Notes: generated by a model from the letters alone, not told the origin. 64,000 nt of DNA from Acidobacteriota bacterium (GCA_013285705.1 JABDHA010000007.1:1-64000); one strand, 5' to 3'; counted from the stretch's first letter, positions 1 through 64,000 are shown. Numbers and translations are program-made.

Positions 1-2256
1 AACATTTTGCTCACGCGTCAGAACGGCGTCAAGATCGTCGACTTTGGGCTCTCGAAGTCGATCAGCAGCGACAGCGAGACGCGGAGCATGACCATTTCCG
101 GGACCGCTTCCTACATGGCGCCTGAGCAACTACGCGGCGAGGCTGTTGATCAGAGAGTAGACATCTGGGCCCTCGGCGTAACTGCAGCCGAGATGCTGAC
201 CGGCCACCACCCCTTCCGGCGTGATACGCTGCCCGCCATCATCCACAGCATCTGCAATGATCCGCCAGAGATCGCCGGTGAACTGCCACTCGGTCTCCAG
301 CGAATTGTTTATAAGTGTCTATCGAAGTCAGCCGGGCTTCGCTATGCAAGCTGTGATGAATTGCTTCATGACCTGGCAGCTTTGGACCTGCGTGACTTTC
401 CTGAGAAAGCCACTGGCCCGGAAAGCTCTGCCGTGGCGGGCGCACGTAGCGCGGTTCTGCCCACCGACACCACGTCAAGGTCATTGCGTAAGTCGCGCAA
501 AGCCTCATCCGCGCAGAAGAAAGCTCTCAGCAGAATCGTCGCCGCTGCCTCAGTCGGGACAGCGCCCGAACCTTCAGGCAAGCGACGGATGATCCCGGCC
601 ATTGCCGTCTTCCTCTTGCTGCTGGCCGTCATTGTCTTTCCCGTGCCGCGCGAACATGTGCGCGGTCTGCTCTTTGGACCAAAAGAAAAGCATATTGCTG
701 TGCTGCCTTTTGACAACGCCAGCGCTGATCCGGCCGTCAGCTCCCTGGCTGCCGGTCTAATGGAAAGCATGACCGCCGCACTCTCCAATCTGGATACCAG
801 CCAGCAGTCCTTGTGGGTCATCCCCGCCAGTGTGGTCCGCGGTGGCAACGTAACCGATCCCGTCGCAGCGTACAAGCAGCTCGGCGCAACACTTGTTGTG
901 AAAGGCAGACTGGAGCGCGCAGGGCAGCACGTGGCCATCGATATCAACCTTATCAATGCGGAAACATTGCGGCAGATTGGTGCAGTGACCGCAGTGAACG
1001 ACAACAGCGATCTGGCTGCGGCAGAGCAGGATGCCGTCACGCAGCTGGGCCGCCTCCTCAATGTCTCCGGCGCGCATGGCGCAGTCGCGCGCTCAGGCAG
1101 CAGCAATGTGCCTGCGGCTTATGATCTGTATCTCGAAGCGCTCAGTTATTTGCAGCGCTTCGATAAGCCGGAGAATTTAGACCTGGCCGTCAATCGCCTG
1201 CAAAATGCCGTCGCGCAGGACCCCGATTTTGCGCTCGCCTATGCAAAGCTGGGGGAGGCATACCGGCTCAAATACCAGAGCGACAGGAACGCAAAGTGGC
1301 TGCAGGCGGCGCTGGCCGACTGCGAAACTGCAATCAAGCTCAACCCTTCCATCCCGGGCGTCTACTACACTCTCGGCTGGCTGCATACGCTCACCGGCAA
1401 CAATGAGCTGGCTCTGACCGAATTTCAAAAATCAGTCGCGCTCGATAGCCGTAACCCGGACGCAGTGATCGGTCTTGCCTGGTTGAATGAGCAGGCCGGA
1501 CGGCTTGATGAAGCGGAGGCGGAATACAAGCGGGCAGCGGCACTCAGTCCCGGCGACTGGTCGAACCGCAACGAGCTTGCCAGATTTTACAATCGCCATG
1601 GTCGCTATAACGACGCTATCGAGCAAGGGAAAGAGGCTATTTCCTTGAGCCCTGATAATCCGATGCTCTATTCCAACCTCGGCGGATTTTACCTCGACAG
1701 CGGTGATCCATCATCGTATCCATTAGCAGAAAACGCGCTGCGCAAGTCGCTTGCACTGGACACAACCAGCGCCGCATACGGCAATCTCGCTCTGCTTTAT
1801 TTGCATGAAAAACGCTATGCTGACGCCGTAACCGCGAGCGAAAAGGCCATTGCCCTGAACCGTCAGGAGATTTTATCGTGGCGGTATGCGGAGCTGGCCT
1901 ATCGTTGGCTGGGCGAGCACCAGAAGGCAGATCGAGCGCTTGACCAGGTGGAGAGTCTGGGCGAGGCACAGACCAAGATGAATCCGCGGAAGGCTGAGAG
2001 TCAATCGTGGCTGGGATTGGTCTACGCGAAAAAAGGCCTGCGGGAACGGGCTATCCCTCATCTTGAAGCGGCGCTCTCACTTGCCCCCAATGATCCGGAA
2101 GTGCTGATAAACGCGGTTGAGGCCTATAATCATCTCGCGGATGAGAGCAGCGCGGAACGACTCATCCGGCAAGCCAGACAGCAAGGCGTATCGCTGGCGG
2201 ATCTGCAGGTGGATCCGGAGATGCAGACGCTGTTGGCTAAAGTAAAAGCACAATAG
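1..2256 (+). CDS. Ser/Thr protein kinase, C-terminal part, with TolB-like and TPR domains (5' end outside window)
   Basis: The frame is open from the first base, so the gene begins upstream of the window. The visible protein starts inside a eukaryotic-type kinase domain: an NILL stretch typical of the catalytic loop, then the metal-binding DFG (VDFGLSK) and the APE-type motif (MAPEQL). A basic Ser-rich linker leads to one membrane segment near residues 197-214. Outside the membrane there is a TolB/FlgO-like region (KHIAVLPFDNAS onwards, about 225-350), then a run of TPR repeats (about 375-730). The family phosphorylates proteins on Ser/Thr in the cytoplasm; the TPR half probably binds a partner in the periplasm. 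This architecture is frequent in acidobacteria. The substrate is unknown. Stop is TAG at 2254. Confidence 0.9.
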   Translation, partial: NILLTRQNGVKIVDFGLSKSISSDSETRSMTISGTASYMAPEQLRGEAVDQRVDIWALGVTAAEMLTGHHPFRRDTLPAIIHSICNDPPEIAGELPLGLQRIVYKCLSKSAGLRYASCDELLHDLAALDLRDFPEKATGPESSAVAGARSAVLPTDTTSRSLRKSRKASSAQKKALSRIVAAASVGTAPEPSGKRRMIPAIAVFLLLLAVIVFPVPREHVRGLLFGPKEKHIAVLPFDNASADPAVSSLAAGLMESMTAALSNLDTSQQSLWVIPASVVRGGNVTDPVAAYKQLGATLVVKGRLERAGQHVAIDINLINAETLRQIGAVTAVNDNSDLAAAEQDAVTQLGRLLNVSGAHGAVARSGSSNVPAAYDLYLEALSYLQRFDKPENLDLAVNRLQNAVAQDPDFALAYAKLGEAYRLKYQSDRNAKWLQAALADCETAIKLNPSIPGVYYTLGWLHTLTGNNELALTEFQKSVALDSRNPDAVIGLAWLNEQAGRLDEAEAEYKRAAALSPGDWSNRNELARFYNRHGRYNDAIEQGKEAISLSPDNPMLYSNLGGFYLDSGDPSSYPLAENALRKSLALDTTSAAYGNLALLYLHEKRYADAVTASEKAIALNRQEILSWRYAELAYRWLGEHQKADRALDQVESLGEAQTKMNPRKAESQSWLGLVYAKKGLRERAIPHLEAALSLAPNDPEVLINAVEAYNHLADESSAERLIRQARQQGVSLADLQVDPEMQTLLAKVKAQ

Positions 2257-2295
2257 CTGCGAAGAAAAGCAAAGCATGTTCCCCAAGGAGAAAAT

Positions 2296-2454
2296 ATGAG
2301 CAACCCAAGTGATCAGCTGAACGACGAGCAGACGGAATCCTCATTCGAACAACCTGAGAATGAGCCTGAAGTGAAGGGAAAAACCGGATTCAAGAGCTTT
2401 AGTATCACTGGCGGCAAAATCCCCGCAAGGTCAAACGAGGTTGAGGGAGAGTAG
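2296..2454 (+). CDS. Small acidic protein, 52 codons, unknown function
   Basis: A short open frame begins with ATG at 2296 and ends with TAG at 2452-2454. An excellent ribosome binding site (AAGGAG, 2285-2290) lies five bases before the start, 40 bases behind the kinase stop, so the two are probably co-transcribed. The first half is rich in Glu, Asp, Gln and Asn. The second half is basic and glycine-containing (KGKTGFKSF then ITGGKIPARS), followed by an acidic tail. It has no signal peptide or membrane segment. I do not recognise the family. It could be a kinase substrate (it carries several Ser/Thr) or a peptide precursor. The coding call rests on the binding site and position. Confidence 0.6.
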   Translation: MSNPSDQLNDEQTESSFEQPENEPEVKGKTGFKSFSITGGKIPARSNEVEGE

Positions 2455-2644
2455 CTGGCAGTGGTCCATTCCTATGATTCCATGCATGTGTGAGCAACGC
2501 GAAACCTCCCCCATCTTCTATTCCTCGATTCACTGCGCAAGATCGACTGATTCGCGACTGCTGCACCTTGCTTTAGAACTCTCCATCGCGTCAACCTGCG
2601 AGTGCTGAATTAAGTTCTGTTGTGAAGTTTGATGGAACAGAGAC

Positions 2645-3301
2645 TCAGGGTATTTCTGTCTTGTCGACACGCTCGTGTCTCTTACCTAGTTGCTGCTGCA
2701 GATGCCGACGCGCTCTGAGCAGTCTGGTCTTTGTTGCAGCCACGGTGATTCCCAGGGTATTTGCTGTCTCTTCGGTGGACCACTCATGAAGGTAGCGCAT
2801 AACAAACACAATGCGAAATGACGATGGAAGTCGGTTGATCAGCCGAAGCAATGTCACTTCAAGTTCGGAATTTCCGCAGTGCTGCTCGGGATTTGGGCGG
2901 GAGTCCGGCAGGTCCAGCGTGAAGGAATCCTCGTCGGGTAAAGGAATGCAATCGAGTGAAACCATCGATCTTCGCCTCGCACGCAGACACATCAGGGCCT
3001 GATTGATAGCAATCCTCGTAAGCCAGGTGTTAAAACGAGATTCTCCTCGAAAGGTTTTGATGTGCGTATAGGCGCGCAGTAATGCCTCCTGCATGACATC
3101 CTCGGCGTCTTCCTGATGTTTCGTGATCCTCAATATAGACGCGAACATTCCACGCCTGTACGGACCTACAAGCAGGTTGAATGCATTGACGTCACCGAGT
3201 TTCGCGCACTCCAGCAGGTCCGTATTCTCCTCAGCATCCAAATCGTGATCTCGATGCCGTCTGTTGTTGTGCGTCGTCGGCCTCTTCATGGTCGTCGTCA
3301 T
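2645..3301 (-). CDS. ECF-family RNA polymerase sigma factor
   Basis: The protein of about 218 residues directs RNA polymerase to a special set of promoters. Region 2 is clear (DAEDVMQEALLRAYTHIKTF, then FNTWLTRIAINQALMCLRARRR), as is region 4 with its helix-turn-helix (LPSSFRIVFVMRYLHEWSTEETANTLGI, then ATKTRLLRARRHLQ). These are the two domains of extracytoplasmic-function sigma factors, and the length is normal. I chose the ATG at 3301; a TTG at 3322 and an ATG at 3289 are also in frame, and none has a strong ribosome binding site. No anti-sigma gene is adjacent, so the inducing signal cannot be read from context. Confidence 0.88.
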   Translation of the reverse strand: MTTTMKRPTTHNNRRHRDHDLDAEENTDLLECAKLGDVNAFNLLVGPYRRGMFASILRITKHQEDAEDVMQEALLRAYTHIKTFRGESRFNTWLTRIAINQALMCLRARRRSMVSLDCIPLPDEDSFTLDLPDSRPNPEQHCGNSELEVTLLRLINRLPSSFRIVFVMRYLHEWSTEETANTLGITVAATKTRLLRARRHLQQQLGKRHERVDKTEIP

Positions 3302-3508
3302 ATCGATAAATGGATGAAGCAAATTTCGTTCTGAAGAATCGTCACAGCCGTGATACTAACAACCCGTGGCTGCCGGGGAAATTACATGTTCCTATAACAT
3401 CCGTACGATCTGGCTAGCGCCTTACGACATTTTCCTGGATGGAAGCGGCGGCGAAGAGTGCAGCCTTGGCGTGAGGAAGGAAGTCGCGTAATCAGACATT
3501 TCTCAGCC

Positions 3509-3544
3509 TTTACAAAACTTAATCCACCTTAATCAATCTTTATC
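3509..3544 (+). promoter_or_regulatory. Four TTAATC-like direct repeats at 10-bp spacing upstream of a secreted-protein gene
   Basis: The hexamers TTTACA (3509), TTAATC (3519), TTAATC (3529) and TTTATC (3539) follow one another at exactly ten bases. They lie 107-143 bases upstream of the secreted-protein gene that starts at 3652. Such a phased array could be a binding site for a response regulator or another DNA-binding protein. The rest of the 350-base gap between 3301 and 3652 shows no gene. The A+T-rich composition makes a chance origin possible. Confidence 0.35.
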
Positions 3545-3651
3545 GCACGCTTGGAGGTCGGGTGCTGAAATCGAATCACAGTGCAGGCAATTCAGAGTGA
3601 TTGCTGAAATTGCAGACCAAATCGCTCTCTCTGCACAACGAGGAGCACCCC

Positions 3652-4122
3652 ATGAATCGCATAAAAATTGTCAGTCCGTACACCAAGTCAATCCTTGCAG
3701 TTGCTCTTACAAGCGGCATCTTGGCTCTGGGCACGCACACTGCTTCAGCCCAGGAGATCATCGTGACTACGCCATTTGCTTTTTCTGCGGGTAGTCAATC
3801 CTATCCGGCTGGAACGTACCAATTCACTGTGAAATATGAGTCTTCTCTTCTCTCCATACGCAACGTGAATGGCGGCGGTGAGAAGTTCTTCATGGTCCGG
3901 CCTGAAATCAATAAACCACTGCGACCACACAGCGGCCTGATTTTTGATAACTCCGGAGGAAGTCACGATCTACAGGCAGTCCGCGTGCCCGGTACAGACA
4001 GGGTTGCAGAGCTGACTCAACAAAAAACGGTAAGTAATGAAAAAAGCCACATATCGTTGGCTGCGACAAAGGTGTCTACGAAAAAAGCTGCGGTCGGAAG
4101 CCAGAGCGCGCCGGTCCAGTGA
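3652..4122 (+). CDS. Small secreted protein of unknown function
   Basis: The start is ATG 3652, supported by AGGAG at 3641-3645; an upstream start in the same frame lacks such a site. The 156-residue product opens with a signal peptide (basic MNRIKIV, a hydrophobic core, cleavage after HTASA-Q), so it is exported. The mature part contains a beta-rich segment (TPFAFSAGSQSYPAGTYQFTV) resembling small exported proteins that are common in acidobacteria and have no assigned role. The tail is rich in Lys, Thr and Ser. Cytochrome or enzyme motifs are absent. It stands alone, downstream of the repeat array at 3509-3544. Confidence 0.75.
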   Translation: MNRIKIVSPYTKSILAVALTSGILALGTHTASAQEIIVTTPFAFSAGSQSYPAGTYQFTVKYESSLLSIRNVNGGGEKFFMVRPEINKPLRPHSGLIFDNSGGSHDLQAVRVPGTDRVAELTQQKTVSNEKSHISLAATKVSTKKAAVGSQSAPVQ

Positions 4123-4290
4123 GCCTCACAAACCAAGGACGGGTGGACACGCTATGATCTCTTCAACCGAAGCAACGATAAGAACAAATAAGATGCTGCA
4201 ATCACGGGCGACACGAGCACGCATGGCACAAACCGGAGACAGGCGCCGATTCACTCGCTTAGTGAAAGGGTGGATAGGCGCCACTCTGTC

Positions 4291-4674
4291 TCAGCCTTGC
4301 ACTCGCTGGATGAACACGCCAGCAAATGCCCGACGCACTGCGTAAAATACGAGGCCCCAGAGCACCGTTGTAACCAGAGCTAGCGGCAGGCCGGCCGGCG
4401 CCATGAATGAATGGAACAGAAGAATGTTCACCAGGACTGGTCCCAGCAGGATCAGCGCCAGAGGTACAAAGCGGTTTGCCAGCAGCAGCGCTCCACCGAT
4501 CACCTGCACCAGAAAGATGAATACCAGGTAATGCGAAACATACAAAGCGCCCATGTACTGCGCCGCCAGACCTGTCGGCGGCGGCATGGGGATGAAGTGA
4601 AGAAAGCCGTTCAGTCCGAAGACCAGGAACAGCAGGCCAAGTAAAATCCGCGCAATTAAGGTTGTGATCTTCAT
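4291..4674 (-). CDS. DoxX-like integral membrane protein
   Basis: A protein of 127 residues with four hydrophobic helices (around 5-25, 45-67, 72-92 and 96-116), the layout of the DoxX family (known from quinone-linked redox and detoxification functions). The first helix carries the usual LLFLVFGLNGF-type sequence. A ribosome binding site (AAGGAA) precedes the ATG at 4674. The gene lies 24 bases behind the azoreductase gene on the same strand, so both should be on one mRNA under the neighbouring TetR-type regulator. A role in quinone or electrophile stress fits the context but is inferred. Confidence 0.85.
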   Translation of the reverse strand: MKITTLIARILLGLLFLVFGLNGFLHFIPMPPPTGLAAQYMGALYVSHYLVFIFLVQVIGGALLLANRFVPLALILLGPVLVNILLFHSFMAPAGLPLALVTTVLWGLVFYAVRRAFAGVFIQRVQG

Positions 4675-4698
4675 AATGTGTCGTTCCTTGAGTTCGAT

Positions 4699-5319
4699 TT
4701 ATGCTGCTGCCGTGCGTACAGCTTCCAAAGTTGGCTTCAGGAAAGCCTCACGATCCACCACGCCCGTCATCACCTGGGCCGCTCCACCGGCAGTCACAAA
4801 CTTCACATTTGTCACTCCGATAAAACCGAGGACAGCCTTCAGATAAGGATCGATAAAGTTCAGCGCGCTCGCTGGAGTGCCCGCATCATAGATTCCGCCG
4901 GTGGCGGTGAGCACCGTAGCCCTCTTACCGTGGAGTAGTCCCTGCGGTCCGCTTTCGGCATAGACAAACGTGCGTCCGCTGCGAGCGATCTGGTCAATCC
5001 AGAGCTTGAGCACGGAGGGAATCGAGAAGTTGTGCATCGCGACGCCAATCACGTACTCGTCCGCATGCTCCAGTTCAGCGATGAGCTCGTCCGACGGAGC
5101 CAGCGTTGCCTTCTGCTCCGGCGTCCGCGAGGACTCAGGTGTATAAGCGGAGTAGATCCACTGGGTATCCACCGGCTTTGGTTGATTGGCTGCAAGGTCA
5201 CGGTAGATCACCGTTCCGTCGGGGTGAGAGTTTTGCCAAGTCTTGACGAATTCGCGTGTCAATTCCCGGGTGATCGAGCTTTCAAGCGGACTAGAATCCA
5301 GGTGTAAGAGGGTAGGCAT
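4699..5319 (-). CDS. azoR: FMN-dependent NADH-azoreductase family protein
   Basis: A flavodoxin-fold quinone/azo reductase of 206 residues, which reduces azo bonds or quinones with NADH through FMN. Family marks are the N-terminal phosphate-binding stretch (LHLDSSPLESSITRELTREF), the segment EYVIGVAMHNFSIPSVLKLWIDQIARSGRTF, and GKRATVLTATGGIYD. The start at 5319 is set by AAGGAGAC (complement of 5325-5332) directly upstream; a longer frame to 5370 would run through the operator. It is divergent from a TetR regulator and heads an operon with the DoxX-like gene. Such regulators usually respond to quinones or electrophiles, so induction by these is likely. Confidence 0.9.
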   Translation of the reverse strand: MPTLLHLDSSPLESSITRELTREFVKTWQNSHPDGTVIYRDLAANQPKPVDTQWIYSAYTPESSRTPEQKATLAPSDELIAELEHADEYVIGVAMHNFSIPSVLKLWIDQIARSGRTFVYAESGPQGLLHGKRATVLTATGGIYDAGTPASALNFIDPYLKAVLGFIGVTNVKFVTAGGAAQVMTGVVDREAFLKPTLEAVRTAAA

Positions 5320-5360
5320 AGTCAGTCTCCTTAAACGACGCAAGATGTTTAGACAACCTG

Positions 5361-5380
5361 TGTCGTTCATATAGACGACA
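5361..5380. promoter_or_regulatory. Palindromic operator in the azoR/tetR divergent promoter
   Basis: TGTCGTTCATATAGACGACA is an inverted repeat with perfect six-base arms (TGTCGT at 5361-5366 and ACGACA at 5375-5380) around an eight-base spacer. A further GTCGT at 5384-5388 pairs with ACGAC at 5375-5379, and AACGAC occurs at 5334-5339. The site lies in the only space between the divergent azoreductase gene (start 5319) and TetR-type gene (start 5435). TetR-family dimers bind palindromes of this size, so the gene at 5435 is the likely binder. Confidence 0.65.
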
Positions 5381-5434
5381 TGCGTCGTTTTTCAGATTCT
5401 TTTTTCTTTTGCTACCCTCTAATAGAAGAGAACC

Positions 5435-6052
5435 ATGCCTATTTCTGACTGCGAAGTACGCGATCCACGCATGCGGCGAACGCGACAGCTCCTTCAGGGA
5501 GCTTTGCGTACCCTTATGCAAACAAAGAGCTTCGACGAGATCGCCGTGCAGGACATCACGGAACTCGCGACCGTCAATCGCGCCACTTTTTACGATCACT
5601 ACACTGACAAATATGCGCTGCTCGAGGCTATGGTCGCTGGCGGCTTCCATATGCTGCTCCACGAACGCAATATCAGCTATGACGGGACCTGCCCGTCGGC
5701 AGCGAGCGCCCTTATCCTGGCAACCTGTGATTACCTGACCCAGAACCATGGTGATGGCGCGACATGCCAGCGTCAAAGCGCCTTCGAGCCATTAACAGAG
5801 GCGGCGGTGACCTCAGCCATTCGCAGGGTGTTAATGGGAGGTATGCCGGAACCCGGTTCTGCTTTGAATCTGCCGCCCGCGATGGTTGCTACTGCTGCCA
5901 GTTGGGCTATTTATGGTGCCGTCAAGGAGTGGTTCAACACCCCGGGCCGTCCTGCCGCAGAAGAGGTCGTACCGATGATTATGCAATTCATCATCCCCAT
6001 TCTCGCGTCTGCAGGCTCTAAAGATACCGAGCCGGTCTCAGTTCACCACTAG
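5435..6052 (+). CDS. TetR/AcrR-family transcriptional regulator
   Basis: A 205-residue regulator. The N-terminal helix-turn-helix is at about residues 13-60 (RQLLQGALRTLMQTKSF, then DITELATVNRATFYDHYTDK), a classic TetR recognition helix. The rest is the helical ligand-binding and dimerisation domain. ATG 5435 has a purine-rich site (AGAAGAGA) upstream. It is divergent from the azoreductase/DoxX pair and a palindrome lies between, so it probably represses those genes and itself until an inducer binds. The ligand is not deducible. Confidence 0.92.
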   Translation: MPISDCEVRDPRMRRTRQLLQGALRTLMQTKSFDEIAVQDITELATVNRATFYDHYTDKYALLEAMVAGGFHMLLHERNISYDGTCPSAASALILATCDYLTQNHGDGATCQRQSAFEPLTEAAVTSAIRRVLMGGMPEPGSALNLPPAMVATAASWAIYGAVKEWFNTPGRPAAEEVVPMIMQFIIPILASAGSKDTEPVSVHH

Positions 6053-6108
6053 AGATCTCGTTGGCTGGATGATCCTATTTGGTCGTGAATGCAGCAAGTC
6101 CAGAGCAG

Positions 6109-6603
6109 CTAAAGTACATGGAATAACCGGGCATGCAGGTATTCTTCGATCCCAATAAGAATCAGCGTCGCGATCGATAAAATTAGCTGGATTTGTTCCA
6201 TGCGAATCGTACGCGGGCTTAATGGACTTTGGCGCCATTGGGAGGCTGGACGACGGCGAAGACGGCGAATCTGCATGAGAATCACCAGGTTCAGCATGGA
6301 ACCGAGAAGAGCAAGTCCCACCATCGGTATCCGAATCCAATTCACATGGAATTTGTCCAGAGCTGCTCCAATACTGGCGCTCAATGCAAGAGAGCCGACG
6401 CCGATCAGAAGGCGCAGGCCGCTGAGAGCAGCAAAGAATGTGCAGATGCTTTGGAGGAGTGCAAAGAAGAAACTGGACCAGGCGACCACGCCTCGAACTT
6501 GCACGGCTTCATTTGGCATAAGTTGGGACAGTATATCCTCAGTTGCTACGTGCTTGACTGCGGTACCCGGCATCAGAGATGTGAGCAAGCTTTGCCTCCG
6601 CAT
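6109..6603 (-). CDS. Hypothetical membrane protein
   Basis: The product has three or four predicted membrane helices: one about 60 residues into the protein (VVAWSSFFFALLQSICTFFAAL), a second right after it, a third (IRIPMVGLALLGSMLNLVILM), and a C-terminal one (IQLILSIATLILIGIEEYL). A basic loop (RRLRRRPASQWRQ) separates the last two. I do not recognise the family. The start is unsure: ATG 6603 is used here, a GTG at 6693 is in frame, and TTG 6588 has the best ribosome binding site (GGAGG six bases before it). It converges with the TetR regulator gene. No function is proposed. Confidence 0.6.
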   Translation of the reverse strand: MRRQSLLTSLMPGTAVKHVATEDILSQLMPNEAVQVRGVVAWSSFFFALLQSICTFFAALSGLRLLIGVGSLALSASIGAALDKFHVNWIRIPMVGLALLGSMLNLVILMQIRRLRRRPASQWRQSPLSPRTIRMEQIQLILSIATLILIGIEEYLHARLFHVL

Positions 6604-6723
6604 TCCACAAAAAAGAAGTCCCGAGTCCCCACAAACGCACGCCGAGGCCAAAAGAATAGCGTTGTTCTGGTTAACTACAGACTCGGGACACACTTCTTAA
6701 GAATATTGAAACGAACGAGCGAG

Positions 6724-7836
6724 CTATCTTTCGCGGCGCGCTGAGTCCGCTGCGGTTGCCAGGGCACTCAGGGTCGCTAAGAACTGCCCGGACTGGCCGG
6801 TGAAGAGACCGGATCCTGTAAGTGACTCTACAGCGGCCATTGCTCCTCCAAATTGGTCAGACAGGGGACGGATGACCGCGCACTTCGGCAGCTGTGGGCT
6901 GATGAATTCGCACGGAACAGGGAAGATGAGATTGGTTTGCAGAAGAGGGTTGGGAGGATTGTTGAAGTTAGGAAAGGTGAGACCGTTGTCCGTGACTGGA
7001 GACTGTTGATTATTGAAATCGAAGGGCGGCCCCTGTACTGCATTGCCGGCGAAATCGACCCACTCGAGAAAGTGAGCAATTTCATCCCCGCCAATACCAA
7101 GAGTGATACGCAACACTTCAGCGCTGCTCACTTTCTGGCTAAGGGCAGCATAAAGACTGGAACCACCCTGCTCGATGGAGCCGAAGTGGAATGCCGCCGT
7201 GTCCGCGATGGCCTGAATATGATCCTCCCCTTCGAAATCTACGTCGTTTCTGGGGATGGCTGTACGGCTGTTGATTTTGATAGCCTGGGGAAAAGTGGCG
7301 CCAAAGTCAGGGTTCGTTTCGCTGCGATACCGGATATACCAGCTTGTATCGACGTTGAGTTGCATTAGGTTGGTTAGACGGCCAATGTCTTTCGCTCCTG
7401 TGGCCTGGCTGCCTTTGAGATTGCGAAACTTATCGAGGTTGACCGGATCAGCGCCCTTCGATTCGAGGTAGGCGTTGATAAAAGTCGCATGGCTCACTTC
7501 GTCGAGCGTGTTACTGGTGATGTACTGAGAGCCATCTCCATCGAGAAACTGTAAGGCTAACTGATACCTGTTCTGTGTACCACTGGTGACTCCTCCAAGC
7601 TCGGTATATTGGGTCCAGAGATCGGATTCAATTAACTCCGCAGCCGCAAGAAAACGGAGGATTGCTACGTCTCCGCGGCTAAGGCGATCGTCACGGTCGT
7701 TGTCCTCACCGAAAGCGGGACTTCCACCACTTAGCAGGCCAGCACCTATTGTCGCCGCACCTCCTGCGAGCATTCCTGTTTTCATAAAAGAACGGCGGTT
7801 TACGGAACGTTCGTAAACATTCTTTAGTTTTTTCAT
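6724..7836 (-). CDS. Tat-exported ferritin-like domain protein
   Basis: The N terminus has a twin-arginine signal (NRRSFMKTG followed by a Gly/Ala-rich hydrophobic stretch and cleavage near SPAFG), so the folded protein is exported. The body is a ferritin-like four-helix fold of the type found in desiccation-related secreted proteins: helix I with LRFLAAAELIESDLWTQY, a second helix with EVSHATFINAYLES, and later helices with DHIQAIADTAAFHFGSIEQ and GGDEIAHFLEWVDF. The repeated Glu and His could hold a di-metal centre. ATG 7836 is the last start before the signal; the ribosome binding site is weak. It stands alone. Metal content and substrate are unknown. Confidence 0.82.
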   Translation of the reverse strand: MKKLKNVYERSVNRRSFMKTGMLAGGAATIGAGLLSGGSPAFGEDNDRDDRLSRGDVAILRFLAAAELIESDLWTQYTELGGVTSGTQNRYQLALQFLDGDGSQYITSNTLDEVSHATFINAYLESKGADPVNLDKFRNLKGSQATGAKDIGRLTNLMQLNVDTSWYIRYRSETNPDFGATFPQAIKINSRTAIPRNDVDFEGEDHIQAIADTAAFHFGSIEQGGSSLYAALSQKVSSAEVLRITLGIGGDEIAHFLEWVDFAGNAVQGPPFDFNNQQSPVTDNGLTFPNFNNPPNPLLQTNLIFPVPCEFISPQLPKCAVIRPLSDQFGGAMAAVESLTGSGLFTGQSGQFLATLSALATAADSARRER

Positions 7837-8159
7837 GAGGGAGCTTTTCCTACCTTCTGGGTGTAGAGCACACCCATGGGAGAACGTAGGACGCGGCGCT
7901 AACTTAATTGCCACGGAATTGTAAAATCATTGTCCTTTCATTCTGAATCCGGACGTTTGGTCTCACCAGGCAAGAGCGGCGGCCCGGGGGATAGAGGATG
8001 AACATCCCGCACCGTGGTGAATCGACGATCGCCAGGCCCTAACGTATTTGTCTGTGCGCGTCCTACCTTGTAGGGCCGTGTCTTTGGGCTGATTTTCCTG
8101 AGAAATCCACGCCCACAGCAGGAACCCGCCCGGTTCTTAAATATGCCCGAATAAACGAA
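7837..8159. other. Intergenic stretch without a visible gene
   Basis: Between the ferritin-like gene and the operator array at 8160 there is no open frame with a ribosome binding site or family signature. It must hold the promoter of the leftward ferritin-like gene. I see no strong -35/-10 pair, repeat or terminator here. Confidence 0.5.
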
Positions 8160-8205
8160 TGACATTTGACTGACAACACTGTGACAAACGGGAACGAGGT
8201 ATTTT
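8160..8205 (+). promoter_or_regulatory. TGACA-box array and -10 element upstream of the radical SAM cluster
   Basis: Three hexamers stand in exact 11-bp register: TGACAT (8160), TGACAA (8171) and TGACAA (8182). A -10-like TATTTT begins at 8200, eighteen bases after the start of the last box. The radical SAM gene starts at 8225. The same arrangement recurs at 19010, 35454 and 39215. The 11-bp direct repeat is the normal target shape of OmpR/PhoB-type response regulators, and the only one in the window is encoded at 25586-26323. Binding by that protein is inferred. Confidence 0.7.
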
Positions 8206-8224
8206 TTACTCTGATTTCACTAGG

Positions 8225-9742
8225 TTGGAGCGTGCTTTGCGTAAATCTCGAAAGATCGTCTTCTTCTTTCCGTCATTTTCCAGCTCGGAAGCCACAGCTC
8301 CCCTCGGAATTCTGGCGGTTGCGACCCCGTTAATCCAAGCTGGGTTTGAGGTGGTGCTGATCGATTCCACCATTACGCCAAACTTCAAGCAGCGAGTTCT
8401 CAATGAGGTGCGGGATGCCCTCTGCCTCGGCATCTCCCTTGTGACCGGCCCGATGATTCGCGAAACTGTGGACATCGCCAAAACCATCAAGGCGTGGAAT
8501 CCCGATTTCCCCATCGTTCTGGGTGGATGGCATCCCTCGCTGCTCCCCAAGCAAACATTGGAAGCACCCTATCTTGACTACATTGTGCGCGGGCAGGGGG
8601 AGGATACATTTCTCGAACTGGTCCGTCATATCGCAAGCGATTCAGCCCCTGACTTTGTGGCCGGGATCGGTTTCAAGCGGGACGGCCGCATGATTATGAC
8701 TCCCGAGCGCCCACTTAGGGCTCTGGCCGATATGCCGCCCAAGGCCTATCAGATTGCTGACTTTGATGCGTATGAGCGCAGCTGTGGCCGGCGCTGGGCC
8801 ATGTATACCTCGAGTCTTGCATGTCCTTTCAACTGCGCATACTGCACAAACGCCGGAGTCTACGGGCGGAAGTGGAATGCATTGTCGCCTGAGCAGTTTG
8901 TCGAAGAGACAGTCGACCTCAGCCGGCGATATGCCCTTGAGATGATCTGGATCGTGGATGACAACTTCCTTGTGGATTTGGATCGTGCACGGGGAATCGC
9001 AGAAGGACTGGTGCGGGAAAAGTCTCATTATCGCTGGAGCATACAGGCCACCACCAACATGGTGGCGCGGCTTTCACCTGAAGACCTGAAATTGCTGCAC
9101 CGCGCTGGTCTTCATCAGGTATGTCAGGGAGTCGATTCCGGCTCGCGCGATGTCCTGAAGGCGATGCACAAAGACTGGCAGGACTTTGAATCGATCTATG
9201 AAAGCGCTGCTCGTTGCCTTGAGGCAGGCATTCGTCCTTCATTCAACATCATCTTCGCCTTCCCGGGAGAAAAAAAGAAAGAGCGCCGCGAAACCATTAA
9301 CTTCATGATGGACGTGTGCCGCCGTTTTCCCGGCGCGGAGTTCTGGACCAATATATTCACGCCGTATCCAGGTTCTCCGATCTTCGAGAAGACGGAGGAA
9401 CTCGGCATAGAGATGCCGACTTCACTCGAGGGTTGGGCAGACTTCTTTCCGCGTTACACCAGGCTGCCCTGGCTCGACGGGGCAGAGCACGATCGGCTGC
9501 AGGTCATGCGGGACTATCTCCGCATCGCCTTCGATCGCATTCCCATTGCAGCGGACAAGCGTGGTCCGATCACTCGCCTTGCGCAGAAGTCTATTTCCTT
9601 CCCGGCTCGATGGAGATTAGACAGGGATATTTATAAGTTTCCAGTGGAGCTTTGGGTAAACAACAAGCTGAAGAAATATACTGCCATGAAACCGGCGGTA
9701 GATGCGAAACGGCTTGCCAATACACCGGCTGAGGCTTGCTGA
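8225..9742 (+). CDS. Cobalamin-binding-domain radical SAM protein (first of the cluster)
   Basis: A 505-residue class B-type radical SAM enzyme. The N-terminal Rossmann-like B12 domain (about 10-135) has the APLGILAVATPL entry, the LGGWHPSL segment and VRGQGEDTFLELV. The radical SAM core follows, with iron-sulfur cysteines C200, C204 and C207 (SLACPFNCAYC) and the downstream WIVDDNF and GVDSGS motifs. Such enzymes use cobalamin and a 5'-deoxyadenosyl radical, often to methylate unreactive carbons. The start is a TTG at 8225 with a weak ribosome binding site; nearly all conserved sequence begins at residue 9. It opens an eight-gene run behind the TGACA-box array. The substrate is unknown. Confidence 0.88.
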   Translation: MERALRKSRKIVFFFPSFSSSEATAPLGILAVATPLIQAGFEVVLIDSTITPNFKQRVLNEVRDALCLGISLVTGPMIRETVDIAKTIKAWNPDFPIVLGGWHPSLLPKQTLEAPYLDYIVRGQGEDTFLELVRHIASDSAPDFVAGIGFKRDGRMIMTPERPLRALADMPPKAYQIADFDAYERSCGRRWAMYTSSLACPFNCAYCTNAGVYGRKWNALSPEQFVEETVDLSRRYALEMIWIVDDNFLVDLDRARGIAEGLVREKSHYRWSIQATTNMVARLSPEDLKLLHRAGLHQVCQGVDSGSRDVLKAMHKDWQDFESIYESAARCLEAGIRPSFNIIFAFPGEKKKERRETINFMMDVCRRFPGAEFWTNIFTPYPGSPIFEKTEELGIEMPTSLEGWADFFPRYTRLPWLDGAEHDRLQVMRDYLRIAFDRIPIAADKRGPITRLAQKSISFPARWRLDRDIYKFPVELWVNNKLKKYTAMKPAVDAKRLANTPAEAC

Positions 9743-9789
9743 TGCTAAATAATGTTCATGCCGGGGTGAAAGAGGTCTTGAGGTGATCC

Positions 9790-11295
9790 GTGACTGATGT
9801 TTTGCTGACACATTCCTATCACCTTCCATACGACTTGAAACAGGTGCGCAAGATGCAGCCCTACGCGCCTATTGGCACGTTGTACGCTGCGACCTCGCTG
9901 CGAGAGAAGGGCATCACAACTGCCGTATTCGATCCAATGCTGGAAGACCCGGCAGCCGGCATCCTTCGTGCACTGGAGACGCATCGCCCCCGTATTGTTG
10001 CTATCTATGAAGACGACTTCAATTTCCTTTCAAAGATGTGCCTTACGCGCATGAGGGAAGTTGCATGGGCGATTGCTGCCTCTGCCCGAAAGACAGGCGC
10101 AATCGTGGTTGCTCATGGTTCGGACGCAACCGACAATGCCCGCTTATTTCTTGAGAACGGAGTCGATTTCATTCTGCAGGGCGAAGCTGAGGAGACATTG
10201 GCCGAGCTCTGTTCCGCGCTGCTGCATTCAGAGTCCGTGGACAATATAGCCGGTCTTGTTCGCCTCGATGCTCATGGGAAACCGAGCTACAACATGCAGC
10301 GGTCCGCCAGAAATCCGGAATGGATATCCCTGGCGCATCCCTCGCGCGACCTCATCGATCTTGCACCTTACCGTAGGGCGTGGACGGAGGCTCACGGCTA
10401 TTTCTCCGTGAATATGGTGTCGAGCAGAGGCTGCCCTTATCGGTGCAACTGGTGTGCCAAGCCGATCTCAGGAGACAAATTTCATCTGCGTCCTGCCGAA
10501 GTTGTTGCTGAAGAGATGCGGGTGCTCAAATTTGAAGTGCAGGCTGAGCATATCTGGTTTGGCGATGACATCTTCGCGCTGAATCGCCATTGGATGCAGC
10601 AATTCGCCGCAGAGGTAGAGGCGAGACAGGCTGCTCTTCCATTCAAGATACAGTCACGCGCAGATCTGATGAACGAAACAAGCGTAGAAGCACTTAAAAC
10701 TGCCGGTTGTGCGGAGGTCTGGATGGGGGTGGAGTCCGGCTCCCAGAAAATATTGGATGCAATGGATAAGGGTTTGAGCCTTCCAACGGTCGTTAAAGCC
10801 CGCCAGCGCCTCCGGAAAGCAGGTATCCGTGCATGCTATTTCTTGCAGCTCGGATATCCGGGAGAAACCTGGGAAGACCTGCAGAAAACTATTGCCATGG
10901 TTCGCAGTACGCGTCCCGATGATATCGGCGTCTCTTTCTCTTATCCCCTGCCGGGCACTGTATTTTATGAGCGTGTGCAGGCGCAACTGGGAGAGAAGCG
11001 GAACTGGACAGACAGCGATGATCTTTGCATCATGTTCAAGGCCGCTTACACGAGCGACTTTTATCGTGCCGTGCGCGATGCCCTCCACGCAGAAGTGAGC
11101 AGTTGGCGCGTTGCTTCCTCTGAGCCGGAAACTGTTTCGCATATTGAAGAGCTATGGCAGAAAGTCTTCGCGCTCGAACCTGTGAGCCGAAACGCGGAGT
11201 CGACTGTTCTTCCTCCGGTAACTTCTGAGGGCCGAAGCGCTGTGCACTCCGGATTTATTCCTGTAAGTGAGTTCATTACGGTAACAGGAGGCTAG
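9790..11295 (+). CDS. Cobalamin-binding-domain radical SAM protein (second of the cluster)
   Basis: A 501-residue protein of the same class but a different subfamily, closer to the third gene than to the first. The B12-type domain spans about residues 3-145 (PYAPIGTLYAATSL at its start, then LQGEAEETLAEL). The radical SAM cysteines are C215, C219 and C222 (SRGCPYRCNWC). WFGDDIF and WMGVESGSQKILDAMDKG are core motifs. The C-terminal 120 residues are family-specific. GTG 9790 has GAGGTGA five bases upstream. The next gene begins at the base after its stop. Substrate and product cannot be named from sequence. Confidence 0.88.
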   Translation: MTDVLLTHSYHLPYDLKQVRKMQPYAPIGTLYAATSLREKGITTAVFDPMLEDPAAGILRALETHRPRIVAIYEDDFNFLSKMCLTRMREVAWAIAASARKTGAIVVAHGSDATDNARLFLENGVDFILQGEAEETLAELCSALLHSESVDNIAGLVRLDAHGKPSYNMQRSARNPEWISLAHPSRDLIDLAPYRRAWTEAHGYFSVNMVSSRGCPYRCNWCAKPISGDKFHLRPAEVVAEEMRVLKFEVQAEHIWFGDDIFALNRHWMQQFAAEVEARQAALPFKIQSRADLMNETSVEALKTAGCAEVWMGVESGSQKILDAMDKGLSLPTVVKARQRLRKAGIRACYFLQLGYPGETWEDLQKTIAMVRSTRPDDIGVSFSYPLPGTVFYERVQAQLGEKRNWTDSDDLCIMFKAAYTSDFYRAVRDALHAEVSSWRVASSEPETVSHIEELWQKVFALEPVSRNAESTVLPPVTSEGRSAVHSGFIPVSEFITVTGG

Positions 11296-12693
11296 ATGCG
11301 AGACCTTCTTCTTACTCACGGCTATTTTCTCTTTGAAGATCCGAAGGAGCGCCAGATCATGAAGCCATACGCTCCGTTAGGAATTCTCTATCTTTGCTCG
11401 CATCTTCGTGGCAAAGGCTTTGATGTCGATGTGTTCGACACAACGTTCTCCGCTCGTGATGTGCTCTTCAATTTTCTGAGAACAGAAAAGCCTTCTGTGC
11501 TTGGAATCTACGCAAATCTGATGACGCGCAGCAATGTCATCGCAATTCTCGCCGTTGCCCGTGAGGCTGGATGGAAGACTGTCGTAGGCGGTCCGGAGCC
11601 AGGCGCTTATACATTGGAATATCTTCAAGCTGGCGCTGACTTCGTTGTCGCAGGCGAGGGCGAGCTGACAATGGAGGAGTTGCTTCAAGCCTTGCGCGAC
11701 GGTGAAACGGACTTCTCGAAGGTAGCAGGGTTAGCATTTTTCGATCAGGACGGGAAGATGTGCCAGATGCCACCGCGTGGCCAGATCGAAAATCTTGATG
11801 AGCAACCGTGGCCGGCCCGAGATGCGATCGACATTCAACGTTATGTCGAGACCTGGCGCACGCATCACGGTAGCGGCTCGATAAATTTCATTACAGCCAG
11901 AGGTTGCCCGTTTCGCTGTAATTGGTGCAGCCATCAGGTCTTTGGGCAATCGCACCGCCGCCGTGATCCGGTCAGGGTGGTGGATGAGGTGGAGTGGTTG
12001 CTCAACAGATATTCGCCAGACATGATTTGGGTCTCCGATGATGTCTTTACGATCAATCATGCGTGGATGCGTTCTTATGCGAATGAAATGCGCCGTCGCA
12101 GTCTGCGTATTCCATTTGAATGCATTTCACGCGCCGATCGTTTGAACGCGGAAATGCTGGATCTGTTGGCAGAGCTTGGTTGTTTTCGTATCTGGATCGG
12201 ATCGGAAAGCGGATCGCAGCGCATTCTCGATGCGATGGATCGCGGCGTAAAGATTGAGCAGGTCCAGAATGCGGTGCGGATGAGCCGCGAGCGCGGTATT
12301 CAAAGTGGGATGTTTTTGATGTGGGGTTATGAAGGCGAAGAGCTTGAAGATATCGAGGCAACGGTCAAGCACGTCAGCACTTCGCGGCCGGATATCTTTT
12401 TCACCACCGTCTCCTATCCAATCAAGGGAACGCCATACTATAAGCGAATTGCAGATCGTCTGGTGCAACTGGAGCCGTGGGCCAAGACATCCGATCGGGA
12501 GCTCACGATCAAAGGAAGACATACGAAACGTTTCTATGCCTATGCGGACAAGCTACTGCGCGATGAAGTAGCTCGAGCTCGCATGTTGCAGGACACGCAC
12601 ACAAATGATTTGGAAAATTTGACCATACTTGAGCAGAGCATTCAAGAATCGCGCGCAGGATTGCACTCCACTTATCACGAGGTGGAACAGTGA
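11296..12693 (+). CDS. Cobalamin-binding-domain radical SAM protein (third of the cluster)
   Basis: A 465-residue paralogue of the preceding gene. Both start with a similar LLTH-x-Y segment and a PYAP-(L/I)-G motif, and share the RGCP-(F/Y)-RCNWC cluster motif, here C204, C208 and C211. The B12-type region (about 1-135) has VAGEGELTMEELL. The core continues with WVSDDVF and WIGSESGSQRILDAMDRG. ATG 11296 follows directly on the previous stop, with AGGAGG five bases ahead. Two similar enzymes side by side suggest successive or alternative reactions on related positions of one substrate, which is an inference. The 3' end overlaps the next gene by four bases. Confidence 0.88.
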   Translation: MRDLLLTHGYFLFEDPKERQIMKPYAPLGILYLCSHLRGKGFDVDVFDTTFSARDVLFNFLRTEKPSVLGIYANLMTRSNVIAILAVAREAGWKTVVGGPEPGAYTLEYLQAGADFVVAGEGELTMEELLQALRDGETDFSKVAGLAFFDQDGKMCQMPPRGQIENLDEQPWPARDAIDIQRYVETWRTHHGSGSINFITARGCPFRCNWCSHQVFGQSHRRRDPVRVVDEVEWLLNRYSPDMIWVSDDVFTINHAWMRSYANEMRRRSLRIPFECISRADRLNAEMLDLLAELGCFRIWIGSESGSQRILDAMDRGVKIEQVQNAVRMSRERGIQSGMFLMWGYEGEELEDIEATVKHVSTSRPDIFFTTVSYPIKGTPYYKRIADRLVQLEPWAKTSDRELTIKGRHTKRFYAYADKLLRDEVARARMLQDTHTNDLENLTILEQSIQESRAGLHSTYHEVEQ

Positions 12694-13508
12694 CCGTTGC
12701 GATCCAGGCACCGCACATCGCGGGGACAGCATTCGACAGGCTGGCCTTCCAATACGATTCGCTATTCACCTTCTCGCTCATCGGGCGAGCGCAGCGCGAC
12801 GTCGTGTGGCAACGTGCGGCCGCGGCATTTTTGCCGGGCAGTCGCGTTCTCGAACTCAACTGCGGCACAGGTGAGGATGCGTTATTTCTCGCGAGTAGAG
12901 GCGTTGTGGTAACTGCTTGTGATGCTTCGAGCCAGATGATCCGGCGCGCAAAATTCAGAAAGAGTCAGGAAGATCCTAATTCTTCTGCAAGCTTCCGCGT
13001 ACTTCCAATCGAGGACTTGCACGAACTAGGCCATCGACCTGTGTTCGATGGAGTATTTTCTAATTTTTCAGGCCTTAATTGTGTCGCAGATCTCTCCCCT
13101 GTGTTCAATAGGCTCGCGATGCTCCTGCGGCCGGGAGCAAAACTGCTCCTTTGCCTGTCTACGCGTTTTTGTGTTTGGGAAATGCTGCATTACGCAATGA
13201 AAAGAGATCTTCAAAAGGCGATACGCCGCTGCTATGGCAGATCGCTGGCGAGTTTTGACGAAGTTTCTTTTCGCACATATTATCCAACGATTCAGTCGCT
13301 GCGCGGCCTGCTCGGCTCAGCATTTCAGTTGCGTTCGATAACGGGCGTCGGTGTCACTGTTCCGCCTTCCTATTTGGAATCATGGATGAGTAAACATCCA
13401 CAGATGCTGCATGTTTTGAAGAGAATCGATGCGACTGTATGTGAATGGCCTATCTTTCGAGTTTTAGGTGATCATATGTTGCTCCAGTTGGAGCGTACCG
13501 AGCCATGA
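12690..13508 (+). CDS. Class I SAM-dependent methyltransferase
   Basis: A 272-residue methyltransferase. Motif I, the SAM-binding glycine loop, is VLELNCGTGEDALFLA (about 53-68), followed by the acidic residue of motif II (VVTACDASSQMIRRA) and FDGVFSNFSGLNCV of the central sheet. The C-terminal half is less typical and probably binds the acceptor. The GTG start at 12690 overlaps the upstream stop (GTGA), so translation is coupled. It transfers a methyl group to an unknown O, N or C acceptor and presumably works on the product of the neighbouring radical SAM enzymes. Confidence 0.86.
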   Translation: MTVAIQAPHIAGTAFDRLAFQYDSLFTFSLIGRAQRDVVWQRAAAAFLPGSRVLELNCGTGEDALFLASRGVVVTACDASSQMIRRAKFRKSQEDPNSSASFRVLPIEDLHELGHRPVFDGVFSNFSGLNCVADLSPVFNRLAMLLRPGAKLLLCLSTRFCVWEMLHYAMKRDLQKAIRRCYGRSLASFDEVSFRTYYPTIQSLRGLLGSAFQLRSITGVGVTVPPSYLESWMSKHPQMLHVLKRIDATVCEWPIFRVLGDHMLLQLERTEP

Positions 13509-14500
13509 CGCAAACACTTAACGACACGAAGACTGGCCTTTCACTGACAGCAGAAAACGGCATTCTATTGCAGTGTCCGAGTTGCATCTCAGGTTTGGGT
13601 TTCTTGCCTTTCTCTAACGCCTACGATGCACACAAGTATGATTGCGCACAGTGCTATTACACGATGCATCACGAGAACGGCATCTGGCAGGCCCTGACGC
13701 CTGAAAGGCTCGCATATTTTTCGCAGTTCATCGAGGAGTATCAAAATATCCGGGCTGCAGAAGGCCGCGGAAGCCTGCGTTCGGAGTTCTACTTGAATCT
13801 CCCCTATAAAGATGTATCGGGAAAGAATGTCTGGCAGTGGAAGATCCGGGCTAACACCTACGATTGTTTACGAAAAAATCTGTTGCCCCGATATAACAGA
13901 AAAAGTCCGCCCAAAGTGCTGGATCTTGGCTCCGGAAATGGCTGGATGAGCCATCGGCTCGGGCTTGAGGGGTACTCTTCCGTAGCAGTCGACCTATTGA
14001 TGAATGATGAGGATGGACTGGGTGCAGCCGTTCATTTCGAGAAGCAGGACGGTTCTCTTTTTCCCCGCTTTCGAGCTGAAATGTCGCGTCTTCCGTTTAT
14101 GGATGAGCAGTTTGATGTTGTCATTTTTAATGCCTCGTTCCACTACGCAGAGAATTATCAAGCTGTTCTGCGAGAAGCGCTGCGCTGCGTAAAGGAGGGA
14201 GGCAGAGTGATTATTGCCGATACTCCCTGGTATTCCACAAATAAGAGCGGCGAACAGATGTTGGCGGAACGCCAGGCTGCCTTCAAACTGCGGTATGGTA
14301 CCGCATCTAATTCCATTCCAAGCCTCGAATATCTCACCGATCAGCGGTTAGATGAATTAGAGAAAGCGCTGAATATTCGATGGGAGAAGATTTCACCTAA
14401 CTATGGACTGCAATGGGCAATGAGGCCGCTGCTCGCAAAACTTCGGGGCAAGCGCGAGCCCTCTCGTTTCAGGATATATAGCACGAGGAAAAACGCTTGA
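13505..14500 (+). CDS. Methyltransferase with N-terminal zinc ribbon
   Basis: A 331-residue fusion. The first 60 residues hold two Cys pairs (C24/C27 and C47/C50), the pattern of a Trm112-like zinc ribbon. The catalytic domain begins near residue 135 with KVLDLGSGNGWMSHRLGLEG (SAM loop), then DVVIFNASFHYAENY and VKEGGRVIIADTPWY, typical of Methyltransf_11 proteins. The start ATG overlaps the upstream stop by four bases (ATGA), and the gene after it overlaps in the same way. The zinc ribbon may stabilise the protein or hold a partner. The acceptor is unknown. Confidence 0.85.
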   Translation: MTQTLNDTKTGLSLTAENGILLQCPSCISGLGFLPFSNAYDAHKYDCAQCYYTMHHENGIWQALTPERLAYFSQFIEEYQNIRAAEGRGSLRSEFYLNLPYKDVSGKNVWQWKIRANTYDCLRKNLLPRYNRKSPPKVLDLGSGNGWMSHRLGLEGYSSVAVDLLMNDEDGLGAAVHFEKQDGSLFPRFRAEMSRLPFMDEQFDVVIFNASFHYAENYQAVLREALRCVKEGGRVIIADTPWYSTNKSGEQMLAERQAAFKLRYGTASNSIPSLEYLTDQRLDELEKALNIRWEKISPNYGLQWAMRPLLAKLRGKREPSRFRIYSTRKNA

Positions 14501-15960
14501 TCATTCTTTTTCATCCACGCGCCACTAGGCCTCGCAACTGTCGCCTTCCGCTTGCCGTGCTCGCACTCGCTGCTGTGCTGGAAGGCCGTGAGGAATATGA
14601 AATCGTTGATGGAAATCTGGATGAACATCCGGTTGACACCATTCTTTCTCTCATCGATAGCCATAACGTTGAGCTGCTGGGTGTTTCCTGTATGCCTGGA
14701 CCGCAGATGGTCGCGGCTATGGAAACCTCGCGGGAGATCAGGAAGCTACGCCCTCACGTCAAGATTGTGTGGGGGGGATATTTTCCTTCTATCTACCCTG
14801 ATTCTGCGCTGAACGCGAAATATGTGGACTTTGTAGTACGGGGTCAGGGTGAAGACACGCTGCTCGAACTGATCGATGCTTTGCGCGGTAACCGCACTTT
14901 TGACGGCATTTTGGGGCTATCTTACAAAGATACGTTCGGCCTCCATCGCAGCAATGCGGAGCGTCCAATGAAGGGGCCCGACAGCTTTCCGTGGTCGCCA
15001 TTCCATCGTTTGCCAGTAGAGAAATATCTGCGGCCATCTTTTTTTGGTAAGCGTACGGCAGTGCATCATGCCAGCATCGGCTGCCCCTTTAACTGCAGTT
15101 TTTGTGGCGTGCACGCGGCCTATGGCCGTGAAGAGCGGATGGAATCACCGCAGCGGACTGTGGCAATCCTCAAGCATCTTATCTCGGAATACGGCGCCGA
15201 CTCAGTGCAGTTCTACGACATGAATTTCTTTCTGCGGGAGGATCATGCGCGCGAACTGGCCGCCCTTATGGAGCCTCTAAATTTGCGCTGGTGGTGTGAG
15301 GGCCGCGTAGATATTATGTCGCGCTACTCCGATGAAACAATGGCAGCTATCAGGCGAGCGGGCTGCACCATGATTTTCTTCGGAGCCGAATCCGGATCGG
15401 ACTGGGCATTGAAAGAGATGCAGAAGGGAATCACAACCGAGCAGACAGTCATCATGGCGCACCGCACGCGCCAGTTCGATATCATCCCTGAGTTTTCATT
15501 TGTTGTTGGAAATCCCACGGACCCGGAACGTGACACGCGGGAGACCCTTGGATTCATCCGCAAGCTGAAGCGCATTAATCCCGACTCGGAGATTATCGTG
15601 CAGCACTACACGCCGACTCCGCAGCGGGGAGAGATGTATGGCCATGTCGACGACAAAATATCTTTTCCGGATACACCGGCAGAGTGGGCAACCAAGAAGT
15701 GGATGGATTTCACTCTTCGTATTGATACGAGTGCTCCCTGGATGAAGGATAAAACCAAGAAGCTGATCGATAACTTTGAAACCGTGATCGGTTCTCGCTG
15801 GCCCACGGTGCAGGATATTCGCGCACCTCGCTGGAGCCGCGCGCTTTTGAAGTCACTCAGCGCCTGGCGCTACGCCTTACGCTTTTACAGTTTTCCGTTC
15901 GAATTGCACCTTGCGAATCAGTTTATTCAATTAAGGAAGCCGAAGCGCGAGAGCTTATGA
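14497..15960 (+). CDS. Cobalamin-binding-domain radical SAM protein (fourth of the cluster)
   Basis: A 487-residue enzyme most like the first of the cluster. The B12-type domain has RLPLAVLALAAVLE at its start, WGGYFPSIYP (about 92-101) and VRGQGEDTLLELIDAL. The iron-sulfur motif is C196, C200 and C203 (SIGCPFNCSFC). The core continues with YDMNFFL and FGAESGSDWALKEM. The start is TTG 14497, overlapping the previous stop (TTGA); no other start lies near the conserved N terminus. The C-terminal 130 residues may select the substrate. Its place between two methyltransferase genes supports a shared pathway. Confidence 0.87.
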   Translation: MIILFHPRATRPRNCRLPLAVLALAAVLEGREEYEIVDGNLDEHPVDTILSLIDSHNVELLGVSCMPGPQMVAAMETSREIRKLRPHVKIVWGGYFPSIYPDSALNAKYVDFVVRGQGEDTLLELIDALRGNRTFDGILGLSYKDTFGLHRSNAERPMKGPDSFPWSPFHRLPVEKYLRPSFFGKRTAVHHASIGCPFNCSFCGVHAAYGREERMESPQRTVAILKHLISEYGADSVQFYDMNFFLREDHARELAALMEPLNLRWWCEGRVDIMSRYSDETMAAIRRAGCTMIFFGAESGSDWALKEMQKGITTEQTVIMAHRTRQFDIIPEFSFVVGNPTDPERDTRETLGFIRKLKRINPDSEIIVQHYTPTPQRGEMYGHVDDKISFPDTPAEWATKKWMDFTLRIDTSAPWMKDKTKKLIDNFETVIGSRWPTVQDIRAPRWSRALLKSLSAWRYALRFYSFPFELHLANQFIQLRKPKRESL

Positions 15961-17915
15961 CGACTTCTCTGGAACCGATCGATGGGGTACGTCATGTAGA
16001 CACATTTTCAGCATGGGCAGATGTCTACGATGCGCAGAAAAATCCTTTGCTGATGCTGGAAGAGCGCTATCTTCTGAGACTTCTTCCTGAGATACAAGAT
16101 CGCGATGTCCTTGATGTGGGTTGCGGCACGGGAAGATGGCTTGCTCATCTGAGTCGCTCCACCCCGCGGAGTCTACATGGAGTCGATCTCTCGCCGCAGA
16201 TGCTTTCTAGAGCGGATATGAAGCGCATCCCGAACGCGCAGTTATCCATTGCTTCATGTACGGATCTCCCGGTGCCGGACGCAAGTATCGATGTATTACT
16301 TGCATCGTTCGTTTTGAGTTATGTAGAAGATTTGTCTTGCGTCGCGAGAGAGTTCGCCAGGATCGCAAGGCCGGGATGTGATTTCTTCCTATCGGACATG
16401 CACCCGAAAACCGCTGCGAATCTTCATTGGAAGCGTTCGTTTCACAACGGAGTGGAGGAATTTCAGCTTCCGGCAATCCATAAGAAAATTCCGGAGATAG
16501 TCGCGGCGTTCCTGGATGCCGGTTTGGTTGTGCGAGCCATCCTTGAACCTCCGTTTGGCAAAGCTGAGCGGAGTGTTTTTGTGGAGCACGGGAAGTTGGA
16601 GCGATTTGCTGAAGCAGAACATCTGCCTTCTATCTATCTATTGCATCTTTCTAAGCCACATCCTGCGCCTGTTTTGTTGCACAAACGGAGTGGATTACAA
16701 AATCAGCATCTCTTGCATGGGGCGCGGTATGCGCCAGGTCCGTACGAAGTGGTCGCCGCATCCGTTTGTACGCGGGATGAGCAAATTGAGATGGTGGGCA
16801 ATGAGCCTTTTATAAATACGGAACATACTGCAACACGCATCGATCTCAATGGGTATCTTCTTCTGCCGGGGCTTATCAATGCGCACGATCATCTGGAATT
16901 CGCTCTCTTTCCTAAGCTTGGCAATGGCACCTATAAAAACGCGAAGCAGTGGGCGCTGGATATTCAGCAAAAGGACGCAGCGACGATTGCGCTGCATCGA
17001 CGAGTTCCTAAGCAGGTCCGTTTATGGTGGGGAGGCATTCGCAATCTGTTGAGCGGAGTGGCAACCGTATGTCACCATAACCCGCTCGATCCTGTGCTAT
17101 TAGAAGACGATTTCCCGGTACACGTAATTTCCCGCTTTGGATGGGAACATTCCCTTTCTTTCGCCGTTGATATTGGCGCCGCGTACCGAAATACAGCAGT
17201 CGATGAGCCGTTTATGATTCATGCCTGCGAGGGCATCGACGAGCAGTCGAAACAAGAACTGCTGAAGCTTGATGAACTTGGAGTGCTGGATCGGCGAACC
17301 ATTCTTATTCATGGATTGGCACTCGACCATGAAGGAGTGGCGCAACTCAACAGATGCGGCGCTGGGCTTGTTACCTGTCCATCTTCCAATGCGTTTCTAT
17401 TCGACAAAGCACCTTCGCGCGAGATTCTGGAGTGCGTTTCGCAGCTTGCGCTCGGCAGCGATTCGCCTCTTACCGCCGCGGGCGACCTGCTTGACGAAAT
17501 TCGTTTCGCAGCAAATGAATGCGCACTTTCTCCGGAGCAGCTTTATTGGCTGGTGACCGATTCACCGGCTTCAATGCTACGGCTTAATCGGGGTGAGGGC
17601 TCGATTCGGCCTGGAGCAAGCGCAGATCTAATCGCTGTGCGCGATCGAGAAGGTGATCCGGCAGAAGTTTTGTCCGCACTTACCTCGGATGATATTGAAC
17701 TCGTTCTCTTGTCAGGCCGAGTACAGTTGGCCTCAGCTTCAATCTTTGAAAGACTTTCTGCGGAAGACAAAAAAGGGTTGGAACCTCTTTGCATCGACGG
17801 AACTCTCCGCTGGTTGCGAGCCCCGATCGAAGATCTGCTGCGCGTGTCGGAAGATGTTTTAGGGAAAGACTCGGTGCGGCTGGGAGGCAAACCGATATGT
17901 CGACCCAGCTTGTAA
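15957..17915 (+). CDS. Methyltransferase-amidohydrolase fusion protein
   Basis: A 652-residue two-enzyme fusion. Residues 15-230 form a class I methyltransferase (DVLDVGCGTGRWLAHL, HGVDLSPQML, LLASFVLSYVEDL). Residues 250-625 form a metal-dependent amidohydrolase of the cytosine deaminase/ATZ-TRZ type. All expected ligands are visible: H310 and H312 (NAHDH), H422 with E425 (HACEG), H452 (IHGLALD) and D502 (LGSDSPLT). Such hydrolases deaminate or dechlorinate heterocycles or open cyclic amides. Fusion implies that both act on one molecule, possibly a nitrogen heterocycle. ATG 15957 overlaps the previous stop by four bases. No frameshift is needed to join the two parts. Confidence 0.87.
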   Translation: MTTSLEPIDGVRHVDTFSAWADVYDAQKNPLLMLEERYLLRLLPEIQDRDVLDVGCGTGRWLAHLSRSTPRSLHGVDLSPQMLSRADMKRIPNAQLSIASCTDLPVPDASIDVLLASFVLSYVEDLSCVAREFARIARPGCDFFLSDMHPKTAANLHWKRSFHNGVEEFQLPAIHKKIPEIVAAFLDAGLVVRAILEPPFGKAERSVFVEHGKLERFAEAEHLPSIYLLHLSKPHPAPVLLHKRSGLQNQHLLHGARYAPGPYEVVAASVCTRDEQIEMVGNEPFINTEHTATRIDLNGYLLLPGLINAHDHLEFALFPKLGNGTYKNAKQWALDIQQKDAATIALHRRVPKQVRLWWGGIRNLLSGVATVCHHNPLDPVLLEDDFPVHVISRFGWEHSLSFAVDIGAAYRNTAVDEPFMIHACEGIDEQSKQELLKLDELGVLDRRTILIHGLALDHEGVAQLNRCGAGLVTCPSSNAFLFDKAPSREILECVSQLALGSDSPLTAAGDLLDEIRFAANECALSPEQLYWLVTDSPASMLRLNRGEGSIRPGASADLIAVRDREGDPAEVLSALTSDDIELVLLSGRVQLASASIFERLSAEDKKGLEPLCIDGTLRWLRAPIEDLLRVSEDVLGKDSVRLGGKPICRPSL

Positions 17916-18958
17916 ATATAGCTCTGCGCGAAGCCAAACCACATACGCGCGACGAGCAACCGCATGACACTCTCGGGACCCATCGGTTAACTGCATTACC
18001 GATACTGATTCTGAATGTTCACGAACGATGCAACTGCCGTTGCTTAATGTGCGATATCTGGAAGCGGGAAGGTGGAGCAGAGCTTAGGGTAGAAGAGCTT
18101 CGACGCCATCGGGAATCCATCATCCGGTTGGGCGTGCGCCAGGTTGTCCTTACAGGCGGAGAGCCTCTCCTGCACAGTGATCTTTCAGCGATCTGCGGTC
18201 TATTGAAAGAGTGTGGTGTCAACATAACATTGCTTTCAACCGGGCTGCTACTCAAGAAGCGTGCCGAGTTGGTGGCCTCATTTTGTGACGAGGTTATTGT
18301 TTCACTCGATGGCCCTGAAGAAACACACGACCGTGTGCGTTGCGTGCAGGGAGCGTTTCGATTGATGCGTGAGGGCATTCTTGCGGTCCGGCAACAGAAG
18401 CCAGAGATGCGTGTCAACGGACGCAGCACCATACAGAAGGCGAATCATGCACTACTGAGGCAGACGGTTCATGCTGCCAAGTTGCTGGAACTGGATTCCA
18501 TCTCATTTCTTGCTGCTGACGTTTCTTCACAAGCGTTCAATCGCGAACTTGTCTGGTCAGGCGAGCGCCAGAACGACATTGCTCTTTCGCGGGAGGAAGT
18601 GATTGCGTTGAAAGCAGAAGTCGACCGATTGATCCGCGACAATGGCGATGATATTCATTCGAAATACATTGTCGAGCCACCCGAGAAACTTTATCGAATC
18701 GTGCGCCGCTTCCGCGAAGATCTGGGAGAGATTCCACCGCAGGCCCCTTTATGCAACGCCCCCTGGGTTTCTGCCGTCATGGAAGTCGACGGCTCGATAC
18801 GGCCGTGCTTTTTCCATCGCAAGGTTGGCAGTCTAAAATCCATGTCGCTTGAAGAAGCGATCAATACCGAAGATGCTCAGTTGTTCAGACGCACGCTCGA
18901 TGTACCGGAAAATCCAATCTGCAAACGTTGTGTCTGTTCATTGCATTACAAGAAATAG
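17897..18958 (+). CDS. Radical SAM/SPASM-domain protein
   Basis: A 353-residue radical SAM enzyme with the cluster motif C45, C49 and C52 (ERCNCRCLMC), the GGEPLL segment typical of the fold, and a C-terminal SPASM-like cysteine region (PLCNAPW, then IRPCFFHR, and finally PICKRCVC) that would hold auxiliary iron-sulfur clusters. Relatives include peptide-maturing enzymes and enzymes acting on sugars or nucleotides. I chose ATG 17897 (GGAGG nine bases upstream), giving an 19-base overlap with the preceding gene; a start at 17789 is in frame but adds a non-conserved basic leader. It closes the cluster. No precursor peptide is evident nearby. Confidence 0.87.
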   Translation: MSTQLVNIALREAKPHTRDEQPHDTLGTHRLTALPILILNVHERCNCRCLMCDIWKREGGAELRVEELRRHRESIIRLGVRQVVLTGGEPLLHSDLSAICGLLKECGVNITLLSTGLLLKKRAELVASFCDEVIVSLDGPEETHDRVRCVQGAFRLMREGILAVRQQKPEMRVNGRSTIQKANHALLRQTVHAAKLLELDSISFLAADVSSQAFNRELVWSGERQNDIALSREEVIALKAEVDRLIRDNGDDIHSKYIVEPPEKLYRIVRRFREDLGEIPPQAPLCNAPWVSAVMEVDGSIRPCFFHRKVGSLKSMSLEEAINTEDAQLFRRTLDVPENPICKRCVCSLHYKK

Positions 18959-18981
18959 ACGAGAAGACAAGCATGGTTCTT

Positions 18982-18998
18982 CTTGATTGAAAATCAAG
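18982..18998 (+). terminator. Possible hairpin behind the radical SAM cluster
   Basis: CTTGATT (18982-18988) pairs with AATCAAG (18992-18998) around a GAA loop. It follows the cluster's last stop by 24 bases and precedes the next operator array. There is no run of T behind it, so it is a weak terminator candidate. Confidence 0.3.
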
Positions 18999-19009
18999 CC
19001 TGGATAGTC

Positions 19010-19066
19010 TGACAAAACAATGACAATTAGTTGACGGCCATCTGACACGTCTTGTCACGGTACTCG
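19010..19066 (+). promoter_or_regulatory. Four-box TGACA array upstream of the flippase gene
   Basis: TGACAA (19010), TGACAA (19021), TGACGG (19032) and TGACAC (19043) are each exactly 11 bases apart, the most regular array of the window. A weak -10 candidate (TACTCG, 19061) lies 18 bases after the start of the last box, the same distance as at 8160 and 39215. The array shows that the flippase gene has its own promoter and is not just the end of the radical SAM transcript. The response regulator at 25586-26323 is the likely binder (inference). Confidence 0.75.
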
Positions 19067-19135
19067 CTAGCCTTAAGAAACGATGTATTCGCTGCACAAC
19101 AAGACAGTGCAAGTACCGCGAAATCAAGGCGTGCG

Positions 19136-20461
19136 ATGAAAACACATTTGTCGAACGCTGCCTATGGGATTTTGGACTACGCCGCATACCCCATCGGAAT
19201 GCTGATCGTCGCACCGGTGATGCTGCGAAATCTAGGTGTTCCGCAATACGGTATATGGGCTGTTGTAACTGCCGCAGTGAGTACTGGCTCAATCATAGCT
19301 TCCGGTTTCGGCGATGCAAACATTCAGCATGTCGCAACGCAACGTAGTGTCGGCGATTCTGACGCGTTGTTGCGCGCAGTGCGCAGCACGATGGGCATTC
19401 ATCTGATTCTGGGTGCTGCGATTGCACTGATTTCATGGATGATGGCCCCGTATGTGGCAAGGCATGTTACCGCTGCTGATGCTGATTTGCAGTCCACCTG
19501 CCTGTGGTCCCTACGGATCGCCAGCGTAGTGATACTGGTGCGTACCATCGAGACTGTGTGCATCAGCACGCAAAGAGCCTTTGAGCGTTATGGCGCTGCA
19601 GTGCGAATCAGCATTTTCGTCCGTCTGTTGACGCTGGCAGCAGCCGCAATACTCAGCAGAGTGGGCCAAACCGTTGTTAGCATCATGGCCGCGACGGCAG
19701 TTCTTATTGTGCTGGGATTGTGGTTGCAGATGGCTCGTCTCAAAGAGCTTCTGCATGCTGACTCTCTAACTCCGGCATTCGATCGCGAGGCCACCAGAGC
19801 GCTTTTCGCATTTGGCATCTTCAGCTGGCTCCAGGCCGTGTCGGGTGTCATCTTCAGCCAAACGGACAGGCTGATTACGGGTGTTTCGCTGGGAGCGACC
19901 ACTGTAGCATCATATGCTCTTTGCGTCCAGATGGCACAGCCGATCTACGGCTTCGCCGCGTCGGGTCTTCACTTTCTTTTTCCCTATCTTGCCCAGCGGC
20001 ACGCCACAACATCAGCACAAGAATTGAGAAAAGCAGTGCTGCTCTCCTTCATCGCGAATCTGTCCCTCGTTGCGCTTGGTGCAGCGACCCTTCTTCTTTT
20101 CGGCAACCGCATACTTCACGCCTGGGGAGGTGACGCCATTGCACAGAGTGCTACGCGCATTCTTCCGCTTGTGGTATGGAGTTCTGCTTTGCTGGGACTG
20201 AATGTCACCGGCACATATGCCATGCTCGCGCTCGGTCGTGTGCGAGTAATTACTTGGATCAATCTCGGGAGCGGGGGAGTCATGCTGCTGCTGATTATGT
20301 GGCTGCTTCCTCGTTATGGAGTTTATGGGGTAGCAATTGCCCGTTTTTGTTATAGCCCGATTACGCTCCTTCTCTATATTCCGCTCTTATCTCTTTTATA
20401 TTTTGGTTCCGATATTGGCATGCGTGTAGCGACAACTGTTCCGACCTGCGAGGAGGTATGA
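19136..20461 (+). CDS. Wzx-like polysaccharide flippase
   Basis: A 441-residue integral membrane protein with about 12-14 helices throughout, starting MKTHLSNAAYGILDYAAYPIG, which is typical of the oligosaccharide flippase (Wzx/RfbX, MOP superfamily). It would move lipid-linked glycan units from the inner to the outer face of the cytoplasmic membrane. The start is ATG 19136 (AAGG upstream); a longer frame to 19052 would overlap the promoter. Its stop overlaps the start of the glycosyltransferase gene, so the two are translated together. It complements the Wzy- and Wzz-like genes 8 kb away, which lack their own flippase. Confidence 0.88.
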   Translation: MKTHLSNAAYGILDYAAYPIGMLIVAPVMLRNLGVPQYGIWAVVTAAVSTGSIIASGFGDANIQHVATQRSVGDSDALLRAVRSTMGIHLILGAAIALISWMMAPYVARHVTAADADLQSTCLWSLRIASVVILVRTIETVCISTQRAFERYGAAVRISIFVRLLTLAAAAILSRVGQTVVSIMAATAVLIVLGLWLQMARLKELLHADSLTPAFDREATRALFAFGIFSWLQAVSGVIFSQTDRLITGVSLGATTVASYALCVQMAQPIYGFAASGLHFLFPYLAQRHATTSAQELRKAVLLSFIANLSLVALGAATLLLFGNRILHAWGGDAIAQSATRILPLVVWSSALLGLNVTGTYAMLALGRVRVITWINLGSGGVMLLLIMWLLPRYGVYGVAIARFCYSPITLLLYIPLLSLLYFGSDIGMRVATTVPTCEEV

Positions 20462-21447
20462 GCAAAATCGTGCCCACTCGTAACTGCGCTGGCCATGTTG
20501 GATCAGGCGTGACTACTTCCGACAGTCAAGGCGGAAAGACCGATAGGGCGCATTTCATGAGGCTCGTCGAAACGCGTCCTCACGCAAACCTACTCGGAGT
20601 GCACGTAGAGCCGCTTGATATGGAGCGCGCCGTCGCCCGCGTCGGAGATGCTCTCAATAAGCCTCACAAGGGATACGTCTGCATGATCGGTGTGCATGGC
20701 ATCATGGAGGCACAACGAAATCCAAATCTTGCTGCAGCCTATGCTAGTGCGCTGATCACAGTGCCCGATGGCATGCCGGCGGTGTGGGTGGGGCACTGGC
20801 AAGGGCACGAGGAGATGCAGCGTGTTGCCGGGCCTGATCTCATGCTGGAGATATTCCGGCGCAAGGAGTTCGCAGGCTACACGCACTTCCTTTATGGAGG
20901 CAAGGAGGGAATTGCGGAGGAGCTTGCCACGAATTTCAAACAGAGATTCCCGCACGCTCACATCGTCGGTACACATACCCCGCCTTTTCGTGACCTCACT
21001 CACGATGAAGAAGAGAATTTGATAGCAACCATCCGCAACCTGAAACCCGACATCATCTGGGTCGGTATCAGCACCCCAAAACAGGAGCTGTTCATGAGAC
21101 GATATCTCCCCAGGATGGAGACGAGGCTCATGTTCGGCGTAGGCGCGGCATTTGATTTCCACACGGGTCGTATTCAAGATTGTGCGGAGTGGATCAAGCG
21201 CGCGGGCTTGCAGTGGTTTCATCGGTTAATGCAGGATCCGCGGCATCTATGGCGCCGCTATCTTCGCAACAACCCTGCATTTCTCTGGCGAATCGCTTTG
21301 CAACTTGCGGGATTGAGAAGCTATCCTACAACACGAGCAGTTCATGCGATCGAGTTCACGCCACGCCCCGCACGCGGACGTGCGAACTTTTCGCAAAACA
21401 AGGGTCAGCCCGCGGCCGTTCGAATACAACCGGAGAGTATCGAGTAG
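20458..21447 (+). CDS. WecG/TagA/CpsF-family glycosyltransferase
   Basis: A 329-residue transferase of glycosyltransferase family 26. Characteristic are VPDGMPAVWVG, the segment YGGKEGIAEELATNFKQRFP, IWVGISTPKQELFM and FGVGAAFDFHTGRI. Family members add N-acetylmannosaminuronic acid or a related sugar to a lipid-linked sugar early in glycan assembly, on the cytoplasmic face. ATG 20458 overlaps the flippase stop; the first 30 residues are not conserved, and ATG 20557 is a possible alternative start. The last 40 residues are a basic tail. The sugar donor cannot be named. Confidence 0.9.
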   Translation: MSKIVPTRNCAGHVGSGVTTSDSQGGKTDRAHFMRLVETRPHANLLGVHVEPLDMERAVARVGDALNKPHKGYVCMIGVHGIMEAQRNPNLAAAYASALITVPDGMPAVWVGHWQGHEEMQRVAGPDLMLEIFRRKEFAGYTHFLYGGKEGIAEELATNFKQRFPHAHIVGTHTPPFRDLTHDEEENLIATIRNLKPDIIWVGISTPKQELFMRRYLPRMETRLMFGVGAAFDFHTGRIQDCAEWIKRAGLQWFHRLMQDPRHLWRRYLRNNPAFLWRIALQLAGLRSYPTTRAVHAIEFTPRPARGRANFSQNKGQPAAVRIQPESIE

Positions 21448-21454
21448 TTCGTGT

Positions 21455-22168
21455 TCAATAAGTGGGCTTTGAGTCCTGATCGTATGGCTGGCCGAATTTA
21501 TTTAGATGCGTTGGAGGCTGCTGTGGAATCGAAGACATATTTAACTCGCCGAGATCGCCCGTATCCGACCCGAGGTGGATATCACGTACCAATCGATCCA
21601 GAGCTGGTTGTGGCGTTCCCTCTACCCACACATGCAACTCATACTCGCCGACAGGAACGTCGTGAAGCTGAAATCCGCCGTTGGAATCGGCGATTGCGTA
21701 CAAAGGTGTAGGTAAAGACAGGATTACCGCGCTCATCTCAGGGTGAATATTACAGAAAATATAGGAGACGCCCTCGCGGGAGAATTTGACTTCTTTGGTC
21801 GAGCCTGCCTCGTACAGGCCTAGATCAAACCGTTTGCCATCAAAAAGCGAGAAAACATTGTGAAAGAAGGGATCTTCGTTGGGAAAAAGAACGGTGCTGC
21901 CGACTGGCACGATCAGCAGGTGCGGGCTAAACATCCTATTCTTCTGTACAAGGGTGTAATTGTCACGCGGCGGAAACGGTAAAACGGGTGTTCCTTGGAG
22001 CGGCTTTAGCCAGAGAACCGCAGGAGGTGTGTGACGCTTCATCTGCTCCTGCGGAAACAAAATGTGCATGCGCACATCCACTTTGGTCTGCAAAGAGTTT
22101 CCCTGTGCGGGCAACGTCAATGACAGAACGGCAACGCAAAATAGCTTGTGGACGTACAGCATTCGCAT
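21455..22168 (-). CDS. Exported cupredoxin-domain protein (type 1 copper)
   Basis: A 237-residue exported protein. A signal peptide (about 1-23) is followed by a plastocyanin-like domain (about 75-155). The copper ligands are in place: a His in PFFHNVFS, then Cys, His and Met in FCNIHPEM. A beta-sandwich of the carboxypeptidase-regulatory type follows (GGFQLHDVPVGEYELHVWVEG), with a Pro/Gln-rich tail. Similar proteins are annotated as methylamine utilisation or copper proteins. It is the last gene of an operon with regulator, kinase and porin, three bases behind the porin gene. It probably carries electrons or senses copper or redox state in the periplasm. Confidence 0.8.
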   Translation of the reverse strand: MRMLYVHKLFCVAVLSLTLPAQGNSLQTKVDVRMHILFPQEQMKRHTPPAVLWLKPLQGTPVLPFPPRDNYTLVQKNRMFSPHLLIVPVGSTVLFPNEDPFFHNVFSLFDGKRFDLGLYEAGSTKEVKFSREGVSYIFCNIHPEMSAVILSLPTPLYAIADSNGGFQLHDVPVGEYELHVWVEGTPQPALDRLVRDIHLGSDTGDLGELNMSSIPQQPPTHLNKFGQPYDQDSKPTY

Positions 22169-22170
22169 TT

Positions 22171-23742
22171 TCAGAATTTATACCCCGCGGCCACTCCGAT
22201 AATATTGCTCACTGCCGTTGGGAAGTTTACAGGTGAAGTTTCCAGGCGGCGATACTCCAGCGAGAAGAGTAGATATGCGCTCGGACTATAAATTACGTTG
22301 CCAGTAAACGTACGATTGCGTGCAACGTTCTGGTAGTAGGAGGTGTAATCATCTGCATAAGAACGCAGTTGTGTGGCGGGAACATTGTCGATGCCAAAAG
22401 CGCCGTTGAACTCCAACCTCTCGCTGAAGCGTTCTTTCAGCTGCGCCCATCCTCCCACTGCGTCGAATTCGCGGAAGTAGAAATTGCCCGGCTCATCAAG
22501 GTCAGGGCGGTATCCATAATCTTTATAACCCCCGCCTCCCAGCCCCCCCAGAGCCTGTCCGCGATAAAAACTGCCCATGAATTCCAGACGCGCGGGGAGC
22601 GGCTGACGGTAATCGAGTGTGCCAGCCCATGCATCGAAGTTCGTCCCGGAAGCGGTGCGGTGCGGAGAGAAATATCCGCCTAACCCCAGTTGTGCTCCGT
22701 CTTCCTTCTGTGTACCTAGCAGCGTGATGCGGGTTTCCACACCAGGCCAGCGGCTCCTCTCGGCCGCAGACGGCTGAGAGATAACCGAGGTTGTACTGGC
22801 AGCCGTAGAAGTGGTGTATTGCACTGGAGCATCCGAAACATCCATGAGCGCTGCCTGTAGCCGGAGTCGCTGTGAATTCGAGAGTGAGAGATCATGCGTC
22901 ACTCCGACTTGCGGGTTCCAGCTCCATAGATTGCCGGACCAGCCAAGCGCGGGTATCGCGATAGCAGTCAGGGAAGAGGGTTGGTTCGGGCTGATGATAG
23001 GCCGGTCGAGCGAAAAGAAAGCCTGCGTGTGCTCCCAGTCAAGCGTAGCATGTGCGGTACGCAGTCGTAACAAGCCAATGCTCCTATTGTATGTGCTGCT
23101 AGAGGTGACCGCGGATTGCGAAGTTCCATCGAAATCAACTCGCACATCAGCATAGCTGCGCGCTCCAAAAAGGTGAGGACCGCGAGCATCCAAACCCAGC
23201 ACTGTCTGTCGGATCGAGGCTCCCGTACTGCCTCCGCCTCCTATGGCAAGCGTAGGCGTAGACGGTATGTCTACCTGCTGCGTATTCGCAAATCCGCTGA
23301 GCAGGATAAGTCCGCTCACTTTGATCGGATATTTTGACTCGCTCTCAACCTTGGCCTGTTCTTGCGTCGCAACCTGCGATTTCAGGATCGCCTGCTGTTC
23401 ACGAAGACTGTCGACTTGCGCGGCAAGGTCTTCGGCAGGTTGGTCCGGTGGCGGAGCCGGTGCTGTCTCCATTCCTGTGGCAGCCATCTTTTGTCGCAGC
23501 GCTGTGAGCTGGGTACGCATCTCTTCCATCTGCCGCTGCGTCTGCTCAAGCTGTGTTTGTGTTCGGTTCATGGCATCGGTCAATTGCTGAACTTGTTGCG
23601 CAAGATTTTCCTGGGTTGACGTCTGCGCTCTTCCTTGCATGGTCGACACGCAAACGAAAACCAGGGAACCAAGAAGCGCACGCTTCTGAGTCTGCAAAAG
23701 CGTGTGCCATTGCCGGTGGGGTCTGGAGCAGCTCCGTCTCAT
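22171..23742 (-). CDS. Outer-membrane porin-like protein with N-terminal coiled coil
   Basis: A 523-residue protein. After a signal peptide (about 1-39) comes a Gln-rich coiled coil (about 45-120, QQLTDAMNRTQTQLEQTQRQ and similar heptads), which in other porins anchors to peptidoglycan. The remainder is a beta-barrel with alternating hydrophobic strands and a terminal aromatic residue (AAGYKF) as needed for insertion into the outer membrane. It overlaps the sensor kinase gene by four bases, so they are co-expressed. The barrel could bring the signal or substrate to the periplasmic kinase sensor. Specificity is not readable. Confidence 0.78.
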   Translation of the reverse strand: MRRSCSRPHRQWHTLLQTQKRALLGSLVFVCVSTMQGRAQTSTQENLAQQVQQLTDAMNRTQTQLEQTQRQMEEMRTQLTALRQKMAATGMETAPAPPPDQPAEDLAAQVDSLREQQAILKSQVATQEQAKVESESKYPIKVSGLILLSGFANTQQVDIPSTPTLAIGGGGSTGASIRQTVLGLDARGPHLFGARSYADVRVDFDGTSQSAVTSSSTYNRSIGLLRLRTAHATLDWEHTQAFFSLDRPIISPNQPSSLTAIAIPALGWSGNLWSWNPQVGVTHDLSLSNSQRLRLQAALMDVSDAPVQYTTSTAASTTSVISQPSAAERSRWPGVETRITLLGTQKEDGAQLGLGGYFSPHRTASGTNFDAWAGTLDYRQPLPARLEFMGSFYRGQALGGLGGGGYKDYGYRPDLDEPGNFYFREFDAVGGWAQLKERFSERLEFNGAFGIDNVPATQLRSYADDYTSYYQNVARNRTFTGNVIYSPSAYLLFSLEYRRLETSPVNFPTAVSNIIGVAAGYKF

Positions 23743-25583
23743 TCTGCTACTACTATATTTCGATTCTCAGTGAGTGGTGCATCTTGCTGTTCAAAGCCTC
23801 GGGCGACCAGCATCCGAAAAATGGTCTCTCCAGGCCGGCTGCTGACTAAGATTACCTCGCCGCCATGCTCGGCGGCGACGCAATGCGCCAATGTTAGCCC
23901 CAGCCCTGAGCCCTTTTGCTTTCCTTCACTTACGAAGGGTTCAAATAGCGTTGTGCGAATCTTTTCAGGAACTCCAGGTCCGTTATCTTTAATCTCTAAA
24001 ATAATCCGCCCATCATCCTGCGTATCGAGTGTGGCGATCACCTGTGCATCTGCAACGGCGAGGTGAGCAGACTGGCAGGCGTTCAGCAGCAGATTGTAAA
24101 TAGCTCGCTCGATCTGCTTTCCATCGAGGATCGCCATTGTCCTGGCAGGATCACCGCATTTGATGGCAAGTATGACACCCGCGGCGTCAGGATGAGCGCG
24201 AATAAGCACAACCGCACGTTCCAGCAGAGTTGCCATCAATTCATGCGAGCGGCGGATTGCAGTGCCAGTTCTGCTGAAGATCAGTAGTGATTCGAGGAGC
24301 TCTGTTGTGCCATGAACGGCAGTGCGAATATCGGCGAAAATTTCATTCCGCTCCGGCTCGGAGAGCTTTGCCGAAGCGAGAAACTCTGCATTTGCATAAA
24401 CAGCCGCAAGATAGTGACGAAGGTCGTGTGATACAGAACTCGCCATGCGGCCAATCGTTGCCAGCCTTTCGGACTCGAGCAATGCACGATTAGCGTGCTG
24501 AATTTCATTCCGCATACGAGCAAAGGCTGTACTCAATTCCTGTACTTCCATTGTGCCCCGATGGGGTAGCAAATGGGAGCTATCGCCGACGCCGAAGGCG
24601 CGAACCCCTGTGGCCAGTTCTTCCAATGGCCGCGTTACCACACGGGAGAGCGCCATCATGAGAATCGTACCCAGCACCAGGGCCAGGAGCCCGGCAATTA
24701 ACATCAGGTGATCGATCTGCCGGATGGAGCGCTCCGCTTGATCGAAGGACTTCATTACGATCAATTGGAGCGGGGCTGAGGAATAAGGGGAAAGGTCTTC
24801 CGTAACAGCAAGGTACTGCTCGCCGGCCAGCTTTACCGGTAAAGGGCTCAACGTTTTTCCGGATGAGGGCAGAGGATGTGCCGTCAACTCCGTCTGCACG
24901 GGAGGGGTGAGTGTGCTGGCCACCGCAGAGCCGCCGCTGGCGAAGGTCGCTTCGACAGTCGTTACCCGGCTGATCTGCTCCACCATATTGTCGATTTCAA
25001 AGCCGCTGACGACATATCCAAGCAACGTTCCGTTTTCCTCGCTGCCGAAGTAGACAGGATGCACAGAGCAGGCAAACAGATGGCCCCCACTCACCAGGTA
25101 GTGGCGTGTCGGTCCCGCAAACATCGCGCGCAGGTCGGAGCGGAGGGCAGGATTTGGGCGTGGGTGCTCGGTGTAGGCTGCAACGACGCGGTAATCTTTG
25201 TCTGCAAGAGCGAACAGGTCGTTGCCGCTCACCCTCCAGAACTCGACCGCACCATCCTCGATCGTGCGATCATCACTGGTCGTCATCAGCGCTTTTAAGC
25301 TGGGCAAGTCAGCAAGCAGGGCATTCTCGCGTTCCAGCGCGGTCATCCGCTGCGCCTGGAGATCATGGAATGTCATGACAGAATGCAGGAGATCGGACGA
25401 AAGGCCGGCGGTTACCTGCGCCTCCAATCGGTGGCGGACGATTAGTAGACTGGTAAAGGTGGCGCTTGCGATGATGAGCGCCATTGCGGCTACAAGTAAC
25501 TCGCGAGTTCGTATGCCTCGCTTCTGCGGCATACGTTCTGTGTTAGAGGTGGATTGCAGATGAACCTCGTGCCCCGTTGCCAT
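23739..25583 (-). CDS. Membrane sensor histidine kinase (dCache-like sensor, HAMP, HisKA, HATPase)
   Basis: A 614-residue sensor. Membrane helices at about 29-50 and 291-312 enclose a 240-residue periplasmic sensor resembling a double Cache domain. HAMP follows (RVVTRPLEELATGVRAF), then the phosphoacceptor helix with H386 (SHDLRHYLAA) and the ATP-binding domain with N box (NLLLNACQSAH), G1 (DNGPGVPEK) and G2 (GSGLGLTLAHC). It should autophosphorylate on H386 when the sensor is occupied and hand the phosphate to the regulator encoded two bases upstream. The ligand is unknown; Cache domains commonly bind small molecules. Confidence 0.92.
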   Translation of the reverse strand: MATGHEVHLQSTSNTERMPQKRGIRTRELLVAAMALIIASATFTSLLIVRHRLEAQVTAGLSSDLLHSVMTFHDLQAQRMTALERENALLADLPSLKALMTTSDDRTIEDGAVEFWRVSGNDLFALADKDYRVVAAYTEHPRPNPALRSDLRAMFAGPTRHYLVSGGHLFACSVHPVYFGSEENGTLLGYVVSGFEIDNMVEQISRVTTVEATFASGGSAVASTLTPPVQTELTAHPLPSSGKTLSPLPVKLAGEQYLAVTEDLSPYSSAPLQLIVMKSFDQAERSIRQIDHLMLIAGLLALVLGTILMMALSRVVTRPLEELATGVRAFGVGDSSHLLPHRGTMEVQELSTAFARMRNEIQHANRALLESERLATIGRMASSVSHDLRHYLAAVYANAEFLASAKLSEPERNEIFADIRTAVHGTTELLESLLIFSRTGTAIRRSHELMATLLERAVVLIRAHPDAAGVILAIKCGDPARTMAILDGKQIERAIYNLLLNACQSAHLAVADAQVIATLDTQDDGRIILEIKDNGPGVPEKIRTTLFEPFVSEGKQKGSGLGLTLAHCVAAEHGGEVILVSSRPGETIFRMLVARGFEQQDAPLTENRNIVVAE

Positions 25584-25585
25584 GG

Positions 25586-26323
25586 TTACGGAACAAACTT
25601 ATAGCCTGCGCCGTAGATCGTCAGCAGATGGCGCGGGTTGGCTGGGTCCGGTTCCAGCTTTTGCCGCAGCTTGAGTATCTGATTATCTACCGTGCGGGTT
25701 GTTGGATAGGCATTATAGCCCCAGACTTCGTTAAGTAGCAGCTCGCGGCTCAATACCTGTTCCGCATGTTCTGTGAAAAACTTCAACAGCTTGAATTCAT
25801 GGGACGTCAGCATGACGGGAAGCCCACCACGCTGCGCCGTCATTCTCTGAAAGTCGATCTCGCAGTCATCGAAGCGATAGATTGTCGTCGGAGCAGTTCG
25901 GCGACGGCGGCGAATCGCTGCCTGTACGCGAGCCATCAGTTCACGCGGACTGAATGGCTTTGTCACGTAGTCATCGGCACCGAGCTCCAGAAGCAACACT
26001 TTATCGACAACTTCTGCAATGGCGCTGAGCACGATCACCGGAGTATCGCTTGAGATGGTTTTCATACTCTGGCATAGCTCACGACCGGAAATCTGAGGAA
26101 GGATGAGATCGAGGACTACCGCAACCGGCCTGTGAGCGCGAAAAGAATCCAGCCCCGTCTGGCCATCGCCCGCTACGACGACGGAGTAATGTTCGGCGGC
26201 AAAAATACGCCGGAGCACCTTCTGCATGCGCGGATCGTCTTCAACAACGAGAATTGTGCCCAGCCCGGACTCGGGCGTACTTTCATCGGTCGCGGTGACT
26301 GCCGGTTCGATCTCTTTAAGCAT
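25586..26323 (-). CDS. OmpR/PhoB-family response regulator
   Basis: A 245-residue two-domain regulator. The receiver domain (about 22-135) has the acidic pair D29/D30, phosphoacceptor D72 (VVLDLILPQISG) and K122 (TKPFSPREL). The C-terminal winged-helix domain (about 148-245) has the TSHEFKLLKFFTEH segment and the recognition region TRTVDNQILKLRQKL. Members bind as tandem dimers to direct repeats about 11 bp apart. ATG 26323 has a strong AGGAGG upstream. It heads the operon with its kinase, a porin and a cupredoxin. It is the most likely reader of the TGACA-box arrays in this locus, including two boxes in its own promoter. Confidence 0.94.
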   Translation of the reverse strand: MLKEIEPAVTATDESTPESGLGTILVVEDDPRMQKVLRRIFAAEHYSVVVAGDGQTGLDSFRAHRPVAVVLDLILPQISGRELCQSMKTISSDTPVIVLSAIAEVVDKVLLLELGADDYVTKPFSPRELMARVQAAIRRRRRTAPTTIYRFDDCEIDFQRMTAQRGGLPVMLTSHEFKLLKFFTEHAEQVLSRELLLNEVWGYNAYPTTRTVDNQILKLRQKLEPDPANPRHLLTIYGAGYKFVP

Positions 26324-26367
26324 ATTTTTATTTTCCTCCTGAAGATAAGAGGGTTGATAGTGGTATA

Positions 26368-26393
26368 TGACGAAAATGACAAAGTCGTGACAA
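26368..26393 (-). promoter_or_regulatory. TGACA boxes in the promoter of the response regulator operon
   Basis: On the plus strand TGACAA occurs at 26377 and 26388, 11 bases apart, with a third TGACGA at 26368 (nine bases off). For the leftward operon the repeats read TTGTCA, so their orientation is opposite to that of the other arrays relative to transcription. They lie 45-70 bases upstream of the regulator's start. This fits autoregulation of the two-component operon, by activation or repression. Confidence 0.5.
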
Positions 26394-26449
26394 TTGTCCC
26401 AGAAAAGTATAGCTGCCTTCCCGTTTGGTGCGACAGTGGCCTGAAATGG

Positions 26450-27640
26450 TCATGATGGATGGCCTTTCTGAATGGCTGTACGACGGGTGGTATGAAGTCG
26501 TCGGGAAGAGCTTGTTTGCTGGAGCAGTACTTGTCGGTAAAGCCGCATGTATTCCGCCGCGATCACAGGAGCAGAGAGCTGCGGAAGAGAAGGCGGAGTG
26601 GGGCGAGGCTGGCTAAGTACAGTGCAAATTGCCTCCGCAAGTGCTTCTTCCGTCGAAGATGTAAGTGGGACATAGTGGCAGCCTTCATTCCCACCAAGCT
26701 CACGGAAAGCGGGAATATCAGAGCAGACGACACGGCAACCGGCGAGCAATGCCTCTGCAACGGGCAGACCGAAGCCCTCAACAAGGGAAGGTGCGAGAAG
26801 AAGTTCGCAGTTTCTATAGCACCAGAGCATTTCCGCTTCACGAATGCCACTCAGGAGCACGACACTTTCAGACAAGCCCGCTGTACTGATGAAGCGATGG
26901 ATTTGCGGCGTCTCTGGTCCGTCAATTCCGACAATCACGAGCAGCGTGGCAGGATGGATCTTTTTCTCGCTAAGCAGGCGCCGGAAACTCTGCAGAGTCA
27001 GCAACAAGTTTTTATTCCGGCGATGTTGTGCGACGCAAAGGAAAAAAGGGCTTCGCTTCCACTGCGGCAGAGGATTTTGTCCGCACAAAGAAGTACTGGG
27101 TTCGACGCTGTTATAAATCCGGACAGCCTTTTCAAACAAAGGCCCTGCAGCCTTATTGCCAAGCTGTCGCAGCGTGCTGTCGGAAACGCAGGCAATAGCA
27201 TCGGCAGCCCGTAGACATTGCCATAGAACCAGTCGATTGAAGAGCACCTTCGGAAAGCCGAAGTTCTCTGGAATGTCATACGGGTAAAGGTCGTGGAGCG
27301 TCACAATTGTGGGACAGTGAAATGCACCCGCACGCAATGGCATCGGATAGGAGAGATGGACCACGTCCGCTTCTAGCTGAGCTGCAATGGCTGGAAGGTC
27401 TGTGTAATGCCATACGTTCCGGGCCAGCGTACCCGATCCGATGGAAATAGAGTGGATGTGCAAGCGTGCATCGAGGCGAGATATTGCTTCACAAAATGAC
27501 TCATACTGCCGTTGAGCAACAAGCAAATGAACCGCGGTCACATCAGACCTCGTAAGTAGGCATCGGGCAACATTGGCGGCGTGGCGGGAGACACCCGATA
27601 GCTGGACAGATGCGGAGACAGCGGCGATGACGATGTTCAT
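26450..27640 (-). CDS. Family 4 glycosyltransferase
   Basis: A 396-residue retaining glycosyltransferase with two Rossmann domains. The acceptor domain starts MNIVIAAVSASVQLSGVSRHA. The donor domain has the E-x7-E motif (LVEGFGLPVAEALLAG) and the helices before it (LLSGIREAEMLWCYRNCELLLAPS). It adds a sugar from a nucleotide donor to the growing lipid-linked unit at the cytoplasmic membrane. Its ATG overlaps the stop of the polymerase gene by four bases, and it is the last gene of the exopolysaccharide operon. The sugar is unknown. Confidence 0.92.
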   Translation of the reverse strand: MNIVIAAVSASVQLSGVSRHAANVARCLLTRSDVTAVHLLVAQRQYESFCEAISRLDARLHIHSISIGSGTLARNVWHYTDLPAIAAQLEADVVHLSYPMPLRAGAFHCPTIVTLHDLYPYDIPENFGFPKVLFNRLVLWQCLRAADAIACVSDSTLRQLGNKAAGPLFEKAVRIYNSVEPSTSLCGQNPLPQWKRSPFFLCVAQHRRNKNLLLTLQSFRRLLSEKKIHPATLLVIVGIDGPETPQIHRFISTAGLSESVVLLSGIREAEMLWCYRNCELLLAPSLVEGFGLPVAEALLAGCRVVCSDIPAFRELGGNEGCHYVPLTSSTEEALAEAICTVLSQPRPTPPSLPQLSAPVIAAEYMRLYRQVLLQQTSSSRRLHTTRRTAIQKGHPS

Positions 27641-28923
27641 GATGGGTAAGCCTTCAGCGAAGAGCGTTGTTTCCCGCCTTGTTGATGGAGTTGTGAAGGG
27701 CTGCCGGCCTGTCCCAGCGGACCGTCAAGATGCAGGTCTTCAGACCGTGCCAGGGTGAGGCTGATCAAAGTAATTGCCCAGAGAGGCAGAGAGAGATCAA
27801 AGTTTTCGGTATCGGCAACTCCACGTACGACGATAAAAAGCAATAGCCCCATGAAAAGCGCCTTGGTGGAAGGCGATGAGAGCCGCCGGACCTGACGATA
27901 GAAGCTGCCGTAAATACCAACGAACAGAACGATGCCAACGACGCCATAGGTGTAGAACTGCTGCAGCAGTTCATTGTGCGCATGCCATGCTTCGAATTCA
28001 CCGAAGGGCGGGATGACATTGCGGAAAGAATGAAAGCCATGCCCGATCCAGGGTTCTTGGACGGCTCTGTCGAGGACAACCGCCCATATGCCAAGGCGTC
28101 CTGAAAGCGTCTCTGATTGATTGCCGAGGTGTGTATAGACTTCGTAATAATCATCGATGAGACCCCAGAAAGCCCAAAGGATAAGGAGAGCGATCAGGAT
28201 GAGAGCGAGCTTACTTTTCCGACTCATCGACTTGTCACGAATAAGCAGGACTGCCTCGCCCATCACGAACGCAATGATGGTCGTCTTGCTGAGGCTCCGC
28301 AGAAGGCTGATCGCCAGAAAAGCGGCGATGACTTGCCATGTTTTTGAGGATCTGCTTATGTACTGCGCAATGAAAATTCCGAAAGCGCAGATGAATCCGA
28401 TCGCATTCGGGGTGAAAAAGTCCTCGTTCCCTGGACGAAGGTCGTACATGGTAGGGGAGAACCATTCCAGCAGCGCGATGAAGCAAGCGCCCAACACATA
28501 GCCTTTCATAATGGCGCTGGATATTCTCTCCATGGTGCCGGCGCGAAGAAGCAGGAGGATGATCGCCACCTCGGCAGCCATTCCGCACCAATAGGCAAAC
28601 GCGATCGTTTTTGATACCGTCACGCTCCAAAGCAGGCTGCAGCAGCCGAAGCCAAGAAAGCCGAGCACCCAGCGGAAGGGCGGCACGCGCAAGGCAAAAG
28701 GCAAAGAACTGGATGCAGAGCCGAAGGAATAAAAAGCCGCAGCAACCAGCAGCAGCAGATTAAGTGCAAAACTAAAAATAGCTCCGGTCTGTGCGTCGGA
28801 TTGGAAGAATAAGTAAGTGATGCACAGACGGGCTGCAAAATAAAAACCCACCGTGCCCGGCAACAAAAATATCCGGGAGTCCCGTTCGGCGGGAATAATG
28901 GCGACAGATACGGCTGTGCTCAT
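27637..28923 (-). CDS. O-antigen polymerase/ligase-like membrane protein (Wzy/WaaL type)
   Basis: A 428-residue membrane protein with about ten to eleven helices and a larger outer loop in the last third. There the Wzy_C signature appears: AVVLDRAVQEPWIGHGFHSF, then HAHNELLQQFYTYGVVG, with the His/Arg residues typical of the active loop. It would polymerise the flipped repeat units or ligate the chain to an acceptor on the periplasmic side. ATG 28923 has GAGG just upstream; a GTG at 28953 is in frame. It lies between the Wzz-like and glycosyltransferase genes. Confidence 0.87.
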   Translation of the reverse strand: MSTAVSVAIIPAERDSRIFLLPGTVGFYFAARLCITYLFFQSDAQTGAIFSFALNLLLLVAAAFYSFGSASSSLPFALRVPPFRWVLGFLGFGCCSLLWSVTVSKTIAFAYWCGMAAEVAIILLLLRAGTMERISSAIMKGYVLGACFIALLEWFSPTMYDLRPGNEDFFTPNAIGFICAFGIFIAQYISRSSKTWQVIAAFLAISLLRSLSKTTIIAFVMGEAVLLIRDKSMSRKSKLALILIALLILWAFWGLIDDYYEVYTHLGNQSETLSGRLGIWAVVLDRAVQEPWIGHGFHSFRNVIPPFGEFEAWHAHNELLQQFYTYGVVGIVLFVGIYGSFYRQVRRLSSPSTKALFMGLLLFIVVRGVADTENFDLSLPLWAITLISLTLARSEDLHLDGPLGQAGSPSQLHQQGGKQRSSLKAYPS

Positions 28924-28993
28924 ACCGCCTCGCAGGAAACCGCGATAAGACACCGGCCAAAAATGTTGCGAGCGTCAGTGCCGCCGCGGATGA

Positions 28994-30382
28994 TCATCGA
29001 ACCTCCTGACGCTTCGGCCCATATCGCTCCAATTTGTTTCGCAGAGTCACTTCGATCTGGTGCGCCAGCACTTTGCGAGAATCAGTTGCGCTTACAAGGT
29101 TCCAACGATGACGAGCGAGGATATACGCGCCTGTCGCAGCGGTAACGAATGCCGTGAGCAAAAGGGTGAGCAGGAGGCGAGGTGGCCAGGACTTCTTTTC
29201 CGGAATACCTGGCGCATCGATCACACTTACAACCGGGACATCTTTTGCTTCCTCAATGCGCGCAATTTCATATTGTTGTGTGAGCAACTCGAAGACCGTC
29301 TCCTCCACTTTGACGCGGCGATAGAGATCCGCAAAAGGAACGGCAAGCCGAGGGAGTTGCCGAAGCGAGGGATAGAGTTCGCCGTTTTGGCTGCCCGTCG
29401 AAGTTGTGCTGCTGTTTGAACCCTCATCACTGTCAGGCGGTAGCGGCGCGGACGATCCGCTCATTTTTTCCAGCTCATGCTGCAGGTCGGCTACGCGGGC
29501 CTGCGCCGCACGAACGCGAATATTGCTGCTGCCGTAGATCTGTCGCAGGGAATCCAGCTCAGACTGCCCGACGATAAGTTCTGCCTGTAGCTTCGCGCCT
29601 GCATCGACCATCGCCCGTGTCTGTTCTTTGATGTCGAGTGTGGTGTGCGTGCTTGAGAATACGCTTAGCTCCTGTTGTGCGCGTTCAAGTTCGGCCTCAA
29701 CTCCCTTTAATCGCCCTTCAATAAAGATGCGCTCCTGGTGTGCGGAGGAAGTGCTCGTCCTGTTCAGAAGCAGATTCAGCTCATTCAGATAACCCTGCGC
29801 CAGATCGCGCGCTCGCCGTGGATCAGTGTCCTCGACCGTGATGCTGATAACGCCGCTCTTTTTGTCGTCTGAGATAGAAGTGCGACGCGCCAGACGCTTC
29901 GCGGTATCGACCCGATAGCGCTTGTGGTAGACATGCTGCAATTGAAAGCGATCGATAAGGTGTCCGGTTATCGTTCCGCTGCGCAGCAAATCGACGAAGA
30001 GCGCACTCGTGTTTCTGGCGCCAAGCAGGCTCCCGGCCAGACTGCTCAACCCGCTGGATCCGCCGCCCAGTACGCGACCAGCCAAAGCGGCGAATATTGC
30101 TGAGCCTCCACCGGAGCTATCCGGCGGCATAATACGCGCAGTGGATTCATATTGCTTAGGAAGAACAAATGCGGTAACAAGGCTCAGGATCAGGGCGATG
30201 GCAGCAACGCGAGCTAAAAGTCGACGATGATCCCACAAAACCGATGCGTTCACGACCCAATTGGCCGGTGGCGCTTCGACTTCTACAGTCGCGGCTGGTG
30301 CAAGCAACTGTGTATCCGACAGAGTTTCCTCGGTAAGGATATGGTTTGAGCCGTTAAGCGTTTTTGGATGTTGAACTGGCAT
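28994..30382 (-). CDS. Wzz-like chain length determinant protein
   Basis: A 462-residue inner-membrane protein with the Wzz layout: an N-terminal membrane helix (about 57-74) followed by the LPKQYESTARIMPP segment, a long periplasmic region with coiled coil (about 215-310, ELERAQQELSVFSSTHT and similar), and a second helix near the C terminus (LLTLLLTAFVTAATGAYILA). There is no C-terminal tyrosine kinase domain. The family sets polysaccharide chain length and links polymerase to exporter. It starts seven bases behind the exporter gene. Confidence 0.88.
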   Translation of the reverse strand: MPVQHPKTLNGSNHILTEETLSDTQLLAPAATVEVEAPPANWVVNASVLWDHRRLLARVAAIALILSLVTAFVLPKQYESTARIMPPDSSGGGSAIFAALAGRVLGGGSSGLSSLAGSLLGARNTSALFVDLLRSGTITGHLIDRFQLQHVYHKRYRVDTAKRLARRTSISDDKKSGVISITVEDTDPRRARDLAQGYLNELNLLLNRTSTSSAHQERIFIEGRLKGVEAELERAQQELSVFSSTHTTLDIKEQTRAMVDAGAKLQAELIVGQSELDSLRQIYGSSNIRVRAAQARVADLQHELEKMSGSSAPLPPDSDEGSNSSTTSTGSQNGELYPSLRQLPRLAVPFADLYRRVKVEETVFELLTQQYEIARIEEAKDVPVVSVIDAPGIPEKKSWPPRLLLTLLLTAFVTAATGAYILARHRWNLVSATDSRKVLAHQIEVTLRNKLERYGPKRQEVR

Positions 30383-30388
30383 AGTGTC

Positions 30389-33358
30389 CTATACTCCCGC
30401 AGCCACGGCGGCCGTGATTGCGATGGAACCTGCAATTTGCGCGGTGGTAAGCAGATTGCGCCAGAACAGCGAGGCGCCAATAATCTTCTGCGGGACCACG
30501 ATTACATCTCCGGGATCAAGACGAGTGGAAAGAACATCGTGGTCGTACCATCCGCCCGAGCGTCGTCCCACTACCGAGCCGTTCGCGCGAATCACGAAAA
30601 TCTCCTTCCGGTTGGCAACTTGGGTGGTTCCTCCCGCTCGCTGCAGATACCACCCCGCAGTTTTGCCAGGAACATAGGTAAAGGCAGAGGCGTTGTATAC
30701 CTGACCGGTGATCAACACGAAGCCTGGCCGTTTGGGGATGCGTAACACATCACCCCTGCGTACCTCGATATCGGCTGGCGTTCCCGCCCAGCTATCGATG
30801 TCCGCGGTGATATGGATCACAAGCCGCCCACTGGCAGGTTGGCTACGCAGGCGAGAGATCGTCTGCTCCTGCTGTTGCTGGATGAGCTGTAGCTGCGCCG
30901 ACTGATCGCTACCACCAAGGTTTGGCGAGATCCGCGCTGCCGCAGAGCTTGTCTCGATCTGATGAATGAGTTCTGAGCGGCTTTTCTCTTCAAGCTCACG
31001 CACCTGATCGCGAGTGAGAATGGCCCCTGCTGGATAGGCGGTATCGCGAAAACCGCCGGCACGCCGCAACAGATCGCTTAAATGCTCGCCTTCCTTAAAT
31101 CCGTAACTGCCAGGGTGTGCCACTTCGCCATCAATGGTGATGGATGCTCCGATGTCGTTCCACCCGGTGACCTGATGAACAGTCAGCACGTCTCCTGGCT
31201 TTAACCGAGGGTCTGCACTACGATCGTTTTTAAGGACGGCGGCGCCGATGTTGATGTCAGAACGCTCTGTTTCGACTTTCGTGCCACCCACCACGTTGTA
31301 GCTGATCAAGTCTGCCTTATCTAACAAGGCATCTCGCTTGAAGCCGCCTGCCATGCGTACAAGTTGCGCCGCGGTCATGCCTTCTGAAAGAGCATAAGAG
31401 CCGGGCCGCAATACTTCACCGCCAATCGCAACTTTTGGTGCATCGGCTTCATATCGGCCGAGAATGCGAACGGTGTCGAAAGGTTGAAGAGGCAGGTTAT
31501 TGTTGCCAATGAGAATATCCGGCACATTGAACTCGATGGTCTCCGGATGAAGGTCTGGTGGTACCAGGCGCACGATCTCGCCCCGGTCAGCCGGTTCTGG
31601 TAGAAGGTCCTGATAGCTATGCAATACATCGCTCAGGTTCATTCCATCGCGATATGAAACCCTGCCCGGGCGCACTACATGGCCTTCGAGATACACAACA
31701 CGCTCGCTGTACGGCAGGATCGGAGCCACACGAACGCGATCGCCATCTTTCACGCCGAATGTTGCGATCGCTGCGCGAGCTGCCGCAGGATCGCTCGATG
31801 AATTCAAATCGAGGCTGACCGTTTCGCGATGCTGATTGGCGTCAATGCGCTCGATCGTGATATGCCCGAGCGCCGCGGCGACAGTTGCCCCCCCTGCATC
31901 CTCTAAAACGGCGCTCAGAGTCTTTTCATCTTTCAACTCGTAAATTGCTGGCCGCTTCACAGCGCCGGAAACGGCCACCTGCGGTCCAGCCGGAGGCACC
32001 AGCAGCGTGTCGCCTCCTTGAAAACGATCGTCTGCCTGGCGCACGCCATGTAGCAGAAAGTCGTATAAGTCCACTTCTCCAACCAGCTCTTTACCGCGAT
32101 AATGGCGCAGCGTACGCAGCGAGCCTGCAGCGGTAGGTCCGCCTGCTGCGTAAAGCGCATTTACGGAAGATGAGAGCGAGCTGATGTCATAGGCTCCAGG
32201 ACGCTGTACATCCCCTACTACGTAAACGCGCACGGTACGCAGCCGCGAGACAGTAACGGCCACTTGCACATTACGGAACTGTGGCTGCAATGCATGTTGA
32301 ATCACACGCTGCGCGTGCTCCAGCGTCAGCCCTGCCACTTGCACATCTCCAGATTCGGGCAGCATAACGTGGCCTTCGCGAGTCACGACACGCGTGAAGC
32401 TCTGTGTGAGGCCGCCCCACATGTCGATCGTGAGGCTGTCTCCCGGGCCAATGACATAGTCGGGACCAATGGGAATATCAAGTGGCGCAGGGCCGGGAGC
32501 GGCGCCGAGCCGGGTGGCCGACGAGGCACTGCGATTCTCAAAAACATCGGAGCCAAAACGTTTCAGTGGCTCCGGTGAACTCGGAATCTGCGTGTAGAGA
32601 TCGCGTAGCGAGAGCAGATTATAGGGAGTTGGCTGACGAAGCACCTTTGGTTCATCGGTGATATTGCGGGTGTCCCTCGCTCTTTGACCTTGCTTTGAAG
32701 CCGCAGTGCCGGCTGCGCCTGGAGAACTACCTGTAGGAAGATTGAGTCCACCACCCTGCGACGATCCAGTCAAACCGCTCAAAGATGATGAATTCGTGCC
32801 GGGAAGTTGCGAAAGAGTCTCCAGCGTTTCCACTGAAGCTGGAGACTCATCACTATCTCCGCCAGCCGTGATCGAGCGTTGTAAATCGGCGTCGGAAATG
32901 TAACCGCGCGCGCGAAGAAAGGTCGTGATGTTTGCACGCACAGCACTGCTCGAAGCGATCTGACTGTAAAGCGTCTCATCCGTAATGGAATCCGGCTGTA
33001 TTTGTATCCCTTGCTGTTGCAGCATGTCGGCCAGAAGGGACTTCAGTTCGATAATCACCTCCGGCTTTTCCTGCAGGATGGCGATGATTTGTCCCGCCGG
33101 CAGAGCGATGCGGGAGCCCGTCACAGCGTCGATGCTGCTACCCGATCCGTTTGTGTCATTCGTTGTCGCAGATCCTGTAGTGTCTGTAGTGTCTGTTGTC
33201 GCGGTGGTCGGCGCATTCGAATTGGGAGTTGTAGGAGCGTTGGTCTGCGCAACCATGTTGTGGCTGATGGCGAGCAAAGCGGCAAGCCCTAGAAAGATGG
33301 CATGCCTGAAATGCCAACGTACGGACTGACGAGACGAATTGTGAAGCTGGACGATCAC
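30389..33358 (-). CDS. Wza-type polysaccharide export protein with about six SLBB domains
   Basis: A 989-residue exported protein. A signal peptide (about 1-38) is followed by a Thr/Asn/Gly-rich stretch, then the Poly_export domain (YVIGPGDSLTIDMWGGLTQ, about 300-380). At least six SLBB-like units follow, each beginning with a V-x-G-x-V pattern (YVVGDVQRPGAY, VSGAVKRPAIY, LEGHVVRPGRV, GGEVLRPGSY, DGEVAHPGSYG, TGQVYNASAF). A C-terminal helix (IAGSIAITAAVAAGV) may cross the outer membrane. It would form the export channel. Wza of E. coli is under 400 residues, so this one is extended. The start is GTG 33358, overlapping the previous stop (GTGA). Confidence 0.9.
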   Translation of the reverse strand: MIVQLHNSSRQSVRWHFRHAIFLGLAALLAISHNMVAQTNAPTTPNSNAPTTATTDTTDTTGSATTNDTNGSGSSIDAVTGSRIALPAGQIIAILQEKPEVIIELKSLLADMLQQQGIQIQPDSITDETLYSQIASSSAVRANITTFLRARGYISDADLQRSITAGGDSDESPASVETLETLSQLPGTNSSSLSGLTGSSQGGGLNLPTGSSPGAAGTAASKQGQRARDTRNITDEPKVLRQPTPYNLLSLRDLYTQIPSSPEPLKRFGSDVFENRSASSATRLGAAPGPAPLDIPIGPDYVIGPGDSLTIDMWGGLTQSFTRVVTREGHVMLPESGDVQVAGLTLEHAQRVIQHALQPQFRNVQVAVTVSRLRTVRVYVVGDVQRPGAYDISSLSSSVNALYAAGGPTAAGSLRTLRHYRGKELVGEVDLYDFLLHGVRQADDRFQGGDTLLVPPAGPQVAVSGAVKRPAIYELKDEKTLSAVLEDAGGATVAAALGHITIERIDANQHRETVSLDLNSSSDPAAARAAIATFGVKDGDRVRVAPILPYSERVVYLEGHVVRPGRVSYRDGMNLSDVLHSYQDLLPEPADRGEIVRLVPPDLHPETIEFNVPDILIGNNNLPLQPFDTVRILGRYEADAPKVAIGGEVLRPGSYALSEGMTAAQLVRMAGGFKRDALLDKADLISYNVVGGTKVETERSDINIGAAVLKNDRSADPRLKPGDVLTVHQVTGWNDIGASITIDGEVAHPGSYGFKEGEHLSDLLRRAGGFRDTAYPAGAILTRDQVRELEEKSRSELIHQIETSSAAARISPNLGGSDQSAQLQLIQQQQEQTISRLRSQPASGRLVIHITADIDSWAGTPADIEVRRGDVLRIPKRPGFVLITGQVYNASAFTYVPGKTAGWYLQRAGGTTQVANRKEIFVIRANGSVVGRRSGGWYDHDVLSTRLDPGDVIVVPQKIIGASLFWRNLLTTAQIAGSIAITAAVAAGV

Positions 33359-34635
33359 TGTGTCATACCTGTAAGGCGCCTTTGCCAGCGCGGTGACTCA
33401 ACTGAATACCTCAACCCTTCCACGACGTGGAAGCGTAGGCGAACAAAAATAAAGTTGGCCTGTGCGCGGTATTGCATGAGACGCGATAACAAGCCCTTAT
33501 TCGTTTTTCCGTGCGTGATTTTCGGTGGCAGGTGTGCTGGGAATATAAGACCGCGCAAATGCCCTCTGTTGCTTTTCTGTTGAGCATGGAGTTGTTGTCT
33601 CAGAAGCAAATACAATTTGCTGCCGGGAAATTCGCTCATCACTGCGCGACAGCCATAGGTTTCAACCCAGAGACGTATCGCGGACGGCAGCCGGTTCATC
33701 GACCAATCGGTCAACTCGAAAGGTGCAAACTCGCCAAACAAGTGTGTCGTAAGCAACGTGACTGCGCCGATGGCAACATCCGCCAGCGGCTCATCGTCGG
33801 CAAGAGATTTGACTTCGCGCCAGAATGCTTTGTCGCTGTACCTCGCTGACACATGCCGCCAATATTCCAGAACCCAGGACGCGCGGGTGTATTCGCCGCA
33901 GATATGTTTGAAGAGATGAAGCGCCTGCTGCATGAAGAGATCCGCGGGAGACAGAGAACACAATGTTTCTCCTCGAATGGTGCGCATACGGGCACGTGTG
34001 AGCTGATCCTGTTGTCTGTTGCCTGTGCCATCGTGCTGCGTGGGAAGCAAATGCACTTCAAGCGAGCGGTAGGGGCGCACTTTATAGATGTCTGCGATAT
34101 CCGGCAGGCCGGATGTCCCCGCTTTCAACTCCCATGTCATCCCGCTGATCGCAAATAGCGAATATTCGAAATCCTGAAGCACTTGCAGCGTGTCTGCGGC
34201 ATCCTTTTCTGCAACGAGAAAATCCAGATCCCACTGGGTACGAAGCGTGCTGTCCGGAACCGAATCGGGGGTAAGCGTGGCTCCCTTCAACAACGCAAAC
34301 TGGATGCCTTTTTGCTGCAGCGCGTGATTGATGGCCACGGCTTCTTCAAAAAGCGCGTTTGTGCGGTCGCGATTGCTGCGCAGATTTTCTTGCAGCCGCA
34401 TTAGAACAGGCTCCGGCAACAGATGCTGCAGCTTCAGCGTCGCAAGCCTGTCTAAAAGGTAAAGAGCGATGCCACTGGCATCGAGCCAGAACTGTATTTT
34501 CTGCCAGTCGCTCGCTGAGAATTCTCGCAAACGAGCAGCAACTTCACGAGCCGGTTCGCAGAAAGACGCGACTACGGTCTCCTTCAATCGCAGCGTGCGA
34601 TTCGACATTCGTGTATCTGTCTGGTGAATACTCAT
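33355..34635 (-). CDS. Nucleotidyltransferase family protein (NTP_transf_5-like)
   Basis: A protein of about 426 residues resembling the nucleotidyltransferase family found in exopolysaccharide and some lasso-peptide loci. The core has the RTNALFEEAVAINHALQQKG helix, FALLKGATL, then TQWDLDFLVAEKDAADTLQVL, which supplies the acidic metal-binding residues (D-x-D in WDLDFLV). A helical C-terminal region follows. It probably transfers a nucleotidyl or phosphate group to a small molecule, glycan or peptide. It is the first gene of the exopolysaccharide operon. The start is unsure: ATG 34635 is used; 34608 and 34686 are in frame, and none has a clear ribosome binding site. Confidence 0.75.
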   Translation of the reverse strand: MSIHQTDTRMSNRTLRLKETVVASFCEPAREVAARLREFSASDWQKIQFWLDASGIALYLLDRLATLKLQHLLPEPVLMRLQENLRSNRDRTNALFEEAVAINHALQQKGIQFALLKGATLTPDSVPDSTLRTQWDLDFLVAEKDAADTLQVLQDFEYSLFAISGMTWELKAGTSGLPDIADIYKVRPYRSLEVHLLPTQHDGTGNRQQDQLTRARMRTIRGETLCSLSPADLFMQQALHLFKHICGEYTRASWVLEYWRHVSARYSDKAFWREVKSLADDEPLADVAIGAVTLLTTHLFGEFAPFELTDWSMNRLPSAIRLWVETYGCRAVMSEFPGSKLYLLLRQQLHAQQKSNRGHLRGLIFPAHLPPKITHGKTNKGLLSRLMQYRAQANFIFVRLRFHVVEGLRYSVESPRWQRRLTGMTQ

Positions 34636-34798
34636 GCTTGACTCAGTGGCTGTACTTTTCCAGTTCGCCCAGGTTGCAGTCGGCATATCACTGCAAATTG
34701 CTGGAGGCGAGTGGCGCGGTGGAAAGGGAATTGTTCTGCCCCTTCCCACCTGCGAATATCGAGTGCTTGGCGCTTGTCATAATTGAACGGTGCACGGA

Positions 34799-35164
34799 CT
34801 ACTCAACCACGTGGACGGTAAACGCCATCTTGCCGTGGCCAGTACCGCAAAATACGGAGCAATGACCTACAAAGTCACCCGTTTTATCCGGTGTCAAAGT
34901 AACGTCAGACGTTCCACCTTTATTGACCTTCAGATCGAGATTCAACTCGCGGATGCGTATGCCGTGCGCTACATCTGCGCTCTTCAGAACGAAGTCCACA
35001 GGCACACCTTTTTTTAGTGTTATTTCTGCGGGTTCAAACTCGAACCGTTTGGCGGTAACCTCAACGCGCTGTGGCGCGGCCTGTGCGGCGGCAGAACCAC
35101 CAATAAACTTCATGCCGAACAGAATGCAGGCCAAAGTCACGAGCAGCATGTACCTCTTTTGCAT
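34799..35164 (-). CDS. Free-standing CuA-type cupredoxin domain protein
   Basis: A 121-residue exported protein. The signal peptide (about 1-28) ends at GSAAAQA. The mature domain resembles the soluble part of cytochrome oxidase subunit II and has the whole set of CuA ligands: H67 and, in HCSVFCGTGHGKM, C102, C106, H110 and M113. It should hold a binuclear copper site and pass electrons in the periplasm. No other oxidase subunit is nearby. ATG 35164 is set by AGGAGA just upstream; the longer frame to 35377 would cover the promoter array. The exopolysaccharide operon follows 163 bases downstream in the same direction. Confidence 0.85.
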   Translation of the reverse strand: MQKRYMLLVTLACILFGMKFIGGSAAAQAAPQRVEVTAKRFEFEPAEITLKKGVPVDFVLKSADVAHGIRIRELNLDLKVNKGGTSDVTLTPDKTGDFVGHCSVFCGTGHGKMAFTVHVVE

Positions 35165-35309
35165 AAACTCTCCTGAGCGTGTAATTGCGTTCATTGCCGG
35201 GTGCGGGCGATTCAGAATCTGGATGCATCTTCCAGATGAACTAGCGCCCAGATAGGAAATGCAGTAATACCTGCAACCATCTTTACGGTAACGAGCCTTA
35301 GCAGGTGGC

Positions 35310-35348
35310 GTGTCATACATGTGTAAGTGAATTGTCATGATGTTGTCG
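35310..35348 (-). promoter_or_regulatory. TGACA-box array directed at the CuA gene
   Basis: Read on the minus strand the boxes are CGACAA (35348-35343), TGACAA (35337-35332), TTACAC (35326-35321) and TGACAC (35315-35310), all in exact 11-bp register and ending in the same TGACAC as the plus-strand arrays at 19043 and 35487. It lies about 145 bases upstream of the CuA start. No good -10 hexamer is seen at the 18-base distance; TAAGGC starts 15 bases on. It shares the 359-base gap 35165-35523 with the opposite array and no other gene. Confidence 0.6.
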
Positions 35349-35453
35349 TATGTAAAGTGAGGCTCACAGTGTGCCATCTCGAGCTCTTCTTAAGGACAGA
35401 AGTGACCATGATCTATATAGGTCAAGCGCCTTTGGTCCGGCGAAAATGTGATG

Positions 35454-35509
35454 TGACAATTCGCTGACAATAAGAAGACGAGTGACTGACACCCGGCGAC
35501 GAGTATGAC
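35454..35509 (+). promoter_or_regulatory. TGACA-box array and -10 element upstream of the porin/cytochrome unit
   Basis: TGACAA (35454), TGACAA (35465), the degenerate AGACGA (35476) and TGACAC (35487) are 11 bases apart. A -10-like TATGAC starts at 35504, 17 bases after the start of the last box, and the porin gene starts at 35524, which gives a short leader. With the opposite array at 35310-35348 it makes a divergent, doubly regulated control region. Confidence 0.7.
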
Positions 35510-35523
35510 GTTAGGGTGATGAC

Positions 35524-36579
35524 ATGTGGCGCTTACTAAATCTCAACGCGTATCCGCACAGACGCATCCTCGTGGCAGTTACCCTCCTGATGAGCTCGCT
35601 GTTGATCACGCCGCATGTTGCGGCGCAAGACACCCCTCTTATATCCGGGGGTGTTGGATTCTTCACGAGTACGAACGGAGGGAACACAACCTACGTTCCA
35701 ACTATCTCGCCAGTACTGGTCGCTCCGCTGGGGCAGCATCTGTTGGTGGAAAGCCGTGCTAATCTCATTGAACTTTTTTTTCCGAAGCCCCCAGGGCAGT
35801 CCGGCTATACCAGCGAGCCCTTTCTTTCGCTGGCGTATCTGCAGCTAGACTATCTGGCTACTTCGCATCTCACAGTAGTAGGTGGCGAGTTTCTCACTCC
35901 GTTCGGCACTTACAATGAGCGGCTCACTCCTATCTGGATCAGTAACTTTCAAGACGCGCCGTTAATTACGAGTCTGGGCACTGGCACCGGTTCCAGTGTA
36001 GGCGGAATGCTACGTGGTTCTGCAATCTCTACTCCCAAGTTCTCCATCGACTACGCAGCATACTTCTCCACAGAAAGTACGAATATGCAGTTCAATGCAG
36101 AGCGTTCGACGGGCGGCAGAGTATCGATCTATCTTCCCGAGAAGCGGCTTGAACTTGGAACTTCTTATGGTCGTCTGCTCCAAGGCACGCAGCAGAACTA
36201 TTTTGGTGCGCACGCGTGGTGGGAGCCCGCAAATACTGGGTTCAAGCTTCGTTCAGAGTATGCACACGGTGCTCATTCACAGGGGTACTGGGTAGAGACC
36301 GACTATCGGCTCTCTCGCTTCGGTGGAGATCAAAGTCTGATCGGTCGATTGGAGCCGGTTTTCCGCTGGCAGCAGACCTTCCGTAACAGCCCCGACCCTA
36401 CAGACGGTCTTCCCGCTGCTGATACGCAGCGAACTGATTTTGGCCTGGACTATCACCTGCCGCACGAGGTGAGAATCAATACCAGCTACGCGCGCCAGTT
36501 CTCTTCAACAGGGAATCACAATGTTTGGGAAACCGGCATCGTCTATCGTTTTCTTTTCCCGACATGGAAGGGGAAATAA
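35524..36579 (+). CDS. Outer-membrane porin-like protein
   Basis: A 351-residue protein with a signal peptide (about 1-35, ending PHVAAQ). The rest is a chain of amphipathic beta strands with aromatic girdles (FLSLAYLQLDYLAT, FSIDYAAYFST, LELGTSYGRLLQG, ETGIVYRFLF), as in outer-membrane barrels. There is no TonB box or plug. It is expressed from the array at 35454, and the following cytochrome gene begins within its stop codon (TAATG). Together with the CuA protein on the other strand this repeats the porin-plus-copper-protein pairing seen at 21455-23742. The transported compound is unknown. Confidence 0.78.
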   Translation: MWRLLNLNAYPHRRILVAVTLLMSSLLITPHVAAQDTPLISGGVGFFTSTNGGNTTYVPTISPVLVAPLGQHLLVESRANLIELFFPKPPGQSGYTSEPFLSLAYLQLDYLATSHLTVVGGEFLTPFGTYNERLTPIWISNFQDAPLITSLGTGTGSSVGGMLRGSAISTPKFSIDYAAYFSTESTNMQFNAERSTGGRVSIYLPEKRLELGTSYGRLLQGTQQNYFGAHAWWEPANTGFKLRSEYAHGAHSQGYWVETDYRLSRFGGDQSLIGRLEPVFRWQQTFRNSPDPTDGLPAADTQRTDFGLDYHLPHEVRINTSYARQFSSTGNHNVWETGIVYRFLFPTWKGK

Positions 36580-36887
36580 TGAATCATTGGAAAGTGTTAG
36601 CATCAGGATTACTCTGGATGACCATCCTGCCGTCATTCGCGCAAACTTCCAGCACTCCGTCCACACCTGCTACCAGCAACATGAGGCAAAACAAAAGTGC
36701 CTCCAAGCAGGCTGTTCATCAAAGCGACGATGGGCAACGGGTGTTCGACCAGAACTGCTCGCGCTGCCACAATGCACCGCAAGGTTTTTCTCCGCATATT
36801 TCGGGCACCATCGTCCGGCATATGCGGGTGCGCGCATCGCTCAGCAAAGAGGATGAGCAGGCGCTTCTACGCTTCCTGAATCCGTAA
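36579..36887 (+). CDS. Small exported c-type cytochrome
   Basis: A 102-residue protein with a signal peptide (about 1-21, ILPSFAQ), a Ser/Thr/Pro linker and one haem-binding motif C60-S-R-C63-H64 (NCSRCH). M82 or M13-type Met residues could complete haem coordination, M82 being the better placed. The domain is short for cytochrome c (about 50 residues around the haem). ATG 36579 overlaps the porin's stop (TAATG), so they are translated together. It probably carries electrons in the periplasm, possibly exchanging them with the CuA protein encoded opposite, which is inferred. Confidence 0.83.
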   Translation: MNHWKVLASGLLWMTILPSFAQTSSTPSTPATSNMRQNKSASKQAVHQSDDGQRVFDQNCSRCHNAPQGFSPHISGTIVRHMRVRASLSKEDEQALLRFLNP

Positions 36888-36980
36888 AAAGAGCGCTCCG
36901 CCGAGCTTGATAACGTTTTGCGCTCGTATGGCGTGCTTGTTCAAACCCAAATTGCTGGACATCGTCGTATACAAAAACTT

Positions 36981-38060
36981 ATGTCGAACGGTCAGTATCA
37001 GTGTGAAGATGACATTCAGTTTTATCCTCTAAGTGTGACATTAGATATTGATCGGCATATTGACGAAAGCGACGACACCGCGCTGCTCGAGAGAATATGT
37101 GCGGCTTATATTAAGGCGGCGGATAGGGAGAGGGCGGTACGAAGCGGATACGGAGCCACGCCCTGGTGGCAGAAAATACAGCAGCGTCAACTATCTGCCG
37201 TACGGCATGCGCTTGCAGCCCGAGACATAAAGAGGCTGCAGGCGATGTATCGAAATTTCTTTCACGATCCTTGCAGCACCGGTCTGATACCACGGCCCGC
37301 GGATAAAACTGCATCGCATTTTGGTGGTGCGACCAGCGACATGTATCGACGCTTTATTCTGAGCGAGACTCGCTATCGTATCGACTATTGGCGTTCGCAG
37401 ACAGAAGGCCGGTTCTCGATCTCTGCGTTGCAGGGGCCGGCCGTCGGTAATCCCTTTGGTGCAATGATGGAAGGGACCCTCGTGCCGGTAAGAGCAGAAT
37501 TCCAGCACTACTGCGCGCAGCGTATCCTCGACCTAATCACATCGCACAATGCAGTCGTCGTGGAGGTTGGTGGCGGCTTCGGCGGTATGGCCTACTACTT
37601 GCTTCGGGACTGTCCGAAGATTACATACATTGATTTCGACGTGCCTGAAAGTCTGGCGCTGACGGCCTACTATTTATCGAAATCCATGCCACAGCTCAAT
37701 GTGCTGCTTTACGGGGAAGAGGAACTGACGCAGAGTGCGATCTCAGGCTATGACATCATTCTGATGCCGTCTTGGGAGCTCAGCAAGCTGCCCAAGAGCA
37801 GCATAGACATCACATTCAGTTCTCACGCGCTCTCCGATCTCATTTCCGCAGCCCAGGCCGAATATTTGCATGGGATCGAACGAGCTACTAGTAACTGGCT
37901 CCTCTATATCGGCGCTGAAGATGCCTGTGAATCACTGCGTGCCTCTATTGATGAGAACTATCCTTCGTTTGGCTTCATGGAACGTCGCCCATCAGCGTGG
38001 AATCACCTTCGTGCCCCTAAGGCGATCGAAGTAGAGTTCCTTCACCGCGTGCAAAAATAG
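36981..38060 (+). CDS. Putative sugar O-methyltransferase
   Basis: A protein of about 359 residues matching the polysaccharide-locus sugar O-methyltransferases. The SAM loop is VVVEVGGGFGGMAYYLLRD, followed by YIDFDVPESLALTAYYLSKS and the FSSHALSDLISA segment. The N-terminal 120 residues are family-typical. It would methylate a hydroxyl of a sugar in the glycan, in the cytoplasm. ATG 36981 is used; TTG 36918 is in frame and adds 21 residues. Neither has a strong ribosome binding site. It follows the cytochrome gene on the same strand and may share the array-driven transcript. It converges on the sulfotransferase gene. Confidence 0.78.
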   Translation: MSNGQYQCEDDIQFYPLSVTLDIDRHIDESDDTALLERICAAYIKAADRERAVRSGYGATPWWQKIQQRQLSAVRHALAARDIKRLQAMYRNFFHDPCSTGLIPRPADKTASHFGGATSDMYRRFILSETRYRIDYWRSQTEGRFSISALQGPAVGNPFGAMMEGTLVPVRAEFQHYCAQRILDLITSHNAVVVEVGGGFGGMAYYLLRDCPKITYIDFDVPESLALTAYYLSKSMPQLNVLLYGEEELTQSAISGYDIILMPSWELSKLPKSSIDITFSSHALSDLISAAQAEYLHGIERATSNWLLYIGAEDACESLRASIDENYPSFGFMERRPSAWNHLRAPKAIEVEFLHRVQK

Positions 38061-38063
38061 GTT

Positions 38064-39002
38064 CTATCGGAGCCAGGAAGAGAGATCTCGTTGGATGAGA
38101 TCCTGTAAGCGCAAAATATCTTCGCGGTAGTATGCAACGAGCACGGCACGGTCTTCCGGGCAAAGAGTTGGCAAAGCGTACGGCTGCTCTTCCTTGAGAG
38201 ACTTTGGGTTTATCTCTTCAGCGAGACTTTTTTCCATGGTTAACCTGAACGGTTGATGCAGACTATCAACCCGCGGAAGGTGCGGCTTCGATGGAACCTC
38301 AACATCAGGCGGCGCAAAACGATTGTCTACACCCAGGAACGAGAGCAAGCCGTTAAACCATTGCGAATAATTCGTTTGCGTATCTTCATATAAAGAGATG
38401 CTGAGCTGACACATTGGAAAATGCTTAAGGTAGCGCTCCACCTGCTGCGCATATTCACCCAATGCGAGAAACGGATGAAAGGGGGATATCTTAGAGTCCC
38501 GTCCATGTGCGTTTTTCATCGCGATCTCGGCATGTCTGCGAAATGAGTGGTCAACTGTACCATCGGAGAAACTCTTAAGGTATTGATGAAAGGCCCGTTC
38601 CGAAGGGTCCATCAATACGATGATGATCCGTGCATGAGGAAGCATTTCCGCAATGGAAGGTGCTGCTGTCTCTGACCAGAGATAACACACACTCGCCTCA
38701 CCGATGGCTTTCTCGTGCTCTGCCCTTGCAAAGAGATTTTCGTAATCCGATAAATCAGAGACGATGCCGCCAAAACGCTTGGTCTCTGCGCCTGCGTCAA
38801 GATATCGGCGAAGGCTCGCGGCAGCAAGCTCAACCTGCTGTTGCAGAGATGGATGAAAGTTATGGATACGGATCTCAGTCGAAAAGTAGCATGGTTCCTT
38901 GAGCGGACTCATGTAAATCTCGGGATGTCTGTCGAACTGGTAGTAAAGCAGATCCGTTCCGGCCTTTGGCGCACCGACAATAAAGAAATTTGGAAGAGGC
39001 AT
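38064..39002 (-). CDS. PAPS-dependent sulfotransferase
   Basis: A 312-residue sulfotransferase. The 5'-phosphosulfate-binding loop lies at the N terminus (FFIVGAPKAGTDLLYYQFDRHPE read in two parts, FFIVGAPKAGT and then LLYYQFDRHPE), and the 3'-phosphate-binding segment is IIIVLMDPSERAFHQYLKSF. The C-terminal part (FLGVDNRFAPPDVE) is also typical. It would move sulfate from PAPS to a hydroxyl of the glycan or lipid. I chose ATG 39002 because AGGTGAG lies just upstream and the loop follows at once. Longer frames to 39086 or 39356 lack this and run through operator arrays. Confidence 0.85.
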   Translation of the reverse strand: MPLPNFFIVGAPKAGTDLLYYQFDRHPEIYMSPLKEPCYFSTEIRIHNFHPSLQQQVELAAASLRRYLDAGAETKRFGGIVSDLSDYENLFARAEHEKAIGEASVCYLWSETAAPSIAEMLPHARIIIVLMDPSERAFHQYLKSFSDGTVDHSFRRHAEIAMKNAHGRDSKISPFHPFLALGEYAQQVERYLKHFPMCQLSISLYEDTQTNYSQWFNGLLSFLGVDNRFAPPDVEVPSKPHLPRVDSLHQPFRLTMEKSLAEEINPKSLKEEQPYALPTLCPEDRAVLVAYYREDILRLQDLIQRDLSSWLR

Positions 39003-39109
39003 CGGTCTCACCTTGTGCGCGATATCAGGATCTCTAAGCCTCTGAATCGATAGCATCCATGAATGTTCGAGGCGTATTGATTCCATGGTATCGGCCGAGG
39101 TCCGATCAG

Positions 39110-39137
39110 TTGTCTTTATTTTGTAAGTAATTTGTAC
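39110..39137 (-). promoter_or_regulatory. Weak TGACA-like array upstream of the sulfotransferase gene
   Basis: On the plus strand TTGTCT (39110), TTGTAA (39121) and TTGTAC (39132) are 11 bases apart. Read towards the sulfotransferase gene they are GTACAA, TTACAA and AGACAA, degenerate versions of the box. The site mirrors the opposite array at 39215-39242, as the two arrays do at 35310 and 35454. The A+T-rich sequence makes chance more likely here, and no -10 was seen at the usual distance. Confidence 0.35.
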
Positions 39138-39214
39138 CCGTTTTTCCGTTGGCTTTGGCACAGCTCTCTGAATTGCACTCTCCGATCGCCGCTCTTTTTG
39201 GTTTTTCCGGTAAA

Positions 39215-39260
39215 TGACAAAGGAGAGACAAATCGGTGACAAACGCGATGCGCCTATTTC
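39215..39260 (+). promoter_or_regulatory. TGACA-box array and -10 element upstream of the HPr-kinase-like gene
   Basis: TGACAA (39215), AGACAA (39226) and TGACAA (39237) stand in exact 11-bp register. TATTTC begins at 39255, eighteen bases after the start of the last box, the same distance and nearly the same sequence as TATTTT at 8200. The gene begins at 39318. The gap 39003-39317 holds only this and the weaker opposite array. Confidence 0.7.
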
Positions 39261-39317
39261 CGTATGCTTGCAATAGCTTACGGAAAATTGAATTGGTGAC
39301 GGTGCGCGATCGAGTAA

Positions 39318-40352
39318 ATGTCTATCGCATGGGTGACAATGCTTAGTATTGAACAAATTCAGGCTGCCTGCAGTCGATCGGAGCCGGTCATACTCGGTGA
39401 TCCTCTATCCAGGCTTACAGAGCTTCCACTTCAAGCAACGTATTATCCATTTGGATTTCCTGTAGAAATAGCTACAAACTCGGAGGATATTCTCCGTACC
39501 GCGGAAAATAGTTGGAAAGGCTTTCATAAGCTTTTTGACACGCAACCGATCCAGCTCAGGATTGCCATAACAGAAGGGCGTTCCTCTACGTGCCCTCCCG
39601 CACCGCTTTGCAAGGTACAAAGAAATCTTCTTTCGAACATCGCCGATAGTGAGAACTTCGCAGTGTGCGATATAGCTCAAAGCCTCAGCTTTTTGTCGCT
39701 TACGAAAGCAGTAGTGGCGCATGACACCTACCTGCGCTTTTACTTTCTTGAAGCAGCTGTTCTTTGTCATCTTGCTACTCGCTATACAACTCCCATCCAT
39801 TCCGCTTGCGTGGAACTGAATGGAAGCGGAATTCTGATCTGTGGAGACTCCGGGGCAGGTAAATCCACGCTTTCTTATGCCTGTGCGCAGGCCGGGTGGA
39901 CATACATCACCGACGATGCAAGTTTCTTAATCAATGGCTGCGAAGATCGCCTGGTTGTTGGAAACTGTAACCAGGCCCGCTTCCGTCCGTCCTCTGCAAT
40001 GTTTTTCCCAGAGCTTGCAGGGCACGAGGTCACCCAGAGAGCCGAAGACGGTAAGCCGTCGATCGAGCTAAGTACCGCTCCTTTCGAGCACATCGCCAGA
40101 TCGCATACCGCACATGTCGAGCACATTATCTTTCTTAACAGGCGCGAGCCCAGGTGCCAGGAGCTGGTACCTTTTTCACGAGAAGTTGCCAGATACTTCA
40201 TGCGCCAGCCACTGTACAGCACGCCGGAGATGATGGAGATACAGACTGCAGCGATCGAGAGACTTCTTGAAGCAAATGTGCTGGAGCTTCGGTATCATGA
40301 TCTTGAGTGGGGAGTCGAACGGCTTACCCGTCTGATCATCGAAGGTCGATAG
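39318..40352 (+). CDS. HPr kinase-like (HprK-related) protein
   Basis: A 344-residue protein. The C-terminal half is an HprK-type kinase domain: H161 in TPIHSACVEL, the phosphate-binding loop ICGDSGAGKST (about 174-184), and the acidic pair D199/D200 in TYITDDASF. The N-terminal 150 residues are unrelated to the receiver domain of true HPr kinase. No HPr or PTS gene is nearby, so it is not the metabolic regulator. Relatives in exopolysaccharide and lasso-peptide loci act on other targets. Here it could phosphorylate the glycan, a lipid or a peptide. The start may be 39318 or 39339. It has its own TGACA-box promoter. Confidence 0.83.
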   Translation: MSIAWVTMLSIEQIQAACSRSEPVILGDPLSRLTELPLQATYYPFGFPVEIATNSEDILRTAENSWKGFHKLFDTQPIQLRIAITEGRSSTCPPAPLCKVQRNLLSNIADSENFAVCDIAQSLSFLSLTKAVVAHDTYLRFYFLEAAVLCHLATRYTTPIHSACVELNGSGILICGDSGAGKSTLSYACAQAGWTYITDDASFLINGCEDRLVVGNCNQARFRPSSAMFFPELAGHEVTQRAEDGKPSIELSTAPFEHIARSHTAHVEHIIFLNRREPRCQELVPFSREVARYFMRQPLYSTPEMMEIQTAAIERLLEANVLELRYHDLEWGVERLTRLIIEGR

Positions 40353-40632
40353 GCACGCCTGCTCCATCTGGGCCGCGACTATTAAATTGTTTGCAACTGG
40401 CTGATGCAGAAATGCCTCCAGACTCTGCCGATGTCGAAAATACCGGGTTTAAAGGTAATAGCAACATTTGATGATCGCTCGTCGGAATGTGTAGGAAAAT
40501 TCTCCAGCTATCCTTTATTCTGATTACGTCATCGAAAAAACAGACGGAGCAGTATCGCGATTGTGCTATTGCTTAGACCTAGGTTTCAATATAGGTTTCC
40601 CCAGGAACGTGAAATTTTCATCCACAAGACGA

Positions 40633-41004
40633 ATGGCTCTCCTGAAGCTCCCATTTGCGTTGATATTTATGGGGCTAGCCCTCGTTGTATTCAGTTGGGG
40701 CCTTCAATACAAACTTTCTCTTTATGATCCGCCGCAAGCCAGCTCTCACTTGATGCCCCAGGCAAAACTCCTGTCCCAGAATGAGCGGGCTACAACAACA
40801 AATAGCCCACTCATCGCAAAGACTCCCGTTAAAATATGCTGCGCAGCACTGTTGGGCGCGTTTCTCTTTTTCTTCGGGCTATTTGATTCCTTAAGCGCTC
40901 TAGCTTTGAGTCAAAAGGCGCGAGAGATGGATCGACCTTGGTGTCTCCATTTTTTCGCGAGTTTGAACCCATTTTTCTTTCGCCCCCCTCCCATTCCTGC
41001 GTAA
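40633..41004 (+). CDS. Small two-helix membrane protein of unknown function
   Basis: A 123-residue protein with two predicted membrane helices (LPFALIFMGLALVVFSWGLQY near the start and ICCAALLGAFLFFFGLFDSL in the middle), joined by about 45 polar residues that would face the periplasm. The C-terminal tail ends in a Pro-rich stretch. ATG 40633 matches the onset of the first helix; the frame is open to 40561 without a good start. No ribosome binding site is obvious and I do not recognise the family. The 280 bases between the HPr-kinase-like gene and this start show no further gene. A chance frame is possible, but the helices argue against it. Confidence 0.5.
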   Translation: MALLKLPFALIFMGLALVVFSWGLQYKLSLYDPPQASSHLMPQAKLLSQNERATTTNSPLIAKTPVKICCAALLGAFLFFFGLFDSLSALALSQKAREMDRPWCLHFFASLNPFFFRPPPIPA

Positions 41005-41152
41005 AATTTATCTCCTTTCTTCAAAAAACATAATTTTTCTGGTCAGGCTTCAGCATAGGTTCGTGAGGCACCTCCTCCATATATAGGTGCTGCCTCGCCA
41101 TGCAAGCTGTTGCCGGCCAGTCTTCTATGAAGAACAAGGTGTATTCAGGATT

Positions 41153-42403
41153 ATGCGAAAGCGAACGTCTTTCATTCTAGCCATAGGAATGGCATTGCCT
41201 GCCATGCTCGGCGTGGTTTCATGCCGTGCCAGAGATAAGAACTCAGAAGCGAATGCAGCGGAAATTCCCTCGGCGATCATAGCCCCGGTGACAAGAGGAA
41301 CGATTACTCATACCTTGAATCTCGCAGGCCAGTTCCAGCCCTACCAGGTTGTGGATGTCCACGCAAAAGTCTCAGGCTACATCCGGCATATCTATGTAGA
41401 CATCGGCGACAAGGTCCGTCAGGGCGAGGTGCTTGCCGTTCTAGAGGTTCCGGAACTGGATGCGCAACTGAAAGGAACTGTCTCCGAACTGGCAGGCAGC
41501 AAGGATGAAATCACCCGTGCCGAGCACGAAGTAGCGCGCGCGCAATCTGAGCATACAGCGTTACATGCTGACTACACCCGTCTCAAGCAGGCATCCGCGG
41601 CACAGCCCGGTCTGATTGCAGAACAGGAACTGGATAACGCACAGTCGAAAGATTTGGCGTCAGAAGCACAGGTGGATGCGGCCAAAGCAGCACTGTCTAC
41701 AGCGAAACAGCAGTCCGAAACCGCCAGCGCAAATCATGAAAGAGTCAGCGATCTTGCTGACTATACACGTGTCACGGCGCCGCTCAACGGCGTTATCACC
41801 TGGCGCTATGCCGATACCGGTGCTCTGATCCAGGCCGGCACCGCTTCGGATGTTCAGTCACTGCCACTCGTCAAGCTTTCGCAGAGCGATCTTCTTCGTC
41901 TGCGTCTGCCCGTTCCCGAAGATGCCGTGGAGTATATCCACGAAGGCGCAGATGTGAATGTGCAGGTAGATGCTCTCCATCGTTCCTTTGCTGGCAAAGT
42001 TGTCCGCTTCACGCGAAACGTGAGCCTGGATACGCGGACCATGGAAACCGAAATAGATGTTCCAAACAAGGATCTTTCGCTCACGCCCGGGATGTATGCG
42101 AATACCACACTGGAGTTGGAGCGCAAGGTGAACGTCCTGACGATTCCGGTGCAGGCGGTCCTGCGCAATGGCGATCAGTCTTCGGTGCTTGTGCTCGACA
42201 GTCAGAACCATGTGCAAACGCGCAAGGTGACACTCGGGTTACAGGGATCAATGCTCGTGGAAGTAAAGGAGGGACTGGCAGAAGGCGACCGCGTCATTAC
42301 AGGAGGACAATCGAACTACCAGATTGGCGAAACGGTGAAACCAAAGTTTGAGGATTTGCCGCGTACCGATGTAAGCGAAGAGCAATCAGGAGGTGAGCAG
42401 TAA
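41153..42403 (+). CDS. RND efflux periplasmic adaptor (membrane fusion protein)
   Basis: A 416-residue adaptor, a likely lipoprotein (hydrophobic leader, then LGVVSC with the lipidation Cys at about 21). It has the biotinyl-lipoyl segment (VVDVHAKVSGYIRHIYVDIGDKVRQGE), a long alpha-helical hairpin rich in Ala, Gln and Glu, the second lipoyl half (YTRVTAPLNGVITWRYADTG), a beta-barrel and the membrane-proximal domain (VLTIPVQAVLRNGDQSSV). It joins the inner-membrane pump to the outer-membrane channel. It is the first of three overlapping genes that form a complete tripartite pump. The substrate cannot be told. Confidence 0.92.
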   Translation: MRKRTSFILAIGMALPAMLGVVSCRARDKNSEANAAEIPSAIIAPVTRGTITHTLNLAGQFQPYQVVDVHAKVSGYIRHIYVDIGDKVRQGEVLAVLEVPELDAQLKGTVSELAGSKDEITRAEHEVARAQSEHTALHADYTRLKQASAAQPGLIAEQELDNAQSKDLASEAQVDAAKAALSTAKQQSETASANHERVSDLADYTRVTAPLNGVITWRYADTGALIQAGTASDVQSLPLVKLSQSDLLRLRLPVPEDAVEYIHEGADVNVQVDALHRSFAGKVVRFTRNVSLDTRTMETEIDVPNKDLSLTPGMYANTTLELERKVNVLTIPVQAVLRNGDQSSVLVLDSQNHVQTRKVTLGLQGSMLVEVKEGLAEGDRVITGGQSNYQIGETVKPKFEDLPRTDVSEEQSGGEQ

Positions 42404-45400
42404 TGCCTAAGTTTGCTCTGAAATATCCATATTTCATCATCATGGTATGCCTGGTCATTGCCGTAGTAGGTATTACGAGCATCGCGGGCATGCCGGTGGA
42501 CCTGTTCCCGAAGATCGATATTCCGGTAGTAGTGGTAGCGACATTTTATTCCGGCATGCCGCCGGAGCAGATTGAAGCCGACATCACGGATACATTTGAA
42601 CGATTCTTCACACTGGGCAGCAACATTGACCACATCGAGTCGCGGTCATTAACCGGCGTCAGTCTCATCAAGATTTATTTCAAGCCGGGAACCGATCGAA
42701 ATGCGGCACTCAGTAATATCGGGAATCTTGCCATGGCGGATTTGCGACGATTACCACCTGGGACACTGCCGCCCGTAGTGCTAGGCATGGATGCGTCGAG
42801 TCAGCCAGTGTGCCTCGTCACCTTAAAGGGCAAAGGGCTGAACGAAACCCAGCTGAAAGATCTGGCACAATTTCAGGTGCGCAATCAGATTGCAAACGTA
42901 CCCGGGGCATCGGTACCACAGCCATTTGGCGGCCGCTACCGGCAAATCATGGTGTACGTTGATCCGGTTAAGCTCGAGGCTCACAATCTCAGCCTTACGG
43001 ACGTAGTCCATGCGGTCAATGATTCGAATTTGATCCTGCCTGCAGGCGACGTTCGCATCGGTCCCAAGGATTACAACATTTATGCCAACAGCCAGGTGCC
43101 AACTCCGGATGAGATCAATGATCTTCCGCTAAAGTCGGTCGGCAATGCCTCTGTGCTGGTGAGAGATGTCGGGAAAGCTGAAGATTCAGGGACGATTCAG
43201 ACCAACATTGTGCGCATCGATGGTCAGAAATCAGTCTACGTGCCCGTGTTGAAACAGGGTGGCGATAGCAACACAATCACAATCGTGAATGGCATGAAAG
43301 CCGCCATCAAGGATCTGGTCGACATTCCATCCTCGTTGAAAACAGCGGTTGTGTTTGATCAGTCACTCTTCGTTAAATCGGCGATCAGAAATCTGATCAA
43401 AGAAGCCAGCATCGGACTCGTGCTGACCGGCGTGATGATTCTGGTATTCCTGGGAAGCCCGCGCGCAACCTTTGCCGTTCTACTCTCCATTCCTTTGTCT
43501 GCGCTCGTCTGTCTTTTAGTAATGAAGGCGATGGGCGGCTCGATCAACACGATGCTGCTGGGTGGTCTAGCGCTGGCCTTCTCCCGTCTTATCGATGATT
43601 CGGTCGTCGTTCTGGAAAATATTTTTCGATACATGGAGATGGGAGAAGCGCCATATCAGGCCGCGGAAAAAGGTGGCATGGAGGTATCGCTCGCCGTGCT
43701 TGCGGCTACCTCAACGACCTCCATCGTTTTCTTCCCGGTGACGTTCTTCGCGGGAGTAAGCAAATATCTCTTCATCGATCTCGCCCTTGGCGTCGTGCTC
43801 TCGATCTTTGCTTCCTACATTTTTGCGATGACTGTTGTGCCGCTTTATTGCTCTAAGTTCATCCGCATATCGCATGAAAAATTGCAGAAGGGAACCAGGC
43901 CGCCATCGTTCTTTCAGCGGTTCGAAGCAAAATTCAATGCATACTTCCGCCGGATGCTGGATTACTACGAGATTCAAGTCACGCGTGCCATGCAGCGACC
44001 GGGTCGAACCGCGTTCGTCATTATTGGCGGAGTGGCGGCGATCCTCATCGGGGTATTTCCATTTCTTGGCCGATCCTATTTTCCACGCACGGATCCAGGA
44101 CAATTTGTAGTCAGGATCAAGTGTCCAAACGGATCACGTATTGAGCTGAGCAATCAATACATTACTCAGGTTGAAAACGAAATCCGCCAGAGTATACCCT
44201 CTCGCGATCTAGGCATGATCGTATCCAACATCGGTATCACGCCTGATCTCTCGGCAATCTACACAACCAATTCTGCAATGGACACAGCTTTTGTCCAGGT
44301 CAGCCTTAAGGAAGATCACAAGATAGGAAGCTATGCCTACATGCAAAAGGTACGCCGCAAGCTCGCGTCGGACATGCCGGAGCTTACGACCTACTTCGAG
44401 GCAGGTGGACTGGTCGATTCAGTCATCAACCAGGGCTTGCCTGCGCCCATTCAAATTCAGATCAGCGGGAATGACCTTGATCAGTCTTTTGCCATCGCGC
44501 GGCAAATTGCCATGCAGGTTAAAGGTCTCAGAAGTGTAAGCGATGTTCTCATCCCGCAGGACCTGAAATATCCCGGCCTCGAACTCAATATTGATAGGGA
44601 ACGAGCCAGCCTCATTGGGCTATCGCCGAAAAACATTGTCGACAATGTGATTACAGCGATGAGCTCGAACGGAGTGATCGCACCCAGTTACTGGATCGAT
44701 CCAAAGACGGGAAACAACTACCTGCTCACAGTGCAATATTTCGACCAGAAAATTGCCAATATGAGCATGGATGACTTCAAGCAGATTCCCCTCCGGTCTG
44801 CAGATCAACAAAATTACACGCCACTACAGTCGGTAGCCAATATTAAGGAGATTAATACGCCGACCGAAGTCGATCACTATCAGATCCGCCGTGTTATCGA
44901 TGTCTATGTCATGCCATCCACGGAGTCGTTGGTAGGTGTGAGTCACGATGTGAACAAGATCGTTCAGAACGTTAGCAAGCCGAAGAATGTTCGCATCACG
45001 ATTCGCGGAGCGGTCGTGAACATGAACCAGTCCTTTACCAAATTCGCGATCGGCCTGCTGCTATCCATTGCCCTTGTCTACCTGATTTTGATGGCGCAAT
45101 TCACCTCGTTTGTAGACCCGTTCATCATTCTTATGGCAATTCCGCCGGGATTGGCTGGAGTGGTGCTCATTCTCTTCATGACACACAGCACGCTGAACAT
45201 CATGTCGTTAATGGGCGTCATCATGATGACCGGCATCGTGGTATCGAACAGCATCCTGATCGTCGAGTTCGCCAGCGTGCTCCATGAGCAAGGCAAGCCG
45301 CTGATGGAAGCCGTCGTACAGTCATGCAAGATCAGATTACGACCTATTCTGATGACATCTCTCGCCACATTGCTCGGCATGATACCGATGGCGCTCGGAC

Positions 45401-45561
45401 TCGAAGCGGGAAGCGAACAATACGCGCCTCTGGCCCGTGCCATCATTGGAGGACTGGGCGTTTCTGTCATCGTCACTGTTTTCCTGGTTCCTGCTGTGTA
45501 TCTGCTCATACACGGCAAACATGAAATGAAGACCTCTGTTGCAGGAGAGCATGCACAATGA
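42403..45561 (+). CDS. RND efflux transporter permease (AcrB/HAE1 type)
   Basis: A 1052-residue inner-membrane proton antiporter with the two-fold RND plan: helix 1 at the N terminus, a large periplasmic loop (about 35-330), helices 2-6, a second loop (about 560-860) and helices 8-12. In helix 4 the conserved acidic pair is present (FSRLIDDSVVVLENI). In helix 10 the segment TGIVVSNSILIVEFA has Ser where AcrB has the proton-relay Lys (K940). The start codon overlaps the adaptor's stop (TAATG) behind a strong AGGAGGTG, so the two are coupled. Confidence 0.94.
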   Translation: MPKFALKYPYFIIMVCLVIAVVGITSIAGMPVDLFPKIDIPVVVVATFYSGMPPEQIEADITDTFERFFTLGSNIDHIESRSLTGVSLIKIYFKPGTDRNAALSNIGNLAMADLRRLPPGTLPPVVLGMDASSQPVCLVTLKGKGLNETQLKDLAQFQVRNQIANVPGASVPQPFGGRYRQIMVYVDPVKLEAHNLSLTDVVHAVNDSNLILPAGDVRIGPKDYNIYANSQVPTPDEINDLPLKSVGNASVLVRDVGKAEDSGTIQTNIVRIDGQKSVYVPVLKQGGDSNTITIVNGMKAAIKDLVDIPSSLKTAVVFDQSLFVKSAIRNLIKEASIGLVLTGVMILVFLGSPRATFAVLLSIPLSALVCLLVMKAMGGSINTMLLGGLALAFSRLIDDSVVVLENIFRYMEMGEAPYQAAEKGGMEVSLAVLAATSTTSIVFFPVTFFAGVSKYLFIDLALGVVLSIFASYIFAMTVVPLYCSKFIRISHEKLQKGTRPPSFFQRFEAKFNAYFRRMLDYYEIQVTRAMQRPGRTAFVIIGGVAAILIGVFPFLGRSYFPRTDPGQFVVRIKCPNGSRIELSNQYITQVENEIRQSIPSRDLGMIVSNIGITPDLSAIYTTNSAMDTAFVQVSLKEDHKIGSYAYMQKVRRKLASDMPELTTYFEAGGLVDSVINQGLPAPIQIQISGNDLDQSFAIARQIAMQVKGLRSVSDVLIPQDLKYPGLELNIDRERASLIGLSPKNIVDNVITAMSSNGVIAPSYWIDPKTGNNYLLTVQYFDQKIANMSMDDFKQIPLRSADQQNYTPLQSVANIKEINTPTEVDHYQIRRVIDVYVMPSTESLVGVSHDVNKIVQNVSKPKNVRITIRGAVVNMNQSFTKFAIGLLLSIALVYLILMAQFTSFVDPFIILMAIPPGLAGVVLILFMTHSTLNIMSLMGVIMMTGIVVSNSILIVEFASVLHEQGKPLMEAVVQSCKIRLRPILMTSLATLLGMIPMALGLEAGSEQYAPLARAIIGGLGVSVIVTVFLVPAVYLLIHGKHEMKTSVAGEHAQ

Positions 45562-47015
45562 CGAACAAAACAAATAAAAGCCGACTCTCAACTGCATGCA
45601 TTTTTTTATTAGCGTGTATTGGCTGCAGTCCGTCGATCGCGCAGGTCTCAACCACAATGCAAGCGTTGCCGGATGCGCCGCCCACCCGCCTCATTTCGCA
45701 AAGAGATGTGCAACAGGGAGTGCTGGCAATCTCAAATGTAGCTGCTCAGTCCTCGACTGTTTCGACGAATGCGCAAGCTCCGGATGCACCGCCAAATCTG
45801 ACGCGAGCAGAAGCCGAGCAGATGGCGATCAAGAACAATCCACGCGTGAGCATCGGACGTCTGCTCGCCTTGGCGCAACATCAGGTTGTTCGAGAAACCA
45901 GAGCTGCGGAACTACCCACTGCTACCGCCAACATCACCGCGGTAGATGCGGAGGATGGGAGCCGCAGTTCAGCCGGATCGCTTACGGCGTCGCGTCTCGT
46001 TGAGCATGCGGGCGCGGGAGGGAATTTTACCCAGTTGATTACTGACTTTGGACGAACCAGAAACCTCGTTGCCTCTTCCAAACTTCAGGAAAAAGCGCAA
46101 AACGCCAATGCGCTGGCCACAACAGAAGATATTGTCCTTGCGACAGATCAGGCTTTTTACAATGCACTGCAGGCACAGGCATTGCTCAAAGTTGCGGAAC
46201 AAACTGTGGATACGCGGCACTCAACGGATACGCTAGTCAACGAATTGACAAAAAATAAACTGAAATCAACACTCGATTTGAGTTTTGCAGATGTCAACTT
46301 GTCGCAGGCGAAATTGTTGATGCTCGATGCGCAAAACAATGCTGACTCCACAATGGCGGCATTGGACGCGGTTCTGGGCCTCGACAAGCAGGTGAGATAC
46401 AACCTGGTTGATGAAAATACTCCGGTGCAACCGCCACCGCCAAGCGCCGATCCCCTCATCCAGCTTGGCCTGCAGCAGCGGCCAGATTTGCAGGCTCTAA
46501 ATTACAACCAACAGGCCACGGTAAAGTTCAATCATGCTCAACGCGATCAGATGCTCCCGACAATCAGTGCTGCTGGAACTGCGGGTAGCGTGCCGATACG
46601 ATCTGACGCATACTATACGGCGAACTGGTGGGGCGGCATCGGTGTCAACGTGAGTATTCCGATCTTCAATGGATTTCTCTACTCGGCCGAGGCGAAAGAA
46701 TCTTCCATTCGCGCACAAGCTGCATCGGAACAAAGCCGAGAGCTCCGCGATCAGATTGAACGGGACATTCGCACCTCCTGGCTGGCTGCGAATACAGCAT
46801 TTCAGCGTGTTTCCGTAACTGCCGACCTGTTGAAACAGGCGGACCTGGCGCTCACTCTGGCGCAGACGCGCTACCGGTTGGGCCTCAGCTCGATCGTTGA
46901 GTTAAGTCAAGCGCAGCTTCAGCAAACGGACGCAGCAATCGGCAATACAAATGCCCAGTATCAATACCGTCTTGCTCTCGCCACGCTCAACTATCAGACC
47001 GGATCGACTCCATGA
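45558..47015 (+). CDS. TolC-like outer-membrane efflux protein
   Basis: A 485-residue channel protein with a signal peptide (ending near CSPSIAQ, possibly a lipoprotein because a Cys follows the hydrophobic core). Two tandem OEP repeats follow: LTRAEAEQMAIKNNPRVSIGRLLALAQHQVV starts the first and LIQLGLQQRPDLQALNYNQQ the second. The C-terminal helix has ALTLAQTRYRLGLSSIVELSQAQLQ, the family's best conserved stretch. As a trimer it would form the exit duct for the pump encoded upstream. It overlaps the permease gene by four bases (ATGA). Confidence 0.93.
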   Translation: MTNKTNKSRLSTACIFLLACIGCSPSIAQVSTTMQALPDAPPTRLISQRDVQQGVLAISNVAAQSSTVSTNAQAPDAPPNLTRAEAEQMAIKNNPRVSIGRLLALAQHQVVRETRAAELPTATANITAVDAEDGSRSSAGSLTASRLVEHAGAGGNFTQLITDFGRTRNLVASSKLQEKAQNANALATTEDIVLATDQAFYNALQAQALLKVAEQTVDTRHSTDTLVNELTKNKLKSTLDLSFADVNLSQAKLLMLDAQNNADSTMAALDAVLGLDKQVRYNLVDENTPVQPPPPSADPLIQLGLQQRPDLQALNYNQQATVKFNHAQRDQMLPTISAAGTAGSVPIRSDAYYTANWWGGIGVNVSIPIFNGFLYSAEAKESSIRAQAASEQSRELRDQIERDIRTSWLAANTAFQRVSVTADLLKQADLALTLAQTRYRLGLSSIVELSQAQLQQTDAAIGNTNAQYQYRLALATLNYQTGSTP

Positions 47016-47036
47016 TGAAGAAACTGAACGCGATAC

Positions 47037-47843
47037 TTATTCGCTCTTTCCTTGAATGGAAAGCAGCTCGACTTCGAAGATAAGCGTTGAGTTTGGCCCG
47101 ATATCAGAGCCTTGGGCACGCTCACCATATGCAAGGTCCGGCGGAATAAACAGCTGCCATTTCGAGCCAACCGGCATCAATTGGAGCGCTTCTGTCCATC
47201 CCTTGATGACCTGACTCACTGCAAAGGTTGCCGGCTGACCACGCTTATAAGAACTATCAAACTCTGTGTTGTCGAGAAGTGTGCCACGGTAATTGCAGAC
47301 CACCGAGTCGCTGGCTGTAGGCTTTGGACCGCTTCCGGCAGTCAGAATTTTATATTGAAGACCGCTCGGCAACGTGACTACGCCTTCCTTCTTGCCGTTG
47401 GCTGCTAGAAATGCGTCGCCTTGTGATTTATTTGTTTGGATGAGCGCCTGCCTTTTTTCTTCCTGGTTTTTACGCACATCTTCTTGCAATGCCATCAATG
47501 CAGCTTTCGCTTCATCGTCTGTTAAAAGCGTCTTGCCGCCGGCCAACGCATCTTCTAAGCCTTGCAGTACGATCTTCGGATCGACATCTACCGAGTCTCT
47601 GTGCAGGTTTTTACCGACATTGAGTCCAATAGCGTAGCTAGCTTTATCCTTTTGCGTTTCGAGCACCAGAGGTTTTGGTTTTGTTGCAGTCGTATGCCGG
47701 GTTCTCGCCGTTGTACTCTGCGGAGTCTTCGCGGTTGATGAGCTTTTAGGGCTAGTTGTCTGTGTTTGCTGTGCCGTCGCGTTGCCCAGGCACAAAATTG
47801 CGCTTATGAGCAAAGCGTTTGCCGTGAGGAGTGATCTTTCCAT
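47037..47843 (-). CDS. FKBP-type peptidyl-prolyl cis-trans isomerase (Mip/FkpA-like)
   Basis: A 268-residue exported isomerase that speeds prolyl isomerisation during folding of envelope proteins. The signal peptide (about 1-24) is followed by a Thr/Lys-rich linker, the dimerising FKBP_N helices (about 65-150, ASYAIGLNVGKNL and LQEDVRKNQEEKRQAL) and the FKBP domain (about 160-265). The latter has VVCNYRGTLLDNTEFDSSYKRG, VIKGWTEALQLMPVG and IPPDLAYGERAQGSDIGPNS, with the usual aromatic active-site residues. It converges with the efflux operon. Confidence 0.93.
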   Translation of the reverse strand: MERSLLTANALLISAILCLGNATAQQTQTTSPKSSSTAKTPQSTTARTRHTTATKPKPLVLETQKDKASYAIGLNVGKNLHRDSVDVDPKIVLQGLEDALAGGKTLLTDDEAKAALMALQEDVRKNQEEKRQALIQTNKSQGDAFLAANGKKEGVVTLPSGLQYKILTAGSGPKPTASDSVVCNYRGTLLDNTEFDSSYKRGQPATFAVSQVIKGWTEALQLMPVGSKWQLFIPPDLAYGERAQGSDIGPNSTLIFEVELLSIQGKSE

Positions 47844-47891
47844 AACGACATCTTCGCATTGACCCGATATGTCGGCAACCGGTTCTAGGTT

Positions 47892-49763
47892 CTAAGACGC
47901 AGCATAGATCGCGACCTGTTTGGGACCAAGATGAAGCTCGACGACATGGTCATGCACCTGTGGCGTCTCATCACTGCCCGCCAGTGGATGCAGAACGGAA
48001 CAGCCGGCAAGCGCAGTATCAGCCATGTTTAGAGTAACCGTGCGAGGCTGATCGGCATTGTTCGCAGCTACTAACACACGCTCCTTGCCATCGCAACCAT
48101 GAGAAACATCTCCTGCCCGCACATAAGCGAAGGCAGTAGGGTCTTCATCGAGCACATCCTGCTGCTGCCCTGATTGCAGCACCGGATGCTCTCTGCGCAA
48201 CCGCAAAAGCATACGTACCCAGTCAAACATCTGTTGCTGTTCGGCCGTGCGAGTTGCAGATGCAAATGCGCTCTGTTGGCCGTCGGCGAAGCCTCCAGGA
48301 AAATTGCGGCGGTTGTCCGGATCAGCGCCGCCTTGCATCGCGATTTCATCGCCGGAATAAATCTGCGGCATGCCCCGCAATGTGGCCAACAGCGCAAAAG
48401 CCATTTTGAGTTCTGCAGGCGTTGCTCCGGGCTCGTTGAGAAACCGCATGGTGTCATGGTTGCCAAGAAAAGTAACAAGGCGCTCCGGGTGTGGATAAAG
48501 CCGGTCCTGACGCAGAACGTCTTCGAGCTTCGTCATCGGCTCCTGATGAATCAGCACCGAGCGCAGCGTGAAATAAATAGGAAAGTCGAATGGCGTGTAG
48601 AGGCCAGTATCGACGCCGTCGTGCTCGACGCCTCCTGCAAAGTAAGACGTGATGGTGGGATCGCTGTTGAAGACTTCGCCGACCGTTGTCAGTTTTGGAT
48701 AAAGAGCGTGCAATTGCGCGTGAAACTCTTGCCAGAATGCCCGATTCACATAAGGAAAGGTATCGATGCGAAGACCATCGAGACCCGCAGTTTCAATCCA
48801 CCAGATGGCATTTTGAATAAGGTATTTCGCAACCAGAGGATTTTCCTGGTTGAGATCGGGCAGAGCGTTGGCGAACCAGCCTTCCGTAATGTCGCGGCGC
48901 TCGCGCCAGGAAGAGTGTGGATCGGGGATCGATTGAAAATCGGTCTTGGCCACGGTGTGATTTTCAGCAGTGCCGTGGAACCAGTCGGGAAGCGGCGAAT
49001 CTTTTACCCAGGGATGCGCAGGACCTACGTGGTTCGGAACTGTATCGAGAACGATCTTCATGCCTCGATGATGCAGGGCCGAGGCGAGATGCTGATAGTC
49101 AGCCAATGTGCCGAAATGCGGATCAACGGCATACATGTCTGTCGCGCTGTAGCCGTGATAGGACTGTGGCGATGGGATGTTGTTGTAAACCGGCGTAGTC
49201 CAGACCGTTGTAATGCCCAGCGACTGCAGATAGTCGAGGTGCTGTTCGATCCCCTGGAAATCGCCGCCATGCCATCCGCGCGGCTTGGCGCGCTCTTCGG
49301 CTGATTGAGCATTGGCAGTATTTCCGTTAGCGAAGCGGTCCGTCATGATGAGATACATCACGTCAGTTGAGGAAAAACCCTGAAAGCCGGCGGATGCAGG
49401 CTTGCGCTGTTGAAGCTCGAAGTCTGCCTGCGCATTGCCATCAGAATTGGATGCGGTAATGTGAAGAGTCTGTGGTGCAGCATGAGCGCTGCGCAGCCAG
49501 ACGAATGCCCAGTGGCCATTCTGCGATGCCTGTGTCTTTTCGACTGATACATTTCTTCCGGTGACAGAGATTCGTGCGCCGGAAAGATGTTCACCGTGAA
49601 TCAGCAGCATCGGCGAAGGCATATCCGCCCACCAATTGGGAGGATCGATCTTGTCGATCACTGGCTTGTTGAGTGCAGGCGAGACACTTTGCGCTGCAAT
49701 CGTCGAAAGAGCTCCAAACAGCAGTGACGCAATAAGACTATGAAACATTGATTTCAACTTCAT
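47892..49763 (-). CDS. Exported alpha-amylase family glycosidase (cyclomaltodextrinase/neopullulanase-like)
   Basis: A 623-residue glycoside hydrolase family 13 enzyme. After a signal peptide (about 1-24, STIAAQ) comes an N-terminal Ig-like domain (DPPNWWADMPSPMLLIHGEHL) typical of cyclomaltodextrinases, the catalytic barrel and a beta C domain. Catalytic residues are visible: the nucleophile Asp in GLRIDTFPYV, the acid Glu in TVGEVFN and the third Asp in FLGNHDTMRF. It would cut alpha-1,4 glucans in the periplasm. ATG 49763 has GAGGGTGA upstream. The TonB receptor gene just before it probably imports or binds the same glucan. A terminator hairpin stands between the two genes. Confidence 0.9.
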   Translation of the reverse strand: MKLKSMFHSLIASLLFGALSTIAAQSVSPALNKPVIDKIDPPNWWADMPSPMLLIHGEHLSGARISVTGRNVSVEKTQASQNGHWAFVWLRSAHAAPQTLHITASNSDGNAQADFELQQRKPASAGFQGFSSTDVMYLIMTDRFANGNTANAQSAEERAKPRGWHGGDFQGIEQHLDYLQSLGITTVWTTPVYNNIPSPQSYHGYSATDMYAVDPHFGTLADYQHLASALHHRGMKIVLDTVPNHVGPAHPWVKDSPLPDWFHGTAENHTVAKTDFQSIPDPHSSWRERRDITEGWFANALPDLNQENPLVAKYLIQNAIWWIETAGLDGLRIDTFPYVNRAFWQEFHAQLHALYPKLTTVGEVFNSDPTITSYFAGGVEHDGVDTGLYTPFDFPIYFTLRSVLIHQEPMTKLEDVLRQDRLYPHPERLVTFLGNHDTMRFLNEPGATPAELKMAFALLATLRGMPQIYSGDEIAMQGGADPDNRRNFPGGFADGQQSAFASATRTAEQQQMFDWVRMLLRLRREHPVLQSGQQQDVLDEDPTAFAYVRAGDVSHGCDGKERVLVAANNADQPRTVTLNMADTALAGCSVLHPLAGSDETPQVHDHVVELHLGPKQVAIYAAS

Positions 49764-49778
49764 CTCAATCACCCTCTG

Positions 49779-49814
49779 AAAAAAAGCGCCACGCCGGAAG
49801 AGCCGCCGTGGCGC
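49779..49814 (-). terminator. Intrinsic terminator between TonB receptor and amylase genes
   Basis: On the minus strand GCGCCACG (from 49814) pairs with CGTGGCGC (ending 49786), with further inner pairs, and seven T residues (49785-49779) follow. It sits 19 bases after the receptor's stop and only 15 bases before the amylase ATG. It should end most receptor transcripts, so amylase expression depends on read-through or on antitermination. Confidence 0.8.
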
Positions 49815-49832
49815 GAGTGAAAACAACTTCAA

Positions 49833-52800
49833 TTAGAAGGTGAACCGCAGCGCGAGCTGGATCTGGCGGACAGAGTTGTTCTGCAGGCCGGTGATCAGCC
49901 CGAAGTTCTGATCGTTCAGATTGCTGTCGGGGTTGCTGAACTGCGGCGTGTTAAGGACGTTGAATGCCTCAGCACGGAACGAGGTGTTCACTCGTTCGGT
50001 GATGGCGAAATTCTTCTGCACCGCGAAGTTCACGGTCTTGTTTCCAGGCCCATGCAGAAGCCCGCGTCCTGACGTGCCGGGGAACGTATATACGCCATTT
50101 ACATCGGCAGGCGCCGCAAAGGAAGCCGTCGAGAAGTATGGCCCGGTGACGCTGTGGGTGATGGTGGCCGGAGCTACAAGATCGGCAAAGTCCGTCGGCG
50201 CATTTTTCGAGTCGATGACATCGAACGGCGTGCCGGTGTTCAGCTGCGCGATCATGTTGATCTGCCATCCGCCGACCGCATATTCCGCGGCTTTCGGCAT
50301 GTTTCCGGCAAAGTGGCGTCCATGACCGAAGGGAAGGTCATAGATGCTGCTGAAGGTGAAGACGTGGCGCTGGTCCTGATAGGAGTTGCCTTTGTTCAGG
50401 TTCAGCAGGGCGCTGAGCGTTGCCGGGTTGATGAATATCTGATTCGATTCGTTGCCCTGCGGGGCTACGGAGTCATCCGTTGAATGCGACCAGGTATAGC
50501 TGGCCGTGGTGGTGAGTCCCTCCGTAAAACGGTGCTCGAAGTGGAGCTGCAGGCCGTTGTAGCTGGAGACGCCGCTGTTGGAGTTGGTCTCGGCGTTGCC
50601 GCCAAGCTGCGGATAGAGTCGGAAGCCGTTGCCGTATCCAAGGAAACCGAGCGGCTGCTGGTTGAGGTTGTAGGTAGTGGTCAGGTGCGTCGAGCGATTG
50701 CCGACATAGGCCATGGTGAAGGCCGACTGGCCAACTTGCTGCTGCAGCTGCAGGTTCCATTGCTGAATCATGGAGGTCTGATTGTTCGGCAGCTGGGCGA
50801 TGACGCTTACGTTCTGCGGATTGTTGACGTTTACGGTACTGCCCGGAGCAGGCAGCGGCGCTGTTGCCTGCGTATTGTCATTGCTGCCGAGCGGGGCCTG
50901 TCCGGTGAAGGTTACGCGATAGCCGTTGTTGGCGGCATAGCTTGACGTTCCGTTGAAATCAGGGTTGTTGCTGAGCTGATTGCCGATGCCGCCGCGGTCG
51001 AGGAAGTAGAAGATGCCATAACCGCCGCGCAGCACGCTGTTGCCAGTGCCGAAGAGGTCATACGCGAAGCCGACACGCGGAGCGAAGTTGTTGTGGTTGG
51101 TGTTGACCTGGCTGCGCGACTGGCCGTTCTGACCCGCGACCAGCAGCTGACCGGTAACGATGTTGAAGTTCGACTGCTGATTATTTGCGGTGTAGGGATA
51201 TGTGTAGAGGTCATAACGCAGGCCAAGATTCAACGTCAGCCGCTTATTGACCTTCCAGTCGTCCTGGGCAAAATAGCCTGTTTCCCAGTTGTAGGTGCCG
51301 AAGAAATCGGAGCTGTTGCCGAGCGTGTAGCTCGAGAAGCCGACCAGCGCTTCGGAGGCATCGTAGCCCGTCCAGTTGGGATCGCCGCTGCCGGAATTGA
51401 CGAAGTTGAAGAAGCCCTTCGAGTCGTTGCCCTGGAAGAAGTTCACGCGACGATTGATTATGTTCGCGCCAAACTTGAAGGCATGCGCTCCATGGTTCCA
51501 GCTGAGCGTGTCCAGCCCTTGAGCAGTGTATTCCTTCACGAGGTATGGACCGCCGTCACCGGTATACGAAAGCTGCGAGTTGTTGTCGCCGATCAGCGCG
51601 CCGCCGCTGGTGAGCTGATTACGGTTCGCGTTTACGATGCCGAGATTCGCCGAAACGGGATCTCCAAAAAACGGAGGTGTGTAGCCGAACTCAGGACGGA
51701 CGTAGGCAACGCGGAGTTCATTCAGGATGTTAGGAGTCACGATGCGGGTATAGCTGCCGACAACACCGCGTGGATGGGCTTGCGTCTGACCTGAGGCGAA
51801 ACCCGCCGGCAGGTTGGGGAAGAGCGAGGTCTTGACGAAATTATCCTGCCCGTAGCTGTAACGAACAAAAAACTGATCCTTCGATGTAGGCGTGAAATCG
51901 ATGCGCACATCGAAATCGTTGAAGCCCGTGATCTGTTGCTGGATCGCCTCGTAGTTGTTCTGCACCAGGTTAGGATTCGTCGGCAGGGGGAATGCGTTGA
52001 AGTAATTCACAGCCGCCGTATTCAACCGACCTGCCGGAATGATGTTCCCTGCGAAAGGCTGGCAGGTGATCGGATCGTAAATCTGTCCCATAGAGGCCGG
52101 TGCAGACTGACCTGCAGGGATGGCGCATTGCGGGACAGCGGTCAGGCTCTGATTTCCTGGGGACAGAAACTGGCTGAAATCACCGGTCCGCATCTGTGCC
52201 GTTGGGACCGTCTGGAACGACGGGGCAATTCCCGTCTTTTCTCGGAGTCCCTGGTAGTCGCCGAAGATGAAGAGCTTGTTGTGCAGAATCGGCAGCCCTG
52301 CGCTGCCGCCGAACTGGTTGCGGATAAAGTTGGGGAAAGGACTAAAGCCGGAGCCCAGGAACTGGTAGTCAGGATTGGCGTCGAACTCCGAGTTGCGGAG
52401 GAAGTCAAAGGCCGAGCCGTGAATCTGGTTCGAGCCGGACTTGATGGAGGACTCGACGATGGCTCCGCCTGCCCGTCCGAATTCCGCCGGGGCAATGCTG
52501 GTGCTCACGCGAAATTCATCGGTCGCATCGATCGGGGTAAAAAAAGCGATGGTGCCCGCGAGTGACTCGTTGTTGTCCGTGCCGTCGAGGATGAAGTTGT
52601 TCGCTTGTGGACGGAGTCCGTTGACCGAAAGCGCAGCGCCTCCTGAGTCGGCGTAGCGGAAGGTTTCAGCATTGCCGCCAGCACCGTTGGCCGAGTCGCT
52701 GGAATTGCCTCGGGTTACGCCCGGGGTGAGCAGTGCAAGCGAGGTGAAGTTGCGTCCGTTCAGAGGAAGTTCGGTAATCTGGCGGCCTTTGATGACCTCA

Positions 52801-53210
52801 CCGGTCGATGAGCTTGCCAGATCGATCAACGAAGAGGTATCCGTGACGGTGACGGTCTGAGTTGTTGCTGCTCCAGGGGGCAGTTTAATGTCCAGAGCTC
52901 TTACCTGCGAAACATCCAGCGCAACAGACTGTTCGATTGAAGTGAATCCGCTCGCGTCTACCTTGATGTCGTAAGTTCCGCGCGGTAGTCCGCTGAGGGT
53001 GAAGTTGCCGCTGTCATCTGAAGTCGCGGTAAATTTGGTGCCCTGACCGGCGCTGGTCGCCGTGATCGTAGCGCCCGAAATGACGGCTCCAGTTGGATCT
53101 GTGACTGTACCTTGAATGCGTGCCGTATCCGTCTGTCCCAAAAGTGCTGGAACTAAAAGCGGCATAAGCAGAAAACAAACTGCCAACCTTGCGAACCATT
53201 TGCTGTACAT
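49833..53210 (-). CDS. TonB-dependent receptor with carboxypeptidase-regulatory-like N-terminal domain (Oar type)
   Basis: A 1125-residue outer-membrane receptor. Signal peptide about 1-25; a carboxypeptidase-regulatory-like sandwich (about 28-108, ARIQGTVTDPTGAVISGATI and GTYDIKVDASGF); a plug domain (about 140-250, ELPLNGRNFTSLALLTPGV and VNGLRPQANNFILDGTDNN); then a very long barrel ending in the aromatic residue needed for assembly (LALRFTF). Expanded families of such receptors are typical of acidobacteria. With the amylase gene downstream it probably serves uptake of an alpha-glucan. GGAGG lies nine bases before ATG 53210. Confidence 0.92.
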   Translation of the reverse strand: MYSKWFARLAVCFLLMPLLVPALLGQTDTARIQGTVTDPTGAVISGATITATSAGQGTKFTATSDDSGNFTLSGLPRGTYDIKVDASGFTSIEQSVALDVSQVRALDIKLPPGAATTQTVTVTDTSSLIDLASSSTGEVIKGRQITELPLNGRNFTSLALLTPGVTRGNSSDSANGAGGNAETFRYADSGGAALSVNGLRPQANNFILDGTDNNESLAGTIAFFTPIDATDEFRVSTSIAPAEFGRAGGAIVESSIKSGSNQIHGSAFDFLRNSEFDANPDYQFLGSGFSPFPNFIRNQFGGSAGLPILHNKLFIFGDYQGLREKTGIAPSFQTVPTAQMRTGDFSQFLSPGNQSLTAVPQCAIPAGQSAPASMGQIYDPITCQPFAGNIIPAGRLNTAAVNYFNAFPLPTNPNLVQNNYEAIQQQITGFNDFDVRIDFTPTSKDQFFVRYSYGQDNFVKTSLFPNLPAGFASGQTQAHPRGVVGSYTRIVTPNILNELRVAYVRPEFGYTPPFFGDPVSANLGIVNANRNQLTSGGALIGDNNSQLSYTGDGGPYLVKEYTAQGLDTLSWNHGAHAFKFGANIINRRVNFFQGNDSKGFFNFVNSGSGDPNWTGYDASEALVGFSSYTLGNSSDFFGTYNWETGYFAQDDWKVNKRLTLNLGLRYDLYTYPYTANNQQSNFNIVTGQLLVAGQNGQSRSQVNTNHNNFAPRVGFAYDLFGTGNSVLRGGYGIFYFLDRGGIGNQLSNNPDFNGTSSYAANNGYRVTFTGQAPLGSNDNTQATAPLPAPGSTVNVNNPQNVSVIAQLPNNQTSMIQQWNLQLQQQVGQSAFTMAYVGNRSTHLTTTYNLNQQPLGFLGYGNGFRLYPQLGGNAETNSNSGVSSYNGLQLHFEHRFTEGLTTTASYTWSHSTDDSVAPQGNESNQIFINPATLSALLNLNKGNSYQDQRHVFTFSSIYDLPFGHGRHFAGNMPKAAEYAVGGWQINMIAQLNTGTPFDVIDSKNAPTDFADLVAPATITHSVTGPYFSTASFAAPADVNGVYTFPGTSGRGLLHGPGNKTVNFAVQKNFAITERVNTSFRAEAFNVLNTPQFSNPDSNLNDQNFGLITGLQNNSVRQIQLALRFTF

Positions 53211-53233
53211 CGCGTGTTGCCTCCGAAATGAGC

Positions 53234-53310
53234 TCGTTATCGTTCTGGTTTCCTTAAGGTCTTTCTGACGAATTGCGAGTAAGAGGCACTTGAATCCTTC
53301 ACGATAACGA
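53234..53310. promoter_or_regulatory. Separated 10-bp inverted repeat in the receptor/regulator promoter region
   Basis: TCGTTATCGT (53234-53243) is the exact reverse complement of ACGATAACGA (53301-53310). Both lie in the 252-base gap between the leftward receptor gene (start 53210) and the rightward regulator gene (start 53463). Two copies of one site in opposite orientation could serve a LacI-like regulator or looping. No such regulator gene is in the window. Confidence 0.4.
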
Positions 53311-53404
53311 TCTGCAATGCACAGGCAGTCTTTTCTTCATCAAGGCTCCTTAAACAGTTTTCTGTTTTGTTTTCAATGGTTTATCGATTTATTTCACTTG
53401 TAAT

Positions 53405-53417
53405 TTTCGTTACGAAA
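53405..53417. promoter_or_regulatory. Palindrome before the winged-helix regulator gene
   Basis: TTTCGT and ACGAAA flank a single T (53405-53417), a perfect six-base inverted repeat 46 bases upstream of the regulator's GTG. It lies in an A+T-rich stretch that probably includes the promoter. It could be an operator, perhaps for the regulator itself. Confidence 0.35.
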
Positions 53418-53462
53418 CAGATAAACTGAGATGTTTTACGTCTTTCTTTTAGAAGCATTAGG

Positions 53463-55613
53463 GTGACCGTCGTGTCGACTGCAGCAAAACTTGGCTCTAA
53501 AGTTCGATTCGGGCTTTTTGAAGCAGACTTGAAATCGGGAGAGCTCTATCGATCAGGTATCCGGATACGACTTCAGGCACAGCCATTTCGTGTGCTCACC
53601 TTTCTTCTGGAAAATGCAGGCGAGGTCGTTTCCCGCGATCAACTGCAACAATACTTATGGGGAAATGACACCGTAGTTGACTTCGAGCACAGCCTCGGAA
53701 CGGCAATCAATAAGATTCGGGATGCCCTGGGAGACTCGGCGGAAAATCCGCGCTTTATTGAGACTCTGGCCAAGCGGGGATACCGTTTTATCGCTCCAGT
53801 TTCGTTTGTGCCCCCACCGATCACCGACACGTCTCCGCCGATAGCTCAAGACGGTGCGGCTCATCTCCTTTCGCCGCCGGTTCGACGCGTACCGGCATGG
53901 TTGCCGCTGGCGGTCGGTATCGCATGCGTCATTGTCATTGCAATGACCGTATTCTCAAGTCTCCGTCGTCATGACGAGCAGCCATTACAGATTTCCCGCG
54001 TCACCTCTTCGGGTAGAGTCTCTCCCGGAGATACGTTTCTTGAAAATCTGCCGGGGATTGCAACCGACGGTACACGGCTCTATTTTCCCGAGCTCGAGAG
54101 CGGACGTATGCAGTTGGCTCAAGGGCTGATTGCTGATGGCGAGACGACGAATCTCACGTTGCCCGACGAAATCATCGCCCCGCTGCTCGGAGATATTTCT
54201 CCGGATGGCTCAAAGCTGATCATCCGGAATCATATTTCTGCAGAAGCGGAACAGACATTATGGGTTGTGCCGACGCTTGGCGGCGCGGCACGGCAAATTC
54301 CAGGTTTATTGGCGCAGGATGCCACATGGATGTCGGATGGCACACACATCCTCTACGCGACTGGCAATACTCTGTGGACTGCCGGAGAAAACGGCGAAAC
54401 CCCGCAGCAATTTGCCGTTTTGCCCGGACGTCCCTTCTGGCTTCGCTGGATGCCCGGAGGTTCGGCATTGCGCCTGACCTTGTTAGATCCCGCCAATCAC
54501 ACGACATCTCTTTGGGAGATTGGCGCGGATGGAAGAAATGCGCGCCAGCTTCTACGCGGCTGGACCAGACCCGCAAATGAATGCTGCGGAAGCTGGACAT
54601 CAGATGGCAAGTACTTTGTTTTCGAGTCTCAGCATAACGGCGAAAACAATATATGGATGCAGCGTTCCAGAGACGGTAAGCCAATTCAATTGACGAATGG
54701 CCCGCTCGATTACCAGTCACCGATCACCTCGCGGTCAGGCAATCGCATCTTTTTCATCGGCGCCGATACACGCTCCGAGCTGCTCGAATATTCCTCTGCG
54801 AATAAGACCTTCCTGCCTTATGGTGAGGCTCTTATGACGGCGAATCGCGTCGTGTTCTCGCGCGATGGCAAATGGATGGCCTGGATCAGCCACGAAGACA
54901 ACTCATTGTGGAGGAGCCGCGCAAACGGTACTGAGCGCGTACAGCTGACCGGACGCCCGATGGAAGTATTCATGATGCAGTGGTCGCCGGATGGCAGGCA
55001 GATCGTTTTTATGGCCAGGGAGCCGGGGAAGGAGTGGCAGATCTACACGATCGGCGCTGACGGCAGTAACCTTCACCCGATGTTGGCGGAAAATCGCAAT
55101 GAAGCTGATCCCGACTGGTCGCCGGATGGCAGGCAGATCGTCTTCGGGCGAGTCCCGGCGCTTATGGGCGAGACAGCGGAGTCGAAGGCAATCTATTTAT
55201 TCGATATCGCAGCGGGCAAATCTACGATGCTTCCCGGCTCACAAGGACTCTTCAGTCCTCGCTGGTCGCCGGATGGACGCTATATCGCAGCCTTATCTCT
55301 CGATATGACGCGGCTCATGCTTTTTGACACGTCAACCGGTACCTGGCGATCACTGACAGCGCAAAGCGTAGCGGATCCAGTATGGTCACGTGACAGCAAA
55401 TCACTCTTCTTTCACACGTACGTGCAGAAGAGCCAGACGATTTACCGCATCACAGTGCCCGGCGGCAAAGTAGAACATGTTGCCGATCTCGAAGATCTAC
55501 ACTTTGCTGATGCGGTGGACTATCAGTTTGCCGGACTTACTCCGCGCGACACACCATTAGTGAACGCCCGCATGTCGACGGCAAATATCTATTCGACAGA
55601 ACTGCCAAAGTAA
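53463..55613 (+). CDS. Winged-helix DNA-binding protein with TolB-like beta-propeller (CadC-type)
   Basis: A 716-residue membrane-bound regulator. The N-terminal OmpR-type winged helix (about 13-110) has the RLQAQPFRVLTFLLENAGEVV start and the HSLGTAINKIRDALGD recognition region. One membrane helix lies at about 143-163 (WLPLAVGIACVIVIAMTVF). The periplasmic part is a WD40/TolB-like propeller with repeated SPDGRQI-type blades (MQWSPDGRQIVFMA, DWSPDGRQIVFG, RWSPDGRYIAAL). The family senses outside conditions and controls genes directly. There is no receiver domain. GTG 53463 or GTG 53472 starts it. The divergent receptor gene is a likely target. Confidence 0.88.
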   Translation: MTVVSTAAKLGSKVRFGLFEADLKSGELYRSGIRIRLQAQPFRVLTFLLENAGEVVSRDQLQQYLWGNDTVVDFEHSLGTAINKIRDALGDSAENPRFIETLAKRGYRFIAPVSFVPPPITDTSPPIAQDGAAHLLSPPVRRVPAWLPLAVGIACVIVIAMTVFSSLRRHDEQPLQISRVTSSGRVSPGDTFLENLPGIATDGTRLYFPELESGRMQLAQGLIADGETTNLTLPDEIIAPLLGDISPDGSKLIIRNHISAEAEQTLWVVPTLGGAARQIPGLLAQDATWMSDGTHILYATGNTLWTAGENGETPQQFAVLPGRPFWLRWMPGGSALRLTLLDPANHTTSLWEIGADGRNARQLLRGWTRPANECCGSWTSDGKYFVFESQHNGENNIWMQRSRDGKPIQLTNGPLDYQSPITSRSGNRIFFIGADTRSELLEYSSANKTFLPYGEALMTANRVVFSRDGKWMAWISHEDNSLWRSRANGTERVQLTGRPMEVFMMQWSPDGRQIVFMAREPGKEWQIYTIGADGSNLHPMLAENRNEADPDWSPDGRQIVFGRVPALMGETAESKAIYLFDIAAGKSTMLPGSQGLFSPRWSPDGRYIAALSLDMTRLMLFDTSTGTWRSLTAQSVADPVWSRDSKSLFFHTYVQKSQTIYRITVPGGKVEHVADLEDLHFADAVDYQFAGLTPRDTPLVNARMSTANIYSTELPK

Positions 55614-55663
55614 TTGTGGGGTAGCGTGGCCTGATAGTTTGAAGGTGCTCGATGCGCCGGGAT

Positions 55664-56521
55664 TCACTGTTCTGAAGAATTTTTCTCTGGCCCCGCTTCA
55701 CTCAGGCTCCTCAAATATAACTGTAGCCATTCGTGCATCGGCCAGCCAGGAAAGGTTTCATTCCACTCTTGAAGAGTTTTTCTTGCCTCAGCAAAAGATT
55801 TCTCCGTATCTGAGAACGCAGTTGGAGGCACGGCCAATAGAACAACTCGCATCCGCTCGGTTCCAAGATTTCCAAAAAGGCGCAATTGATAAAAGCCAGG
55901 GCCTGAGAGTGTAAGGTGGCTTTCATCATGGGATCCAGACCACGTCAGGGAGTGTTCGGATGGCTGAGCTTGACTGTCTCCCTGTGTCGTCAGCCGATAT
56001 TGCCCCGGCGGCAAAGCAGCCAAAGGTTGTTTCAACAGAATAGTTCCATCGTTTTGAATGCGAACAACGGACTCTATTTCTGTAATTGTTGAAATGCGCG
56101 GCGCTTTACCCAGACTTATTGCTAAACTAGGTTTCTGCATCTCCAACTTAATGGTCTCAAATAACTCGATATCATCTTTGTCGGGTTTAGCTATCAGGGC
56201 TGGTATGCGAAATCCCTGAGAGCAGGTGTTCGCGTCATGACAATCAAAGAGAAGCCGCTGACCATCCGGCAGCAGGACGAGAATCGATCCATTGGTCGCA
56301 GTGTCTGCAGTCAACACCGTGCCGGGTACTACATCATCGCCTGTGCGCAAATGCTGTTGCTCATGATTCAGCCGCCAGCTTCCCTGCATCTCCCATACGA
56401 GGCCGTTTTCCGAGGGAGATTGGGCATGGATCCACGTCGAGCAGATGAGCAGTGGAATGGCGACAAATCCGATTCTAAAAAGCATCAGTATCCTCTTCAG
56501 ATAAAGTTGGCTGCGATGCAT
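55664..56521 (-). CDS. Exported protein of unknown function
   Basis: A 285-residue product with a signal peptide (hydrophobic IGFVAIPLLICSTWIHAQ). ATG 56521 is preceded by AAGGA at four bases, better than the longer frame to 56563. The mature part is beta-rich. An early segment (LRTGDDVVPGTVL, then ILVLLPDGQRLLFDC) recalls FecR-like domains, and a later one (LPPGQYRLTTQGD) resembles an Ig-like or carbohydrate-binding strand pattern. I do not recognise it as a named family. It converges with the propeller regulator. Confidence 0.65.
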   Translation of the reverse strand: MHRSQLYLKRILMLFRIGFVAIPLLICSTWIHAQSPSENGLVWEMQGSWRLNHEQQHLRTGDDVVPGTVLTADTATNGSILVLLPDGQRLLFDCHDANTCSQGFRIPALIAKPDKDDIELFETIKLEMQKPSLAISLGKAPRISTITEIESVVRIQNDGTILLKQPLAALPPGQYRLTTQGDSQAQPSEHSLTWSGSHDESHLTLSGPGFYQLRLFGNLGTERMRVVLLAVPPTAFSDTEKSFAEARKTLQEWNETFPGWPMHEWLQLYLRSLSEAGPEKNSSEQ

Positions 56522-56897
56522 CGATCCTTCGAAAGTAACCATTGAAGGTAACATATCTTTCAACGCGCATAAGTAATAGCGGTCACCGCTTGTTCCTGCT
56601 CATGTATAGCAATAGTTCCCTAAAATTAGTATTGCTGGAGAACTTGCGCTAACTGCCATTCCACTCTTCTACTCCTGACCTCTGACCGGCAACTATCAAA
56701 TGTCAACAAATTATTGAGGTTCCACTTCGCCTGCTGCCTGGCGTCGTTACGTCGCCGCGAATGGAAGCCCGATTGCATGCCTGTGGAAACGTGCGGAATT
56801 ACTCCGAGACTCTCTAGACGTAGCGATCGAAATATAAGCGTCAATCGAGATCACTTTGAGAACCGACAAAGAAAGACGTTTTCACAAATGAGGTCAC
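56522..56897. other. Divergent intergenic region with two inverted repeats, no gene seen
   Basis: Two symmetric sites occur. AGCGGT and ACCGCT flank one C (56578-56590). AGCAATA (56608-56614) pairs with TATTGCT (56630-56636), with inner CTAA/TTAG pairs. Either may be an operator or the basis of an RNA hairpin. The open frames here lack ribosome binding sites and family likeness. Promoters of both flanking genes should be in this stretch. Confidence 0.4.
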
Positions 56898-59800
56898 GTG
56901 CGACTGTTTACTGCTTTCCAGGTTCTTCACTCTGCTGTTGTTAAAGATAGATTAGCGGTTCCGCGACTGCCAAGGGTGGGCACGGCACTGTCGGTCTTGT
57001 CTTTACTAACAGTATTTGCCTGCGCGCCGTTTGTTGCTGCGCAGACAGCTACTCCCGTGAATGTACCAACATGGCGCTATGACAATACGCACGCCGGCGC
57101 AAATACCCAGGAAACCTTGCTTACAGTCAGCAACGTAAATACCACTACCTTTGGAAAGCTCTTCAGCGTGGTAGTGGACGGGTATGTGTACGGCCAGCCT
57201 CTCTATGCATCGGGACTTACCATGCCCGATGGTCTTGTTCATAATGTCATGTTCATCGCCACCGAGCATGACAGCGTGTATGCCTTTGATGCGGATTCAA
57301 ATGGAGGCGCGAACGCCCAGCCGCTGTGGACGGCGAGCATGCTTGACCCCTCTCATGGCGCTGCAGCCGGCGCAACCACCGTGCCCAGTTCGGATCTCGG
57401 TACACACGACATCATTCCGGAGATTGGTATTACCTCAACTCCCGTGTACGACTTAACAACGCAAACAATCTATGTAGTAGCGAAGACGAAGGAAAACGGC
57501 AATTATATTCAGCGGATTCACGCGCTGAACATGTTGACGGGCGCGGAGCAAGCGAACAGCCCATCGCAGAACATTACCGCAACCGTTCCCGGTGGCGGCA
57601 ATGGCAGTGCGAATGGCCAGCTCACATTCAGCGACATGTGGCAGATGAACCGTGTTGCCCTCGACCTGTTTAATGGCTACTTATATGTCGCATTTGGATC
57701 GCATGGCGACAATGGACCATGGCATGGATGGGTGATAGGTTTCAACGCCACTTCACTACAACAGACCGGAGTAATCTGCCTTTCTCCAAATGGTTTTGGC
57801 AATGGTGTCTGGGGTTCAGGCGCCGGACTGCCGATCGATACCGTAAGCTCTACTGGGCGTCTTTTCCTCTCCGCCGGTAACGGTTCATTCACCTCGTATC
57901 CGCCTCTTTCCACTAAGGTGGACTATGGAGATAGCATTCTTCGTCTGGATCTTGGAAGCGGCACTCTTACCCCAGGAAGCGCCTTTACACCGTTTAATCA
58001 GGCCGCCCTTACCAGTGGTGATGTAGACCAGGGCTCAGGCGGCGAACTCCTGCTCCCCGACCAGCCGGGTGCGCACCCACATGAGCTTTTGCAAGTAGGC
58101 AAAGAGGGAAGAATCCTCCTTCTTGATCGCGATAATTTGGGAGGATATGCACCGGGAGGAACCTCGAATCCAAATATTATCCAGGACATTCCTGGACAGA
58201 CAGCCGGGCTTTGGAGCACTCCCGCATACTGGAATGGCCACGTCTACATGTGGGGAAATTCAGATTACCTGAAGCGCTTCGAACTGACGAATGGTCTGTT
58301 GAGCACGACACCTACCATGTCCTCGACGATGAAATCATGGTTCCCGGGAGTAGCTCCGGTTGTTTCATCCAATGGCACCCAGAATGGCATTGTGTGGGGT
58401 ATTCGATCAGACGCATACAACGCGAACGGTTCGTCGATTCTCTACGCCTTCGATGCAAACAATCTGGCTACCGTTCTCTACGAAAGCGACACGAATGCAG
58501 CCCGTGACGATGCAGGCCCGGCGACAAAGTTCACCGTTCCAGTCGTAACGAACGGCAAGGTGTATGTAGGCGCCGGATATCAAGTCGATGTCTACGGTCT
58601 GCTCAACGGTGCAAAACAGACGGCAGCGCCGGCCATCTCGCCGAATGGAGGTTCGTTAGCTGCGCCTCAGCAGGTCACGATCACCAGCTCTACGCCGAAC
58701 AGCGCGATCTACTACACAATGGACGGGAGTCTGCCCACAACCGCGGCGACACTCTATTCAGCGCCCATTATGATTTCGACAGGGACCACAGTGCGAGCGA
58801 TGGCCAGCGCAGAAGGTTATCTGCAGAGTACAGTGAGTGCCGCAACCTTTACATTTTTGACCCAGACACCAGCGCCGGCATTCACGCCTGCAGCAGGCAC
58901 CTATACATCCGCACAAGTCGTCGCCATTAGTGATTCAGTGCCAGCCGCGGTCATTCACTACACGACCAATGGTTCGACGCCTACAGCCAGCTCTCCCGTC
59001 TACAGCGCTCCCATTACGGTAAATGCAACCGAGACGCTGCAGGCAATTGCCATCGCTGGCAACCTGGCCCCGAGTGTGATCGCCACATCCGCATATACGA
59101 TCCAATCCTCCGGCACAGGTATTAATTTCGGCAGCGGTTTCTCCGTAGTAACAGGTTTGACGCTCAATGGAAGCGCAGTCAATAGCGACGACAGCCGTCT
59201 ACAACTTACTACGGGAGGATCGCAGCAGGCGGGCAGTGCCTTCTATAACACGCCCATGAATATCCAGTCGTTCACGAACGATTTTTCCTTCCAGCTATCA
59301 AACGCACAAGCGGATGGATTTACGTTTACGATCCAGAACGTTAGCCCCAAAGCGCTCGGACCTGTCGGGGGTGGACTCGGGTATGGGCCGTATACATCGA
59401 GCGGTGCCACAAACAGTGCCGGAACGATTACGAACAGTATCGCCATTAAATTCGATCTGTATAGCAATGCCGGTGAGGGTCCAGACTCCACAGGTCTTTA
59501 TCAAAACGGCGCCTCTCCAACGGTGCCGGCCATCGATCTGACACCATCCGGGATCAACCTGCATAGCGGCGACGGTATGAGTGTGCATATGACCTATGAC
59601 GGCACAACTCTGACCATGACGATTACGGATATCGTCGTCAACAAAACCTTCTCTCAGAGCTTCCCGATTAACCTTCCTCAGGTCATTGGCAGCAACACCG
59701 CTTACATCGGCTTTACAGGAGGCACGGGCGGATTATCGGCCAGCCAGAAGATTCTCACCTGGACCTTTGTTTCCAATACGGCAGTCGCAGCACAGATGCC

Positions 59801-62333
59801 GGCTATATCACCGAATGGCGGCACCTTTACTGCTGTACAGTCTGTAAGTCTGTCAGATTCGACGAATAACGCAGTGATCTACTACACGATTGATGGATCG
59901 ATCCCGACGACGGCTTCCTCTGTTTATAGTGGTCCACTGACCATCAGCAGCGGTACCGTAGCCATCAAGGCTTTTGCAATCGCTCCAGGGACCAGTCCTA
60001 GTCCAATCAACTCTGCGACTTTCACCATTGCACCTCCGGCTGCGGCTCTTCCGTCGTTTACTCCAGCCGCCGGAACCTATGTCGGAACGCAAACAGTAAC
60101 GATTGCCGATACAACTCCGGGTTCGACCATTTACTACACCACGAACGGATCCACGCCGACTCTAAGTTCACCCGTCTATTCAGCGCCTATCAGCGTGTCT
60201 GCGAGCCAAACGCTCAACGCAATGGCGTCGTCACCCGGCTATTCTGTAAGCCCGATGAGCAGTGCGGCATACGTTATTCAATCCACCGGGCAAAGCATCA
60301 ACTACGGCAGCGGTTTCACGAGCACCTCCAATTTAGCGTTAAACGGAGGCGCACAACTCAATGCGACGATAAAGGCGCTCCAGCTGACCAACGGAGGTAC
60401 ATTTGAAGCGGCTTCTTCGTGGGCCTCTACGCCGGTCAACGTATCCGCATTCAACTCCGATTTCACCTTCCAGATGGTGAATCCCGGTGCGGACGGATTC
60501 ACTTTTGCGATCCAGAGCAATGGAACATCTGCTCTCGGCGCAAACGGCGGCGGCCTGGGTTATGCAAATATTCGGAATAGCTTCGCGCTTAAATTCGATA
60601 TCTATAACAACAATGGAGAAGGAAAAAATTCTATCGGGATCTATACCGGAGGGGTTGAACCTATGATTCCGGCCACAGATCTGACTGGAACCGGTATTCT
60701 CCTTACCAGTGGCGATATATTCCACGTTCATCTTGTCTACAACGGAACTGCGCTTCAGGTGGGTATTACTGACACAAATACCTCAGCGTCCTATACGACC
60801 ACTTTCCCGATAAATATCCCGGGCGCTCTTGGCACGACCCAGGGGTTTGCAGGCTTTACCGGCGGTACGGGCGGGGCCACTGTAACAACCGACATTCTGA
60901 ATTGGACCTACACTCCGGTGAGTCAGATGGTCACCGCAGACCCAACCTTCAGCCCGGCACCCGGAACCTATACTGCTGCTGTACAAGTGGGATTAAGCAG
61001 CCTGACTCCCAATGCAACGATCTACTACACTGTGGACGGCTCGCAGCCAAGCCATACATCAGCCACTTACTCCGGACCGATTCAAGTGAATGGAAACTCG
61101 CTTACGGTGCGGGCTTTTGCGAGCGCGACAGGGTTACAGGATAGCCCCATTGTTACGGGAACATATGTCATCCAGCAACCGAGTGTGGCACAACCGGTAC
61201 TAGCGCCCGCGGCTGGAACTTACAGCTCGGCGCAGACCATCTCTCTATCTTCGCCCGCTACCGGCGCCATCATCTACTACACTACAGATGGCAGCACGCC
61301 TACCGTTGCATCGAAGAAATATACCGCGCCATTTATCATCATCGGCTCACAGACCGTACAGGCAATCGCCTTTGTATCTGGCGTTGGACAAAGCAGCGTC
61401 ACTACGGGAACCTATGCGATTCAAGACGGCGGTTCGGCGATCAACTATCCGAGCGGGTTTGCAAATCTTCAGGGATTCACTTTCAATGGCAATGCCGCAA
61501 ACCCCAATGACGGAACGCTGAAACTTACAGACGCGAATGGCAACTTCGAAGTCGGCAGCTTATTCTTTAACATCCCCGTCGATATCCGCCAGTTTCAGAC
61601 GAGCTTTGTGTTTCAGCAGACGAATGCCGTGGCCGACGGTCTCACGTTTACGATTCAATCGAATGCGCCAACGGCTATCGGCTTCAACGGAGGGGGGCTC
61701 GGCTACGGACCGAATAATACAAGCCTAAAGCCTGGCATTCCGAATAGCGTCGCCATCAAATTTGACCTGTATAGCAACCAGGGAGAAGGCAAAGACTCAA
61801 CTGGCGTATATACAGGCGGCGTTGCTCCTACGATTCCAGCGGTCGATATGACGCCCTCGGGCATCGTTCTTACGAAGGGCGACCCGATGCTGGCAAATCT
61901 GACATACGACGGCACGACTCTAACGCTTACCCTTACCGACCAGACGACGAAGGCCGTCTTCACGCAGGGTTTCCCGGTAAATATCCCCGCAGCCGTCAAT
62001 GCAACATCCGCGTATGTCGGCTTTACTGGCGGCACGGGCGGGGGCACGGCGATTCAGAAAATACTGAATTGGACCTACACCCAGGTCACGACAACTCCCG
62101 CGATCTCACCCGCAAACGGAACCTACGCAAGCGGACAGAAAGCTACGATAAGCGACGCGAATCCGAATGCTGTGATTTACTACACCCTCGACGGCTCTAC
62201 CCCGACCAGCCAGTCATCTGTGTATACGGGCCCAGTGACAATCACAAATAGCTCTGATGTCATCAAGGCCATCGCAATCGCTCCCAGCTATGCGACGAGC
62301 CCACAAGCTACCGCAACATACACGGTGCAGTAG
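56898..62333 (+). CDS. Giant exported mosaic protein: beta-propeller, seven chitobiase-like and three L-type lectin-like domains
   Basis: An 1811-residue exported protein. A signal region (about 1-48) precedes a PQQ-like beta-propeller (about 55-570). Then come seven CHB_HEX_C_1-type modules, each with an IYYT-x-DGS-x-PT motif, and three legume-lectin-like domains (ADGFTFTIQ, GGGLGY, KFDLYSN and GFTGGTGG), in the order H-H-L, H-H-L, H-H-L, H. The repeat period is about 1.15 kb. The modules suggest binding of polysaccharide, so a role in adhesion or the matrix is likely. No cell-wall anchor or autotransporter barrel is visible. GTG 56898 has AGG five bases ahead. Confidence 0.85.
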   Translation: MRLFTAFQVLHSAVVKDRLAVPRLPRVGTALSVLSLLTVFACAPFVAAQTATPVNVPTWRYDNTHAGANTQETLLTVSNVNTTTFGKLFSVVVDGYVYGQPLYASGLTMPDGLVHNVMFIATEHDSVYAFDADSNGGANAQPLWTASMLDPSHGAAAGATTVPSSDLGTHDIIPEIGITSTPVYDLTTQTIYVVAKTKENGNYIQRIHALNMLTGAEQANSPSQNITATVPGGGNGSANGQLTFSDMWQMNRVALDLFNGYLYVAFGSHGDNGPWHGWVIGFNATSLQQTGVICLSPNGFGNGVWGSGAGLPIDTVSSTGRLFLSAGNGSFTSYPPLSTKVDYGDSILRLDLGSGTLTPGSAFTPFNQAALTSGDVDQGSGGELLLPDQPGAHPHELLQVGKEGRILLLDRDNLGGYAPGGTSNPNIIQDIPGQTAGLWSTPAYWNGHVYMWGNSDYLKRFELTNGLLSTTPTMSSTMKSWFPGVAPVVSSNGTQNGIVWGIRSDAYNANGSSILYAFDANNLATVLYESDTNAARDDAGPATKFTVPVVTNGKVYVGAGYQVDVYGLLNGAKQTAAPAISPNGGSLAAPQQVTITSSTPNSAIYYTMDGSLPTTAATLYSAPIMISTGTTVRAMASAEGYLQSTVSAATFTFLTQTPAPAFTPAAGTYTSAQVVAISDSVPAAVIHYTTNGSTPTASSPVYSAPITVNATETLQAIAIAGNLAPSVIATSAYTIQSSGTGINFGSGFSVVTGLTLNGSAVNSDDSRLQLTTGGSQQAGSAFYNTPMNIQSFTNDFSFQLSNAQADGFTFTIQNVSPKALGPVGGGLGYGPYTSSGATNSAGTITNSIAIKFDLYSNAGEGPDSTGLYQNGASPTVPAIDLTPSGINLHSGDGMSVHMTYDGTTLTMTITDIVVNKTFSQSFPINLPQVIGSNTAYIGFTGGTGGLSASQKILTWTFVSNTAVAAQMPAISPNGGTFTAVQSVSLSDSTNNAVIYYTIDGSIPTTASSVYSGPLTISSGTVAIKAFAIAPGTSPSPINSATFTIAPPAAALPSFTPAAGTYVGTQTVTIADTTPGSTIYYTTNGSTPTLSSPVYSAPISVSASQTLNAMASSPGYSVSPMSSAAYVIQSTGQSINYGSGFTSTSNLALNGGAQLNATIKALQLTNGGTFEAASSWASTPVNVSAFNSDFTFQMVNPGADGFTFAIQSNGTSALGANGGGLGYANIRNSFALKFDIYNNNGEGKNSIGIYTGGVEPMIPATDLTGTGILLTSGDIFHVHLVYNGTALQVGITDTNTSASYTTTFPINIPGALGTTQGFAGFTGGTGGATVTTDILNWTYTPVSQMVTADPTFSPAPGTYTAAVQVGLSSLTPNATIYYTVDGSQPSHTSATYSGPIQVNGNSLTVRAFASATGLQDSPIVTGTYVIQQPSVAQPVLAPAAGTYSSAQTISLSSPATGAIIYYTTDGSTPTVASKKYTAPFIIIGSQTVQAIAFVSGVGQSSVTTGTYAIQDGGSAINYPSGFANLQGFTFNGNAANPNDGTLKLTDANGNFEVGSLFFNIPVDIRQFQTSFVFQQTNAVADGLTFTIQSNAPTAIGFNGGGLGYGPNNTSLKPGIPNSVAIKFDLYSNQGEGKDSTGVYTGGVAPTIPAVDMTPSGIVLTKGDPMLANLTYDGTTLTLTLTDQTTKAVFTQGFPVNIPAAVNATSAYVGFTGGTGGGTAIQKILNWTYTQVTTTPAISPANGTYASGQKATISDANPNAVIYYTLDGSTPTSQSSVYTGPVTITNSSDVIKAIAIAPSYATSPQATATYTVQ
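58628..62333 (+). repeat. Three-and-a-bit tandem coding repeats, about 1.15 kb each
   Basis: Within the giant gene the unit chitobiase-like, chitobiase-like, lectin-like repeats from about 58628, 59800 and 60930, with a last chitobiase-like module from about 62095. The ATCTACTACAC-type codons of the motif recur at 58708, 59877, 61020 and (as ATTTACTACAC) 62175. Units are clearly diverged in DNA, so the duplication is old. Confidence 0.8.
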
Positions 62334-62341
62334 TTTTGGCA

Positions 62342-62372
62342 GGGAGCGTCGCAATTTGCGTCGCTCCCTTTT
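62342..62372 (+). terminator. Intrinsic terminator of the giant gene
   Basis: GGGAGCG-T-CGCA pairs with TGCG-T-CGCTCCC around an ATT loop (one T-T mismatch), followed by TTTT. It begins eight bases after the stop codon. Confidence 0.82.
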
Positions 62373-62431
62373 GCCGCAGACCACATACCCTCACAGCTCC
62401 ACGCTCATGGATGCCGAGCATGGCCGCTCCC

Positions 62432-62440
62432 TGCTATACT
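62432..62440 (+). promoter_or_regulatory. Extended -10 promoter element for the yebC gene
   Basis: TGCTATACT (62432-62440) is an extended -10 hexamer (TGn before TATACT), 86 bases upstream of the yebC start and downstream of the previous terminator. No clear -35 box is seen, as is usual for extended -10 promoters. Confidence 0.45.
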
Positions 62441-62525
62441 GACTCGTTACGGGAGATGCTCAAACCGTTTCTGTTTTCAAGCATTTCGCCGTAAATCGAA
62501 ATCACATAAGCTTCCGAGGTTTCCC

Positions 62526-63272
62526 ATGTCCGGCCATTCAAAATGGGCGACAATTAAGCACAAAAAGGGGGCGCTTGACGCAAAACGCGGCAAGGCCTTC
62601 ACGCGCCTGATCAAAGAAATCACCATTGCAGCCAAAGCTGGCGGAGATCCCGACGGAAATCCTCGCTTGCGCACCGCCGTTGCCGCCGCCAAGGCGGAGA
62701 ACATGCCCGCCGATAACATCAAGCGTGCGATTCAGCGCGGCACCGGCGAGCTCCCCGGCGCCATCTACGAAGAGATTACCTTCGAGGGCTACGGTCCGGG
62801 CGGTGTCGCGGTCATTGTCGAAACAACGACTGACAACCGCAACCGCACGGTGAGCGAAGTTCGTCATGCCTTTTCAAAGAATGGCGGCAACCTGGGCGAA
62901 TCTAACTCGGTACGCTTCATGTTCACGAAGAAGGGCGTCATCGCGGTTCCCAGGGCAGCAGCCGATGAAGACAAGCTGATGAATATCGTGCTCGAAGCCG
63001 GTGGCGACGACTTAAATGATGAAGGCGATACGTGGGAAATCATCACGGACCCCTCTGCCTTCGATGCAGTGGCGGAGGCGATTCGCAATGCGAAGATCGA
63101 AACCGTCATGTCTGAAGTCACGATGATTGCTACGACCTATACCAAGCTCGAAGGCTCAGCCGCGTCGCAGATGATTCGCCTGCTCGAAGCCCTCGAAGAC
63201 CACGACGATGTGCAGAACGTCTATTCGAATTTCGACATGGATGCAAAGCAACTGGAAGAAGTCGCAGGCTGA
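62526..63272 (+). CDS. yebC: YebC/PmpR-family regulatory protein
   Basis: A 248-residue member of the YebC family, full length. It begins [20 protein letters not shown], the family's most conserved signature, and has [57 protein letters not shown] and FMFTKKGVI. Members act in the cytoplasm as DNA-binding regulators or help ribosomes at difficult sequences such as proline runs. ATG 62526 is the only sensible start. It stands between two terminators as a single-gene unit. In many bacteria it adjoins ruvC; that gene is not here. Confidence 0.96.
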
Positions 63273-63297
63273 CGTTGGTCACAAAGATTCATGAGAG

Positions 63298-63323
63298 GGC
63301 CGCCATCTGGCGGCCTTACTTTT
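63298..63323 (+). terminator. Intrinsic terminator behind yebC
   Basis: GGCCGCC (63298-63304) and GGCGGCC (63309-63315) pair around ATCT, followed by TTACTTTT. It lies 26 bases after the yebC stop. Confidence 0.85.
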
Positions 63324-63384
63324 AGGGCAAGAAATCGCAGCGCAATTCGTTTCGGAGCATCAGAAAAATATCACACAAAATCTT

Positions 63385-64000
63385 ATGTTGAAAAAACTGT
63401 TTCCTTCTCTCGCTCTTTTGACTTTTAGTGTATTTTCTCTTTCGGCAATTGCGCAGAGCGCACAAAAACCGGCACCCGCGAACGACAGTCCGGCGTCGGC
63501 CGTGTTCGCAACACGTCCATGGGAGTTTGGGCCATTCTTTCAGGGCGGCGTTGGCGTCGGAGACCGTTCTGACTTCAGCTTCACCAGTGCTGGTGTGCGC
63601 CTGGGAAAAGTGATGACCGACCAGCACCTCTCGGGTTTTCTGCGCGGCCAGTTTGAGTATGCGGCAGAAGTGATGCCCTACTGGCAATCCTTCACGCCCG
63701 CGCCGCACAATCAGCTGACGAAATATGAATACCAGGGGCAAACTGGCTACGTATTGCTGCCCTATGACGGTGGCACCTTTTCCGGAGTCAGCATTACGCC
63801 CATTATTTTGCGCTGGAACCTGAAACCTGGAAAGCGGATTGTTCCCTTCGCACAGGGCGCTGGCGGACTGATCTGGACAAACCACAAGTATCCGCCAGAC
63901 ATTATCGTGCAGCCTGGCCAGCCTGGTGGGACGAGCGTGTGGAATTTCACCCCACAGTTCGGCGTCGGATTTCACTATTTCGTGAAGCCCAAGCGATCGA
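63385..64000 (+). CDS. PagL-like acyloxyacyl hydrolase family outer-membrane protein (3' end outside window)
   Basis: The frame is open from ATG 63385 to the window's end (205 codons). A signal peptide (MLKKLFPSLALLTFSVFSL, cleavage near SAIAQ) is followed by a small beta-barrel pattern: WEFGPFFQGGVGVGD, SFTSAGVRLGKVM, LSGFLRGQFEYAAEVMP, then SITPIILRWNLKPGKRIVPF and NFTPQFGVGFHYFV. This is the strand order of the PagL-type lipid A 3-O-deacylase family, with a possible catalytic His in GVGFHYF. If active it would trim lipid A in the outer membrane. The family call is moderate because the C terminus is missing. The ribosome binding site is weak. Confidence 0.65.
   Translation, partial: MLKKLFPSLALLTFSVFSLSAIAQSAQKPAPANDSPASAVFATRPWEFGPFFQGGVGVGDRSDFSFTSAGVRLGKVMTDQHLSGFLRGQFEYAAEVMPYWQSFTPAPHNQLTKYEYQGQTGYVLLPYDGGTFSGVSITPIILRWNLKPGKRIVPFAQGAGGLIWTNHKYPPDIIVQPGQPGGTSVWNFTPQFGVGFHYFVKPKRS

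Follow-up and report, generated by a model that had tools for sequence, protein, structure and literature searches.

The eight genes at positions 8225–18958 of the window, the 64,000-nucleotide stretch of acidobacterial DNA analysed here, form a conserved operon (A to H) that is tied to an exported glycan—a tie supported by regulation and gene neighbourhood, not by chemistry. Our preferred reading, which we put just short of an even chance, is that the A–H pathway supplies a building unit with unusual modifications to a Wzx/Wzy glycan or a co-secreted glycoconjugate, and is co-regulated with capsule assembly. A broader form of this proposal is more tentative: a radical SAM pathway spread over several phyla may give an exported glycan or glycoconjugate a carbon-modified component that has so far gone undescribed, with one two-component system co-activating capsule assembly and an envelope CuA/cytochrome chain in the Acidobacteriaceae. 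Computation provides the operon itself, its conservation, a shared operator, a dispersed regulon, a link to glycan, nucleotidyltransferase, and kinase genes, and intact catalytic motifs. If true, a conserved pathway tied to the capsule would reveal new chemistry, of glycans or of metabolites, in soil bacteria that are abundant but poorly understood. Because the operator names the genes of the regulon, the hypothesis is testable at once.

The members of the operon are as follows:
8225–9742, + strand: A, B12-binding/radical SAM protein with a GGWHPS-type cobalamin domain (from the ORF, Pfam, NCBIfam, and relatives)
9790–11295, + strand: B, B12-binding-type/radical SAM protein with the widest distribution of the set (closest among solved structures: AprD4, TsrM, and MgmA)
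11296–12693, + strand: C, B12-binding/radical SAM protein, a paralogue of B (Pfam, relatives)
12690–13508, + strand: D, SAM-dependent methyltransferase that accompanies B across phyla more constantly than any other gene (Pfam, comparison of loci)
13505–14500, + strand: E, SAM-dependent methyltransferase with an N-terminal CxxC...CxxC stretch (Pfam, relatives)
14497–15960, + strand: F, B12-binding/radical SAM protein with the highest sequence conservation (Pfam, orthologue identity)
15957–17915, + strand: G, methyltransferase (N-half) fused to a COG0402-type aminohydrolase (C-half) (Pfam, alignment, model)
17897–18958, + strand: H, radical SAM/SPASM protein (Pfam, motifs)

All eight ORFs lie on the + strand at the coordinates given in the first-pass annotation, and their domains are those it claimed: A, B, C, and F each exceed the cut-offs of PF02310 and PF04055, and H contains Radical_SAM and SPASM. 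D, E, and the first half of G have methyltransferase domains, while Amidohydro_1 makes up the C-half of G. A gap of 47 bases separates A from B, and C follows B without a gap; from 12690 onward the genes overlap as described, by 4 bases at C/D, D/E, E/F, and F/G. H probably starts at ATG 17897, which is preceded by GGGAGG (TTG 17789 is merely the start of the longest ORF), so the overlap at G/H is about 19 bases. The operon was also correctly said to hold no precursor peptide, NRPS, PKS, or terpene gene.

The CxxxCxxC motif reads intact in all five radical SAM proteins (CPFNCAYC, CPYRCNWC, CPFRCNWC, CPFNCSFC, and CNCRCLMC), again as first noted. A, B, C, and F each join an N-terminal B12-binding-type Rossmann domain to a CxxxCxxC radical SAM core, an arrangement shared with the class B, or cobalamin-dependent, enzymes (BchE, HpnR/HpnJ, PhpK, TsrM, OxsB, CysS, and MgmA) and with AprD4. 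By domain content they are class B-type proteins, which may bind cobalamin and may catalyse methyl transfer. However, they all fall below the NCBIfam cut-offs of the named class B equivalogs; no radical SAM member of A–H reached the cut-off of a named B12 radical SAM model (BchE, HpnJ, HpnR, PhpK, BzaD, TIGR04072, and AprD4 were compared), and the best scores were 134.6 (A), 115.9 (B), 165.8 (C), and 115.1 (F) against cut-offs of 481–578. H combines the radical SAM core with a SPASM domain (PF13186, 38.9 bits, cut-off 21.5) carrying additional cysteines at 287, 305, 343, 346, and 348 (numbered from base 17894). The predicted structure of B (pLDDT 87) is close to AprD4, TsrM, and MgmA; AprD4 ranks first in both the profile and the structural comparison, with TsrM, MgmA, and OxsB behind it. 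AprD4 was crystallised with paromamine, an aminosugar-type substrate, and is a diol dehydratase by its PDB title rather than a methylase; since this is the nearest solved structure to B, the label "cobalamin-type" does not by itself imply a methylase.

With such scores, and with no description of the set found in the open-access literature (a source without most subscription papers), the view that A–H matches no described pathway is supported, although the silence of that literature is weak evidence. To our knowledge, four B12-type radical SAM proteins, a SPASM protein, and an aminohydrolase have no known counterpart in one operon, and the few pathways we know of that use more than one B12-type radical SAM enzyme serve mainly to make antibiotics and cofactors.

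The C-half of G has the hallmarks of a COG0402-type aminohydrolase. Its metal and deaminase residues (NxHxH, H, HxxE, H, and D) are invariant in 49 sequences, and the domain is modelled as a TIM barrel (pLDDT 95.9) whose structural neighbours, all at low identity, are AtzA, MTA/SAH deaminases, and isocytosine deaminase. Fold and active site are thus those of the solved members of the group (MTA/SAH deaminase, the AtzA/TrzN atrazine chlorohydrolases, and the isocytosine deaminase Vcz); in contrast to these, the G domain shares only 14–21% identity with them and is usually fused to, or beside, a methyltransferase. In several relatives the two parts of G are separate genes.

The aminohydrolase could be a recycling enzyme—a deaminase of SAH, MTA, or 5'-deoxyadenosine serving the SAM enzymes of the operon—in which case it says nothing about the product. 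Its fusion to a SAM methyltransferase favours such a role, as do its nearest solved relatives by profile search (4dyk, 4gbd, 3lnp, 4dzh, and 4f0r), which are MTA/SAH/adenosine deaminase-type proteins; however, the best of these matches span only the C-terminal half of the domain, about residues 166–337 of 386. MTA/SAH deaminases typically have a ribose-binding glutamate. The NCBIfam model for 5'-deoxyadenosine deaminase (NF005557) was missed by a wide margin, at 47 against 522 bits, and minimal B–D loci of Bacteroidota have no aminohydrolase at all. We consider recycling somewhat unlikely; it is compatible with the glycan explanation and does not compete with the other readings.

The genome containing the window is an incomplete assembly (4.47 Mb in 229 contigs, 59% complete) that, judging from its named near relatives, would belong to the Acidobacteriaceae. 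In this family, most of the related loci that were fetched preserve the gene order A-(A2)-B-C-D-E-F-G-H, where A2 is a second A-like B12 radical SAM gene found in most relatives outside the genus and missing from all three loci of the window's own genus. The neighbourhood check proposed with the first-pass annotation finds a conserved set, collinear within the Acidobacteriaceae and present in altered order in other phyla. This recurrence, with F 64–89% identical to its orthologues in the family, argues that the set is not a chance assembly. In a sample of 396 genomes of the phylum, 35 contain F; within the family, 25 of 150 genomes contain homologues of G. A GTDB scan with B returned at least 544 confirmed relatives; many of the 80 that were kept have a large part of the set, and these belong to Acidobacteriota, Chloroflexota, Ignavibacteriota, Bacteroidota, and Rhodanobacteraceae; D accompanies B in 55 loci among the matches listed. 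The tree of F is mostly grouped by phylum, with Acidobacteriota in three places. Cultured hosts are Edaphobacter lichenicola, E. modestus, Acidobacteriaceae KBS 89 and ZG23-2, Dyella, and Rhodanobacter. Separately, among the matches listed, 23 loci from Chloroflexota, Bacteroidota, and Ignavibacteriota have a 320-aa gene directly in front of B (for example L080:7989–8987 and L110:5609–6571); it has no Pfam match, and we judge it nucleotidyltransferase-like from a GS...DID motif.

The link between A–H and other genes of the window is an operator of direct TGACA repeats, found at the following places:
8160–8186, + strand: A–H operator, TGACATTTGAC TGACAACACTG TGACA, a triple direct repeat with an 11-bp period, 38 bp before A
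19010–19047, + strand: operator of four TGACA-like repeats in tandem, ending about 88 bp ahead of the Wzx start
35311–35348, − strand: operator facing the cupredoxin/NTP_transf_5/export operon (motif scan)
35454–35491, + strand: operator facing the porin (motif scan)
39215–39241, + strand: operator before the HprK-like kinase (motif scan)

The consensus before gene A is roughly TGACAAT-N4-TGACA-N6-TGACA, that is (TGACA-N6) three times with a period of 11 bp. A score of at least 13 of 15 was reached before A in all 21 acidobacterial loci tested, which represent 20 distinct genomes because L028 and L057 share one chromosome; none of 400 random genomic windows reached 12, and 3 of 1680 shuffles reached 13. 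With at most one mismatch allowed, the double box occurs 15 times in the window against 4 expected, and the triple box 10 times in the genome, 5 of them in the window at four places (0 in the reversed control). Weaker operator-like repeats lie at 26366–26403, beside the response regulator. Outside the Acidobacteriaceae, seven clusters gave scores at background level. A cobalamin or other riboswitch was also considered; no Rfam match was found in the window.

The genes around these operators are:
19136–20461, + strand: Wzx-like flippase (ORF from 19052, likely ATG 19136; Pfam)
20458–21447, + strand: WecG/TagA/CpsF-family glycosyltransferase (Pfam, NCBIfam)
21455–22168, − strand: secreted blue-copper-like protein, FFHNVF...FCNIHPEM (by eye; no Pfam match)
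22171–23742, − strand: coiled-coil and beta-barrel porin-like protein (by eye; no Pfam match)
23739–25583, − strand: sensor histidine kinase (dCache_3, HAMP, and HisKA domains)
25586–26323, − strand: PhoB/OmpR-type response regulator (domains)
26450–27640, − strand: GT4 glycosyltransferase
27637–28953, − strand: O-antigen ligase/Wzy
28994–30382, − strand: Wzz
30389–33358, − strand: SLBB polysaccharide export protein
33355–34749, − strand: NTP_transf_5 nucleotidyltransferase, at the head of the export operon
34799 to about 35164–35377, − strand: CuA-type single-domain cupredoxin, motif CSVFCGTGHGKM, at the head of the export operon
35524–36579, + strand: predicted outer-membrane beta-barrel, linked to cytochrome c and cupredoxin genes in relatives
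36918–38060, + strand: NanM-type putative sugar O-methyltransferase (TIGR04371, 71 bits, cut-off 44)
38064–39356, − strand: sulfotransferase
39318–40352, + strand: HprK-related kinase

Direct repeats of 11-bp period ahead of promoters, and a PhoB-type response regulator encoded in the same locus, are features of PhoB/OmpR-type regulons; in contrast to those, the targets here are not phosphate genes and the regulator is assigned by location only. The regulator is probably the neighbouring response regulator at 25586–26323, a candidate binder by co-location. The blue-copper-like gene is linked to the histidine kinase, response regulator, and porin in relatives.

The co-regulated genes include the components of Wzx/Wzy-dependent exopolysaccharide loci: Wzx, Wzy/ligase, Wzz, SLBB export, GT4, and WecG (PF13440, PF04932, PF02706, and PF02563/PF10531). 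Unlike such loci, this one couples them through one operator to a five-enzyme radical SAM operon, an HprK-like kinase, NTP_transf_5, a CuA cupredoxin, and cytochromes. The initial observation that a flippase and glycosyltransferase follow the operon directly is true of the window but not of most relatives, where they are mostly not immediate neighbours; the flippase in the window has its own copy of the operator found before A.

Several smaller features accompany this region. In relatives, the cupredoxin is linked to two small cytochromes c and a beta-barrel (porin35), with no oxidase subunit I noticed nearby; the cupredoxin, cytochromes, and beta-barrel are possibly an envelope electron-transfer chain. 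A ferritin-like secreted protein (6724–7914, − strand) adjoins the operon with a weak upstream match of its own, and has homologues in G119 (L190) and G072 (L196) beside strong operator copies. Directly after the regulon genes, at 41087–47015 (+ strand), HlyD-type and outer-membrane efflux genes surround a 1052-aa ORF.

In three relatives with A–H standing alone (G119, G128, and G072), a search for remote boxes places them on the same partner genes: several lie next to homologues of the histidine kinase and response regulator, porin, cupredoxin, cytochrome c, HprK, NTP_transf_5, SLBB, Wzz, Wzx, Wzy, GT4, WecG, NanM, or the ferritin-like protein. A single operator match is not proof, because other remote boxes adjoin genes without a recognised link (L148–L152, L193, L194, and L198–L200). 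No Wzx/Wzy genes lie near the clusters of G130, G119, G128, and G072; in G128 and G072 they are found at remote operator sites.

Across 100 loci with members of the A–H family, a similarity search found glycosyltransferase/Wzx/Wzy-type genes in 53, NTase genes in 55, and HprK-like kinase genes in 37, each against 0 of 20 random 20-kb regions, an enrichment that is indicative and not a calibrated test because the controls come from five Acidobacteriaceae genomes only, the queries were drawn from the same loci, and a few loci are duplicates. The operator common to capsule-assembly and copper/cytochrome genes suggests that A–H probably makes an unusually modified cell-surface or secreted component. 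The NanM-type sugar O-methyltransferase, which exceeds its curated cut-off, and the aminosugar-type substrate of AprD4, the top match of B, also count in favour of a glycan. The shared operator, the dispersed regulon, and the enrichment of glycan genes next to the family in other phyla lend independent support to the link to an exported glycan that was first guessed from two adjacent genes, but do not extend to the accompanying ideas of a sugar or lipid head group as product and of carbon methylation.

From this evidence we infer that the genes serve one pathway, and the regulator, substrate class, and chemistry of each step below are likewise our interpretation. The operon would encode a multi-step pathway, probably activated by the neighbouring sensor kinase/response regulator pair through the PhoB-type triple TGACA repeat, and switched on together with the Wzx/Wzy export machine, the HprK-like kinase, the nucleotidyltransferase, and the envelope copper/cytochrome proteins. 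The substrate of the four B12-type enzymes and the SPASM enzyme would most likely be a building block of a glycan or the head group of a glycoconjugate, which they would C-methylate, deoxygenate, or rearrange by radical chemistry. Ordinary methyl groups may then be added by D, E, and the methyltransferase half of G, and the aminohydrolase may deaminate the substrate or remove an adenosine-type by-product of SAM. The finished unit would be flipped, polymerised, or co-exported by the co-regulated machinery. Several points speak against this explanation: some clusters have no Wzx/Wzy genes close by, the operator is not found outside the family, the set of random control regions was small, the aminohydrolase group acts on heteroaromatic amines, with no obvious need for one in a sugar pathway, and reduced clusters carry ribA with a natural-product-type glycosyltransferase.

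In these reduced loci (such as L031–L034 and L038–L046) the set has shrunk to B, E, a D-like methyltransferase, and an aminohydrolase encoded on its own, to which are added, in varied combinations, NTP_transf_5, an HprK-like kinase, GT87, an MGT-type UGT, PhyH, and an extra GTP cyclohydrolase II; they also have an ABC exporter, and operators precede many of the units. Because of the extra ribA, the main rival, though a rather unlikely one, is that the product is a secreted small molecule, heteroaromatic and derived from GTP (a pyrimidine, a pteridine, or flavin-like). A RibA-type product would be deaminated by the aminohydrolase, C-methylated by radical chemistry, N/O-methylated, and in some clusters glycosylated and hydroxylated; co-regulation with the capsule would then reflect a shared lifestyle and not shared chemistry. 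The company that B, E, the D-like gene, and the aminohydrolase keep in these clusters fits this route, as does the full, invariant set of deaminase residues. Two copies of GTP cyclohydrolase II, one inside the cluster, were found in all four reduced-cluster genomes tested, RibBA/RibB-type genes occur in three reduced clusters, and one full cluster (L043) has an adjacent RibA. However, nearly all full clusters, including that of the window, have no ribA nearby; no lumazine- or pteridine-forming enzyme was recognised in the vicinity, and an extra RibA could merely boost flavin supply. The cluster copy in G064 (G064:C8:101842–102447) has an in-frame TAG stop and may be decaying. Other copies seen in reduced clusters are an extra ribA at L031:9021–9683 and a ribBA-like gene in G098 (11719–12942 of the joined neighbourhood) with a 15/15 operator upstream.

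A RiPP pathway, in which H and the B12 enzymes modify a peptide encoded elsewhere, is improbable. SPASM and B12 radical SAM enzymes commonly tailor RiPPs, and HprK-like kinases and NTP_transf_5 occur in lasso-peptide clusters; yet the gaps of the operon are too small for any gene, no precursor gene lies within it, no small conserved ORF was noticed by eye upstream of A, and no RiPP equivalog reached its NCBIfam cut-off. A lasso-peptide cluster, suspected from the HprK and NTP_transf_5 genes, was rejected: the small neighbours are cytochrome c and cupredoxin, not PqqD/transglutaminase. Modification of a membrane lipid (hopanoid or ladderane-like) is very improbable, since the likeness to the HpnJ, HpnR, and TIGR04072 models is sub-threshold (70–118 bits against cut-offs of 360–650) and no squalene-hopene cyclase or fatty-acid synthesis genes are among the annotated neighbours. 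Lipid, RiPP, and P-methyl products were set aside as classes, with NCBIfam scores far under cut-offs and no PEP-mutase motif in the distant loci.

Two further genes are worth recording. A type III polyketide synthase-like gene (L028:3506–4789, G117) lies near A–H in one relative, beside WecG and an FAD enzyme. In the window itself, positions 56898–62333 (+ strand) encode a protein of 1811 aa in which legume-lectin-like, chitobiase C-terminal, and Fn3-associated domains recur.
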